Origin: a virus
IMG/VR virus record: IMGVR_UViG_3300024505_000641
Coordinates: 1-39,876 of that record
Length of the DNA stretch: 39,876 nt
Direction: 5' to 3' (one strand)
Positions 1 through 39,876 of the stretch are shown here, piece after piece (the first letter of the stretch is position 1; each line of letters starts with the position of its first letter). Position numbers and translations under genes: made by a program. The notes beneath the pieces are model-generated. The model did no database searches, was not told the origin of the DNA, and saw only the letters and a list, made by a program, of their open reading frames with translations.

Positions 1-3000
1 AAATCCTAAAGATGGAACAGTAGCTGTTACAGTTCTTTCGTATGGGGTGTATTGATATGGATATGATGATGCCGAATACATATTACTAGCACTAGCATAA
101 TATTCTCCATATGTTTCGTTAATAGCTACGTTTTTAATATATGGGTCTGCGGTTCTATCTTTTGGATATTCAAAATCTAAACGGAATAAAAGGTCTTCAG
201 TAGAAGCGGTGTATGAATTACCAGCTATTGAATCAGGATGTAAAACGTGATTGTTAAATTTAGTTCTTTGTAAAGGAACTCTCCATAAACGGAATTCATC
301 AACATTTCCTACAAATCCATTACCACCAATTTGTAATGAAGAACCACTTATCCATTGAGAATCTTCAGTAAAGATAGACATACTAACTGAAGTTATAATT
401 CTATTTCCATTTGATGTACCTAACCAAACTTCATAAAGAGAACTATTGCCACCATAATCAATTCTATTAACACATACATTAGAATAATATTCTGTAGATA
501 TTGGGAATTCTAAACTTCCCGTAAATAAATCAGGTCCATAAACATATTCAATTGTTGTTGCAAAATACGGATACCCTGCGCCACTTCCACTTAAAATATA
601 AGGAGAATCGCCCAAATCACCACCAAAGTTTAATTCTAATTTACCAAATGAACCAGTTGTTTGTACTAAATCCAAAGTCCATTGGCTTGATGAAATTAAA
701 GTATATTGTGTATTTGGTAAAGTTGATGGCTTAAAGTTAAATTCTATTGAAGAAGGTACATTTCCATTTACTTCTTTCCAAGGAATTTTTATGCTTGAAC
801 TTTGTGTTAAGTAAATTGCCGCTGTTCTATCTTCGAAACTAAAATCTCTAGAACCACCAATAGTTGGATCTTGAGGTCCACCAAATTCCATAATAGTTAA
901 AAGAGATTGTGGTACACCATAACAAGCCATTATAGCTTTCATAGCTCTAGCAGTACCTTTGTGTTTTAACAAATATGGTAAGTTATTTATAATTCTTCTC
1001 CAAACTTGATTGTTAGCTTCTTCTAAAGACATTGAAAATGCAGTATTACCATCTCTCTTTAATCCAAAAGCATATTCCCAAATAAATTGTGAATCGTAAG
1101 CTCTTTTAGCATCCCATCCCATTGATTTTAATAAATGCCATATTAAATCATCAGGAACACCCAAATCAGTTTTTTCTTCAACTACTCTTACTCTATTTAA
1201 AGCGTTTATGTATGACCAAATAATATCAAAATGTTGTCCAATCATATCTAAGAACAACAAAAACTGAGAATTGTCCACATCCGAATAAATAAATTCTGGA
1301 ATGTTATTTATCAGATAATTTGCATTATATTTGTCATAGTATTCAGCTTCTTGTACTAAATTTTCATACCAAGCTGTTACTTCTGCACTATTTGATAATT
1401 TTAATATGTAAACTGGGACTCCATTTGGTAAAACTAAAATTTCTTTTGGATATGCTAAAGAATCTAAAGATGAGTACATCCATTTTTCAAATCCATCTAA
1501 GTTTCTTAATAAAAGATTTAATTCATTTAAAACTCTTTTTGCTTCATTAGCTTCTGGAACTGCGTTAAAATATTGAATTTCATACTGAATATCAAATGCA
1601 CCATCTTCGGTTACGAATTGGTATCCATCTATTGTTAAATAAGATTCATGTGAACCAGTTGCTTCAGTAAGAATTGTACCAACTGGGAATGATGGTGGTG
1701 TTATTAAAGTTTCGTACCTTACTTTTAAAGTTTCAATTAATTTAGCTTTATAAAAGAAATTTTTAGCTCTTTCTGCAGCAGAACCAAAATGTGAAAAGTT
1801 TTCAAATGTATATACCGAACCACTTTGGTATTGTATATTTAATTTATTTGTATCTATTCCACTTTTCTCTAAAAATCTATTTGCGATTGCATCCGAAGTT
1901 AAAGAACCACTAGCTACTAAATCTTCAAAAATTGTATATCCAATACCATTATCAGGTTCTAAACTAAAATTTGGTCCTTTAAGTGGTGGACACAAATCAG
2001 ATTCTATACCAGTAATTGTTATAGTTTCAACAATTGGATTTGATTGTATTTTTGAAATCCATACTTGTTGATTTGGTTGTATTGCGGTTGTTACAGGTTC
2101 ATATAATTTTAAAATTAAAGATTCTCTATCACCAACCCAAGTTGTTATAATTTTATTATCACCATCGCCTAAATGAAGAAGATGTGTTAAATATTTTGAA
2201 TTTTCTTCAGCAAATACAGAAGAATCTAGTTGATTTATAAATCCTTCTACTAATCTATTAATTGCAACATTTCTTGGTAATACTTTTTTACTTTTTTCAA
2301 AATTAATTGTTATTAATTCATCTTTACCAGAAATTACTTCTTGTCCACTTGTGTTATATGGAGTTAATATAAGACTTAATTGAACAATATCTTTTGATGT
2401 ATCAATATTTGTTGAAGCTGCTAATTCTAATAACTTTTTAAAATTAAATGTTATTGAACCTGCTGCTTGTGCTTTTGTAGATGTTGTTAAACCCAATGGT
2501 TTAATTAGAACATAATCAGTATTTACCGATTGCCATGCAATATCAAAATCTACATCAAATCCTACAAAATCTTTTCCTTTAATATTTTGTGGAAAAACTA
2601 TATTTCTTATATCAGGAGTACCAACATAAACTTTGTTTACAACATTTATTTTACATTCTATTGGTTCACTATCACCATCTGCATTAGATGCAACTATTAT
2701 AACTCTATAAACACCAATCGAAGTAAAATATTTTTCAGGTATTAAAACTACTGCCGCATTTCCTCTTACAGTTTCCCAAGGATTTCCAAATTCAATTGTT
2801 TGGTTATTTAATAAAACTCTTAATGAAGAAACATCACCAATTTTTGTTAATCCTATTGCAACACCAGATTTTGTATTAATATTATATTCTGCCAAATCAT
2901 TTACATTTACAAATGCAATTGATGGTGGTGCTAAGGTTATTGGTGTAATATTATTAGTATTAATTTCAATACCAATACCTTCTGTTAATACAAATTCAGT

Positions 3001-3912
3001 GGTTACACTTTCTAATGAATTTTGGGCTTCAATATTGTTTTTATTTTCACCCGTAACAATTATTGAACTAATTCTAAAATTTTCTAAATTAGAAGATGCT
3101 ATTTTTATTTTTGTACCTGAAGGATATTTAAAATCATTTATACCTCTATTTAATTCTACTCTATCCGTATTATTTACAATCAATATAGAAGATACATTAT
3201 CTCCATTTAAGCTTACACTTACAGGAAATAAATTTTCTTTTGGTAATTCTTCATCCGATGGAATATCTTTTGGATTTTTAATTTGTAGATTAGAAAATAA
3301 TAATTCTCTTACTTGATTATTGACATCATAATCATAAGGTGTTTGGATACCATTTTCGTATTTTGTTATTCTAAGTGTATAAGCTGGTTCTCCTACATAA
3401 ACAGGATCCATTAATCTCTTAGCTGTTATATCTGAATTAAATGTTGGTACACCAAATCTATCAAATTGATTATATGTATTATCAATTGGTGTTAAATTTC
3501 TTATAAAAGAATCGTCTTGATAATATTTTGGAGTAAATAAAACTTCAATTAAATATTTTTCATTTGTTGTATAACCCTCTTTTTGAATAGTAATTGTATA
3601 TCCACCATTTTTAATAACATCATCTACACTTATACTTAATCTATCAGGAGTTAATTTAAATGTATTTTCTCCATTTAAATAAATTGATGCGTTATCCACA
3701 TTTGATGCAACTCTAAAAAAATAAGTTGGTGCATAATTTGCAGTACCAACCAAATCTTGAGATTTATCAATTTTGATAGGAGCATTGGTGGATGGGTTTT
3801 TTATAAAAACATCACCATCAGAATTTATACCACCTTCCAATGGTGTTAAAAATTCTAACTTCTGAGAATCCGATTTTGGTTCTAAACTATCTTCTATATC
3901 TATTAATCTCAT
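1..3912 (-). CDS. Large distal tail/baseplate structural protein with LamG-like C-terminal part (3' end missing)
   Basis: The minus-strand frame is open from an ATG at 3912 to the window edge, giving at least 1304 residues; the C-terminus lies outside the window. The N-terminal half is a string of beta-sandwich-like segments. Around residues 975-1005 there is a block reading roughly H-K-G-T-A-R-A-M-K-A-I, then A-C-Y-G-V-P, then E-F-G-G. I know this pattern from very large baseplate or tail proteins of T4-like phages of marine and Bacteroidota hosts. After it, residues about 1020-1290 look like a concanavalin/LamG-type jelly roll (many S/T/Y/G strands, then F-R-L-W-R-V-P-L), which could bind glycans. 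It is the last visible gene of the tail block and begins 9 bases after the preceding stop. Phage structural identity is fairly secure; the exact T4 counterpart is not. Confidence 0.75.
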   Translation of the reverse strand, partial: MRLIDIEDSLEPKSDSQKLEFLTPLEGGINSDGDVFIKNPSTNAPIKIDKSQDLVGTANYAPTYFFRVASNVDNASIYLNGENTFKLTPDRLSISVDDVIKNGGYTITIQKEGYTTNEKYLIEVLFTPKYYQDDSFIRNLTPIDNTYNQFDRFGVPTFNSDITAKRLMDPVYVGEPAYTLRITKYENGIQTPYDYDVNNQVRELLFSNLQIKNPKDIPSDEELPKENLFPVSVSLNGDNVSSILIVNNTDRVELNRGINDFKYPSGTKIKIASSNLENFRISSIIVTGENKNNIEAQNSLESVTTEFVLTEGIGIEINTNNITPITLAPPSIAFVNVNDLAEYNINTKSGVAIGLTKIGDVSSLRVLLNNQTIEFGNPWETVRGNAAVVLIPEKYFTSIGVYRVIIVASNADGDSEPIECKINVVNKVYVGTPDIRNIVFPQNIKGKDFVGFDVDFDIAWQSVNTDYVLIKPLGLTTSTKAQAAGSITFNFKKLLELAASTNIDTSKDIVQLSLILTPYNTSGQEVISGKDELITINFEKSKKVLPRNVAINRLVEGFINQLDSSVFAEENSKYLTHLLHLGDGDNKIITTWVGDRESLILKLYEPVTTAIQPNQQVWISKIQSNPIVETITITGIESDLCPPLKGPNFSLEPDNGIGYTIFEDLVASGSLTSDAIANRFLEKSGIDTNKLNIQYQSGSVYTFENFSHFGSAAERAKNFFYKAKLIETLKVRYETLITPPSFPVGTILTEATGSHESYLTIDGYQFVTEDGAFDIQYEIQYFNAVPEANEAKRVLNELNLLLRNLDGFEKWMYSSLDSLAYPKEILVLPNGVPVYILKLSNSAEVTAWYENLVQEAEYYDKYNANYLINNIPEFIYSDVDNSQFLLFLDMIGQHFDIIWSYINALNRVRVVEEKTDLGVPDDLIWHLLKSMGWDAKRAYDSQFIWEYAFGLKRDGNTAFSMSLEEANNQVWRRIINNLPYLLKHKGTARAMKAIMACYGVPQSLLTIMEFGGPQDPTIGGSRDFSFEDRTAAIYLTQSSSIKIPWKEVNGNVPSSIEFNFKPSTLPNTQYTLISSSQWTLDLVQTTGSFGKLELNFGGDLGDSPYILSGSGAGYPYFATTIEYVYGPDLFTGSLEFPISTEYYSNVCVNRIDYGGNSSLYEVWLGTSNGNRIITSVSMSIFTEDSQWISGSSLQIGGNGFVGNVDEFRLWRVPLQRTKFNNHVLHPDSIAGNSYTASTEDLLFRLDFEYPKDRTADPYIKNVAINETYGEYYASASNMYSASSYPYQYTPYERTVTATVPSLGF

Positions 3913-3921
3913 TTGTTTTTA

Positions 3922-5241
3922 TTATTCAAAATTTTCATTTCTTACGTTATCCAAATTTTCAAAAAATCCACCTAAATCAATTCCTAAATTATTTCTATCA
4001 TTAACAACAACTCTACCACGATTTCCACCACCACCGCCACCAAAACTAATACCACCTATTGGATTTGTTTTTATCACCACAGGTTCTTCTTTAACAACAA
4101 TTTCTTCTCTTAGTGGTGGTAAATCAAATATAGGTAATTCATCTATTGGTGTTTTTATAATTGGTGGCGGTTGGTCACCAATTATTGGTAATTGTTTTTT
4201 AATTAATTCTTTAAGTTTTATTGAAGAATCTTTTTCTATTGGTTTTGTAACTATACCAATTTTTTTAGTTACTTTAACATCACCACTTGGTATTTCAATA
4301 TCACTTGTTTTACTTTGTATAATTTCTGAAATAGGGTCTACACTTTGTTCTACTTTATTATCAAAGGAACTTTTTGTTACTATATCAGGCGATGCTAAAT
4401 ATTTATCAAACAAAGAAACTAAGATACCCTCAATTGATGATTTGATTTTAGCTTCTGTGATTGTAACTGGTGGTTTGGTTTTTTTGGGTTTACCATAATT
4501 AACATCATTTATATTTGATATTCTATTTGTAAATTCATATATAGAAGCTTCTATAAATCTTTTATGAATATCCGTTACAAATACATCAAAACTTTGTATT
4601 TTATATTCATTAACCAAAACATCAAAAAATTCATTTCCATATTTAGTTTTTAAAAAAGAACTTATCAAAGATGGATTAATTTTTTCTATATATTGAAATG
4701 CTTGATAAATGTAGTCTTCTCTGAATTTTTTATTTTCCACAAATATACCAAATCTTTCTTCTAAATTTTTTATTAACTCAGGTGGTTGGTTTTTTCTTAA
4801 TGGAAAAAGTCTAATCTCTGTTCTTGATGGAGATATTTCTGAAATCCATAATTTATCCAATTCTTTTTCACTACCAACTCTTTTGTTTATCAAAGTAATT
4901 TGTGTTTTATATACACCACTGTTATATCCTGCTTCTCTTAATAGTCTCTCCGCATCAATAAAATATTCTTTTGGTAAATTATACTTTTGAAATACAGTTC
5001 CATCTGGAACTAAAAAATAATCGTTAATGTTTTCTGTAGATAGTGGTATATATCTTACCATCTCACCATTCCCTTGTGGAAGTTGATTATTAGTATCATC
5101 ATAAACAATAAACTCAATAGCATCATTTTCACTAAAACCAAAAAATGAACGCAAATCTCCAGTCTCAAAGATTGCTCTATCTTTTTGCTCTATAAAATAG
5201 CCTTTGTTTTCTATTAATTGTTTTACAGATTTTAATGCCAT
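3922..5241 (-). CDS. Tail/baseplate-associated protein of unknown function
   Basis: A 439-residue protein with no signal peptide or membrane segment. Residues 1-270 look globular and mixed alpha/beta. Residues about 270-370 are low-complexity and rich in K, I and P, with repeated short proline motifs such as Q-P-P-P-I-I and D-L-P-P-L. Near residue 400 there is a run of glycines followed by N-R-G-R, and the protein ends in an acidic tail. This architecture (folded head, proline linker, Gly-rich segment) suits a structural connector. It sits between the coiled-coil protein at 5253-6263 and the large distal protein at 1-3912, with gaps of about 10 bases, so it is probably co-transcribed with the tail genes. 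I do not recognise the family; tail assignment is by position. Confidence 0.65.
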   Translation of the reverse strand: MALKSVKQLIENKGYFIEQKDRAIFETGDLRSFFGFSENDAIEFIVYDDTNNQLPQGNGEMVRYIPLSTENINDYFLVPDGTVFQKYNLPKEYFIDAERLLREAGYNSGVYKTQITLINKRVGSEKELDKLWISEISPSRTEIRLFPLRKNQPPELIKNLEERFGIFVENKKFREDYIYQAFQYIEKINPSLISSFLKTKYGNEFFDVLVNEYKIQSFDVFVTDIHKRFIEASIYEFTNRISNINDVNYGKPKKTKPPVTITEAKIKSSIEGILVSLFDKYLASPDIVTKSSFDNKVEQSVDPISEIIQSKTSDIEIPSGDVKVTKKIGIVTKPIEKDSSIKLKELIKKQLPIIGDQPPPIIKTPIDELPIFDLPPLREEIVVKEEPVVIKTNPIGGISFGGGGGGNRGRVVVNDRNNLGIDLGGFFENLDNVRNENFE

Positions 5242-5252
5242 TTTTTTATTTT

Positions 5253-6263
5253 TTAACTACTACCTCTAAACTTCTTTAAATATATAGAAAGTGAAACCTC
5301 TGAACTTGAGCCTGCACTTGATTTTAATTTTAACGAACTTCTATATTCTCTGTCTCCAGCCGTTCCAATTACACCTTTTGGTTTTTGGTCTCTAATCCAA
5401 CCAATGTTTTCAACCAATTTAACATTCTTAGTTTCACCAGCTTTCAATGTAACCGAACCAGGTACATTGATAATTGGGTCTCCAGAAATAGTAAATGATA
5501 TTGTTGTATCTTTGTCAGTTGTAAAGTTTGTAAGTTCTAATGTAGGGCCATTTAGCCATTCTTCTGTTGCTTTGTTAGCTCTTGCTCTATATGCAATATC
5601 TCCCAAATCTTTTTCTTTTACTTCAATAATTTTTGCAGCAAAATCTTCACCAACTTTTGCACCTTCAGCAAGTTTACCTTGCTTACCATATAATTGCTCC
5701 CTCAATGCTCCCAATTCTTGCTCTAATGCTTGATTTCTAGCAAATAAAGAAACCCTTTGTATTGATTCAGCAGTTGCTTTTTGAATTGCATTTTGTAAAT
5801 CAGTTAATGAACTTGCTACTTTAGAATTTGCTTGTAAAGATTGATTATCGGCATTTGCAACTAATAATTCCTTACCATCTATTTCAACTCTTAAACTTTG
5901 AGAAACTATTTCTAATTCAGTTACTTTTGCTCTTAAATCTAATATAATATCAGTTTGTTCAGCTATTGTTATATCTCTTAATCTTATATCTTCTAAAGCT
6001 GCATCGTAAATTACTTTAAGAACCATTTCCGGTCTTTCTGGTTCTTCTATTGGTAATAATTCAAATATTACCGTATCTATTGATTTTATTAATTCTTCTT
6101 CGTTATATTTTGGCTTAGTTAATTTACCAAACAAAACTCCATCTCTATCCTCATCTGCTCTAAAATCATATAAACCAGAATTTGTTTTTTGCGGCAAAGC
6201 AAGAGAACCGCTAATTTCTATAGCGTTTACTAAACTTTCATTTTTTAATCCTGTCATTGCCAT
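5253..6263 (-). CDS. Coiled-coil tail protein with C-terminal beta domain
   Basis: A 336-residue protein. Residues 80-200 form a long heptad-rich helical region (runs such as V-T-E-L-E-I-V-S-Q-S-L-R-V-E-I and Q-A-L-E-Q-E-L-G-A-L-R-E-Q-L), so it is probably a coiled-coil oligomer. Residues about 235-336 read as an immunoglobulin-like beta sandwich (L-E-L-T-N-F-T, then T-I-S-F-T-I, then S-V-T-L-K-A-G-E-T-K-N-V), the style of domain seen at phage fibre or wedge tips. There is no signal peptide. It follows the DNRLRE-like protein by 7 bases and lies in the tail operon. A fibre, fibre-connector or baseplate-peripheral role is inferred from architecture and position only. Confidence 0.65.
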   Translation of the reverse strand: MAMTGLKNESLVNAIEISGSLALPQKTNSGLYDFRADEDRDGVLFGKLTKPKYNEEELIKSIDTVIFELLPIEEPERPEMVLKVIYDAALEDIRLRDITIAEQTDIILDLRAKVTELEIVSQSLRVEIDGKELLVANADNQSLQANSKVASSLTDLQNAIQKATAESIQRVSLFARNQALEQELGALREQLYGKQGKLAEGAKVGEDFAAKIIEVKEKDLGDIAYRARANKATEEWLNGPTLELTNFTTDKDTTISFTISGDPIINVPGSVTLKAGETKNVKLVENIGWIRDQKPKGVIGTAGDREYRSSLKLKSSAGSSSEVSLSIYLKKFRGSS

Positions 6264-6270
6264 TTTATTC

Positions 6271-7338
6271 TTATTTTACAACACTAAACGTTATTTCATC
6301 ATCAAAGTATTGAACACTTCCATTTAAAATAACTTTAAATTCAATTTTATATACTCTATCCGATTCCCAATTTGATAAATTTAAATTAATAAAATTACTT
6401 GTTGAATCGCAACTTATTTTTGAATAATCACTAAATGGTATTATAATATCATTTGATGCAAAATCTTTTATTTGATAATATGATGTTTGCGGTAAATATT
6501 TTGTTGTGTTGTAAGAAAAAGAATTTGAAAAACTTTTTAATGGATATAACTCTCTAGCAAAAATTCTTAATTTTGGAGTTGTTCCTACTTTGTATTCTTT
6601 TTTAAGATTAGTAATTCCTATTTTAATATCATCGTTAGAAATTGCTGTTAATGTTCCTGTTGAAAAGTTTTGGTCGTTCCAACCAATTCTTATTTTAGGT
6701 TGGTATATTGTATTTGTTTCTTTAGAAAAGAACTTTAATTGTCCATAATCTTTAGTATCATTTTCAAAAGTATCTGAATATTTTATAATAATACCATCAT
6801 TTGGTCTAGAACCACTCATCCAAGATTGAAGTAAAGATTTTACATTCATTTCTATATCAGCTGTTTTATAACTAAATGATTGAGATGCTGAATTTGCTAT
6901 CCACCAAGTACCACCTGTACCATTATTTGGATTAGCATCACTACCATCTGCTAAACTATTATCTAACCAATCTAATTTAGTATCGCCTTCTCTATAATTC
7001 CAAGTTACCCCTTGTGTTGAAATATTATCAAATCTAGTACCAGTACCCATTTCCCAACTTCTTGAAACAGCATTTGCATAAATTGTATATTCTAATGGAA
7101 TTTCTTCACTCTTTGTTTCTTTTAATATTAAAGTTGCTTCAGACATAGAGATTGATGTATCAACCAAAGATGATGATAAAAATCCCACTTCAAATTTTAA
7201 AAGTGCTCTAGAAATATCTTTTATATTTCCATAGTAAACTTTACTTACTTCTAATATCTCATCCAAACCAGTATTTTGATTTGGTTGTTGAAGATAAACC
7301 GATGCATCTTTTGATGCTGTTAAAAAATAGTATGCCAT
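6271..7338 (-). CDS. DNRLRE-like beta-domain tail protein
   Basis: A 355-residue protein. The first about 215 residues follow the pattern of the DNRLRE/disaggregatase-type domain: an opening D-A-S-V-Y with Q-P-N-Q-N-T-G, a strand S-R-A-L-L-K-F-E-V, a central T-I-Y-A-N-A-V-S-R-S-W, and later D-I-E-M-N-V-K-S-L-L-Q-S-W. That fold is a jelly roll found mainly in secreted bacterial and archaeal surface proteins. The C-terminal third is another beta-rich module ending in an edge strand. The start codon overlaps the stop of the baseplate-J gene by one base (TAATG), implying translational coupling and a virion role next to the wedge. A peripheral baseplate or fibre subunit, possibly carbohydrate-contacting, is my inference. 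Confidence 0.65.
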   Translation of the reverse strand: MAYYFLTASKDASVYLQQPNQNTGLDEILEVSKVYYGNIKDISRALLKFEVGFLSSSLVDTSISMSEATLILKETKSEEIPLEYTIYANAVSRSWEMGTGTRFDNISTQGVTWNYREGDTKLDWLDNSLADGSDANPNNGTGGTWWIANSASQSFSYKTADIEMNVKSLLQSWMSGSRPNDGIIIKYSDTFENDTKDYGQLKFFSKETNTIYQPKIRIGWNDQNFSTGTLTAISNDDIKIGITNLKKEYKVGTTPKLRIFARELYPLKSFSNSFSYNTTKYLPQTSYYQIKDFASNDIIIPFSDYSKISCDSTSNFINLNLSNWESDRVYKIEFKVILNGSVQYFDDEITFSVVK

Positions 7339-9374
7339 TATCTTGCTCTTCCTTTAATATCTGAATCAGGGAATTTAACCTCAAAAACCGATGGGTCTAA
7401 TGATGGGTAAATAATTTTTGATTTAGTTGCTGCATCAATATTGTAAGAATTTACCGAATATCTTCCCCCACATTTATTTGTAACTACAACAGATGGTACT
7501 GATTGAACTCCTTCAACATTTGCTATTATTAGTTCAACTTCACTCAAATTAATTGTTTGATTAAAACTCCAATTATCTATATTAAAAAAATCTTTCAATT
7601 CTGTAATACATTTTGCTACTACTTCATTTTTATTGTAATTTTGATAGCAAATTATTTCAAAATCAATACCAATATTAATTATAAAACCATCGTTGAAATT
7701 TACACCATCAGTTAAAATTCTATATTCATTTAAATATGTTTTAAGATTTTCTTTTACACCTCTGTTTAAAGTTGTTAAATGATTATTTCTATCATATCCT
7801 AATAAATAAAGATTAATTGCAAACGGATTGTTTTTTTCATTTTCATTTGAAGTTTTTCCAATTAAAAAATTTTGTATTTCTGTTTTTACCGTTGCTGCTG
7901 TTGGCTCTTCGTTATCAGGTTTATTAACAAAACTCATTACCAAATCAGTAAATTGTTGAAGTGAATTTGGCGATGCTAAAATTGATGATGGTGAGTTATT
8001 ATCTAAAGTACCATCAGCCACTGCGTATGCTTTTGCAACTCCACCAAACTTAGATGGCATTGATAAAGCTCTAACTTGATAATCTTTAGCAGTTACTGCT
8101 CTATTTTGAGAACCAAAATTAGCTAATGCGTTTTGTCTAATTTCTTCTATTGTTTCTCCACCTCTACCACCAATAGCCGGAATTTCATTATCAACCGCTA
8201 TTGAATTTTTTGAACTTTGTAAAACTCTAATTTCTGCGCTTGTATATTGTGAAATATCTTCTTCGTATTCAATACCATCAAGTTGAGTTAATTCTCCTTG
8301 TGGTACATTTGAATCAACACCACCACCTTTAAAATATTTAATGGTTATAGTAGTATTTGATGGAGATGTACCATATGTTTTTGTTTTTAAGAAATTAGTT
8401 GGGTCAAATGATTCTTCTAATCTATTAATTGAGTTTGGCAATCCCAATCCTACGTTTTTAAGGTTTGGAATTAATAACTCATCAGATGCTGTTGGGTCTC
8501 CGGCTCCAAATTGAATTGTTGTTGTACTATCTGAATTTATTTTAGTAACAAATCTTCTTGATGTTTTAATAGTTTTTAAAATATAAGGAACTGTTGATTT
8601 AAATTGTGATAAATCTGAATCGTTTGCTTCTGTATTTGGTTCTTCAACAAAAACCATTTCTTGTGCTAAATAAGGAACTTCATACCATTTGTTACCATCA
8701 GAATCTCTTACATCATATATTTGAATAATATCAGTATCTCCTAATTTAATAGATTCAAAAGCTTTATAATTTCCAAAAGTAAAACTTTGAGTTACTTCTA
8801 TTGCTGAAATTACATCTACATATTTTTTAAATAAATAAAATGTTGGTTCTCCTGTTGTTACATCTCTTTGATATACAGAAGTTTCTCTATCGGTTTCATC
8901 GCTAAAATCTACAACATCTGTTGTTCTAAATAAAACTCCTGTTTTTGAAGATTTTACTCTCATTCCTGCTTTTATTTTTAAAGCATATTTTGTATCAGGC
9001 TTATTATCTGAGCTAGTTCCTATTGATGGAACTAATTGATAAACAGAAAGTTTTGTTACCGCTGGTGCTGTTACTTTTGGTTTATAACCTAAAAACTGAG
9101 CTAATGATAACACATTCTTTTTATCTTCTGCATATGGTAACATTGATTCTTTAAGAGTATCATCTACATAGTAAGATAAAACATCACCAATGTAAGAAGC
9201 CATCTCAATAAACATCATACCAGGAGATGTTTCATTGAAATCATTATACGTTTTAGGAAAATAATTTTTTGCAAATTCTATTAAACTATCTCTATAAGAT
9301 GCAAAATCTTTATTAAGATATTTTATATCCTTTCCTTTATTTTTAAAATTTTTATTTGTAGTTTTTAAGGCCAT
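7338..9374 (-). CDS. Baseplate J / gp6-like baseplate wedge protein
   Basis: A 678-residue protein. It starts with a basic helix and then Y-R-D-S-L-I-E-F-A-K-N-Y-F-P, followed by a block reading S-P-G-M-M-F-I-E-M-A-S-Y-I-G-D-V-L-S-Y-Y-V-D, typical of the N-terminal region of large phage baseplate J/gp6 proteins. The centre (residues 350-450) contains G-R-G-G-E-T-I-E-E-I-R and A-L-A-N-F-G-S-Q-N-R-A-V-T-A-K-D-Y, the hallmark baseplate-J region. In T4, gp6 dimers form the ring that holds the six wedges together and bind gp25. The gp25-like gene lies directly upstream with a 7-base gap, as in many contractile-tail clusters, which supports the call. It acts in the virion baseplate. Confidence 0.9.
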   Translation of the reverse strand: MALKTTNKNFKNKGKDIKYLNKDFASYRDSLIEFAKNYFPKTYNDFNETSPGMMFIEMASYIGDVLSYYVDDTLKESMLPYAEDKKNVLSLAQFLGYKPKVTAPAVTKLSVYQLVPSIGTSSDNKPDTKYALKIKAGMRVKSSKTGVLFRTTDVVDFSDETDRETSVYQRDVTTGEPTFYLFKKYVDVISAIEVTQSFTFGNYKAFESIKLGDTDIIQIYDVRDSDGNKWYEVPYLAQEMVFVEEPNTEANDSDLSQFKSTVPYILKTIKTSRRFVTKINSDSTTTIQFGAGDPTASDELLIPNLKNVGLGLPNSINRLEESFDPTNFLKTKTYGTSPSNTTITIKYFKGGGVDSNVPQGELTQLDGIEYEEDISQYTSAEIRVLQSSKNSIAVDNEIPAIGGRGGETIEEIRQNALANFGSQNRAVTAKDYQVRALSMPSKFGGVAKAYAVADGTLDNNSPSSILASPNSLQQFTDLVMSFVNKPDNEEPTAATVKTEIQNFLIGKTSNENEKNNPFAINLYLLGYDRNNHLTTLNRGVKENLKTYLNEYRILTDGVNFNDGFIINIGIDFEIICYQNYNKNEVVAKCITELKDFFNIDNWSFNQTINLSEVELIIANVEGVQSVPSVVVTNKCGGRYSVNSYNIDAATKSKIIYPSLDPSVFEVKFPDSDIKGRAR

Positions 9375-9381
9375 CTTTTAA

Positions 9382-9807
9382 TTATTGAACTGTAAATGTT
9401 AATGCTTCTAGTTTTGGATTTTCTCCAACTCTAAATTTAATAGAAACATCTACTTGATTTCTATCTTTTAAATCATTAGATTGTTTTATATCTATTGTAT
9501 CAATTGTAACAAAAGGAAGCCACATAGATAATGATTCAGAAATTCTTTGTTCAATTCTATCAGGCAAATCTTCGGTATTTTGTTCAAAAAGTAATTCTTG
9601 CAATCCACTTCCTAAATTTGGTTGCATTACTCTTTCATATTTCTTTGTAAGAAGTAAACTCTTAATATTTGTTTTTACTTGTTCTGCGGTAGTAAATGAT
9701 TGATTAAATGCAGTATTACCAATTTGTAATGGTAAGGTTATACCTATTGCATAATCATTATACTCTTTAGTATCAATTACTCTCTTTTGACCAAGTATTA
9801 CAGGCAT
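9382..9807 (-). CDS. gp25-like baseplate wedge protein
   Basis: A 141-residue protein of the usual size for the GPW/gp25 family. Diagnostic features are the early segment L-P-L-Q-I-G-N-T-A-F, a helix leading into S-L-L-L-T-K-K-Y-E-R-V-M-Q-P-N-L-G-S-G-L, then L-L-F-E-Q-N and a final beta strand. In contractile injection systems this protein joins the sheath to the wedge and nucleates sheath assembly together with gp6 and gp53 equivalents. Its start codon overlaps the stop of the 157-residue gene at 9807-10280 by one base (TAATG). Assignment rests on sequence pattern plus adjacency to baseplate J. Confidence 0.88.
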   Translation of the reverse strand: MPVILGQKRVIDTKEYNDYAIGITLPLQIGNTAFNQSFTTAEQVKTNIKSLLLTKKYERVMQPNLGSGLQELLFEQNTEDLPDRIEQRISESLSMWLPFVTIDTIDIKQSNDLKDRNQVDVSIKFRVGENPKLEALTFTVQ

Positions 9808-10280
9808 TACTTCTTAAATCTTTTAACAAGCTCTGAATAATCTCTATTCAATGCTTTATCTAATTCAGCTACACCAGTTTGAACTCCCAATCCAGTTTTT
9901 TGAGGTCCGCTGGTGAAATCTCCGTAACCCATTTTTTCAGCAATTGCTGTTCTACCTACAATAGAACCCATATCACCTTGTCCAAAATTCATAGTTCTAA
10001 AACCACCATCGCTTCCAACGGCTGCTTTAGTTTCATTAAGAATTTGATTAATCATTGGATTTTTGCTATATTCTTTTTTTGATTCTACAATAGTATTATC
10101 ATCACCTAAAATAGCTTTAGCCATACTCAACCCTTCAGATTTAGTTTTTACAACCTTTCCCTCAGCCATCATTTTTTTCATTTCGGCTTTAACTCCCTCT
10201 TTAATTAGAGCTGGTAGTTGTTGTTTAACTTCCTCTTGAACTAAGATTTGAATAGCTTTTAAAAGTTTATCAGTATTCAT
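9807..10280 (-). CDS. Small helical tail-region protein, unknown function
   Basis: A 157-residue protein. Residues 1-45 form an amphipathic helix (V-Q-E-E-V-K-Q-Q-L-P-A-L-I-K-E-G-V-K-A) rich in K, E and M; the rest is polar with few predicted strands, and residues 90-130 are Gly-rich. It has no signal or membrane segment. It directly precedes the gp25-like gene (TAATG) and follows the M15-peptidase gene after a 52-base gap that carries a TATTTATA-type motif, so it may open a transcript for the wedge genes. A baseplate scaffold or assembly role would fit position and size, but I do not recognise the family. Confidence 0.6.
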   Translation of the reverse strand: MNTDKLLKAIQILVQEEVKQQLPALIKEGVKAEMKKMMAEGKVVKTKSEGLSMAKAILGDDNTIVESKKEYSKNPMINQILNETKAAVGSDGGFRTMNFGQGDMGSIVGRTAIAEKMGYGDFTSGPQKTGLGVQTGVAELDKALNRDYSELVKRFKK

Positions 10281-10299
10281 ATTTCTTTATTGTTATGTT

Positions 10300-10309
10300 T
10301 ATAAATATT
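10300..10309 (-). promoter_or_regulatory. Candidate phage promoter (TATTTATA motif)
   Basis: On the coding (minus) strand this reads AATATTTATA, 19 bases before the ATG at 10280. It is one of a series of near-identical intergenic motifs placed shortly before start codons in this window. The downstream bases ACATAACAATAAAG resemble those after the motif at 14930. The assignment as a promoter is inference from recurrence and position. Confidence 0.45.
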
Positions 10310-10332
10310 TAAATGGATTATTTTTGGGTTTA

Positions 10333-11316
10333 TTATACCTTGTCTGTATAAAATCCCCAATATTCCCAATGCCACATCTCATCAACACCATTACCATCTG
10401 CCAATCTATATGGATTATACCACCCATATTTAGGCGCATTGTTGGATAGCCATCTATATAAAGATGATGTTTCTCTACCTTGTTTATTAACACTAGGTAC
10501 ACCACTACCACCAACTGCTCTATACAATTCACCAAAATCTAGTGCTAATCCCCAACCATGTGGAGATTTACCAGCTTTAGCTATTGTAGAACCACTACCC
10601 AAAGAACTTTGATGCGATACACTTCTATAAGCAGATGTTATTGTCCATCCAATACCAGCAGATTTTGCAGCTGCTTTAAGTTTAAAATATTGATTTGCTG
10701 CTTCTGGATGTAGTAGATACCAACCACCCGTACCTTTGTATGTATATTCTGCCCTACCACCCTTTTCAACACCAATCATAGTATCTGGTGGTAAAGTTCC
10801 ATTTTCGTATTTACCTTTCCAATCAGGTGGTGCTGAAACTCCAATAGCTCCAACTTGAGCAAATATTTTAGCTGGTGGGCCACTTTCTATCTTTTTTAAA
10901 TTTTCAGTTGAAGGTTGTTTTTCTTCTGGTTTAAAATCGGTAGGTGGTTCACCTTGTATAGGAGTGGGTGCTGATCTTGGTGCGTAATCAAAATTTGTTG
11001 TAGCTTGTTCGGCTGGTTTGGCTTCTATTTTTTTATCACTATCTACCTTGCCATTATTTTTTTCATGTTCATCTACACCCTTTCCTTCTGATTCTGGTGA
11101 ATCATCGGATGGTGGTATTTGTGGTGATGGGGTTGATGGTGTTACTGTATAACCAGACCAAATAACCACACCTGGTCCAGGAGTTGGTACAGGTACAGTT
11201 GGATATAATGATATTGTTGAAGCTACTCCCGAAACTGTAGTTAAATGCTGAGTAGCATATTGAATAAAATCATCAATTATTAAAGAAGTATTTTTTGTAG
11301 GGTCTATTATTGACAT
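10333..11316 (-). CDS. Tail-associated M15 (VanY-type) D,D-carboxypeptidase-like peptidase
   Basis: A 327-residue protein. Residues 1-150 are a proline- and charge-rich, probably disordered leader. The C-terminal domain (about 195-325) has the full M15 zinc-peptidase signature: S-A-Y-R-S at 228-232, S-P-H-G-W-G-L-A-L-D at 251-260 with zinc ligands H253 and D260, and W-H-W-E-Y at 315-319 with the final ligand H316. Such enzymes cut D-Ala-D-Ala or peptide cross-links of peptidoglycan. There is no signal peptide and the gene sits among baseplate genes, so a virion-borne lysin that opens the wall during DNA entry is more likely than a lysis endolysin, though the latter cannot be excluded. A second M15-like gene lies 10 bases upstream. 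Confidence 0.82.
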   Translation of the reverse strand: MSIIDPTKNTSLIIDDFIQYATQHLTTVSGVASTISLYPTVPVPTPGPGVVIWSGYTVTPSTPSPQIPPSDDSPESEGKGVDEHEKNNGKVDSDKKIEAKPAEQATTNFDYAPRSAPTPIQGEPPTDFKPEEKQPSTENLKKIESGPPAKIFAQVGAIGVSAPPDWKGKYENGTLPPDTMIGVEKGGRAEYTYKGTGGWYLLHPEAANQYFKLKAAAKSAGIGWTITSAYRSVSHQSSLGSGSTIAKAGKSPHGWGLALDFGELYRAVGGSGVPSVNKQGRETSSLYRWLSNNAPKYGWYNPYRLADGNGVDEMWHWEYWGFYTDKV

Positions 11317-11326
11317 AACTTAAATA

Positions 11327-12592
11327 TTATTCATATATTGAAACGTGCATTGGGTCAAAACTTTTTAACCAAGTCATTCCCTCATTTTGAAAAACTTTAG
11401 CTACTTCCAAAAATCCCAAATCAAAATCATTAAAATCTCTAATTTTAGTTTTTCCTTCATATATCCCATCAGAACCAAATTTAGTTCCTATCGGATATAT
11501 ATCAGCATTCATATCAATTGCCAATCCCCAGCTATGATTTGATAAACGAGTTCCGTTTGTTACATTTCTTATAGCTAGCCCACCTGAACAAGTTTTTATA
11601 AATTTATTTAATCCTTTGGCTTTTATTTTTTGAAAAGCAGGTTCTGCAACTATTTTAAGTTGTTTATGAACTAAAACAGATGTTTCTCCATTTGCTAAAG
11701 GAATTGCAATTGTAGTACAATTTTTTTGAATATACTCTGGATTTCTTTCGAACCAAACTCTTACACCTTTACCACCTGTTTGCTGCAAATATTGGTTTAT
11801 TTCATCAGATGTTGTCAATTGTTTCTTTTTATACCAAGCTTCTTTTTTTGTTGATGGTATGTTTACAACAAAATTACCATATTCTCCCTTTGCAGGCCAT
11901 AATCCATTTCCAACCTTATCAAATAATTTTTTATCTCCCCTAACAGGATCTATTTTTGGTTTTGGCTTTGGGTCTTCTTCATCCTTTCCAATATCAGAAG
12001 TATCGGATGTATCTTCTTGACCTATATCTCTTTTGTATTCTAAAGTTTCTTGTTTTATTTGAGTTGGTGTTGGTAATCTATCATCATAAACAATTATTGT
12101 TGTTTTAAATAAATTTTCGTATTCTTTTTGAGATTCTTTATATTGCTCAAAATCTTTTTTAACAGTTTCTTTAGCTTCTTTATTTGGTGGTGTTGGTGCA
12201 ACTTGTTGTGGTGGAGTCCATTGTCCTACATTTGTTACTATATTTGATACAGTGCTTATGTTTGCCGTTGAACCCGGTGCAGGTATTATTGGTGGTGGTA
12301 ATTCATTTAGTGTTGCACCTGTCCAATAAGCTTGAACTGCTTTTCCCAATTCACCAACTAAATCATATGGTTGTTTTGATGATTGTCCTTTTAATAAAGC
12401 TGCATAAAAAAGTTCTTCCATTAATTCTGTATTTCCTTTTTTAACTTTTACAAAATTAACAGTATCATATCCTCTTTTTATTGCCGCATCATATTCCTTT
12501 GTCCATAATTTGGCAACACTCCTTAAATCAGGTAAAGAGTTTGGATTGTTAGAATATTTTAATATATTTGCCTTAAATAAAGCCCAAGACAT
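11327..12592 (-). CDS. Tail-associated M15-family L,D-peptidase-like protein
   Basis: A 421-residue protein. Residues 1-100 form a helical N-terminal module, 100-215 a P/T/K/D-rich linker, and 220-421 a catalytic domain of the M15C/L-Ala-D-Glu-peptidase type. The key motifs are C-S-G-G-L-A-I-R at 335-342, L-S-N-H-S-W-G-L-A-I-D-M at 350-361 (ligands H353 and D360) and D-P-M-H-V-S-I-Y at 413-420 (ligand H416). These enzymes hydrolyse stem peptides of peptidoglycan. The gene lies between the Ala/Gly-rich tail protein and the VanY-like peptidase, with gaps of 3 and 10 bases. Two different M15 domains side by side suggest complementary peptide-cutting specificities in one tail tip. Confidence 0.8.
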   Translation of the reverse strand: MSWALFKANILKYSNNPNSLPDLRSVAKLWTKEYDAAIKRGYDTVNFVKVKKGNTELMEELFYAALLKGQSSKQPYDLVGELGKAVQAYWTGATLNELPPPIIPAPGSTANISTVSNIVTNVGQWTPPQQVAPTPPNKEAKETVKKDFEQYKESQKEYENLFKTTIIVYDDRLPTPTQIKQETLEYKRDIGQEDTSDTSDIGKDEEDPKPKPKIDPVRGDKKLFDKVGNGLWPAKGEYGNFVVNIPSTKKEAWYKKKQLTTSDEINQYLQQTGGKGVRVWFERNPEYIQKNCTTIAIPLANGETSVLVHKQLKIVAEPAFQKIKAKGLNKFIKTCSGGLAIRNVTNGTRLSNHSWGLAIDMNADIYPIGTKFGSDGIYEGKTKIRDFNDFDLGFLEVAKVFQNEGMTWLKSFDPMHVSIYE

Positions 12593-12595
12593 ATT

Positions 12596-13273
12596 TTATA
12601 TTTTTGGTATATTAGATGTTATATTAGATACTGCATTTTGTGCAGCTGATTGAATTCCAGATACTTTATTTTGTGCAGATGATACTGCTGAACTAATTCC
12701 AGAATTTAAACTATTTAATTTCGATGTATCTAATGTAGGAACGTTTGGTACTTTTGGTACTTCTGGAATTTTTCCTGTAAGTTCTTTTATTTTTCCTAAT
12801 TTATCTTTTTTAGAAAATACTTTTGGTTTTTTTTGTTTTTTAGGTTTAAACTTTGGTACTTTTGGTAATTTTGGTAATTTAAATCCTTTAATAGCTCCAA
12901 TTATTCCTTTAGCTGCCCCAATTGCTCCAGTAACTGCACCAACCGCTCCAGCAACCGCACCAATAGCACCACCAACAGCTGCTTGAGCTCCAGCTATTGC
13001 AGCTTGTGCTTGACCGGCTAATGCACCAGCCTGCCCAATCAAAGCGCCAGCCTGACCAGCTAGAGCACCGGCTTGAGATAAAGCATTAGCAGTATTTGTT
13101 GAATTTTGATTTTGTGCAGCAGATTGACCTGTTGCTTGTTGAGCGGATGTTTGTGATGTTTGCGTGTTTTTCGGCAAACCGGTTTTTGGGTCTATACTAT
13201 AATTTATATCACTTTGATTTGATGAATTTTTTTCTCCCTCTAATATATTTTGTCTAATTGTAGTTATTGGCAT
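12596..13273 (-). CDS. Ala/Gly-rich hydrophobic tail-region protein
   Basis: A 225-residue protein of unusual composition. Residues 64-129 are almost only A, G, I, V, L and Q, arranged as quasi-repeats of A-G-A-L-A-G-Q and later G-A-V-x-G-A-I-G-A. Residues 132-151 are a Lys/Pro stretch built on K-L-P-K. The C-terminal 60 residues repeat S-x-A-V-S-x-A-Q-N. No cleavable signal is apparent. The gene lies between the spike protein (one-base overlap of start and stop at 13273) and the two M15 peptidases, so it probably belongs to the tail tip or hub. The glycine-zipper-like block suggests membrane contact or tight helical packing; function is otherwise unknown. Confidence 0.65.
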   Translation of the reverse strand: MPITTIRQNILEGEKNSSNQSDINYSIDPKTGLPKNTQTSQTSAQQATGQSAAQNQNSTNTANALSQAGALAGQAGALIGQAGALAGQAQAAIAGAQAAVGGAIGAVAGAVGAVTGAIGAAKGIIGAIKGFKLPKLPKVPKFKPKKQKKPKVFSKKDKLGKIKELTGKIPEVPKVPNVPTLDTSKLNSLNSGISSAVSSAQNKVSGIQSAAQNAVSNITSNIPKI

Positions 13274-14514
13274 TATGATGTTTGATTTAATTTACTTAAT
13301 ATATTATTTAATTTAGATTTAATATTTCCAAATTGAGATAAATTAGTTGGACCTTCTGCCGTTGGACCGGATGGTGTTAGGTAAATTTGTTGAGTTATTG
13401 CATCTATTAATTCGCTTAATAAATCAACTAATTGCTGTCCTTTAACTAATGGTTCTAATTCAGTACTTCCCAAAAATATAGAACCTTGTCCAGTATAAAA
13501 TACTATATCTTTATCATTTGTAACAAAATTAATATTATCACCAACCGTTACGTCTATTCCTAATTTATTGTCTATTGACATTCCACCATCTGAAACAAAT
13601 CCATAATTCTTTTTTGAAAAAAATATCATCTCTGCATTTTTTGCAGATAATATAATTCTACCAGAATTTAATAAAATTTGGTCACCAATTAATTTTGTTG
13701 GATAATTTTGAAATGATGCTGGTTTTGTTTCGAAATCAGTTGAACCTTTATCTGATAATGTTCCTGGTGTGAATGGTAATTCAAATTGGTCTGATGTCAA
13801 TGATATAATGCTACCATCTCTATTAAAATCTTCTTCCACAGTTTGGTTTTCAGGAAATTTATCGGTTCTTTGGTATAAACTTTCATTATTTCTTATAATT
13901 AAACTTGGTGAAAATTTTTTTTGTGGGTTATTGTACCCAGAAAGTCTTATAGTATTTCCAAACCTACCTTCAATGACTAAATCACCTTCATATAATTTTA
14001 AATTATGAAGACCTCTTTGAGTTTCATAATATTGGCCAAATCCATCAGTTTTTGAATCATCACTTTGGTTTGTATTTGATATACCAGTTACCGATACATT
14101 ATTATAGTTTTCAGAAGAACCTTTTTGATTTGAATCTTTTGCAAATTCATCTTTTATAGCTGTTGCGGTTGCTGTTACAGATGGATTAAATGTTGGTGTA
14201 ATTCTTCTATAATAGAATACTCCATTTTGTAATTTTAAAATTTCTACTATTTCATTTTTAATAGGAAGATTTTTAAAACTTTTATCAAATGGATATGCTA
14301 TTGGTAATTCTTTATCACTTGATACAGAAGTTTCTCTTGTTCTAAATTTAATACATCCAGAAAAAACTGAAAACTGATTCTGTTCTTTGGCATATGTATT
14401 ATTTTCATCTAATATAACATCATAAACAAATCCTATTTTTGATTCAAATGAGGATGCAATATTATTAGATAATCCGTTTGCTGTATTAACTCTACCAGAT
14501 GATAAACCTGCCAT
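13273..14514 (-). CDS. gp5-like baseplate spike/hub protein (OB domain plus beta-helical tail)
   Basis: A 413-residue protein. Residues about 20-125 resemble the OB-fold of phage spike proteins (F-V-Y-D-V-I-L-D-E, then S-G-C-I-K-F-R, then I-V-E-I-L-K). Residues 160-205 contain the conserved segment L-K-L-Y-E-G-D-L-V-I-E-G-R-F-G-N-T-I-R-L, seen in many T4-like spike proteins. Residues 270-350 form a short repetitive run of strands (I-L-L-N-S-G-R-I-I-L-S-A-K and N-I-N-F-V-T-N-D-K-D-I-V-F) consistent with a triple-stranded beta helix. Unlike T4 gp5 no lysozyme domain is present; wall-cutting activity may instead be supplied by the two M15 proteins downstream. The gene starts 1 base after the stop of the 130-residue gene. 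Confidence 0.78.
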   Translation of the reverse strand: MAGLSSGRVNTANGLSNNIASSFESKIGFVYDVILDENNTYAKEQNQFSVFSGCIKFRTRETSVSSDKELPIAYPFDKSFKNLPIKNEIVEILKLQNGVFYYRRITPTFNPSVTATATAIKDEFAKDSNQKGSSENYNNVSVTGISNTNQSDDSKTDGFGQYYETQRGLHNLKLYEGDLVIEGRFGNTIRLSGYNNPQKKFSPSLIIRNNESLYQRTDKFPENQTVEEDFNRDGSIISLTSDQFELPFTPGTLSDKGSTDFETKPASFQNYPTKLIGDQILLNSGRIILSAKNAEMIFFSKKNYGFVSDGGMSIDNKLGIDVTVGDNINFVTNDKDIVFYTGQGSIFLGSTELEPLVKGQQLVDLLSELIDAITQQIYLTPSGPTAEGPTNLSQFGNIKSKLNNILSKLNQTS

Positions 14515-14515
14515 A

Positions 14516-14908
14516 TTATTTTACTGCTTTTTTAAGTTCTTCTAATTCAAATTCTAAATCATCTACTCTTTCTACTTCTTGTTTTGTTTCTTCTAATTCT
14601 TTAAGTAATTGATTCTTTTCAAACTCCGTAAGGAAACCATCCTGTCCCTCTGATTTCTTTTCTGATGCTATAATTTTTTGTGCGATAGTTGCTAATTTTA
14701 CCAATTGGTCATCGTTCTTTACTGAACTATCTATTAAAGATGATAGCACCGGTCCTACTGTTGCAACATCACCCGCATGTTTTACCATTTTCTTCAATTC
14801 TTCAATTAAAGAACTTATTTTTTGTTTTTTACTTAATTGGTTGTTATAAATGTCCTCAAATAGAGAACTTAGATTTTTTCCTTTAAATAACTCGAAATCT
14901 GTTGACAT
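14516..14908 (-). CDS. Small coiled-coil tail-region protein
   Basis: A 130-residue, almost entirely helical acidic protein. Residues 30-85 contain hydrophobic heptads and residues 95-130 form a strong Glu/Leu coiled coil (E-L-E-E-T-K-Q-E-V-E-R-V). No membrane segment. It directly precedes the spike gene and is preceded by a TATTTATA-type motif, so it may be the first gene of the tail-tip transcript. A chaperone or assembly role for the spike or hub is possible; the family is not recognised. Confidence 0.6.
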   Translation of the reverse strand: MSTDFELFKGKNLSSLFEDIYNNQLSKKQKISSLIEELKKMVKHAGDVATVGPVLSSLIDSSVKNDDQLVKLATIAQKIIASEKKSEGQDGFLTEFEKNQLLKELEETKQEVERVDDLEFELEELKKAVK

Positions 14909-14929
14909 ACTTTATTGTTTTTGTATGTC

Positions 14930-14939
14930 TATAAATATG
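14930..14939 (-). promoter_or_regulatory. Candidate phage promoter (TATTTATA motif)
   Basis: The coding strand reads CATATTTATA followed by GACATACAAAAACAATAAAG, ending 21 bases before the ATG at 14908. It lies in the 45-base gap after the Ntn-hydrolase gene. The match to the copy at 10300, including the flanking ACATA and CAATAAAG, supports a shared regulatory role. Confidence 0.5.
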
Positions 14940-14953
14940 TATATTAATGAAAG

Positions 14954-15772
14954 TTAGGATTCAAGCTTTCTAACCTGTATTTTTATCTTTGGTTGATAAT
15001 CTTTTGGTAGTTCGTTTCTAACCCCTTCGAATGATTCTACTTTATCCGCAAAATACTCAATTTCTAATATTCTATCGGTAAGATTCATTATAGTTTGAGA
15101 AGATGTAAACATATCTTTAGCCTGTCTTCTCATATTTAATTGTGATTCTTTTGGGAAGAACTCTTTTCTCATAGCTTGTGCTATTTGTGTCCAATCCGTT
15201 ACCTTTTCAACAGTCTTTTCAGCACTTATCTTTCTCATTTTAGATGAAAGATATTTTTCGCCATGTGTATATCCAGCATCAGTAAATACATGTCCATGAT
15301 TTGTTCTAACTACCGGATGTTCAGTATTGTGAAGTTTTACATCAGGTTTATGTTTAGATGTGGCTTCAACACTAATCATATGTTTTGGAGAAGATATAAA
15401 TGTATGACCTTTTAATGCAAGAGTTGATTTACCTTTATATGTCAAACAAGCTATTAATGCTTTTTTAAGAGTTGGTTGTTTGATGATATTTCTCATTTTA
15501 TCACCATCAGGTCCAGGCTTACCAACTTTTTTAACTAACTTTTTTTCTGCTTCATCATGTCCAACCAAAAGAGCCGCATTTACAACACCGATACCATTGG
15601 CGTTCATACCCTCACTCCAATCAGTAATCATATCATGTAGATATGCTACTTCAATACCATCTATAATAGTATGAACCACTTCTAGTTTTGGTTTGTAAGC
15701 TCTATCTCTATTTTTAGCTAAGATAAACTTATCTCCAACTTCTTTGGATACAATAATACATTCGTTTATCAT
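14954..15772 (-). CDS. Ntn-hydrolase (C45/NRDE-like amidohydrolase), phage-encoded
   Basis: A 272-residue protein with the layout of cysteine N-terminal-nucleophile hydrolases related to acyl-CoA:6-APA acyltransferase and NRDE/TANGO2-like proteins. Cys5 is the candidate nucleophile, followed by A-K-N-R-D-R at 19-24, the core strand W-S-E-G-M-N-A-N-G-I-G-V at 52-63, and V-R-T-N-H-G at 155-160. If Cys5 is the nucleophile, the four preceding residues must be removed, since the family uses a free N-terminal Cys. The family cuts linear or cyclic amide bonds in varied small molecules or proproteins; the substrate here is unknown. It overlaps the previous gene by 4 bases (ATGA) and is the last member of the leader-peptide gene cluster. 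Confidence 0.62.
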   Translation of the reverse strand: MINECIIVSKEVGDKFILAKNRDRAYKPKLEVVHTIIDGIEVAYLHDMITDWSEGMNANGIGVVNAALLVGHDEAEKKLVKKVGKPGPDGDKMRNIIKQPTLKKALIACLTYKGKSTLALKGHTFISSPKHMISVEATSKHKPDVKLHNTEHPVVRTNHGHVFTDAGYTHGEKYLSSKMRKISAEKTVEKVTDWTQIAQAMRKEFFPKESQLNMRRQAKDMFTSSQTIMNLTDRILEIEYFADKVESFEGVRNELPKDYQPKIKIQVRKLES

Positions 15773-16347
15773 ATGGTTGGTAATCCTTGTTGTTGTGCAA
15801 ATTTATTTATAAACTTTTTTGTAGTACCATCATTTAATACATCAGCCCATTCCTTAACCGCATCCCTAGTTATATTATTTTTCCATTGTTTGTAACTTAT
15901 TGTTAGTCCGTTTTTTAATGGAATATCTTTACTATTTTCATTTTTGTCTGGATGTATTTCTTTGAATGTTTTTTCTAATTCGTCTTGTGCTATTTTGGAA
16001 CTTAACCATTTACTAACCAAAGATTTTTCATATTGAAATTTATCCCAAAGTAAATTTGTTTTTTTCATAGATTTATTGGTATCTTTTAATTTTTCTACTT
16101 CTACATCAAACTCTTTTATTTTTTTATCATTTTTAAGTGTAAAGTAAACATATTTATTAAAATTAGTATTGTTACCAATTCTATCTAACCATTTTATATG
16201 TGGTTCTTGTGTATAATTTTTATATTCGGATTTATTTCTGATACCTCTTATGACATTACTAATTACAAATATAGCCAGATTTACAAATAGCCATGTTACA
16301 GCTTCTTGTACAAAATTTTCTTTGATTAATGATTTTAACTTTATCAT
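15769..16347 (-). CDS. Candidate head-packaged protein with capsid-targeting-like leader and a membrane segment
   Basis: I place the start at the ATG at 16347, although the frame is open to 16434. The chosen start lies one base after the stop of the preceding gene and opens with M-I-K-L-K-S-L-I-K-E, the leader shared by five other small genes here. The resulting protein has about 192 residues: the leader, a hydrophobic segment (residues about 17-35, A-V-T-W-L-F-V-N-L-A-I-F-V-I), then a Lys-rich helical body. The I-x-E at 8-10 would be the cleavage site if a T4 gp21-like prohead protease processes it. No known domain. A membrane segment in a head-packaged protein would suit a role in DNA entry, but this is inference. 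Confidence 0.6.
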   Translation of the reverse strand: MIKLKSLIKENFVQEAVTWLFVNLAIFVISNVIRGIRNKSEYKNYTQEPHIKWLDRIGNNTNFNKYVYFTLKNDKKIKEFDVEVEKLKDTNKSMKKTNLLWDKFQYEKSLVSKWLSSKIAQDELEKTFKEIHPDKNENSKDIPLKNGLTISYKQWKNNITRDAVKEWADVLNDGTTKKFINKFAQQQGLPTI

Positions 16348-16348
16348 A

Positions 16349-16996
16349 TTATTTACAGGTTTTCCAACCACCACCTTTTGATTTGTAATTTTTTGCAGCC
16401 CATCCATTTGCATAAGCTGATGGATATACATCAAACTTACTTTTTGCTGCTGCTTTAGATGCTGACCACTTTTCTGGGTCAGTTGGACAATTCTTTTCTA
16501 AAAATAATTCAAGTGCTTCTTCTACCAATTCATTCTTTTTTCTACCCTGACAATGTGCTTTTTGAGAAAATCCCTTTGGGTTATTACAATCAATAGAACG
16601 TTTATACTTCTGACTCCATTTTTCTTCTATGTTCTCAGATGTTTTTGCTTTTTTAATAGCTTGAGATTGTTTAAAGTTATTCATAGTTTGAGTAATAACT
16701 TTAATTTGGTTTTTTTGTAATTTAACTGTATCTGAATTTTTGTCTTCTGCTTTTGCTATTTTATCTTTTATCTTTTGAATTCTTTCTTTGTATTTAGAAA
16801 TTCTTTCATTTGGTGTTACATGATGATGTTCTTTTACATCATCTTTTTTTGGTTTTTCTTTTTTAAAAGGATTAGGATTTTCTTTACTACCTCTAAAATC
16901 CCAAGCAAATTCATGCTTTTCAGGATTTACTTTTTTGACATCGTACTTCTTACCTGTTTCTTTATTTTTTACTAATATGTCAGTTAATTTTATCAT
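16349..16996 (-). CDS. Leader-bearing basic phage protein with two Cys-containing conserved blocks
   Basis: A 215-residue, Lys-rich protein beginning M-I-K-L-T-D-I-L-V-K. Unlike its siblings it has Lys rather than Glu at position 10. Residues 20-115 are charged and helical. Two conserved-looking blocks follow: I-D-C-N-N-P-K-G-F-S-Q-K-A-H-C-Q-G-R, and near the C-terminus N-C-P-T-D-P-E-K-W, then Y-P-S-A-Y-A-N-G-W-A-A-K and G-G-G-W-K. I recognise the latter pattern as recurring in small proteins of marine T4-like phages, with no assigned function. It overlaps the next upstream gene by 4 bases. High positive charge fits DNA association inside a head. Confidence 0.65.
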   Translation of the reverse strand: MIKLTDILVKNKETGKKYDVKKVNPEKHEFAWDFRGSKENPNPFKKEKPKKDDVKEHHHVTPNERISKYKERIQKIKDKIAKAEDKNSDTVKLQKNQIKVITQTMNNFKQSQAIKKAKTSENIEEKWSQKYKRSIDCNNPKGFSQKAHCQGRKKNELVEEALELFLEKNCPTDPEKWSASKAAAKSKFDVYPSAYANGWAAKNYKSKGGGWKTCK

Positions 16997-17181
16997 TTCT
17001 CTTTTTTAGGTATTCTAAAAGTTACTGCCTTTTTTCCATTTATCGTTGGCATTCCCCATTCATCTTTATCTATGGATTTAACAACAATTTTTTTGTTTTT
17101 AAATTTACCCATAAGAACAGTATCACCAACTTTCACATTAAGTTTAATTTCTTCGTTTAATATATCTTTTAACTTAATCAT
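16993..17181 (-). CDS. Small leader-bearing protein with SH3/KOW-like beta domain
   Basis: A 62-residue protein. It begins M-I-K-L-K-D-I-L-N-E, the shared leader with L-x-E at 8-10. After the leader comes a compact beta segment, V-K-V-G-D-T-V-L-M-G-K-F-K-N-K-K, then D-E-W-G-M-P-T-I-N-G-K-K and T-F-R-I-P. This resembles small phage proteins with an SH3-like or GroES-like barrel. Start and stop overlap both neighbours (1 and 4 bases). If the leader is cleaved after Glu10 the mature protein would be about 52 residues. Function unknown. Confidence 0.65.
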   Translation of the reverse strand: MIKLKDILNEEIKLNVKVGDTVLMGKFKNKKIVVKSIDKDEWGMPTINGKKAVTFRIPKKEK

Positions 17182-17495
17182 TATGCACCTGTTTTTACAA
17201 ATGTTGGTTTTTGTCCTTTTGATTTTTCTCCACCTTTTTTAGCATCTCCTGCTTTTGATTGAGCTGCTCTTTTTCTCTTTACAAATGCTGCTCTACCATC
17301 AGGTCCTAACTTAGCTGCTTTTTCTTTTGATAAACATGCTGCGTATGCTGAACCTTCTTTGCTATCCCCACACTTACCTACTTTCTCTCCCTTTGTATTA
17401 TATCTATCCCAACCCCCACCAGTAGTAGAACCAGTCTTACCTTTACCAAACCATTTACGAAGGTCTTCTGCTAATATATCTTTTAGAAGTATCAC
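17181..17495 (-). CDS. Small Gly/Lys-rich leader-bearing phage protein
   Basis: A 104-residue basic protein starting M-I-L-L-K-D-I-L-A-E (L-x-E at 8-10). The body has D-L-R-K-W-F-G-K-G-K, then G-G-G-W-D-R-Y, then V-G-K-C-G-D-S-K-E-G-S-A-Y-A-A-C-L and L-G-P-D-G-R-A-A-F-V-K-R-K-R-A-A-Q. The spaced cysteines and the F-V-x-R-K-R-A-A-Q ending are familiar from a small family widespread in marine phages and some large DNA viruses; I am not certain of its Pfam name. The Lys-rich tail suggests nucleic-acid contact. The start overlaps the preceding stop by one base. Confidence 0.65.
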   Translation of the reverse strand: MILLKDILAEDLRKWFGKGKTGSTTGGGWDRYNTKGEKVGKCGDSKEGSAYAACLSKEKAAKLGPDGRAAFVKRKRAAQSKAGDAKKGGEKSKGQKPTFVKTGA

Positions 17496-17836
17496 TATCC
17501 AATATAGCAGTTTAGTTCAAATTCATTTTGACCACCAAACATACTTCTTGTTTTAGAACCATCTAAGTTTCTTTTGAAAGTTCCCATATTATACACTTGA
17601 ATGTGTAATTGCTTTCTTTGTGGTTTTCCACCTTTTGTTAAACTAATAGAAAATCTATTTGTTTTACCTTCGGATGGTTTTTTTGGCCCCATTCCTATTT
17701 CTCTTGCAATTTCTTCATCATCCATTTGATATCCAGACTTTTTAGCCCAGTCTAATGCTGAGTTAATAGCCGATGTATATGTTTTATGATATATCGGAAA
17801 TTTTGCTTCTGTTAATAATGCTTTTAAACTTATCAT
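17495..17836 (-). CDS. Small leader-bearing phage protein, unknown function
   Basis: A 113-residue protein beginning M-I-S-L-K-A-L-L-T-E-A, the copy closest to the T4 rule (L-T-E followed by Ala). The body has a helix Y-T-S-A-I-N-S-A-L-D-W-A-K-K-S-G-Y, an acidic turn D-D-E-E, a loop G-P-K-K-P-S-E-G-K-T-N-R and a C-terminal beta hairpin (H-I-Q-V-Y-N-M-G, then F-E-L-N-C-Y-I-G). This head-to-tail pattern recurs in T4-like phages of marine bacteria as an uncharacterised protein. It is the first leader gene of the cluster and overlaps the preceding stop by one base. Confidence 0.65.
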   Translation of the reverse strand: MISLKALLTEAKFPIYHKTYTSAINSALDWAKKSGYQMDDEEIAREIGMGPKKPSEGKTNRFSISLTKGGKPQRKQLHIQVYNMGTFKRNLDGSKTRSMFGGQNEFELNCYIG

Positions 17837-18486
17837 TATTTCTTTACTTTAATTTTCCAATATGTACCAAATCCAACATAAGGTGAGAATGAACCATTTG
17901 TACCATCAGTAGTTCTATTGTTTACACCAATATTGAAGTTGTAAAGTTTGTCCTTTTTAGTTTTTAATACTAAACCAGCTCCAACTGACGAAACATAATC
18001 AGTTTTGTTAAATCCTGCATTCAAACCATAGAATACTTGCATTTTAGCAGGTTCTTTAACAATAAGAGTTTCTTTGATTTCTCTTTGTTTAATCTTAGCA
18101 TCCCAAGTTCTACCTAAAATTCTATTCTTAGTAATAGTATCGGTTAATGCAATAGTTCCCAATCCTTCATCTAATTTTAAAGTATCTTTGTAAACTACTT
18201 TTGCTAAGTAATCCTTTAATAAAGCTGCTGTATCAACATTTACTAATTGGATTGTAGTATCGTGCTCAATTACTTCATGCACAATATCTTTTCCTTTTTT
18301 AGTTACCACTTTAGTTTTTTCAACTTCTACAGTATCTATTGTGTGTTTTATAACTTCGTATTTTTTACCATCAATTCTGATAGTTCTACCACCCGGCATA
18401 ACTCCACCTGGGTTAAACCACTGTAATAAACAATATATGATTAATGCAGCGATTGCGATGTTTTTGAAATTCAACAATTTTTTCAT
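17836..18486 (-). CDS. Membrane-anchored envelope protein with beta-rich C-terminus
   Basis: A 216-residue protein. Residues 8-26 form one hydrophobic segment (K-N-I-A-I-A-A-L-I-I-Y-C-L-L-Q-W-F) without an obvious signal-peptidase site, so it is probably an inner-membrane anchor. Residues 35-140 are polar, with several K-x-V/T-x-V segments and an alpha/beta linker. Residues 150-216 look like amphipathic strands (F-Y-G-L-N-A-G-F, then S-S-V-G-A-G-L-V-L, then F-N-I-G-V-N-N, then P-Y-V-G-F-G-T-Y-W-K-I). An inner-membrane anchor plus an outer-membrane-like beta end could bridge the envelope, as spanins do, but no spanin family match is claimed. It follows the outer-membrane protein gene after 28 bases carrying a TATTTATA motif. 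Confidence 0.6.
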   Translation of the reverse strand: MKKLLNFKNIAIAALIIYCLLQWFNPGGVMPGGRTIRIDGKKYEVIKHTIDTVEVEKTKVVTKKGKDIVHEVIEHDTTIQLVNVDTAALLKDYLAKVVYKDTLKLDEGLGTIALTDTITKNRILGRTWDAKIKQREIKETLIVKEPAKMQVFYGLNAGFNKTDYVSSVGAGLVLKTKKDKLYNFNIGVNNRTTDGTNGSFSPYVGFGTYWKIKVKK

Positions 18487-18506
18487 AAGATATTAGTTTT
18501 TATGTG

Positions 18507-18516
18507 TATAAATATT
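18507..18516 (-). promoter_or_regulatory. Candidate phage promoter (TATTTATA motif)
   Basis: The coding strand reads AATATTTATACACATAAAAAC, with the motif ending 20 bases before the ATG at 18486. It starts at the stop codon of the 490-residue gene. The ACATA just after the motif is shared with the copies at 10300 and 14930. Confidence 0.45.
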
Positions 18517-19987
18517 AAAATGCCAATTTTGAACCAATTTGGAAATTATGTAACATACTAAATTGTGGAGAAATTGCAATTACAGCTTTATAGGATGCTC
18601 CTAAAGCAAATCTTCTACTTATTTTATAATCATACCCAGAACCTAATATAAAGCCAGGGGAACGATTTACCATAGTATTTCCAGTCATAGTGTTTAGACT
18701 AATTGGTGAATTCATAACGAAAACCTGAGGGGATAAAGTGGTTTTCCTGTTAATTTGGTAAGGTTTAGTCCAAAACCCAACAAAAGAAGTCATCAATGAA
18801 TAATCATATCCAGTGTTTTCCACATTTCTCATAAATAAACTAATCAATCCAGCATTAAAACCATAAGTTCCGTATTTAGGATGCGGTTTGATATAAGTGT
18901 ATCCTTGCATAGCCATAAAAGTTCCTTTTAGATATGCAACAGTTGCTGAATACGAATGAATACCATTTAGTTTACCTTCATCAAAATCCATCTTAGTAAC
19001 CCCACCACTTAAAGCAAATTGGTCTAAAGTACTCCATATAAGTGCGGTAGCAGAATATGATTTATCACCCATTAAAGATGATTTAGATACACCCATAGAT
19101 AACATTAAAGAAGTTGTTTTATCAGGAGATTGGTTAGATGCTAAATCGGATGCTAATATCATTGGAGAAGATACTTGAGCTCTTTGTTTTTTCTTTTCTT
19201 CTTTTTTTTCACTTTTCTTTTCTTCTTTTTTCTCGTCTTTCTTTTCCTCTTTTGATTCTTCTTTCTTTTCTTCTTTAGATTCTTCCTTTTTTTCTTCTTT
19301 TTTAGATTCTGATTTAGATTCCTCTTTCTTTTCTTCCTGTTTTTGTTCTTGTTTTTGCTCAGATTTTTGTTCTGTCTTTTGCTCACTCTTTTGCTCAGTA
19401 GAACTACCACTACCCTTACTTTCCGAAGAACTACCCCCACTTTGTGACGAGGATGATGAAGAACTACCCCCACTTTGTGACGAGGATGAACTAGAAGGTG
19501 GTGTTGATGAAGATGCTCCACTACTTGCTGCAGAACTACTTGCCGATGAAGATGCAGCTGAACTTGCAGAACTACTTGCAGCGGAACTTGCTGATGAAGA
19601 TGCTGCTGAACTTGCTGCCGATGAAGCTGCTGAACTAGCTGCAGATGAAGCTGCGGCTGCTGCTTGTGATGCAGCTTGTGATGCTGCTTGAGAAACTGCT
19701 TGTGTTACAGTTTGTTGAACAACTTGATTAGTAGGACATGCCATAGTTGAATAAGCTGCATAAGTTGCTGCTATCCAAGCCTGTACTGCTCCACTTTGTA
19801 CTTCCAATGGAGTAAAAGTTCTAACCTGATTATAGAAAGATACCGTTGCACTTCCATTTACCATTGTAGTTGTTGCAACCTTAATTTCACCAGTACATTT
19901 ATCAACAAAAGTTTGGGTATAGGTTTGTCCGTTAGCTTTAAAAGCAAACAAAAACAATACTATAATACCAATTATCCATTTTTTCAT
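18515..19987 (-). CDS. Phage-encoded outer-membrane beta-barrel protein with long low-complexity linker
   Basis: A 490-residue protein in four parts. Residues 1-20 are a signal peptide (M-K-K-W-I-I-G-I-I-V, ending A-N-G before Gln). Residues 21-90 are a small domain with two cysteines. Residues about 92-190 are almost only A, S, Q and G (repeats of A-A-S-S), and residues 195-270 are almost only K, E, S and Q (repeats of K-E-E-K-K). Residues about 272-490 have 8-10 amphipathic strands and end in F, typical of Bacteroidota outer-membrane barrels. The linker composition may bridge the peptidoglycan or extend from the surface. It overlaps the next gene by one base (TAATG). Precise function unknown. 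Confidence 0.72.
   Translation of the reverse strand: MKKWIIGIIVLFLFAFKANGQTYTQTFVDKCTGEIKVATTTMVNGSATVSFYNQVRTFTPLEVQSGAVQAWIAATYAAYSTMACPTNQVVQQTVTQAVSQAASQAASQAAAAASSAASSAASSAASSAASSSASSAASSSASSAASSSASSSAASSGASSSTPPSSSSSSQSGGSSSSSSSQSGGSSSESKGSGSSTEQKSEQKTEQKSEQKQEQKQEEKKEESKSESKKEEKKEESKEEKKEESKEEKKDEKKEEKKSEKKEEKKKQRAQVSSPMILASDLASNQSPDKTTSLMLSMGVSKSSLMGDKSYSATALIWSTLDQFALSGGVTKMDFDEGKLNGIHSYSATVAYLKGTFMAMQGYTYIKPHPKYGTYGFNAGLISLFMRNVENTGYDYSLMTSFVGFWTKPYQINRKTTLSPQVFVMNSPISLNTMTGNTMVNRSPGFILGSGYDYKISRRFALGASYKAVIAISPQFSMLHNFQIGSKLAF
19186..19700 (-). repeat. In-frame low-complexity region (K/E codon repeats, then A/S codon repeats)
   Basis: On the plus strand this is a run of TCTTC/TTTTC-type units (about 19190-19400, encoding K and E) followed by GATGAAGCTGC/AGAACTTGC-type units (about 19500-19690, encoding A and S). 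The reading frame is kept throughout. Such stretches expand and contract by slippage, so repeat number may vary between isolates. Confidence 0.8.
19425..19489. repeat. Perfect 32-base tandem duplication, 33-base period
   Basis: The sequence beginning GAAGAACTACCCCCACTTTG at 19425-19456 recurs without change at 19458-19489. The 33-base period adds an 11-residue unit (S/Q/G-rich) to the outer-membrane protein without breaking the frame. Confidence 0.88.
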
Positions 19988-20877
19988 TAAAAGTTATTCA
20001 ATCCAATACCCAACTGTGAATAACCTCTTATTGGGTCAGTATCAAACTTCAAACTAAACCATTTAAAATCTTTAACTGCGCCAAATTTAATTGTTGTAAA
20101 ATTTATATTTGATTTTGGGAAAGAAATACCACCCAATGCATCTCTACCTTGATATCTTTGAATCTCATTACCAAATCCTACCATACCATGTACTCCCAAC
20201 TTACCAAATCTCTTACCAGCTCCTAAATAAAGGGTATGTTCTTTTTTAAATATCTCTTTACTAATTGGAAAATCTGCGATAGCTAGATTACCATTTGGAA
20301 AATATTGATTTCTATCTATTTCATATGTCATTACATAATCTAAAATGAAATATCCTTTAGGTCCACCAATAGTTCCCCAAAAGTTAGCTTGCTCATTATT
20401 AGTTTTACCTAAACCAGCCTGAATTAATAATGGTTTTACTACAACAGTATCTCTTTTACCATTCTCATAAATACGAACTACACTTTTATGTCTCCATCCG
20501 TAGTTATCATGCCAAATGTAAGGATATGGTTGATACCATCCCCAAGTTCCCCACATTAATCCATATGGGTTTGCCAATGTAGGTCTCCATCTTCTTGTTA
20601 GGGGTTGAGTTGGAATTGGATGACCTGGTCTGATTGGTTCAGTTTGTGTTCTCCATTTACTTACATCATTTCTTTGTGGGATTGATGGTTGTATTCTAGG
20701 AGCTTCTACTCTTTGTTGTGGTGGATTTGTTCTCCAACTACTAACTTGTGAGAAAGTAATATTAGAAAAAAATAAAAGGGAAAAAAATAAAATTAATCCC
20801 CAAACAAATCCTTTACTGAATTGTATTTTGGTTTTCCATTCAGAAAAATCAAATAACCATGTAAGTGTTTTTTCCAT
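19987..20877 (-). CDS. Exported envelope protein, probable outer-membrane-associated
   Basis: A 296-residue protein. A long N-terminal region (1-22) precedes a hydrophobic core (residues 24-42) and a Bacteroidota-style cleavage site F-S-Q at about 42-44. Residues 45-115 are rich in P, R, Q and W with repeated W-R-T and P-x-x-P motifs. An aromatic patch follows, W-G-T-W-G-W-Y-Q-P-Y-P-Y-I-W. The C-terminal half consists of amphipathic strands (L-Y-L-G-A-G-K-R-F, then V-H-G-M-V-G-F-G-N-E, then S-Q-L-G-I-G-L-N-N-F) and ends in F, as outer-membrane barrels do. It is followed by the outer-membrane gene at 18515-19987 with a one-base overlap, so the two may work together. Family not recognised. Confidence 0.65.
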   Translation of the reverse strand: MEKTLTWLFDFSEWKTKIQFSKGFVWGLILFFSLLFFSNITFSQVSSWRTNPPQQRVEAPRIQPSIPQRNDVSKWRTQTEPIRPGHPIPTQPLTRRWRPTLANPYGLMWGTWGWYQPYPYIWHDNYGWRHKSVVRIYENGKRDTVVVKPLLIQAGLGKTNNEQANFWGTIGGPKGYFILDYVMTYEIDRNQYFPNGNLAIADFPISKEIFKKEHTLYLGAGKRFGKLGVHGMVGFGNEIQRYQGRDALGGISFPKSNINFTTIKFGAVKDFKWFSLKFDTDPIRGYSQLGIGLNNF

Positions 20878-20879
20878 AT

Positions 20880-20904
20880 TATATAGGTTTTACCTATATA
20901 AATA
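20880..20904 (-). promoter_or_regulatory. TATTTATA motif plus perfect 9-bp inverted repeat before an envelope gene
   Basis: TATATAGGT and ACCTATATA (20880-20888 and 20892-20900) form a perfect 9-bp stem with a 3-base loop, immediately upstream of the ATG at 20877. The coding strand also carries TATTTATA at 20897-20904, overlapping the end of the phosphoesterase gene. The stem may be an operator-like or RNA element; there is no U-tract, so it is not a standard terminator. Confidence 0.4.
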
Positions 20905-21630
20905 TAATCTTCCATAAGTATCTACCAAAACTGCACTCATATTTTCTACCCAATCACCACTATTAACATATCTCTTACCATTTATAACTCTATCTTCGGG
21001 TTGATGAATATGTCCACAAATTACTCCATCACATCCTTTCTTTTCTGCCATTTTAAGAGCAGTTACCTCAAAATCATTAACATAGTTGGTAGCGGCTTTT
21101 ACGCCTGCTTTGATTTTTTGAGAGATTGATTGGTAGGGTAGATTTCTCCATTTGCGATATTTGTTATATTGGCGATTTAACCAAAGAGCAAAATCGTAAC
21201 CAACCGCTCCCAACTTTGATAACCATTTATATTTGGTAATAAAAACATCAATTACATCTCCGTGAAAAATATAGTAACATTTTGATTTCCAATTATCATA
21301 TTCAATATGTTCATAATATTGTAATCGGTAATCTTCTCTAATTTCAACTCCCCCAAAATGCGAACCAATAAATTCTTGAACAAATTCATCGTGATTTCCT
21401 CTTATCCAAATAATTTTAATTTTATTTGAAAGTTTTAATAATTTACTTATTACTTTTGTATGCTGTTTTTTCCATTTACTTCCTCTATTGATTGCCCACC
21501 CATCAATTATATCTCCATTAAGGATTAATAATTCAGTAGGATGTTTTTCAATAAATTCTATAAACTCCTCTGCTTTACTATCTTTTGTACCTAAATGTAA
21601 ATCTGATACTATAATTGCTTTATATATCAT
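20890..21630 (-). CDS. LpxH-like calcineurin-type metallophosphoesterase
   Basis: The protein has 246 residues from the ATG at 21630, which overlaps the glycosyltransferase stop by one base (TAATG); an ATG three codons earlier is possible. All metallophosphoesterase motifs are present: S-D-L-H-L-G near the N-terminus, N-G-D-I-I-D about 30 residues later, R-G-N-H-D, then F-H-G-D-V-I-D, and finally G-H-I-H-Q-P. The order and the internal W/Y-rich helical insert resemble UDP-2,3-diacylglucosamine hydrolases, which make lipid X in lipid A synthesis. Bacteroidota also have related phosphoesterases of other specificity, so the substrate is uncertain. Pairing with a glycosyltransferase suggests LPS or another glycolipid as target. 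Confidence 0.8.
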   Translation of the reverse strand: MIYKAIIVSDLHLGTKDSKAEEFIEFIEKHPTELLILNGDIIDGWAINRGSKWKKQHTKVISKLLKLSNKIKIIWIRGNHDEFVQEFIGSHFGGVEIREDYRLQYYEHIEYDNWKSKCYYIFHGDVIDVFITKYKWLSKLGAVGYDFALWLNRQYNKYRKWRNLPYQSISQKIKAGVKAATNYVNDFEVTALKMAEKKGCDGVICGHIHQPEDRVINGKRYVNSGDWVENMSAVLVDTYGRLYLYR

Positions 21631-22346
21631 TATTTCCAATAGTTATGGTCCTCATCAAAAAACTTAGGATTATTTCTATTAATATAACTTTTAATCATAA
21701 GCCATATCATATAACGAATTCCTTTTTTCTTAAATCTTCTTGCACTTGTCCAAATACCATTTATTCTTAGAATTAAAAATTTATTCTTTTTACATTTTGA
21801 AGAAATCCAATAATCTTCTGCAAATTTTTGAGTTTCAACGTATCCACCTGTTTTCCAATATTCTTTTGTATTCCATAATTGAAATCCACCAATTGCAAAT
21901 GGTGTTCCAATTGCACAACTTAGCCATTGTGTAATATCAAATAATCTAAATGCCCAATTCCAACCATATTCGGTTTGGAAAGGAACTGTTAATAAATGTT
22001 TTTCAAATGCAAAAATATTTTCATATGATTGAATTAAAACATCTCTTTCTTTCAACATTATATCAGCATCTAAAAAAAGAATATATGGAGTTGTTACCCA
22101 TTTACTACCTTCTAAACGGGCTTTTGCAGGAAATCCGCCATCAATTATTTTTATAATCAATTTATCAGAAAAATCTGCGATACATCTATATAACCAATTC
22201 AAAGATTCTATATCATCAGAACAATCTGCTATTATGACACGAACTCCTTCTACAAATTTTTGTTTATGAATTAATCCTACACAATCATAAATGTTGATGC
22301 CTTCGTTTTTACAAGGAATCACAATTGTAAGTTGTTTGTTTAACAT
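21630..22346 (-). CDS. Family 2 glycosyltransferase
   Basis: A 238-residue GT-A-fold enzyme. Residues 6-16 read L-T-I-V-I-P-C-K-N-E-G, the nucleotide-sugar-binding start of family 2 transferases; A-D-C-S-D-D (40-45) fits the second strand, F-L-D-A-D-I (91-96) is the DxD metal-binding motif, and E-D-Y-W (177-180) supplies the catalytic ED region. S-A-R-R-F-K-K-K-G follows at 201-209. A C-terminal hydrophobic patch (R-Y-M-I-W-L-M-I) may touch the membrane. The product is translationally coupled to the LpxH-like phosphoesterase. A role in modifying host surface glycans or LPS, for example to block superinfection, is inferred from the envelope-gene setting; phage DNA glycosylation is an alternative. 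Confidence 0.85.
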   Translation of the reverse strand: MLNKQLTIVIPCKNEGINIYDCVGLIHKQKFVEGVRVIIADCSDDIESLNWLYRCIADFSDKLIIKIIDGGFPAKARLEGSKWVTTPYILFLDADIMLKERDVLIQSYENIFAFEKHLLTVPFQTEYGWNWAFRLFDITQWLSCAIGTPFAIGGFQLWNTKEYWKTGGYVETQKFAEDYWISSKCKKNKFLILRINGIWTSARRFKKKGIRYMIWLMIKSYINRNNPKFFDEDHNYWK

Positions 22347-22349
22347 AGA

Positions 22350-22357
22350 TATAAATA
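22350..22357 (-). promoter_or_regulatory. TATTTATA motif close to the glycosyltransferase start
   Basis: The coding strand reads TATTATTTATATCTATG, so the motif ends only 3 bases before the ATG at 22346. If it is a promoter the transcript would be nearly leaderless, which makes this the weakest copy of the series. Confidence 0.25.
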
Positions 22358-22360
22358 ATA

Positions 22361-22384
22361 AACCCCCACTATGAAGTGAGGGTT
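22361..22384 (-). terminator. Hairpin after the TonB receptor/lipoprotein operon
   Basis: On the coding strand AACCCTCACT, loop TCAT, AGTGGGGGTT forms a 10-bp stem with one G-U pair, followed by TATTATTTATAT. It lies 17 bases after the lipoprotein stop codon and before the glycosyltransferase gene. The U-tract is interrupted, so termination may be partial. Confidence 0.6.
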
Positions 22385-22401
22385 ATTGTATTAATTTATT
22401 A

Positions 22402-23604
22402 TTAATTACCTTTTGATGGAAATCTAGTCCATCCATTAGACCATATTGGTTTGGATAGCGTTTCCATTTCAGATTTTGTATAAGATACCTCTTTATTACC
22501 TTGTGATAAAGCTTTTGTTTTCATATCCGCTGCTGTAAAAACAGTTGATGTTGATTTGAAGTTTAACAATGGGTCAAATGCCTGAATCTCATTGTTTTCA
22601 AATTTAGAAACTCCATCTTTATAAGCTTGTGCAGTTTCATTACTTTCAATTGAGAAACCACCTTTTTGATAACCAATGATTTTTGAGTTAGTCATTGTAA
22701 ATTGAGTTGCACGTCTCCATCTTAAACCTAAATTATGGTTTGCTAAAGAGGTCGCATCAAATGGTCCAACTAAAATCATATTATCTAATTTAGGATGTGT
22801 GAATGGTTGTGCAGTTGTACCTGTTCCATCATTATCACACTCTACACCATTTCCAGCATCACCAGCATCTACGAATTGTGGGTCTCTCTTTGATACTGAA
22901 TAAGATACCGAACCTCTATATCCAAAATCAAAATCGTAATCATCATCCGCAGTTGCGTATGCGTATAAGTTTTTAGCGTTTACAGTTCCACCAAAGAATT
23001 CAAATGCATCATCGTTAGCGTAAACAGTTTGGATATACTCTAAAGTTGTTCCACTACCTACACCACCTAATGTTAATCCATTAATTTCGGAGTTTGGCAT
23101 TGCTGCAATTCCTGCGTATTCAATTCTAACATATTTTAGGATACCACTATTATCCAAATCGTTAGTTCCACCATAAGGTCTACCAATACCACCTTCAATT
23201 GTTGGTTCTGAAGTTCTATTAGTAGTTGCTCTACCTAATATAACCACACCACCCCAATCGCCAGGTGCTCTTTCACCAACAGCTTTACCAGATGTAAATA
23301 CAATTGGTTTTGCCGCAGTTCCTTCTGCAATTATTTGTGCACCTCTTTCAATAATTAATGCACCTTTCTCAGCGATATCGGATACGATTGTTGTACCTGG
23401 CTGAATGATAAGTTTTGCTCCATCAATTACATAAACATATCCTTTTAAGGTCCATGTTTTGTCTGATGTTAAAGTTGTTGTTGTGTTGATGTTACCACTC
23501 AAAATTGTTGATGATGGTACATTTACAGGAATATCAGTTCCACCTAATTCTTTTTTGCAACTGAATAATCCTAATACTAAAATAATTCCTAATAGCTTTT
23601 TCAT
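22402..23604 (-). CDS. Beta-helix surface lipoprotein paired with a TonB-dependent receptor
   Basis: A 400-residue protein with a lipoprotein signal: M-K-K-L-L-G, a hydrophobic core, then L-F-S-C with Cys16 as the lipidated residue, followed by K-K-E. Residues 35-330 show repeating rungs (L-I-I-Q-P-G-T-T-I, then A-L-I-I-E-R-G-A-Q-I-I-A-E-G, then P-I-V-F-T-S) and the block P-G-D-W-G-G-V-V-I-L-G, typical of right-handed parallel beta-helix lipoproteins common in Bacteroidota. The start overlaps the TonB receptor stop by 4 bases (ATGA), mirroring host receptor-lipoprotein pairs in which the lipoprotein acts as ligand-binding lid. The ligand is unknown. Host origin is likely. Confidence 0.82.
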   Translation of the reverse strand: MKKLLGIILVLGLFSCKKELGGTDIPVNVPSSTILSGNINTTTTLTSDKTWTLKGYVYVIDGAKLIIQPGTTIVSDIAEKGALIIERGAQIIAEGTAAKPIVFTSGKAVGERAPGDWGGVVILGRATTNRTSEPTIEGGIGRPYGGTNDLDNSGILKYVRIEYAGIAAMPNSEINGLTLGGVGSGTTLEYIQTVYANDDAFEFFGGTVNAKNLYAYATADDDYDFDFGYRGSVSYSVSKRDPQFVDAGDAGNGVECDNDGTGTTAQPFTHPKLDNMILVGPFDATSLANHNLGLRWRRATQFTMTNSKIIGYQKGGFSIESNETAQAYKDGVSKFENNEIQAFDPLLNFKSTSTVFTAADMKTKALSQGNKEVSYTKSEMETLSKPIWSNGWTRFPSKGN

Positions 23605-25853
23605 AGATTCAAATTTAATGTTAATGAAATTGTTTGTTCGTTGTTTGTTTTTATAAGATTTCTCTTTGTTTGTAACTTTTGATAATAGATTGATGGTTGC
23701 GAAAATACATCACCTATTGCCAATTTTATTTCTCCTTTTTTAAGTTTATGTAAAAGGGTTATATCCAATACATTTCTACTATTTTCAAAAATGTTTGGAT
23801 AACCCTGAAATCCTACTGCTGATATTCTATCACCAACTCTATTATAAGTTAGATTAAGAGTATTGTTCTTTTTCTTTATATTAACTCCTGCGTTTAATAC
23901 ATAATTTGATTGTCCTTGCAATTGTCTTTTAACACCATTCACTTCTACTTCGGAATTCATTACCGATGCGTTTGTATAAAAATCAAACCAGCCATTTATT
24001 TTTTTACGAACCTCTAATTCAGCACCATAAAGAATTGCAGATTTTGGATTGGTATATGTTAATAAAAGGTTTGAAGGAACTGAGCCATCTGCTACTATTT
24101 GTTCAATTGGTTTTATAAAGTTTTTACCAAATAATGAAAATGAAATGTTCTCACCTGCTTTTGGATATAATTCATACTTTAAGTCCAAATTATAGATGTC
24201 AGATTTTTCTAATTTAGGATTACCTAATAATTGTGCATTTCTTACAAAATCATAATAAGCAAAATTAGCTACTTCTCTAAATTCAGGTCTTGCTAATGTT
24301 TTACTTACTGAAAATCTATATTTTGTTTTATCTAAATTATAAGAAAGATTTAACGAAGGTAAAAGGTCTAAATACTCTCTATTAACATTTACTTTTTGTC
24401 CACTAAAATCTGCGGTAGATACATCAAATAAATTATATTCACCTCTTAATCCTGTGTTTAGTTTCCATTTACCAAAATCGTTCTCATACATTGAATAAAG
24501 AGAACCCAAATCAAAATCCGCAGTGTATTTGTCTGTATTGTTAGTTATTTCATCTAACATATCAGTTGAAGTATATCTGAAAATTCTTGCATTAAATCCT
24601 CTAATCTTTTTTAGATAACCACCACCAACTTTTATCTTACCAAAATCTTTGTTAATATTACCATTAAAACTATTCTCATCCATTACACTCCAAAAGCGAT
24701 ATGTATCTCTCCATGCAGTTGCGTATGGTTCATTTACACCTAATGATTTTGTAATTGGATTAACTCTATAATCAGGTTGCTCTCTGAATATAAAATTATA
24801 TCCTAAATTAAAATCTAAAGTTTTAATCTTGCCATCAAATTGAGAATTAATTACAATATTGTTTATATGATTTGTTGAATTACTATGAACATTTTGAACG
24901 TTATCATAGTTCTCACCATTTCTAGTCAAATAGCTATCATCTGCTTGATAGTTCACTAATGTTTTCCAACTATATCGGTTTTCACCCAAATAAGTTAAGT
25001 TTAATAAACCATTTGCGGAAAATCTTTTTGAAAATAAAGTATCTTTGTAATCATATGCTAATTCAGTAGATGATTGATAATCTATTCTATCTATGTAATT
25101 TAGAGTATATGAATTTCTGATTGTTGAACTAAATAATGCGTTCCATTTATTTCTTTTATATCCAAATGAAAGTCCGCCATTTAAGTTTGGAGATGATGTG
25201 AATGATTCAGCAATTGGATTACTGAATTGTTTTGTGTATAATCTTTTATCACCATTACCACTAATACGATATTTGTATGTGGATGGGAATGTGGAAGGGA
25301 ATTCAGTAGCTTGAACTAACTTAAAATCTTTAAGAGATGAAACTGAGCCCCAACCACTTCCCAATGAGATATTAAAAAAGTTATCGGATACTTCTTTTGT
25401 TGAAACTTGCACCAATCCACCACTCCAATCGCCAGGTAGATTTGCCGATGCCGATTTAGATACTATAATATTATCAATTAATGCCGTTGGAATTAAATCA
25501 AAAGAAAATGCTCTCCTATCAGGTTCAGTTGATGGTAGAAGGGTTTTGTTTAACATAGCAGAATTATAACGGTCTGCTAATCCTCTTACTAATACAAACT
25601 TATCGTTTTGTATAGTAACACCACTTACTCTTTTAAGTGCATCCCCAACATTTCTATCAGGTGTTTTTTTAATAAAATCAATGGATACACCATCCGAAAC
25701 TACTGATGCGTTACGAATGGTTGATATTACAGCTACTTCAGTAGATTTTTTACCTGCTGAACGGACTGTAACCGTTGATAATTGTTTGGAAAATAATGTG
25801 TCTTGGGAATATGTTACAAATGGAAGTAACAGTAATAAAAGAAACGCTCTCAT
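23601..25853 (-). CDS. TonB-dependent outer-membrane receptor, phage-encoded
   Basis: A 750-residue protein. Residues 1-16 are a signal peptide ending T-Y-S before Gln. Residues 25-32 (L-S-T-V-T-V-R-S) could serve as a Ton box. Residues 45-155 are a complete plug domain (D-A-L-K-R-V-S-G-V-T-I, F-V-L-V-R-G-L-A-D-R-Y-N, then N-I-I-V-S-K-S-A-S-A-N-L-P and W-S-G-G-L-V-Q-V). The remainder is a 22-strand-type barrel with L-A-R-P-E-F-R-E near residue 520 and a C-terminal T-I-S-L-T-L-N-L-N-L strand. It lacks the N-terminal carboxypeptidase-regulatory-like domain of SusC proteins. Such receptors import ligands with TonB-ExbBD energy. Phage copies are rare; the start codon lies in a strong hairpin. Confidence 0.9.
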   Translation of the reverse strand: MRAFLLLLLLPFVTYSQDTLFSKQLSTVTVRSAGKKSTEVAVISTIRNASVVSDGVSIDFIKKTPDRNVGDALKRVSGVTIQNDKFVLVRGLADRYNSAMLNKTLLPSTEPDRRAFSFDLIPTALIDNIIVSKSASANLPGDWSGGLVQVSTKEVSDNFFNISLGSGWGSVSSLKDFKLVQATEFPSTFPSTYKYRISGNGDKRLYTKQFSNPIAESFTSSPNLNGGLSFGYKRNKWNALFSSTIRNSYTLNYIDRIDYQSSTELAYDYKDTLFSKRFSANGLLNLTYLGENRYSWKTLVNYQADDSYLTRNGENYDNVQNVHSNSTNHINNIVINSQFDGKIKTLDFNLGYNFIFREQPDYRVNPITKSLGVNEPYATAWRDTYRFWSVMDENSFNGNINKDFGKIKVGGGYLKKIRGFNARIFRYTSTDMLDEITNNTDKYTADFDLGSLYSMYENDFGKWKLNTGLRGEYNLFDVSTADFSGQKVNVNREYLDLLPSLNLSYNLDKTKYRFSVSKTLARPEFREVANFAYYDFVRNAQLLGNPKLEKSDIYNLDLKYELYPKAGENISFSLFGKNFIKPIEQIVADGSVPSNLLLTYTNPKSAILYGAELEVRKKINGWFDFYTNASVMNSEVEVNGVKRQLQGQSNYVLNAGVNIKKKNNTLNLTYNRVGDRISAVGFQGYPNIFENSRNVLDITLLHKLKKGEIKLAIGDVFSQPSIYYQKLQTKRNLIKTNNEQTISLTLNLNL

Positions 25854-25898
25854 AAAGTTATTTTAGGTTAGTTCCCCAATAACTATGAAAGCGTTTCT
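25840..25898 (-). promoter_or_regulatory. Long RNA hairpin sequestering the TonB-receptor start codon
   Basis: The plus-strand arms 25840-25862 and 25878-25898 are inverted repeats. In the mRNA, AGAAACGCTTTCATAGTTATT pairs with AATAACTTTATGAGAGCGTTTCT across a 15-base loop, giving about 21 base pairs with one G-U and a 2-base bulge. The receptor ATG (25851-25853) lies inside the 3' arm, paired to CAT of the 5' arm. A TTTTATT run follows the stem, so it could also act as an attenuator. Regulation of translation is inferred. Confidence 0.7.
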
Positions 25899-25926
25899 CT
25901 AAATTGGTTATTTTAATATTAAGAAA

Positions 25927-26142
25927 TTATGAAGAAATTCCACAAAGTGTTAAAAACTCCTTTGCATTATGTATTACATCTTCTGATTTGAACTTTCTTA
26001 ACATAGCATCTGCTATTTGTTTTCTATTGTTCATATCATCTACCATACGAAGAATTTCGGCAACACCAACAACCATATCTCTATCGTTTTCGTGCCCCTG
26101 TCCTACTTCTACTTCGTTGATTAATTTACTTAGTTTTATCAT
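25927..26142 (-). CDS. Small helical protein with capsid-targeting-like leader
   Basis: A 71-residue protein starting M-I-K-L-S-K-L-I-N-E, the same 10-residue leader as the cluster at 15.8-17.8 kb, with I-N-E at 8-10. The rest is helical and charged (V-A-E-I-L-R-M-V-D-D-M-N-N-R-K-Q-I-A). It is remote from the other leader genes, embedded in the envelope-gene region, directly before the TonB receptor. It overlaps the 40-residue basic gene by 17 bases. If cleaved after Glu10 the mature protein would have about 61 residues. Function unknown. Confidence 0.62.
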   Translation of the reverse strand: MIKLSKLINEVEVGQGHENDRDMVVGVAEILRMVDDMNNRKQIADAMLRKFKSEDVIHNAKEFLTLCGISS

Positions 26143-26248
26143 TTTCTAATTTTTTTAAGATTGCTAAATTAGCATCTATTAATTTTTTCTTCTTAACACC
26201 GCTTCTACGGCTTCTCATTGCTCTTGGTTTTTTTGCTGCACTTCCCAT
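26126..26248 (-). CDS. Tiny very basic protein (40 residues)
   Basis: An open frame from ATG at 26248 to TAA at 26126-26128. The product starts M-G-S-A-A-K-K-P-R-A-M-R-S-R-R-S-G-V and continues with four lysines; about 35 percent of residues are K or R, all but a few in the first 22. The gene exactly fills the space between the CsgG-like gene (4-base... 3-base gap) and the leader-bearing gene it overlaps by 17 bases. Composition suggests nucleic-acid binding. It could be a head-packaged DNA-binding peptide or an RNA-binding regulator; I recognise no family. Confidence 0.55.
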   Translation of the reverse strand: MGSAAKKPRAMRSRRSGVKKKKLIDANLAILKKLENDKTK

Positions 26249-26251
26249 AAA

Positions 26252-26980
26252 TTATTTAGCGAATACGCCTTTTTTAATCATTTTATCTAATATGTTTGCA
26301 CATGCAATATCTAATGCTTTTTTAGTTGAGATACTGATTGTAGATTGATTGAATTTAATTGGGTCTATTGAAGCATCTGAAACTAATGTTAATTGTCTAT
26401 TTGTTTTAGCTTCACCTAAACCAGATGCTGCTATAATAGTTCCGTTCTCAGCATTTGTAAATCTAACCTGTAAACCTAAACGAGTTACTAAGTTATCTTT
26501 GATACCATCTTTTAAGTTGATAGTTTCATCTTCGGATACTGAATAATCATATACCTCAATTTCTACAAAGTAATGTGCTAACTTAATCTTTCCTCTACCA
26601 TCTAATTTGTTTTCGGAAATTCCAGCTGCTGATGCTTGGTATTGCTTTACCATACGATTCTTAATTTCAGTTTTATCTTCGGTAAATTCAAATCTATTAA
26701 GGTTGTCCAAATATTCTAATACGATATTTGCAACACCCAATCCAACTCTTTTTTCTTTTAATTCAGGGTACATTTCATACACTTCTTCACCAATACCACA
26801 CTTTAGAATTTGGATGTTCTTTTTAGGTCCATCATAATCCATAAAAGCGGATATATCTTTTTTCTTTTCAAAATCTGCTTTGAATTCTTCAGTTTTAGTA
26901 CTTCCTATTGTTTGAGCATGTAGGACACCCACACCACTCGTAATCAACAATATACCTAATAATACGAATAATTTTTTCAT
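26252..26980 (-). CDS. CsgG-like secreted/periplasmic protein
   Basis: A 242-residue protein with a signal peptide (M-K-K-L-F-V-L-L-G-I, ending L-H-A-Q) but no lipobox Cys. The body follows the CsgG family pattern: I-Q-I-L-K-C-G-I-G, then V-G-L-G-V-A-N-I-V-L-E-Y-L-D-N-L-N-R-F-E-F-T-E-D, then K-N-R-M-V-K-Q, later V-R-F-T-N-A-E-N-G-T-I-I-A-A-S-G-L-G-E-A-K, and a final helix with F-N-Q-S-T-I-S-I-S-T-K-K-A. CsgG forms the outer-membrane curli secretion pore; CsgG-like genes are known in T4-like marine phages with unknown role. The missing lipid anchor leaves pore formation uncertain. It shares its C-terminal pattern with the protein at 34919-35575. Confidence 0.68.
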   Translation of the reverse strand: MKKLFVLLGILLITSGVGVLHAQTIGSTKTEEFKADFEKKKDISAFMDYDGPKKNIQILKCGIGEEVYEMYPELKEKRVGLGVANIVLEYLDNLNRFEFTEDKTEIKNRMVKQYQASAAGISENKLDGRGKIKLAHYFVEIEVYDYSVSEDETINLKDGIKDNLVTRLGLQVRFTNAENGTIIAASGLGEAKTNRQLTLVSDASIDPIKFNQSTISISTKKALDIACANILDKMIKKGVFAK

Positions 26981-26995
26981 ACATAAATAATTTCT

Positions 26996-27003
26996 TATAA
27001 ATA
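26996..27003 (-). promoter_or_regulatory. Candidate phage promoter (TATTTATA motif) after a terminator
   Basis: The coding strand reads TATATTTATAAGAAATTATTTATG, with the motif ending 15 bases before the ATG at 26980. It follows directly on the U-tract of the terminator at 27003-27033, a terminator-promoter arrangement repeated at 28453-28489. A second, weaker copy (TATTTATG) lies at 26982-26989. Confidence 0.5.
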
Positions 27004-27033
27004 TAAAAAAAGGGAGAAACGATGTTCTCCCTT
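27003..27033 (-). terminator. Rho-independent terminator, left copy of a duplicated pair
   Basis: The coding strand AAGGGAGAA, loop CATCGT, TTCTCCCTT, then TTTTTTAT forms a perfect 9-bp stem with a U-tract. It lies 8 bases after the stop of the 158-residue gene. The copy at 28461-28489 has the same stem and flanks with about one base changed in the loop. Confidence 0.88.
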
Positions 27034-27040
27034 AATTTAT

Positions 27041-27517
27041 TTACTTTTGAGTTGGTTCTTCTAGATTTTTGATATATTCATCAACTAATCTACTTACAGC
27101 TTCAGGCTTTGTATCAGCCTTAAACTTAACCTTTATTTTAGCCATACCAGCTTCAGTTGGATTGTAACCAGAATCAACTTCAATACCTTTGATATTGTGT
27201 TCATATCCTTTTTTCTTAAACAATCCTAAAAGAGATTTTTTAAGATTAGATACTTCTTTATCTTCATCACCAAATATAAGTCTACAAGTAAACTCAATAT
27301 CTAACTCATCCAATCCAATAGATGAATGGTCCGCCAAAATATAAAGAGGTACAACCAAATCCTTACCACCTATATTAAAGGTAGTGGTTTTGGGTGTACC
27401 ATCTTCATTGAAATAGTTTCGGAGAGCATTAATATGCTGTCTTTCACTTATACCTTGAGAAACCATGGCGGCCTCTAAAAGACCGCCAACTAGTTCCTCT
27501 ACATTTAATCTTGCCAT
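27041..27517 (-). CDS. DUF2589-related protein, shorter member of a pair
   Basis: A 158-residue protein without signal or membrane segment. Residues 1-30 are a helix (L-V-G-G-L-L-E-A-A-M-V-S-Q-G-I-S). Then come V-P-L-Y-I-L-A-D-H-S-S-I-G-L-D-E-L-D-I-E-F-T, the strand pattern of DUF2589 proteins, and near the end M-A-K-I-K-V-K-F-K-A-D and P-E-A-V-S-R-L-V-D-E-Y-I. It lies 27 bases after the clearer DUF2589 protein upstream, so the two probably form a complex. DUF2589 is widespread in bacteria with no established biochemistry. The start codon is preceded by ATAAAGGTTATATTATG, nearly the same leader as at 36099. Confidence 0.7.
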   Translation of the reverse strand: MARLNVEELVGGLLEAAMVSQGISERQHINALRNYFNEDGTPKTTTFNIGGKDLVVPLYILADHSSIGLDELDIEFTCRLIFGDEDKEVSNLKKSLLGLFKKKGYEHNIKGIEVDSGYNPTEAGMAKIKVKFKADTKPEAVSRLVDEYIKNLEEPTQK

Positions 27518-27544
27518 AATATAACCTTTATTTTATTTTATCTA

Positions 27545-28159
27545 TTACTTCTTACCACCACCAGTTGCTGGGTCTTCAGTAAGTGGAATTAAAGATGGTT
27601 CTAACATTTGAGTTAGGTAATCTGATAATTTCAACATACCTTCAGTTGCAGGTAATTGTTCAGCATGTACTTTTACATTGTATTTAGCTGAGTTATCAGT
27701 ACTTCTAGTATTCTCTTTGTTTGTAGCTACTTTACCAGAAATTTTTGCATTCCAGCTCATACCCCAAAATCTACCACCAGCTGATACTTCAACACTACTT
27801 TCAGTTTTTACTTCACTTTTTTCTGCTTCTGAAGTTTTTACTTCCATAGCAAATTCGATATCTGCCGAAGTAATTGCCAATGAAGGAAGTGGTACTAATG
27901 GTAACATAGGAACTTTACTATAAATTTTTTGTAGTTTTTGTTCACCTGTTGCACCATCCGTTACAACTCTGTTCATTTCAACATCTAAAGCACGTGCTTT
28001 AGTTTTTTTAGTTTTCTCATCCGTTACGAATGCTACTTCAGAAATGTATTTCCAAGTTACTTCGTTTAATTTTGCTTGACCTTTTGCCATACCAACAATA
28101 GGTGAAACAATCAAATCTTCAATAGGAAGACCTGCGAATTGGTCTGCGATACCTGCCAT
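27545..28159 (-). CDS. DUF2589 family protein
   Basis: A 204-residue protein that matches the DUF2589 layout along its length: F-A-G-L-P-I-E-D-L-I-V-S-P-I-V-G-M-A-K-G-Q near residues 8-28, W-K-Y-I-S-E-V-A-F, then V-P-M-L-P-L-V-P-L-P-S-L-A-I at about 103-116 with D-I-E-F-A-M-E-V-K, then I-S-G-K-V-A-T-N-K-E-N-T-R-S-T-D-N-S-A-K-Y-N-V-K-V, and a C-terminal helix after A-E-Q-L-P-A-T-E-G-M. It has no signal peptide. It sits in a terminator-bounded cassette with a second DUF2589-like protein and a zinc ribbon, a set that looks acquired as a unit. Function unknown. Confidence 0.82.
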   Translation of the reverse strand: MAGIADQFAGLPIEDLIVSPIVGMAKGQAKLNEVTWKYISEVAFVTDEKTKKTKARALDVEMNRVVTDGATGEQKLQKIYSKVPMLPLVPLPSLAITSADIEFAMEVKTSEAEKSEVKTESSVEVSAGGRFWGMSWNAKISGKVATNKENTRSTDNSAKYNVKVHAEQLPATEGMLKLSDYLTQMLEPSLIPLTEDPATGGGKK

Positions 28160-28234
28160 AAATTTAAATTTTTATAATTAATTTTTTGTAACTTGTTCCA
28201 ACATAAATATCCGAAAAAGTACAAAACAACCTAA

Positions 28235-28438
28235 TTATCCAAATTTTACTACCCCCTGATATTCTTTTTTGATTTTTTCTATCTCAACAAGTGCTTCTTT
28301 GTATTTTTCCTTTATTTCATCATTTACCGTAAAATCCAAAACGGTCTCACAATGTGGACAGGCTGAAACTGGATGTTTAAGTATAAATTCTAAAGTTAAT
28401 CCCAAAGGTTGTTTGCAAGAGGGACAAGGTAGTGCCAT
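28235..28438 (-). CDS. Small zinc-ribbon protein
   Basis: A 67-residue protein with two CxxC knuckles, C-P-S-C at 5-8 and C-P-H-C at 27-30, followed by a Lys/Glu-rich helix (residues 38-60). This is a treble-clef or zinc-ribbon arrangement. It is the first gene of the DUF2589 cassette, preceded by a terminator and a TATTTATA motif, with 75 bases before the DUF2589 gene. It may recruit the DUF2589 proteins or bind nucleic acid; neither can be told from sequence. Confidence 0.68.
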   Translation of the reverse strand: MALPCPSCKQPLGLTLEFILKHPVSACPHCETVLDFTVNDEIKEKYKEALVEIEKIKKEYQGVVKFG

Positions 28439-28452
28439 AACATTTTATTTAG

Positions 28453-28460
28453 TATAAATA
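28453..28460 (-). promoter_or_regulatory. Candidate phage promoter (TATTTATA motif) of the DUF2589 cassette
   Basis: The coding strand reads TATATTTATACTAAATAAAATG, the motif ending 14 bases before the ATG at 28438. It comes directly after the terminator at 28461-28489, in the same arrangement as at 26996-27033. Confidence 0.5.
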
Positions 28461-28489
28461 TAAAAAAGGGAGAAACTATGTTCTCCCTT
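28461..28489 (-). terminator. Rho-independent terminator, right copy of a duplicated pair
   Basis: The coding strand AAGGGAGAA, loop CATAGT, TTCTCCCTT, then TTTTTATA forms a perfect 9-bp stem plus U-tract, downstream of the holin-like gene at 28527. Both stem arms are identical to those at 27010-27033, and the similarity extends into the promoter-like AT stretch that follows. Confidence 0.88.
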
Positions 28490-28526
28490 AAATATTTCCG
28501 CCCTTCCTACAGTTAAAGGAAATATA

Positions 28527-28802
28527 TTATCCTTCTTCTTCAACACCAGCATCTATCTTTTTAGCGTCTGTAATTGATTTCTTATTGATAAATTTATCAA
28601 TTGAACCAATACCAAATGCTCCTAAAGTAAGATACATAAACGCGTTGAATACAAACTCATTAATTAAAAGTGGTTTGTTCAATGCACCAGTTACTAAATC
28701 AACAATCATACATAATACCATTACTGCGAATGATAAAATTCCAATTACTGATTTTTCGTTGATGTGATTGTCATCGCTTACTAAGTCTTTAAAAAATCCC
28801 AT
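28527..28802 (-). CDS. Small two-span membrane protein, holin candidate
   Basis: A 91-residue protein with two hydrophobic spans, residues about 19-40 (V-I-G-I-L-S-F-A-V-M-V-L-C-M-I-V-D-L-V) and 50-70 (F-V-F-N-A-F-M-Y-L-T-L-G-A-F-G-I-G), and a charged, acidic C-terminus. Size and topology fit a class II holin, which permeabilises the inner membrane at lysis. It is the last gene before the terminator and follows another holin-like membrane protein by 44 bases. There is no endolysin next to it, so the holin assignment rests on topology and context only. Confidence 0.6.
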   Translation of the reverse strand: MGFFKDLVSDDNHINEKSVIGILSFAVMVLCMIVDLVTGALNKPLLINEFVFNAFMYLTLGAFGIGSIDKFINKKSITDAKKIDAGVEEEG

Positions 28803-28846
28803 AGCCTTTCATTTTTATAAATTATTGGAAAGGTAACCTATTAATA

Positions 28847-29425
28847 TTAACCATTATATTGTTCTCTTAGCAAACCACACTTTTGACATTCTTCATGTCC
28901 ATCTCCATCTGCATCACCCCATTCGTGCTCACATTGTCTATGTGCATGGTGTTCAAACTCTAACTTCTCCATTTCTTGCTCATGCTCTTGCTGGTCTTTT
29001 TCCAACTCATATTGTCTTTGATGGTCTATTACAGTTAGTTCTGCTGTTTTTTGTGCAGCTTGAACAAATGCATCAGGTATAGTTGGAGCAACTGGTTTAT
29101 TACTTTCTTTCATATCGTTTGTATGTGAAAGTGTTACACCATCTTCTTCATCCATTTTTTGTACTAACATTTTATCCTTATCGGTATCACTAAACCAATA
29201 GTCAATGATTTTACCATAAGAACCAATGAAAGCACCTAATAAAAGGAGTAGAAGTTCTTTCCACTCTCCTGCAATATCTGATTTATTAAAAATGGCAAAA
29301 AACATTCCCGCCATTATAAACATAAATCCACCCAATACCAACGCAGTGATATACCATCTGCGTTTCATCATTGCGTTTAACAAATCTTTAAAACCACTTG
29401 GTGGCTGTTGATTATTCTCTGCCAT
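28847..29425 (-). CDS. Holin-like membrane protein with coiled coil and Cys/His C-terminus
   Basis: I favour the ATG at 29425 (M-A-E-N-N-Q-Q, A-rich upstream); the frame continues to an ATG at 29455. From 29425 it has 192 residues. Two membrane spans lie at about 22-45 (Y-I-T-A-L-V-L-G-G-F-M-F-I-M-A-G-M) and 54-72 (W-K-E-L-L-L-L-L-L-G-A-F-I-G-S-Y-G), followed by K-I-I-D-Y-W-F-S-D-T-D-K-D, a pattern familiar from 3TM-type phage holins. Residues 125-165 form a Gln/Glu/His coiled coil, and the end carries C-E-H-E-W...G-H-E-E-C-Q-K-C-G, a possible zinc site. It overlaps a 34-residue membrane peptide gene. Confidence 0.62.
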   Translation of the reverse strand: MAENNQQPPSGFKDLLNAMMKRRWYITALVLGGFMFIMAGMFFAIFNKSDIAGEWKELLLLLLGAFIGSYGKIIDYWFSDTDKDKMLVQKMDEEDGVTLSHTNDMKESNKPVAPTIPDAFVQAAQKTAELTVIDHQRQYELEKDQQEHEQEMEKLEFEHHAHRQCEHEWGDADGDGHEECQKCGLLREQYNG

Positions 29426-29516
29426 TTTCTTTTCGTATTCTTTCGTTATTTGCATGATTCATAGCCCATAAAAAGAAAGCTATGAAAAATAATGTAACTC
29501 CTATTTTGTATCCCAT
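29412..29516 (-). CDS. 34-residue single-span membrane peptide
   Basis: An open frame from ATG at 29516 to TAA at 29412-29414. The product begins M-G-Y-K-I-G-V-T-L-F-F-I-A-F-F-L-W-A-M and ends in a basic tail N-N-E-R-I-R-K-E-N-G-R-E. One membrane helix with a short basic cytoplasmic tail is typical of small lysis-modulating peptides. It fits tightly between neighbours: 3 bases after the stop of the 101-residue gene, and overlapping the holin-like gene. Coding status rests on spacing and composition. Confidence 0.5.
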   Translation of the reverse strand: MGYKIGVTLFFIAFFLWAMNHANNERIRKENGRE

Positions 29517-29519
29517 ATA

Positions 29520-29825
29520 TTACCAAGCTGCTGGTTTCTCTTTGAACTCATCACCTTCTTTTTTCTTAACTGGAGCTGCTGGTTTAGCTGCTTCACCACC
29601 TTTGTTGATGATTACAGTTTTACCACCACCTGCTTGCTGAGTTTGGTTGTTTTGGATGTTAATTACAGGTGCTGCTTGTTGAACTGGAGCTGCTTCTTTA
29701 TCATCTCCACCTGTTAATTTAGTTGTAAACCATCCACCAACACCTAAAGTGATTGTAGATACAAGTCCTAGTATAATGTTCTTTAATGAACCACCAGTTG
29801 ATTGCTCTTGTTGCTCTTCTGCCAT
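29520..29825 (-). CDS. Small single-span membrane protein with low-complexity tail
   Basis: A 101-residue protein: an acidic/Gln N-terminus, one hydrophobic span at about 14-36 (L-K-N-I-I-L-G-L-V-S-T-I-T-L-G-V-G-G-W-F), then a flexible tail rich in A, P, Q and N with V-I-N-I-Q-N-N and K-T-V-I-I-N-K-G-G. It resembles neither a signal-peptide protein nor a lipoprotein. It lies between the small lipoproteins and the holin-like genes, so a lysis or envelope role is possible. Family not recognised. Confidence 0.58.
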   Translation of the reverse strand: MAEEQQEQSTGGSLKNIILGLVSTITLGVGGWFTTKLTGGDDKEAAPVQQAAPVINIQNNQTQQAGGGKTVIINKGGEAAKPAAPVKKKEGDEFKEKPAAW

Positions 29826-29851
29826 TTTGTTACGTTTTTATTTGTTATTTA

Positions 29852-30223
29852 TTATAACTTATTAAAGTCAGTAATACCAATCATATTACCATTTGCATCG
29901 TATAGAGCTATTCTATATGCAGATGCTGGTAATGCGGTAGTATATACTTTCAATATATTATCTCCAGAATTTGCGTACATTGTTTCTTTAGATACTACTC
30001 TATTTGCAATATCTAAAATTTTAATTGTCACATTTCCTGAAGTTTCTAACTTCACATTCATTGCCACTTCTGAAGTGACAAATGGAGATTGTAACTTGAT
30101 GCCAGCGTTTGCTGTCATTTTTAATTCAGCGATTGGATTTACTGTCTCAATCGGATTGATTGGGGTTTTTCTACATCCAACTAAGATGATTGCGCCAAAC
30201 AATACTAATAATATTTTTTTCAT
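29852..30223 (-). CDS. Small lipoprotein with domain resembling a type IX secretion C-terminal domain
   Basis: A 123-residue protein with a lipobox (L-V-G-C, Cys17) followed by R-K-T. Residues 52-123 follow the type A sorting-domain pattern of Bacteroidota secreted proteins: V-T-I-K-I-L-D-I-A-N-R-V-V-S-K-E, a short turn with S-G-D-N-I-L-K-V-Y-T-T-A-L-P-A-S-A-Y-R-I-A-L-Y-D-A-N-G. In true type IX cargo this domain sits at the end of a large protein; here it is nearly the whole mature lipoprotein. It is a paralogue of the next gene upstream and lies in the secretion operon, 13 bases after it. Confidence 0.68.
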   Translation of the reverse strand: MKKILLVLFGAIILVGCRKTPINPIETVNPIAELKMTANAGIKLQSPFVTSEVAMNVKLETSGNVTIKILDIANRVVSKETMYANSGDNILKVYTTALPASAYRIALYDANGNMIGITDFNKL

Positions 30224-30236
30224 TTTTAATCAATTT

Positions 30237-30584
30237 TTAGTTTATTATCAGTAACGTCTTACCTATTTGGACACTATTCTCATCTTCCAAAGATAAATAT
30301 AAATATCTAACAGGTAACGATTTTGTGTATAACTTTAGAGAATTTTCTCCAATTTTACCAATTATTCTTTCTCTAGTAACCACTTGTTGACCTACTGAAT
30401 CAAAAAGAGTAAGTGTATATACTCCCTCTGATTTTAATGTAAACTTTAAAGGGTCTCCATTTGTTATAGATGTTTCTTTAACAGAAAATATATCTTCTAC
30501 TTTTGGAGTTGGTGTTGGGGTTACTTCAACTTTTCTACATCCCCAAATTAAAATCAAACATAATATAGTTAAAAGGTATCTCAT
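30237..30584 (-). CDS. Small lipoprotein, paralogue with type IX CTD-like domain
   Basis: A 115-residue protein with lipobox I-W-G-C (Cys16) and then R-K-V. A short P-T-P-T-P linker leads to a domain parallel to that of the neighbouring lipoprotein: V-Y-T-L-T-L-F-D-S-V-G-Q-Q-V-V-T-R-E, then I-G-E-N-S-L-K-L-Y-T-K-S-L-P-V-R-Y-L-Y-L-S-L. The tandem pair probably arose by duplication. The start codon overlaps the stop of the 881-residue secreted protein (TAATG), so the lipoproteins are made with it and may anchor or process it at the outer membrane; this is inference. Confidence 0.68.
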   Translation of the reverse strand: MRYLLTILCLILIWGCRKVEVTPTPTPKVEDIFSVKETSITNGDPLKFTLKSEGVYTLTLFDSVGQQVVTRERIIGKIGENSLKLYTKSLPVRYLYLSLEDENSVQIGKTLLIIN

Positions 30585-33229
30585 TATTGTATTTTTATTT
30601 TTACACTTTTACCACTAACATTTACCGCTTCATTTCCTGCAATAGAAATCAATCCTAAAGAGTTATCTAATTTTTGATTCATCTTAAATGTAAGTTGATA
30701 TTCAGTTGTACCATCTAACAATTCACCGCCAGTATTTAAAGAACCTAAATTAATATAACTTCCTTTATTGTTTGCGAAATTAATTGGTGTACCTGTTGTT
30801 TTATACTTTGCTGAACTGAAACTAATAACTGAATTATCATAGTTTATCTGAAACTGCGTTCCCACAATAGAATTTGCATTTGGATTAAATTTAATTGTTG
30901 CAATTAAACTATCCCCAAAAATTTGCGAAATAATATATGCAGTTGGTTCACCATTTGATGTGCTCATTGATTTTATAGTCATTCCAAAGTTAGCACTATT
31001 GGTTGTTATACCATTTGAAGGTGGAGTTGCTGAGTGTGATAAGTTTACATCTCCTTTCCAAGTTATTGCTAAATTGTAATTATAGTTTATCTTTCCATCA
31101 ATTAAACTGAATCCATAATCTTTACCTAAATAAGATGGAAATTGCTGCCAATTAGATTTACCAATAGTTCCATAAGTTGAATCTAATATAATTTTCATCG
31201 TATTATCTAATGTGTAACTGCCAATTAAATCTTTTACACCAGTTAAATGTTGCAATAATGCAAAACAATCTTTTTCATTAAAATATCCATCATCGTTTAC
31301 ATCCGCATTTTTGAATTGAATACCATAGGTAAATTGTGTTCCACTTCCATTACCAAATATACCACCTGCTTCGGAGTATTCCTTAAATGCTAAATAAACA
31401 TCCGATACAGTTACTATACTATTATAAAGAGTTTTAAGTTGTGTAGAATCATAGTTTTGGAATACAAATTTATGTTGTTTGTATGCTCCATTTTGTGCAA
31501 ATCCTAAATTAGATGCAAATGCCCAATTATTATATCCCGCATTTCGTATATATGAATTATATGCAGAAGTTCCATCGGTAACTTTTGTAAGTGTTGATGG
31601 AACTGTATATTGTGCCCAATATGGGTCCGAAGTTGTATAGGTTACTGGTCCATCATAACAATCCAATATTTTAACTTTGGATATAGTTGATGGTTGTGTA
31701 TTTCCAAATCTAGTTAAATCAATGTAAAGAGTTGTAACACCATTTGAAATATTAACATAAGAAAATTCAGCTTGTCCAGCACTTATAGTTGCTTTATAAG
31801 ATGATGGTTCGGATACAAATTGATAACTCAATCCCCACGCTCCCCAACTATCTGATGTTACTCCGTTTTGTGTTGTTGATGGATAATCATTTAATCCTTC
31901 AACTATTTTAATATAAACTTCTTTTGTCTGCCCAGCAGTTACTATTCCAGCATGCACCGCTGCTTTTGGTATATAAGAATCATTAGTGTATATATTTGTT
32001 CCCCAAATTGCACCACCACCAGTATTACCCGTTATAGTCATTTTGTATATCTTACCAATATCAGTTTCACTATATGCAGTCATATCATTTGCGGCAGCTA
32101 TTGATATTGCAGATGAATATACTTTTACAGTATCCAATTGGTCTGAAAGAGTTACTCTACCTAAACCATTTAGTGCTTTATATGTATTCGGTGTCCAATT
32201 TGATGTTGCATCATTTCTTTTGTGTACTGCTCCTAAAAATTTAGTTTCATCTACATTACCACCAAAATTAAAATTAAATAATGCTTTCAAATTTAAGTTT
32301 GGACCGTTTGTATGTGTCACACTATTGTTATAAAAATCAGTAAAAGTTTGGTCATCAGGATTACTCCAAGTTCCAAACTCAATTACATACCCACTAATAC
32401 CACCAGGAAAAGCAGTTGCTTCAGGTCCATAATCATTCCATTGTGTTCCACCATTCCATTTAGTTACAACATAATCTTCACCAGGTCCCCAGTTATTTGG
32501 TTCACCACCTGCCCAGTTATTGTATTTACCTTGCTGATTTGTTGCACCTATTCTCACAGTAGTTCCTGCTTCAGGTCCTGCATCTATTTTGAAAGTTCCT
32601 TCCGTTACATTATCAGTAAGTGCAAATATGATATTAGAACCAGGTACATTTAGATAAACAAAGTTATCTTCATCAGCGGAAGTAATTGTCATTAAATATC
32701 CTGCCTGTCCCTTAAATGTTTGTTGCGTACAATATGTTTTAAGATTATTATATCCAGTTGATGTTGTTCCACTAAATCCGGTTACACCCGTAAAACCAGA
32801 AACAGGTTTATAAAAGTGTCCGTTTATTGGTAAGTAATAATATCCCGTTGGGTTTACAGTTGCTGATACTGAAATACTAATATCGCCTGCCGTTCCAGTT
32901 GTGTTTATTTTAAGAGATGCTAAGACCGTATTGATATTAGCCATTGTTCCAGTAAATGAAATACGGGTTTTATTTCCACTCATTGTATAACCAGTTGATG
33001 CGGTTACACCTGATGTTGTTGAAAAGTAAAATGTAGTTCCGCTTGGTGCAACAGGCAAACCAACTGCACACAATAGAGTTGATGTGGCGTTAAAACCACT
33101 TAAAGTAAATCCACTTGCATCTTGTCCAGATGTGTTGACAGTAAACTCTTTAGGGTCTGGTGCATTTACCTGCTGACCAAACCCTAAAGTTGAAATGAAT
33201 AAAAATAAAAATATTAATAAGTTTCTCAT
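30584..33229 (-). CDS. Large secreted adhesin-like protein: C-type-lectin, dockerin-like and cohesin-like domains
   Basis: An 881-residue protein with a signal peptide (residues 1-18, ending G-F-G before Gln). Residues 22-125 are a beta sandwich. Residues 135-285 form a C-type-lectin-like domain: A-G-Y-L-M-T-I-T-S-A-D-E-D-N-F at 176-190, G-G-E-P-N-N at 241-246 and Q-W-N-D at 263-266, then G-Y-V-I-E-F. Residues 642-664 (A-D-V-N-D-D-G-Y-F-N-E-K-D) match a dockerin-type calcium loop, and 772-881 resemble a cohesin beta sandwich. It shares segments with the preceding 562-residue gene. It has no type IX sorting domain. A role at the infected cell surface, such as binding cells or phages, is inferred. 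Confidence 0.78.
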   Translation of the reverse strand: MRNLLIFLFLFISTLGFGQQVNAPDPKEFTVNTSGQDASGFTLSGFNATSTLLCAVGLPVAPSGTTFYFSTTSGVTASTGYTMSGNKTRISFTGTMANINTVLASLKINTTGTAGDISISVSATVNPTGYYYLPINGHFYKPVSGFTGVTGFSGTTSTGYNNLKTYCTQQTFKGQAGYLMTITSADEDNFVYLNVPGSNIIFALTDNVTEGTFKIDAGPEAGTTVRIGATNQQGKYNNWAGGEPNNWGPGEDYVVTKWNGGTQWNDYGPEATAFPGGISGYVIEFGTWSNPDDQTFTDFYNNSVTHTNGPNLNLKALFNFNFGGNVDETKFLGAVHKRNDATSNWTPNTYKALNGLGRVTLSDQLDTVKVYSSAISIAAANDMTAYSETDIGKIYKMTITGNTGGGAIWGTNIYTNDSYIPKAAVHAGIVTAGQTKEVYIKIVEGLNDYPSTTQNGVTSDSWGAWGLSYQFVSEPSSYKATISAGQAEFSYVNISNGVTTLYIDLTRFGNTQPSTISKVKILDCYDGPVTYTTSDPYWAQYTVPSTLTKVTDGTSAYNSYIRNAGYNNWAFASNLGFAQNGAYKQHKFVFQNYDSTQLKTLYNSIVTVSDVYLAFKEYSEAGGIFGNGSGTQFTYGIQFKNADVNDDGYFNEKDCFALLQHLTGVKDLIGSYTLDNTMKIILDSTYGTIGKSNWQQFPSYLGKDYGFSLIDGKINYNYNLAITWKGDVNLSHSATPPSNGITTNSANFGMTIKSMSTSNGEPTAYIISQIFGDSLIATIKFNPNANSIVGTQFQINYDNSVISFSSAKYKTTGTPINFANNKGSYINLGSLNTGGELLDGTTEYQLTFKMNQKLDNSLGLISIAGNEAVNVSGKSVKIKIQ

Positions 33230-34917
33230 TAGTTTACTACAAGTTCTATCTTCTTACCACTAGCATCTACTGCATCGGCTAATACAAAGAAGAATAAACC
33301 TGCAGTGTTGCTTAATGAAACTTTTGGTGAGAAGATTAATTTATATGGTGTTCCTACTTTAATTCTAGCTATCTTTGTTTGGTCTATTGAACCAAATGTT
33401 AATCTACCATTAGCATGCGTTGAGAAATTGGTGATTGTACTTCCAGAATCAAATATTACATTATCTAAAGTTAATTTAGTTGAATCATAGTTCATAATAA
33501 CTTGCAATCCAGCTAAACCTTCTTTTGTTAATCCAGCAGTTAATACAACTTTACCATTTTCTAAAGTAGAAGTTATATTAAGATTTGCTTGTTCTAATTT
33601 AGTTGATTCATATGCATTTGATGCGTATGAAGTCATAGCCATAGTTTTAATAGTAGCTACATCAGATGTGTTAGGATTAGCTGCGTTTGTATAGATACCA
33701 CTTGCTATTCTAGATGCAACTGTATCAGCGTGAGATGAATGTGACCAATCTAAATCACCACCCCATGCAAATACTGCATCTACAGTTTGAGCTGCTTGTG
33801 TAACTTTAACTCTATGTTTTGCAACCCCATCTAACCAGCTTTGATTTAATAATCCAGCATGCCATTTATAGTTTACAACATTATTTACCGGTGCTGCATT
33901 TGTTGGTATGTATGCTTTATCTTTTACATCAATACCCATTACATATGCAAACATATAGTATGAATCACTTTCACTAAATGTAGTTTTATCTTTTGAAATC
34001 AAACCAATTTTCTTTTCTAATACAGGTCTAGTAAAGAAATTTGCAGCTCCTGCTATATCGGTTTGAGAAACTCCTAAGAATGCTTTATAAGCATCTGATA
34101 CAGTCACAATATTATTCATAAATGATTGTTGAGTTGCTCCACCAATCCATACACCTAAACTATCACCTACTTTAACACCAGTTGTGAATATTGCTTCACC
34201 ACTACCATCTAATGCTTTACTAGCAATAGCTTGTTTTGTCCAATCTATATCACCACTACCATCGGTTTTAAGTGGCATTAATTGTGCCTGATGTTTTGTT
34301 ATATCATATCCAGATGGGAATAGAACTCTTACTTTGAAATAAGAAGTATTACCAGTTACACCAGTTATTGATAAAGGACCAGATGTTGTTTTTACATATG
34401 GAATATTATTACCTGTTAAACTATCTAATGCATATGAAAGGTCTAACTTATGAAAGTTCTCGTATGTGTTTTGGTCTTTAAGAATATACTTTTGAGTTGC
34501 TATTACACCATTTACTGATTGGTCTGCTCTTTGAACTGCTAGTTGTCCAACATTCCAATCTGCGTTTACTGCATATCCCCAAGGTGTAGAACCATATTGT
34601 GCATATAAAGAAGTATCTGCTATATTTGCGTTTGGAGTAAACTTATAGCTTGTCCAACCTGTGTAATATGTTTGTGCAGAACTACCTTGTGAGAAAGTAG
34701 TTGAAAGATAAGTTAAAGCCTTATTATTAAATTGGTATCTCAACCAAAAATAACGTGGTTTAGTTGTACCTTTATCTACCGTATAAGTTACAGTGATTGT
34801 ATCACCAACTTTATAAGGTCCTGCTGATACTGATTGGTTCACAATTATTTGTGCTTCTGCTTTAAATACGAATAGGGATATAATCAATACCCCTAAAAGT
34901 GTTATTAGTTTTTTCAT
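33229..34917 (-). CDS. Secreted cohesin-like surface protein, paralogue of the 881-residue protein
   Basis: A 562-residue protein with a signal peptide (1-22, ending A-E-A before Gln). Residues 25-125 and 440-562 both read as cohesin-like beta sandwiches (V-G-D-T-I-T-V-T-Y-T-V and, at the end, L-A-G-L-Q-V-I-M-N-Y-D-S-T-K-L-T-L-D). In between, I-V-T-V-S-D-A-Y-K-A-F at 270-280 and G-G-D-L-D-W-S-H-S at 386-394 are matched in the 881-residue protein, but the dockerin calcium loop is not obvious here. It is coupled to both neighbours: it starts 1 base after the CsgG-like gene and its stop overlaps the next ATG (TAATG). It may partner the lectin-bearing protein. Confidence 0.72.
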   Translation of the reverse strand: MKKLITLLGVLIISLFVFKAEAQIIVNQSVSAGPYKVGDTITVTYTVDKGTTKPRYFWLRYQFNNKALTYLSTTFSQGSSAQTYYTGWTSYKFTPNANIADTSLYAQYGSTPWGYAVNADWNVGQLAVQRADQSVNGVIATQKYILKDQNTYENFHKLDLSYALDSLTGNNIPYVKTTSGPLSITGVTGNTSYFKVRVLFPSGYDITKHQAQLMPLKTDGSGDIDWTKQAIASKALDGSGEAIFTTGVKVGDSLGVWIGGATQQSFMNNIVTVSDAYKAFLGVSQTDIAGAANFFTRPVLEKKIGLISKDKTTFSESDSYYMFAYVMGIDVKDKAYIPTNAAPVNNVVNYKWHAGLLNQSWLDGVAKHRVKVTQAAQTVDAVFAWGGDLDWSHSSHADTVASRIASGIYTNAANPNTSDVATIKTMAMTSYASNAYESTKLEQANLNITSTLENGKVVLTAGLTKEGLAGLQVIMNYDSTKLTLDNVIFDSGSTITNFSTHANGRLTFGSIDQTKIARIKVGTPYKLIFSPKVSLSNTAGLFFFVLADAVDASGKKIELVVN

Positions 34918-34918
34918 C

Positions 34919-35575
34919 TTACTTTGCGTTTTTACCGAATAATTTTTTGATTAAGCTATCTGAAGCTTTCTTTAGGGCGTTACTAAGTGAGGTCTGATTG
35001 AATTTACCACCCTGGTCAACAATTAACGTAGACATTGATATTTCCGATGAACCTTCTTCTACTACTACTTCTTTTTCTTTCTTTCCATCTTTATATAAAA
35101 TACCTTGCAATCTAACTACCACTTCTTCTTCCCCTTTATGGAATACTGCTATGTTAGTTTTAGTTGAAAGTACATCTAAATAAACGATATTAACTTTTAA
35201 TTTATATGGTGCATCCGGAGCTAAATCATATCCTTTTTCTTGAAGATATTCCTCTAATATGTTTTTTACTCCAAATGCTAGATTTCTATTTCCAGCCAAT
35301 TTACCAATTTTAACTTGGTTTTCTACACCCTCAACCCAAATGTGCTCTGATTCTTCGTACCAAATATTTTCTGGATTGTTTTTGAATGTACCATCTATTC
35401 TCCACATAATTTCATTAGAGATTTGAGTAGCCCATTCCTGTCTACCACTAAATTCCAAGAATATCATAAAGACTTGGAATAAGAATGCCAATCCTATAAA
35501 AAGACCAACACCCAATAAAAACATTTTGAACAATAACTCCTTAAAGTTCAAAACAGCTGATTTAATGTATTGCAT
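34919..35575 (-). CDS. CsgG-like membrane-anchored protein
   Basis: A 218-residue protein. Residues 14-42 form one long hydrophobic stretch (L-L-F-K-M-F-L-L-G-V-G-L-F-I-G-L-A-F-L), an uncleaved anchor rather than a lipobox signal. The periplasmic part matches the other CsgG-like protein of this window: N-L-A-F-G-V-K-N-I-L-E-E-Y-L-Q-E-K-G-Y, strands Y-K-L-K-V-N-I-V-Y-L-D-V and V-V-V-R-L-Q-G-I-L-Y-K-D-G-K, and a C-terminal helix with F-N-Q-T-S-L-S-N-A-L-K-K-A-S-D. CsgG forms the curli pore; similarity here is partial. It heads the operon of secreted surface proteins and follows a terminator, so it may support their export. Confidence 0.58.
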   Translation of the reverse strand: MQYIKSAVLNFKELLFKMFLLGVGLFIGLAFLFQVFMIFLEFSGRQEWATQISNEIMWRIDGTFKNNPENIWYEESEHIWVEGVENQVKIGKLAGNRNLAFGVKNILEEYLQEKGYDLAPDAPYKLKVNIVYLDVLSTKTNIAVFHKGEEEVVVRLQGILYKDGKKEKEVVVEEGSSEISMSTLIVDQGGKFNQTSLSNALKKASDSLIKKLFGKNAK

Positions 35576-35667
35576 GATTTTTCCTGCTTATTATATTAGT
35601 ATAACAAGTTATGGAACACTTCAGGAAACTTAATTAATGAAACTATTACAGAAACTAATTGGATACA

Positions 35668-35707
35668 AAATAAAAAGAGTATCCAAACATAAATATTGGA
35701 TACTCTT
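35668..35707 (-). terminator. Strong rho-independent terminator ending the sigma-factor transcript
   Basis: The coding strand AAGAGTATCCAA, loop of 9, TTGGATACTCTT then TTTATTTT gives a perfect 12-bp stem with U-tract. It lies 26 bases after the stop at 35734 and before the CsgG-like operon. The remaining 92 bases (35576-35667) upstream of that operon hold AT-rich DNA with two TAGTTTC repeats, and no promoter I can name. Confidence 0.92.
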
Positions 35708-35733
35708 AAAATAGTATTAATTCTAATGTTAAA

Positions 35734-36099
35734 TTATAGATTTCTTAATTTATAAAGGGTAGAATATATTAATTTTTCAACATTATCAATTTCATTCTGA
35801 ATCCAGCTAAATGATAATTCTTCTGATTTTCTCTCTGTTTGAACAAATTTTAATAGGTCTTCAAAATATGTTATAATGTTTTCAGGAGATGCATCGTTAT
35901 CAATTCCTTTAACTGGTTTGAATTCAATTAATCCTTTCATACCTTGATAACCCTCTACCAAACCATCTACCAATCCCACAATACCATCGTAATATGCTTC
36001 TAGAGCAAGATGTGGAGCTAATCCTTTTGGAGATACTCTTAAATGGAACACATGCGCCTGTGTTCTGCTGTGTAATAACATTGAAGCTAAATCTGTCAT
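35734..36099 (-). CDS. Dps/ferritin-like helical phage protein
   Basis: A 121-residue all-helical protein. Its pattern L-L-H-S-R-T-Q-A-H-V-F-H-L at 8-20, then A-P-H-L-A-L-E-A-Y-Y-D-G-I-V-G-L-V-D-G-L-V-E-G-Y-Q-G resembles the first helices of Dps/ferritin proteins, with His and Asp/Glu at places used for metal there. It matches a small phage family I believe is annotated as DUF5856. Ferroxidase activity is not demonstrated. It lies 18 bases after the sigma-factor gene, with the TATTTATA motif overlapping the sigma stop codon. The transcript ends at the 35668 terminator. Confidence 0.65.
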   Translation of the reverse strand: MTDLASMLLHSRTQAHVFHLRVSPKGLAPHLALEAYYDGIVGLVDGLVEGYQGMKGLIEFKPVKGIDNDASPENIITYFEDLLKFVQTERKSEELSFSWIQNEIDNVEKLIYSTLYKLRNL

Positions 36100-36117
36100 A
36101 ATATAATCCTTTATAGA

Positions 36118-36840
36118 TTATAAATATTCCTCATCCCAAAAATCGTTACTTGGAGACTTAATCATTCCGTGGTCTAAATAATCATTTAACATCTTTATCT
36201 GATGTTTTTTCATTTCATTTACCACTTTTGTAATATAATGTGTCTTGCAATCTGTCATCTCTCTAATAAGAAGATATAAGTGTTTCTTATTAAAGTTTTC
36301 TATATATCTGCTTCTTCTAAATAATTCTAAAACCGCATCTGCAATTTGTATATCTCTTTTTTTTGTAAATACTCTTGTCAGATTTTGGTCCCAATATTTT
36401 AACATTAATTCTTTGAATTCTACAAACTCATTTCCTTGCTCTACTTCTCTAAAGTCATCTTCTGGATTCCAACTTTCAGGCATTTCGGAAAGTAAGGCTG
36501 TCTTTTTGAAACGTTTGTAGTTACCATTATTTTTAAGAATTAAGTGGTTCTTCGCAACAATAGAAAAATAAGAGAATGCTTTTCCCTTACCTTCTTTAAA
36601 CATATGTATTTTTTCAATGAGAGTGGATACTACTTCCATTTGTACATCTTCCTTACTTACATCAAAGTAAGAAAACTTGAAAGTATTAAGAATATTTTCA
36701 GCTAGTTTTTCAAAAGGATATTTTATACTTTCTTCGTAAATTTTATTTCTTGATTTTGTATCTTCAGTTTTATTGTACTCTATAATGGCTTTTTCAGTAT
36801 CCATTGTAAAATACATTTTTTCTTTCTTTTTTCTAGGCAT
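36118..36840 (-). CDS. gp55-like late sigma factor
   Basis: A 240-residue protein of late-sigma size. Residues 20-105 match sigma70 region 2 as found in T4 gp55 relatives: A-I-I-E-Y-N-K-T near the start, F-E-K-L-A-E-N-I-L-N-T-F-K-F, then D-V-Q-M-E-V-V-S-T-L-I-E-K-I, then G-K-A-F-S-Y-F-S-I-V-A-K-N-H-L-I at 86-101. The rest is helical and acidic at the C-terminus, with no region 4 seen, as in gp55, which needs gp33 and the sliding clamp to fire late promoters. In this phage it would direct host RNA polymerase to late genes, perhaps through the TATTTATA motifs. It follows the membrane/coiled-coil gene by 2 bases. Confidence 0.8.
   Translation of the reverse strand: MPRKKKEKMYFTMDTEKAIIEYNKTEDTKSRNKIYEESIKYPFEKLAENILNTFKFSYFDVSKEDVQMEVVSTLIEKIHMFKEGKGKAFSYFSIVAKNHLILKNNGNYKRFKKTALLSEMPESWNPEDDFREVEQGNEFVEFKELMLKYWDQNLTRVFTKKRDIQIADAVLELFRRSRYIENFNKKHLYLLIREMTDCKTHYITKVVNEMKKHQIKMLNDYLDHGMIKSPSNDFWDEEYL
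36119..36126 (-). promoter_or_regulatory. Candidate phage promoter (TATTTATA motif) within the sigma-factor stop region
   Basis: The coding strand reads GAATATTTATAATCTATAAAGG, the motif ending 19 bases before the ATG at 36099. The TTATAA part overlaps the sigma-factor stop codon, so this copy may be constrained by coding and is weaker evidence than the gap copies. Confidence 0.35.
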
Positions 36841-36842
36841 GA

Positions 36843-37130
36843 TTAGATTTCGTTTTTGTACGTTTCAATCGTTTCCTTTAATTCGGAAAACACAGCTCCT
36901 ACCTCATCATCTGATTCAAATGAACCTTTGATATCAATCTCTCTCATTGTTTGTAGCATTGATTCTAATCTTTGTTCAGTTTGTAATTGTCTATCTTCGT
37001 AGATATCAATTACATCTCTGATTTGTTCATTTTGTTTGACAAGATTAATCCCTCTTATCAAAAGAAGGATATTGAATATTATTGAAGCTGGTAATAATAT
37101 TATTAGTAAAAACCCTATTAAATAATCCAT
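36843..37130 (-). CDS. Small membrane protein with coiled coil
   Basis: A 95-residue protein with one long N-terminal hydrophobic span (residues 3-27, L-I-G-F-L-L-I-I-L-L-P-A-S-I-I-F-N-I-L-L-L) followed by a charged coiled coil (V-K-Q-N-E-Q-I-R-D-V-I-D-I-Y-E-D-R) and an acidic end. No signal-peptidase site is evident. It precedes the sigma-factor gene by 2 bases. Small proteins of this design recur near gp55 genes in T4-like phages, but I know of no function. Confidence 0.6.
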   Translation of the reverse strand: MDYLIGFLLIILLPASIIFNILLLIRGINLVKQNEQIRDVIDIYEDRQLQTEQRLESMLQTMREIDIKGSFESDDEVGAVFSELKETIETYKNEI

Positions 37131-37180
37131 AAATTTTAATTAATATACAAATATACAACTTTTTTATCAGAATTCCAAAT

Positions 37181-37417
37181 TTAAGCTTCGCCCATTGGTC
37201 CAAAGGAGAATGGATTATTCATACCAGCTTCTTTTCTCATTTCTGAAAATTGTTTTTTAATACCTTTAATTTTTTCGGTTAATCGTGCATCTAATGCTTC
37301 ATCTTTAACAACTTCAGTTTCTACTAATTCATCTACTAATGTTTGAACTAATATTTGTAAGGTAAGAATTTGGTCTTGTTGTTTCATTACCAATTCTTTT
37401 AATTCTTTTATTTCCAT
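37181..37417 (-). CDS. Small coiled-coil protein
   Basis: A 78-residue protein. Residues 1-60 are one continuous heptad-patterned helix (L-K-E-L-V-M-K-Q-Q-D-Q-I-L-T-L-Q-I-L-V), followed by a Gly/Pro/Phe tail. It starts 1 base after the stop of the 79-residue gene. The 50 bases after it (37131-37180) hold only AT-rich DNA. Function unknown. Confidence 0.58.
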   Translation of the reverse strand: MEIKELKELVMKQQDQILTLQILVQTLVDELVETEVVKDEALDARLTEKIKGIKKQFSEMRKEAGMNNPFSFGPMGEA

Positions 37418-37418
37418 A

Positions 37419-37658
37419 TTATACTAATGAGCCGGTATAGGCGTTTTCAAATATTTGTGATAATTCTAAATCTAAATCTTTTTTATATTCTATTCCAAAA
37501 GCTTTTCTTACTGATAATGATGTGTATCCCATAGCTCCTGCCATTCTCATACACATTCTTTTGTATTCCCAAACATCCATATCGTTTGGTACTTCAAATT
37601 CTATTTTGGAAGCTTCTCTATTTTCTTTTTCTTCGATGATAAATATTAATTTTGCCAT
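37419..37658 (-). CDS. Small phage protein, unknown function
   Basis: A 79-residue protein. A beta strand (A-K-L-I-F-I-I-E-E), an acidic loop and a second strand (K-I-E-F-E-V-P) are followed by a helix W-E-Y-K-R-M-C-M-R-M-A-G-A-M-G-Y, unusually rich in Met. It sits between the 191-residue gene and the coiled-coil gene with gaps of 9 and 1 bases. No family recognised. Confidence 0.58.
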   Translation of the reverse strand: MAKLIFIIEEKENREASKIEFEVPNDMDVWEYKRMCMRMAGAMGYTSLSVRKAFGIEYKKDLDLELSQIFENAYTGSLV

Positions 37659-37667
37659 TTGTTAAAA

Positions 37668-38243
37668 TTAAATTAAGTTCCATCCTTTTTGTAGGTAAGA
37701 ATCAACCTTTTTATTTTTGACAAATTCCATTTCACCATTTGGTCCTTGCAACATTACTCTTTCATTACGGCCAGGTGTTTTATCTTTAACAACAGTTTCG
37801 GAATATTGACGAGATGGATGAGTAATATCAATACCATCAATTGCATCTAAAGCTCTTTGAACTAATACAGCTTCTAATAAACCAGCATCTCCAAAAAACT
37901 CATCAGCATCTTTCCAATCTTGTTTATCGGATTTAAATTCAACTTTACCTAAATTATCAGTTTCTAATACAAACCAAGGATAACGTACAGTTTTACGAAC
38001 TTTATTTTCTTTGTAAGTATCTTTTTCAAAGTAAACCAAAGGTTTATCTGATTTTGATATTGGTTTTGGATTAACTAAAATTAATTGGTCTTCTATATTA
38101 CCTAAACGAATACTAATAATTCTTTTATCCATATCAATATCCGCAGCATTAAAAACAAATCCATCTAATTTAGATATTTTATTTTTGTAATCCTCAAGAT
38201 CTTGCTGAGTTATTGGTGTTTCATTAATTTTTTGTACTTTCAT
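37668..38243 (-). CDS. Phage protein of unknown function
   Basis: A 191-residue mixed alpha/beta protein. Residues 25-80 are beta-rich (F-V-F-N-A-A-D-I-D-M-D-K-R-I-I-S-I-R-L-G). The C-terminal half contains W-F-V-L-E-T-D, then L-L-E-A-V-L-V-Q-R-A-L-D-A-I-D-G-I-D-I-T-H-P-S-R, then G-R-N-E-R-V-M-L-Q-G-P-N-G-E-M-E-F-V-K and Y-L-Q-K-G-W-N-L-I. I recall similar uncharacterised proteins in T4-like phages. The first 20 bases overlap the end of the small gene at 38224-38412. Confidence 0.6.
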   Translation of the reverse strand: MKVQKINETPITQQDLEDYKNKISKLDGFVFNAADIDMDKRIISIRLGNIEDQLILVNPKPISKSDKPLVYFEKDTYKENKVRKTVRYPWFVLETDNLGKVEFKSDKQDWKDADEFFGDAGLLEAVLVQRALDAIDGIDITHPSRQYSETVVKDKTPGRNERVMLQGPNGEMEFVKNKKVDSYLQKGWNLI

Positions 38244-38412
38244 TTTGTTTATTTTTATATTCTTTAATTTTTTCTTCTATATAATCTATTGAACCTTCAT
38301 GCTCAGATTGATACCCCATATAACCCATATAGAATATTATATTTTCTGGATGTTCTTCTAGTTCTTTTTTTATTTCTTCTACACTTCGTAGATGTTTTGT
38401 TATCTTTGTCAT
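38224..38412 (-). CDS. Small acidic/helical protein, unknown function
   Basis: A 62-residue charged protein with a helix (V-E-E-I-K-K-E-L-E-E), an aromatic/Gly strand (I-I-F-Y-M-G-Y-M-G-Y) and a second Lys/Glu helix. It overlaps the cupin stop by one base at its start (TAATG) and the next gene by 20 bases at its end. No family recognised; coding status is supported by the tight packing. Confidence 0.52.
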   Translation of the reverse strand: MTKITKHLRSVEEIKKELEEHPENIIFYMGYMGYQSEHEGSIDYIEEKIKEYKNKQNESTKN

Positions 38413-38798
38413 TATTCTAAATCGCTTGGTTGGTTTCTATATATTCGGTAACTATCTTCATCAAAGTGCTGAGTACTAACCTCAAATATTGTAGCTCCAT
38501 CGGTTAATGCTGTAAGTTGATGTGGTAATCCTTTTTTAATTTCAATTACATCACCCTTTTGAATTTGAGTATATAATCTTTCTCCGTTTTCAGTATCAAT
38601 CCAATCAAATTGAAATGCTCCTTCTTGTACATACCAGGTTTCATCTTTAATCATATGATAGTGCATTGAAAACTTGTCTCCACTTTTATTGAACACTAAT
38701 AATTTTCCACAATAATCTGTATTGTTGTGAATCCATAATTCATATCCCCACTTTTTATCAACTCTTTTGGGATGTTGTATTTTTACATCAAAAATCAT
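38412..38798 (-). CDS. Cupin-fold protein
   Basis: A 128-residue single-domain cupin. The metal-binding motif is S-M-H-Y-H-M at 44-49 (H46, H48) with E53 and the partner H93 in L-P-H-Q-L. The opening K-W-G-Y-E-L-W-I-H-N and Y-C-G-K-L-L-V-F resemble the cupin domain of type II mannose-6-phosphate isomerases and related sugar-nucleotide enzymes. No isomerase-specific residues can be fixed, so the substrate is open. It overlaps the 2OG oxygenase gene by 4 bases (ATGA), suggesting joint function in modifying a small molecule or glycan. Confidence 0.72.
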   Translation of the reverse strand: MIFDVKIQHPKRVDKKWGYELWIHNNTDYCGKLLVFNKSGDKFSMHYHMIKDETWYVQEGAFQFDWIDTENGERLYTQIQKGDVIEIKKGLPHQLTALTDGATIFEVSTQHFDEDSYRIYRNQPSDLE

Positions 38799-39406
38799 AA
38801 TTTTAAATAATTTAAAGCTTGTATATGACCAAATTCACCTTTTACAAATGAATTAAATGCTAAACTTATTCTTGCTTTTTTTGTTTTTGTAACATTTACT
38901 CTATGTTGTAAATTTGATGGAAATAATAATAATTCACCAGTTCCTACTTTAAAATCAATTTCATCGGAATTATAATCATTAAATTCTTTTGGGTACATTT
39001 CAATCATTCTATAATTGTGTCTACCAAAACTTATATTATCAAATTCTTTATCAGCACTTATATATAAAACTCCACTTACTAAACTATTTTGATGCGAATG
39101 TGTGTGATGATATTCATTTCCATAAGTCCAATTTAACCAACTTTGAGTAATATAAATTTCTATGTTAGAAGCTGGATTATGTATTTTATCAAAAAATGTT
39201 TGTAATCCATTTTTACAAAATTCATTTATATTTTTTAATTCAGTATTATTTAACACATAGCTATCGTTGCTAGATTTATTTCCAAAATTCCTATGAGCAT
39301 TTCCTTCACATTTATTTATAAAATTTAATTCATCTTTAGTAAATTCTCTACCAAAGTTAAATTTCATAATAGGAGTTGGAAATATATCGTATATTTTATG
39401 TTCCAT
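38795..39406 (-). CDS. 2OG-Fe(II) oxygenase
   Basis: A 203-residue protein resembling the 2OG-Fe(II) oxygenase group common in marine T4-like phages. Diagnostic features are S-W-L-N-W-T-Y-G-N at 89-97, the metal segment H-T-H-S-H-Q-N-S at 101-108, L-V-S-G-V-L-Y-I at 109-116, L-L-L-F-P-S-N-L-Q-H-R-V at 159-170 with the distal H168, and A-R-I-S-L-A-F-N with R179 as 2-oxoglutarate ligand. It hydroxylates an unknown substrate (proline, nucleic acid or metabolite). It overlaps thymidylate synthase by one base. Confidence 0.78.
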   Translation of the reverse strand: MEHKIYDIFPTPIMKFNFGREFTKDELNFINKCEGNAHRNFGNKSSNDSYVLNNTELKNINEFCKNGLQTFFDKIHNPASNIEIYITQSWLNWTYGNEYHHTHSHQNSLVSGVLYISADKEFDNISFGRHNYRMIEMYPKEFNDYNSDEIDFKVGTGELLLFPSNLQHRVNVTKTKKARISLAFNSFVKGEFGHIQALNYLKL

Positions 39407-39876
39407 TAGTTACTTAAAGGTGCTTTAATTGTTGGATGATATTGGTAACCTTCTAATATGAAATCATCAGGTGTAGCACAACATATACCATCTATTTTTA
39501 CTTCAGTTTTTAAAGTTGGTAATTGGTATGGAGCTCGGCTTAGTTGTTCTTTAGCCTGCTCAATATGATTTGAGTATAAATGTACATCTCCTAAATTACC
39601 AATAAGTTCATCAGGTATCATATCACATTCGTTTGCTAATAAGTGAAGTAATAACCCATAAGAAGCAATGTTAAATGGCAATCCTAAGAATGTATCTACA
39701 CTTCTTTGATTCCACATTAAGGAAAGATACTTACCATCTCTTACATAACATTGAAATCCATAATGGCAAGGTGGTAAGACCATTTGGTCTAATTCACCTA
39801 CATTCCAAGCAGATACCATTAATCTTCTACTATCAGGATTTTCTTTTATGTTTCTTACTAAATCATCTATCTGGTC
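39406..39876 (-). CDS. thyA: Thymidylate synthase, C-terminal part (5' end outside window)
   Basis: The frame is open to the window edge, giving the last 156 residues. The fragment starts D-Q-I-D-D-L-V and continues N-P-D-S-R-R-L-M-V-S-A-W-N, then V-L-P-P-C-H-Y-G-F-Q with the catalytic Cys at about fragment position 37. Further landmarks are W-N-Q-R-S-V-D-T-F-L-G-L-P-F-N-I-A-S-Y, then G-D-V-H-L-Y-S-N-H, and the C-terminal I-K-A-P-L. It converts dUMP to dTMP with methylene-tetrahydrofolate, feeding phage DNA synthesis. It is the first gene seen of the transcript that runs to the sigma factor. Confidence 0.95.
   Translation of the reverse strand, partial: DQIDDLVRNIKENPDSRRLMVSAWNVGELDQMVLPPCHYGFQCYVRDGKYLSLMWNQRSVDTFLGLPFNIASYGLLLHLLANECDMIPDELIGNLGDVHLYSNHIEQAKEQLSRAPYQLPTLKTEVKIDGICCATPDDFILEGYQYHPTIKAPLSN

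Follow-up and report, generated by a model that had tools for sequence, protein, structure and literature searches.

To our knowledge, phage proteins that are carried into the host together with the DNA have been described for only a few model phages. In T4, Ip1-3 block host restriction and Alt modifies RNA polymerase. T4 IPI-IPIII and Alt bear an N-terminal capsid-targeting sequence of approximately ten residues in front of otherwise unrelated basic proteins, with variable cargo, and a protease of the gp21 family removes this sequence, cutting it off behind (L/I)-x-E (PMC3012670, PMC5694885, PMC9026906, PMC12373910); we describe here a system with the same layout, in which the cut is predicted from sequence. 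The T4 genetics summarized in PMC9026906 indicate that positions 4 and 7 of this sequence are involved in targeting, and that cutting requires positions 8 and 10. An identical 15-residue N-terminus was also described for two SPN3US proteins (PMC5694885).

In the window (the whole stretch of DNA analysed, 39,876 nucleotides from IMG/VR record IMGVR_UViG_3300024505_000641), six genes have in common a leader M-I-x-L-x-x-h-h-x-E/K, where h is a hydrophobic residue, five of them clustered and one apart (Table 1). An earlier note on this DNA had claimed five clustered proteins with a common ten-residue start, (L/I)-x-E at residues 8-10 in four of them and unrelated bodies behind. All five proteins are present, on the minus strand, the motif count is correct, and a search of the window for further proteins with the same leader added gene F, previously missed. 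Pairwise identity among the six proteins is 51% at residues 2-10 vs 5% at residues 11-20, with a sharp drop at residue 10, in agreement with the bodies being unrelated. Since MI.L..[LIV][LIV].[EK] is matched by 6 of the 46 listed minus-strand window genes, with approximately 2e-4 expected per gene (P ~4e-16), the shared leader is not due to chance. Positions 4, 7 and 8 are hydrophobic in all six leaders and Glu10 is present in five; these are the positions found to be important in T4 (PMC9026906). In gene E, the leader ATG at 16347 is a better start than the TTG at 16434 of the mechanical open reading frame. A looser leader regular expression, which misses gene D because of its Lys10, also picked MAKLIFIIEE at 37658, which we took as a chance match.

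Table 1. Coordinates of the leader genes and of the other features of the window discussed in the text.
Feature	Position	Strand	Length (aa)	Leader (position)	Remarks
Gene A	17495..17836	-	113	MISLKALLTE (17807-17836)	predicted cut after E10; body family 'YHKTYTSAI'; alpha+beta model
Gene B	17181..17495	-	104	MILLKDILAE (17466-17495)	GTG start; Gly/Lys-rich body; weak phrog_23735 match, E 0.0045
Gene C	16993..17181	-	62	MIKLKDILNE (17152-17181)	
Gene D	16349..16996	-	215	MIKLTDILVK (16967-16996)	Lys at position 10; C-terminal modules 'SIDCNNPKGFSQKAHCQGRKK' and 'KNCPTDPEKW...'
Gene D, candidate internal cut site	16496..16498	-			codon of E167, between ELFLE and KNCPTD; position hand-counted
Gene E	15769..16347	-	192	MIKLKSLIKE (16318-16347)	hydrophobic segment after leader
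Gene F	25927..26142	-	71	MIKLSKLINE (26113-26142)	
Adjacent gene	14954..15772	-	272		mini-propeptide MINE, then invariant Cys5; Ntn-hydrolase-like
gp6-like baseplate wedge gene	7338..9374	-			query for relatives

A common start could also result from a cassette effect, if upstream regulatory DNA and first codons had been recombined or duplicated and the encoded residues served no function; the T-even internal-protein genes were, in fact, recognized in a polymorphic locus through the N-terminal signal that they have in common (Repoila 1994, cited in PMC12373910). We consider this explanation hardly credible for the leader genes, and largely refuted. The leader codons vary among the six window genes, differing synonymously, and the 20 bases 5' of the leaders show no likeness, as judged by eye, which argues for conservation at the protein level. 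Moreover, the protein pattern is kept over the 98 body clusters that it precedes in the sampled relatives, and copies of it occur within polyproteins, at places that are not starts.

The residue preferences of the leader were counted in loci L001-L118, relatives that were not found via the leader (pattern-selected genes in loci L199-L238 were excluded). Among the 41 starts MI.L[KRTSQN], residue 7 is hydrophobic in 40 and residue 8 in 34, and glutamate is present at position 10 in 25, at position 9 in four and at position 11 in nine; glutamate at position 10 is present in 11 of the 101 other starts. The true leader pattern occurs in at least 120 stretches and its scrambled-codon version in 25, two of which start an open reading frame of at least 40 aa. 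When applied to 100 kb of T4, the looser regular expression picked only IPII, IPIII and gp24, all of them gp21 substrates, and missed IPI and Alt. Candidate leaders of Flavobacterium phage vB_FspM_immuto_2-6A, a phage of Flavobacterium sp. LMO8, are MIKLIDLLTE, MISIYNILKE, MQFLAGIITE and MQKLAGIITE, the annotated start being 12 codons further 5' in the latter two. The group does not use the tag throughout: in G001, a relative of 168 kb that possesses the two head genes, we counted only one or two candidates for leader genes, and its head module has none.

Leader bodies also recur as parts of polyproteins, where the cut motif marks their boundary: h-x-E lies exactly at the body junction in 26 of 63 places and at two nearby offsets in 12 and 10, the remaining offsets around the junctions having 0-8%. 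The 50 contexts of the gene A family comprise 19 N-terminal leaders, 24 internal h-x-E, three variants and four others, and the gene C body family recurs within large proteins of relatives, behind an h-x-E junction. No cut is expected after the leader of gene D, given its Lys at position 10. In cyanophage S-SM2, the gene D module sits behind MKTLKQFLKE, and the stretch that follows (TPTNSVGNGGYTS) is almost the same as that after MIAE in the phage's own capsid protein. In the major capsid proteins, [LIV]-x-E before A/S/T is present at one aligned place in all 27 rows (one record being included twice), with a variable P2 residue. A global count of ES[VIL]xE linkers was not specific to leader phages (207 vs 87 shuffled; 11 vs 5 in controls). 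The bodies are reshuffled among phages: that of gene F resembles, by eye, the first module of a leader protein of loci L105 and L109, the C-terminal modules of which are those of gene D, and the cargo at one syntenic place varies strongly between the window and these two loci.

The motif is also present in the adjacent gene, whose product contains the motifs CIIV...AKNRDR, EGMNxxG and RTNH. In 24 of 26 family members h-x-E directly precedes the invariant cysteine (one with Met as h), in the other two the cysteine follows Met, and the pattern held in 25 of 26 contexts of a wider set of relatives. The AAT family (PF03417) gave a single weak match, under the cut-off (E 0.035), and none when its model was run on four records; PDB sequence searches matched no Ntn structure, and a search for cellular relatives of this gene retrieved none. 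Given the weak AAT match and the lack of a PDB match, we class the product only as Ntn-hydrolase-like. It looks as if the protease would free a catalytic cysteine by removing a very short propeptide with [LIV]-x-E at its end.

Function searches of the six window bodies (Pfam, PHROGs and, for gene A, a fold search) found none: no Pfam family scored above the cut-off, PHROGs gave one match of unknown function for gene D (E 2.7e-6) and weak matches for genes B, C and E, and the structure model of gene A (pLDDT 79.5; leader of low confidence, with residues 5-10 below 50) matched no PDB entry with an E-value of 0.001 or lower. Tagged proteins of relatives carry Nudix, RimK, zeta-toxin-like kinase, NT5C, Mom, RNase_T, M23 peptidase, lysozyme-like and OmpA domains and a probable ADP-ribosyltransferase fold. 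The model of the ADP-ribosyltransferase-like protein, poor overall (mean pLDDT 50), matches Tpt1 (E 2.6e-4) and weakly DarT (E 0.09 and above), matches that depend on its better-modelled N-terminal part. M23 peptidase, lysozyme-like, Mom and OmpA would be odd head cargo and count against a head location. Leader bodies are basic, with a median pI of 9.45 vs 6.73 (n 98 vs 1189), a character that is not universal, since 66% of them vs 42% of the comparison proteins have a pI above 8.5. No match to the cargo of locus L155 was found in annotated phage records.

The window, a 40-kb fragment, gave no match to a gp21-type (S77) protease, and neither did two contigs whose gene A is identical to that of the window, both 31-kb fragments. 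Nevertheless, in two relatives (G002 and G003), the S77 protease, the T4-type capsid gene and leader genes are together in one head module, with the leader genes between terminase, portal, protease, scaffold and capsid genes. Of the seven relatives found by the baseplate gene, three have the S77 protease, as do 11 of 18 leader-bearing records of at least 47 kb, among the 80 matches listed, and 10 of 14 gene A records chosen from 80, vs none of 9 control records. Fisher's test gave P=0.004 for 10 of 17 leader records (L132 left out) vs 0 of 9 controls, the latter being mostly shorter (41-152 kb vs 48-369 kb). Gp23 was found in 9 of the 18 leader-bearing records, in 9 of 12 gene A records tested and in G001-G003, and in none of the 9 controls; all 21 tested records of relatives with Gp23 also have S77. 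S77 is missing from 7 of the 18 leader records and 4 of the 14 gene A records, including records of 126, 188 and 207 kb from which Gp23 is also missing and which may therefore be fragments.

The tagged Nudix, NT5C, Mom and RNase_T domains would also suit the infected cell, and the leader could dock to another phage or host complex (replisome clamp, RNA polymerase or membrane), E10 being then part of a docking helix with no cut. We regard this as quite unlikely, because it leaves unexplained the h-x-E at internal junctions and before the invariant cysteine of the adjacent gene, the match in the capsid proteins and the linkage to S77 and Gp23. The head packaging predicted in the earlier note is, as a prediction, strongly supported by genome context, the protease of relatives and several independent cut-site tests.

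We thus favour, with high confidence, a leader that acts as a capsid-targeting sequence as in T4, its cargo being targeted to the prohead and trimmed by the protease. Late in infection, the leader would dock each protein, as a short amphipathic helix, on the prohead scaffold, so that unrelated tagged proteins would become trapped within the head. The gp21-type protease, active in the prohead, would cut behind [L/I/V]-x-E, which in the leader ends at residue 10, would split polyprotein modules at the same motif and would remove a propeptide of approximately 3-11 residues from the adjacent gene's product, whose N-terminal cysteine would be bared only in the head. The freed, mostly basic bodies would lie among the packaged DNA and be delivered with it to the next host. 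Injection of the window genes' products as an early-takeover or anti-defence set, as suggested in the earlier note, is plausible in view of the Nudix, RimK, zeta-toxin-like kinase and probable ADP-ribosyltransferase-fold members among the tagged proteins of relatives.

Instead, the role of these proteins in the prohead could be that of T4 gp67/gp68, in assembly or in the core; they would then be degraded or kept as filler and would not act as injected effectors. This possibility, which we find doubtful but worth keeping in mind, fits the window bodies, without recognisable effector domain, and the leader proteins that closely adjoin protease and portal genes; the variation of cargo at one syntenic place and the enzyme domains elsewhere look, on the contrary, like effectors. 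We lean, with some reserve, towards a broader proposal, namely that T4-like Bacteroidota or aquatic phages use one address code (leader plus [LIV]-x-E) to load a large and open-ended cargo set, approximately 100 families in our sample alone, enzymes included, singly or as polyproteins diced in the prohead, at least one cargo being a protease-activated zymogen with an N-terminal cysteine.

The assignment to a Bacteroidota phage, also made in the earlier note, is supported through relatives only, namely Flavobacterium phage immuto and the bS21 head-module layout (PMC9723584); another relative is recorded from Microcystis. A bS21-like gene adjoins a leader gene in locus L094, Mel-JY01 has an annotated bS21, and the bS21-encoding Bacteroidetes phages are the probable lineage of the window's phage. 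We found no published virion proteomics of the cultured relatives immuto and Mel-JY01 in the portions of the literature available to us.

Should this leader prove to be an address tag of general use, metagenomes would yield many candidates for injected proteins, open to testing, and the payload that uncultured phages inject could be deduced from sequence. The capsid protease would, in addition, gain two roles, dicing cargo at the polyprotein junctions and, through the cysteine-freeing propeptide, activating an enzyme only in the head.

The head module of bS21-encoding Bacteroidetes phages likewise comprises terminase, portal, protease, capsid gene and bS21; in the available parts of PMC9723584 the genes beside it are left as hypothetical proteins and the leader is not mentioned. 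Polyvalent proteins are also multidomain, with exchangeable modules and in part predicted to be packaged in the capsid, but many have their own metallopeptidase domain, and a short common leader is not described in the available parts of that work (PMC5512222). The ejection proteins of phiKZ and SPN3US are head-packaged and trimmed by a gp21-related protease (PMC5694885), as we infer for the leader proteins; the motifs named for them are A-x-E and S-x-E and their protease is S80, whereas the leader system has [LIV]-x-E and S77. In relation to T4, the leader MIxLxxhhxE differs from MKTYQEFIAE and is nearer to the gp24 start MAKINELLRE, and the probable ADP-ribosyltransferase-fold member in relatives has a counterpart in Alt, an ADP-ribosyltransferase. 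The system is found in T4-like lineages other than that of T4, and has far more body types (98 clusters), sites at polyprotein junctions and an Ntn-like neighbour.

The window (a 39,876-base virus record) is, judged from its gene content, a fragment. The earlier note had proposed that five adjacent genes (A–E) carry a common ten-residue leader before unrelated bodies, and this was borne out, with a mean pairwise identity among six such proteins of 51% in residues 2–10 and 5% in residues 11–20; the sixth is encoded by gene F. The pattern MI.L..[LIV][LIV].[EK] is matched by six of the 46 listed minus-strand window genes (P ~ 4e-16). The codons of the six leaders vary and the 20 bases upstream look unrelated by eye, which argues that selection acts on the peptide. 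Gene E most likely starts at 16347; gene D has no Glu10, and its alignment with loci L153 and L129 suggests loss of the part that carries the cut site. The start MAKLIFIIEE looks like a beta strand and was taken as a chance match.

Window features, with positions and strand
Feature	Position	Strand	Observation
Genes A–E	15769-17836	minus	Starts MISLKALLTE, MILLKDILAE, MIKLKDILNE, MIKLTDILVK, MIKLKSLIKE
Gene F	25927-26142	minus	Start MIKLSKLINE
Neighbour gene, beside gene E	14954-15772		MINE/CIIVSKEV...AKNRDR; 4-residue propeptide ending I-N-E right before invariant Cys
TonB-dependent receptor	23601-25853		Plug and OMP_b-brl_3 matches
Lipoprotein-like 400-aa protein	22402-23604		Adjoins the receptor
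Family 2 glycosyltransferase, Calcineurin-like phosphoesterase	20890-22346		Side by side
VanY and M15_4 proteins	10333-12592		Adjacent; different D-Ala-D-Ala carboxypeptidase domains; beside baseplate genes
Low-complexity protein	18515-19987		Long Ala/Ser and Lys/Glu runs; similar gene near cluster in L105, L109
MAKLIFIIEE start	37419-37658		Fits looser leader regex

In T4, the first ten residues of IPIII are enough for packaging, and targeting depends on residues 4 and 7 and processing on residues 8 and 10 (PMC9026906). A loose leader regex run over 100 kb of T4 matched IPII, IPIII and gp24 only, missing IPI and Alt. Relatives were sought with the gp6-like baseplate gene of the window. Among 34 phage records this gave Flavobacterium phage immuto and Microcystis phage Mel-JY01, and in viral contigs at least 600 stretches, 80 of which were kept. 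Among relatives not selected by leader, 41 starts of type MI.L[KRTSQN] have a hydrophobic residue 7 in 40 and a hydrophobic residue 8 in 34, with Glu at position 10 in 25, 9 in 4 and 11 in 9; Glu10 is present in 11 of the 101 other starts. After removal of the pattern genes from pattern-found loci, Glu10 occurred in 22/51 vs 14/94, and Glu9 in 14/51.

Two relatives (loci L105 and L109) retain the cluster, flanked by the same genes, and carry partly different cargo at the same places (leader proteins of 403, 104, 160, 182 and 77 aa, and of 85, 104, 160 and 365 aa, respectively). By eye, the 160-aa protein combines a first module that resembles the gene F body with the C-terminal modules of gene D, which suggests that the leader stays constant while the modules behind it are reshuffled.

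Peptidase S77 (gp21 family) was present in three of seven relatives. Records G002 and G003 have leader genes both in the stretch from terminase to portal and among the protease, scaffold and capsid genes; the head module of G001 holds none. In the G002 head module a bS21-like gene (L094 3954-4217) has a leader gene on one side and the scaffold gene on the other. A degenerate leader pattern search returned at least 120 stretches (151 matches in 120 loci). Of 104 matches in the first 80 loci, 97 were no more than 25 codons from where their open frame begins. Among the 80 records listed, S77 was found in 11 of the 18 leader records of at least 47 kb, and the T4-type capsid protein Gp23 in nine, all with S77; scrambled-pattern control records, shorter on the whole than leader records, had neither (0/9 each). 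Of 14 records with gene A relatives, chosen from 80, ten have S77, nine of them with Gp23; the other four are two 31-kb fragments and two records of 188 and 207 kb, the latter pair lacking Gp23 as well. All 21 Gp23-bearing records, including G001-G003, carry S77. The Gp23 match of the 369-kb record G010 (C1:91495-93003) is in two pieces, one reading through TAA.

Leader-borne bodies of one phage occur within longer proteins of another, and the end of h-x-E (h, hydrophobic) coincides with the junction in 26 of 63 such cases; the counts at two nearby offsets are 12 and 10, and the remaining offsets have 0-8%. Two proteins, L094 (747 aa) and L099 (371 aa), have internal leader-like copies. The gene A family, in 50 distinct contexts, is preceded by a leader in 19, by internal h-x-E (inside a seven-residue window) in 24, by N-terminal variants in three and otherwise in four. 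Capsid proteins have [LIV]-x-E before A/S/T at one aligned place in 27 of 27 rows (one record twice), the middle residue being variable. In Cyanophage S-SM2, the gene D module lies behind MKTLKQFLKE, after which comes a stretch almost identical to the one that MIAE precedes in the phage's Gp23. A family of P-loop kinases starts MIKLKDILNE/GVYDPG in the leader-bearing group, MIPFILKE/GLYDPG in HTVC008M and MKTFAELQE/GVYDPN in Melnitz, the same body behind a lineage-specific leader. Leader proteins would be packaged and cleaved, and may be injected.

The neighbour-gene family keeps [LIV]-x-E/C in an otherwise variable propeptide: h-x-E abuts Cys in 24 of 26 distinct members (once with Met as h), and Met does in two. 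A wider scan (80 loci, leaving out nine rows: six misread by the regex that have MINE/C, one truncated, two without match) gave 26 distinct propeptide contexts, 25 with h-x-E/C and lengths of 3 to 11; the 26th (L380) also ends LVE when read from further upstream. The sole profile support is one member's weak match to AAT; Cys, NRD, EGxNxxG and RTNH are invariant or almost so, and we take them to be marks of N-terminal-nucleophile hydrolases. The putative catalytic Cys may thus be bared by the capsid protease.

The 188 leader proteins fell into 98 body clusters (BLAST E 1e-4; clusters may be remotely akin), 72 being singletons, and domain matches among 60 scanned include Nudix (2), RimK, Mom, M23, RNase_T, HD, zeta toxin and NT5C. 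The bodies are basic (median pI 9.45 vs 6.73). For L162, a low-confidence structure model gives a match to Tpt1 and a weak one to DarT, two proteins of the ADP-ribosyltransferase fold. T4 Alt is an ADP-ribosyltransferase (PMC9026906). In Mel-JY01 (L117 10276-12718), three nearby leader proteins, one of only 60 aa, have bodies beginning alike (ART-type) and appear to be a small amplified family.

Among other window genes, a phage-borne TonB-dependent receptor is, to our knowledge, unusual, and the VanY and M15_4 proteins are perhaps two tail peptidases.

In the literature searched (most subscription journals lying outside its scope), the strings MIKLKD and MIKLKN were absent, MIKLKE occurred only in an unrelated clinical paper, and among the matches listed a leader of this type is described only for T4-like coliphages and phiKZ-like phages. 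The principle is that of T4 (PMC3012670, PMC9026906, PMC5694885, PMC12373910).
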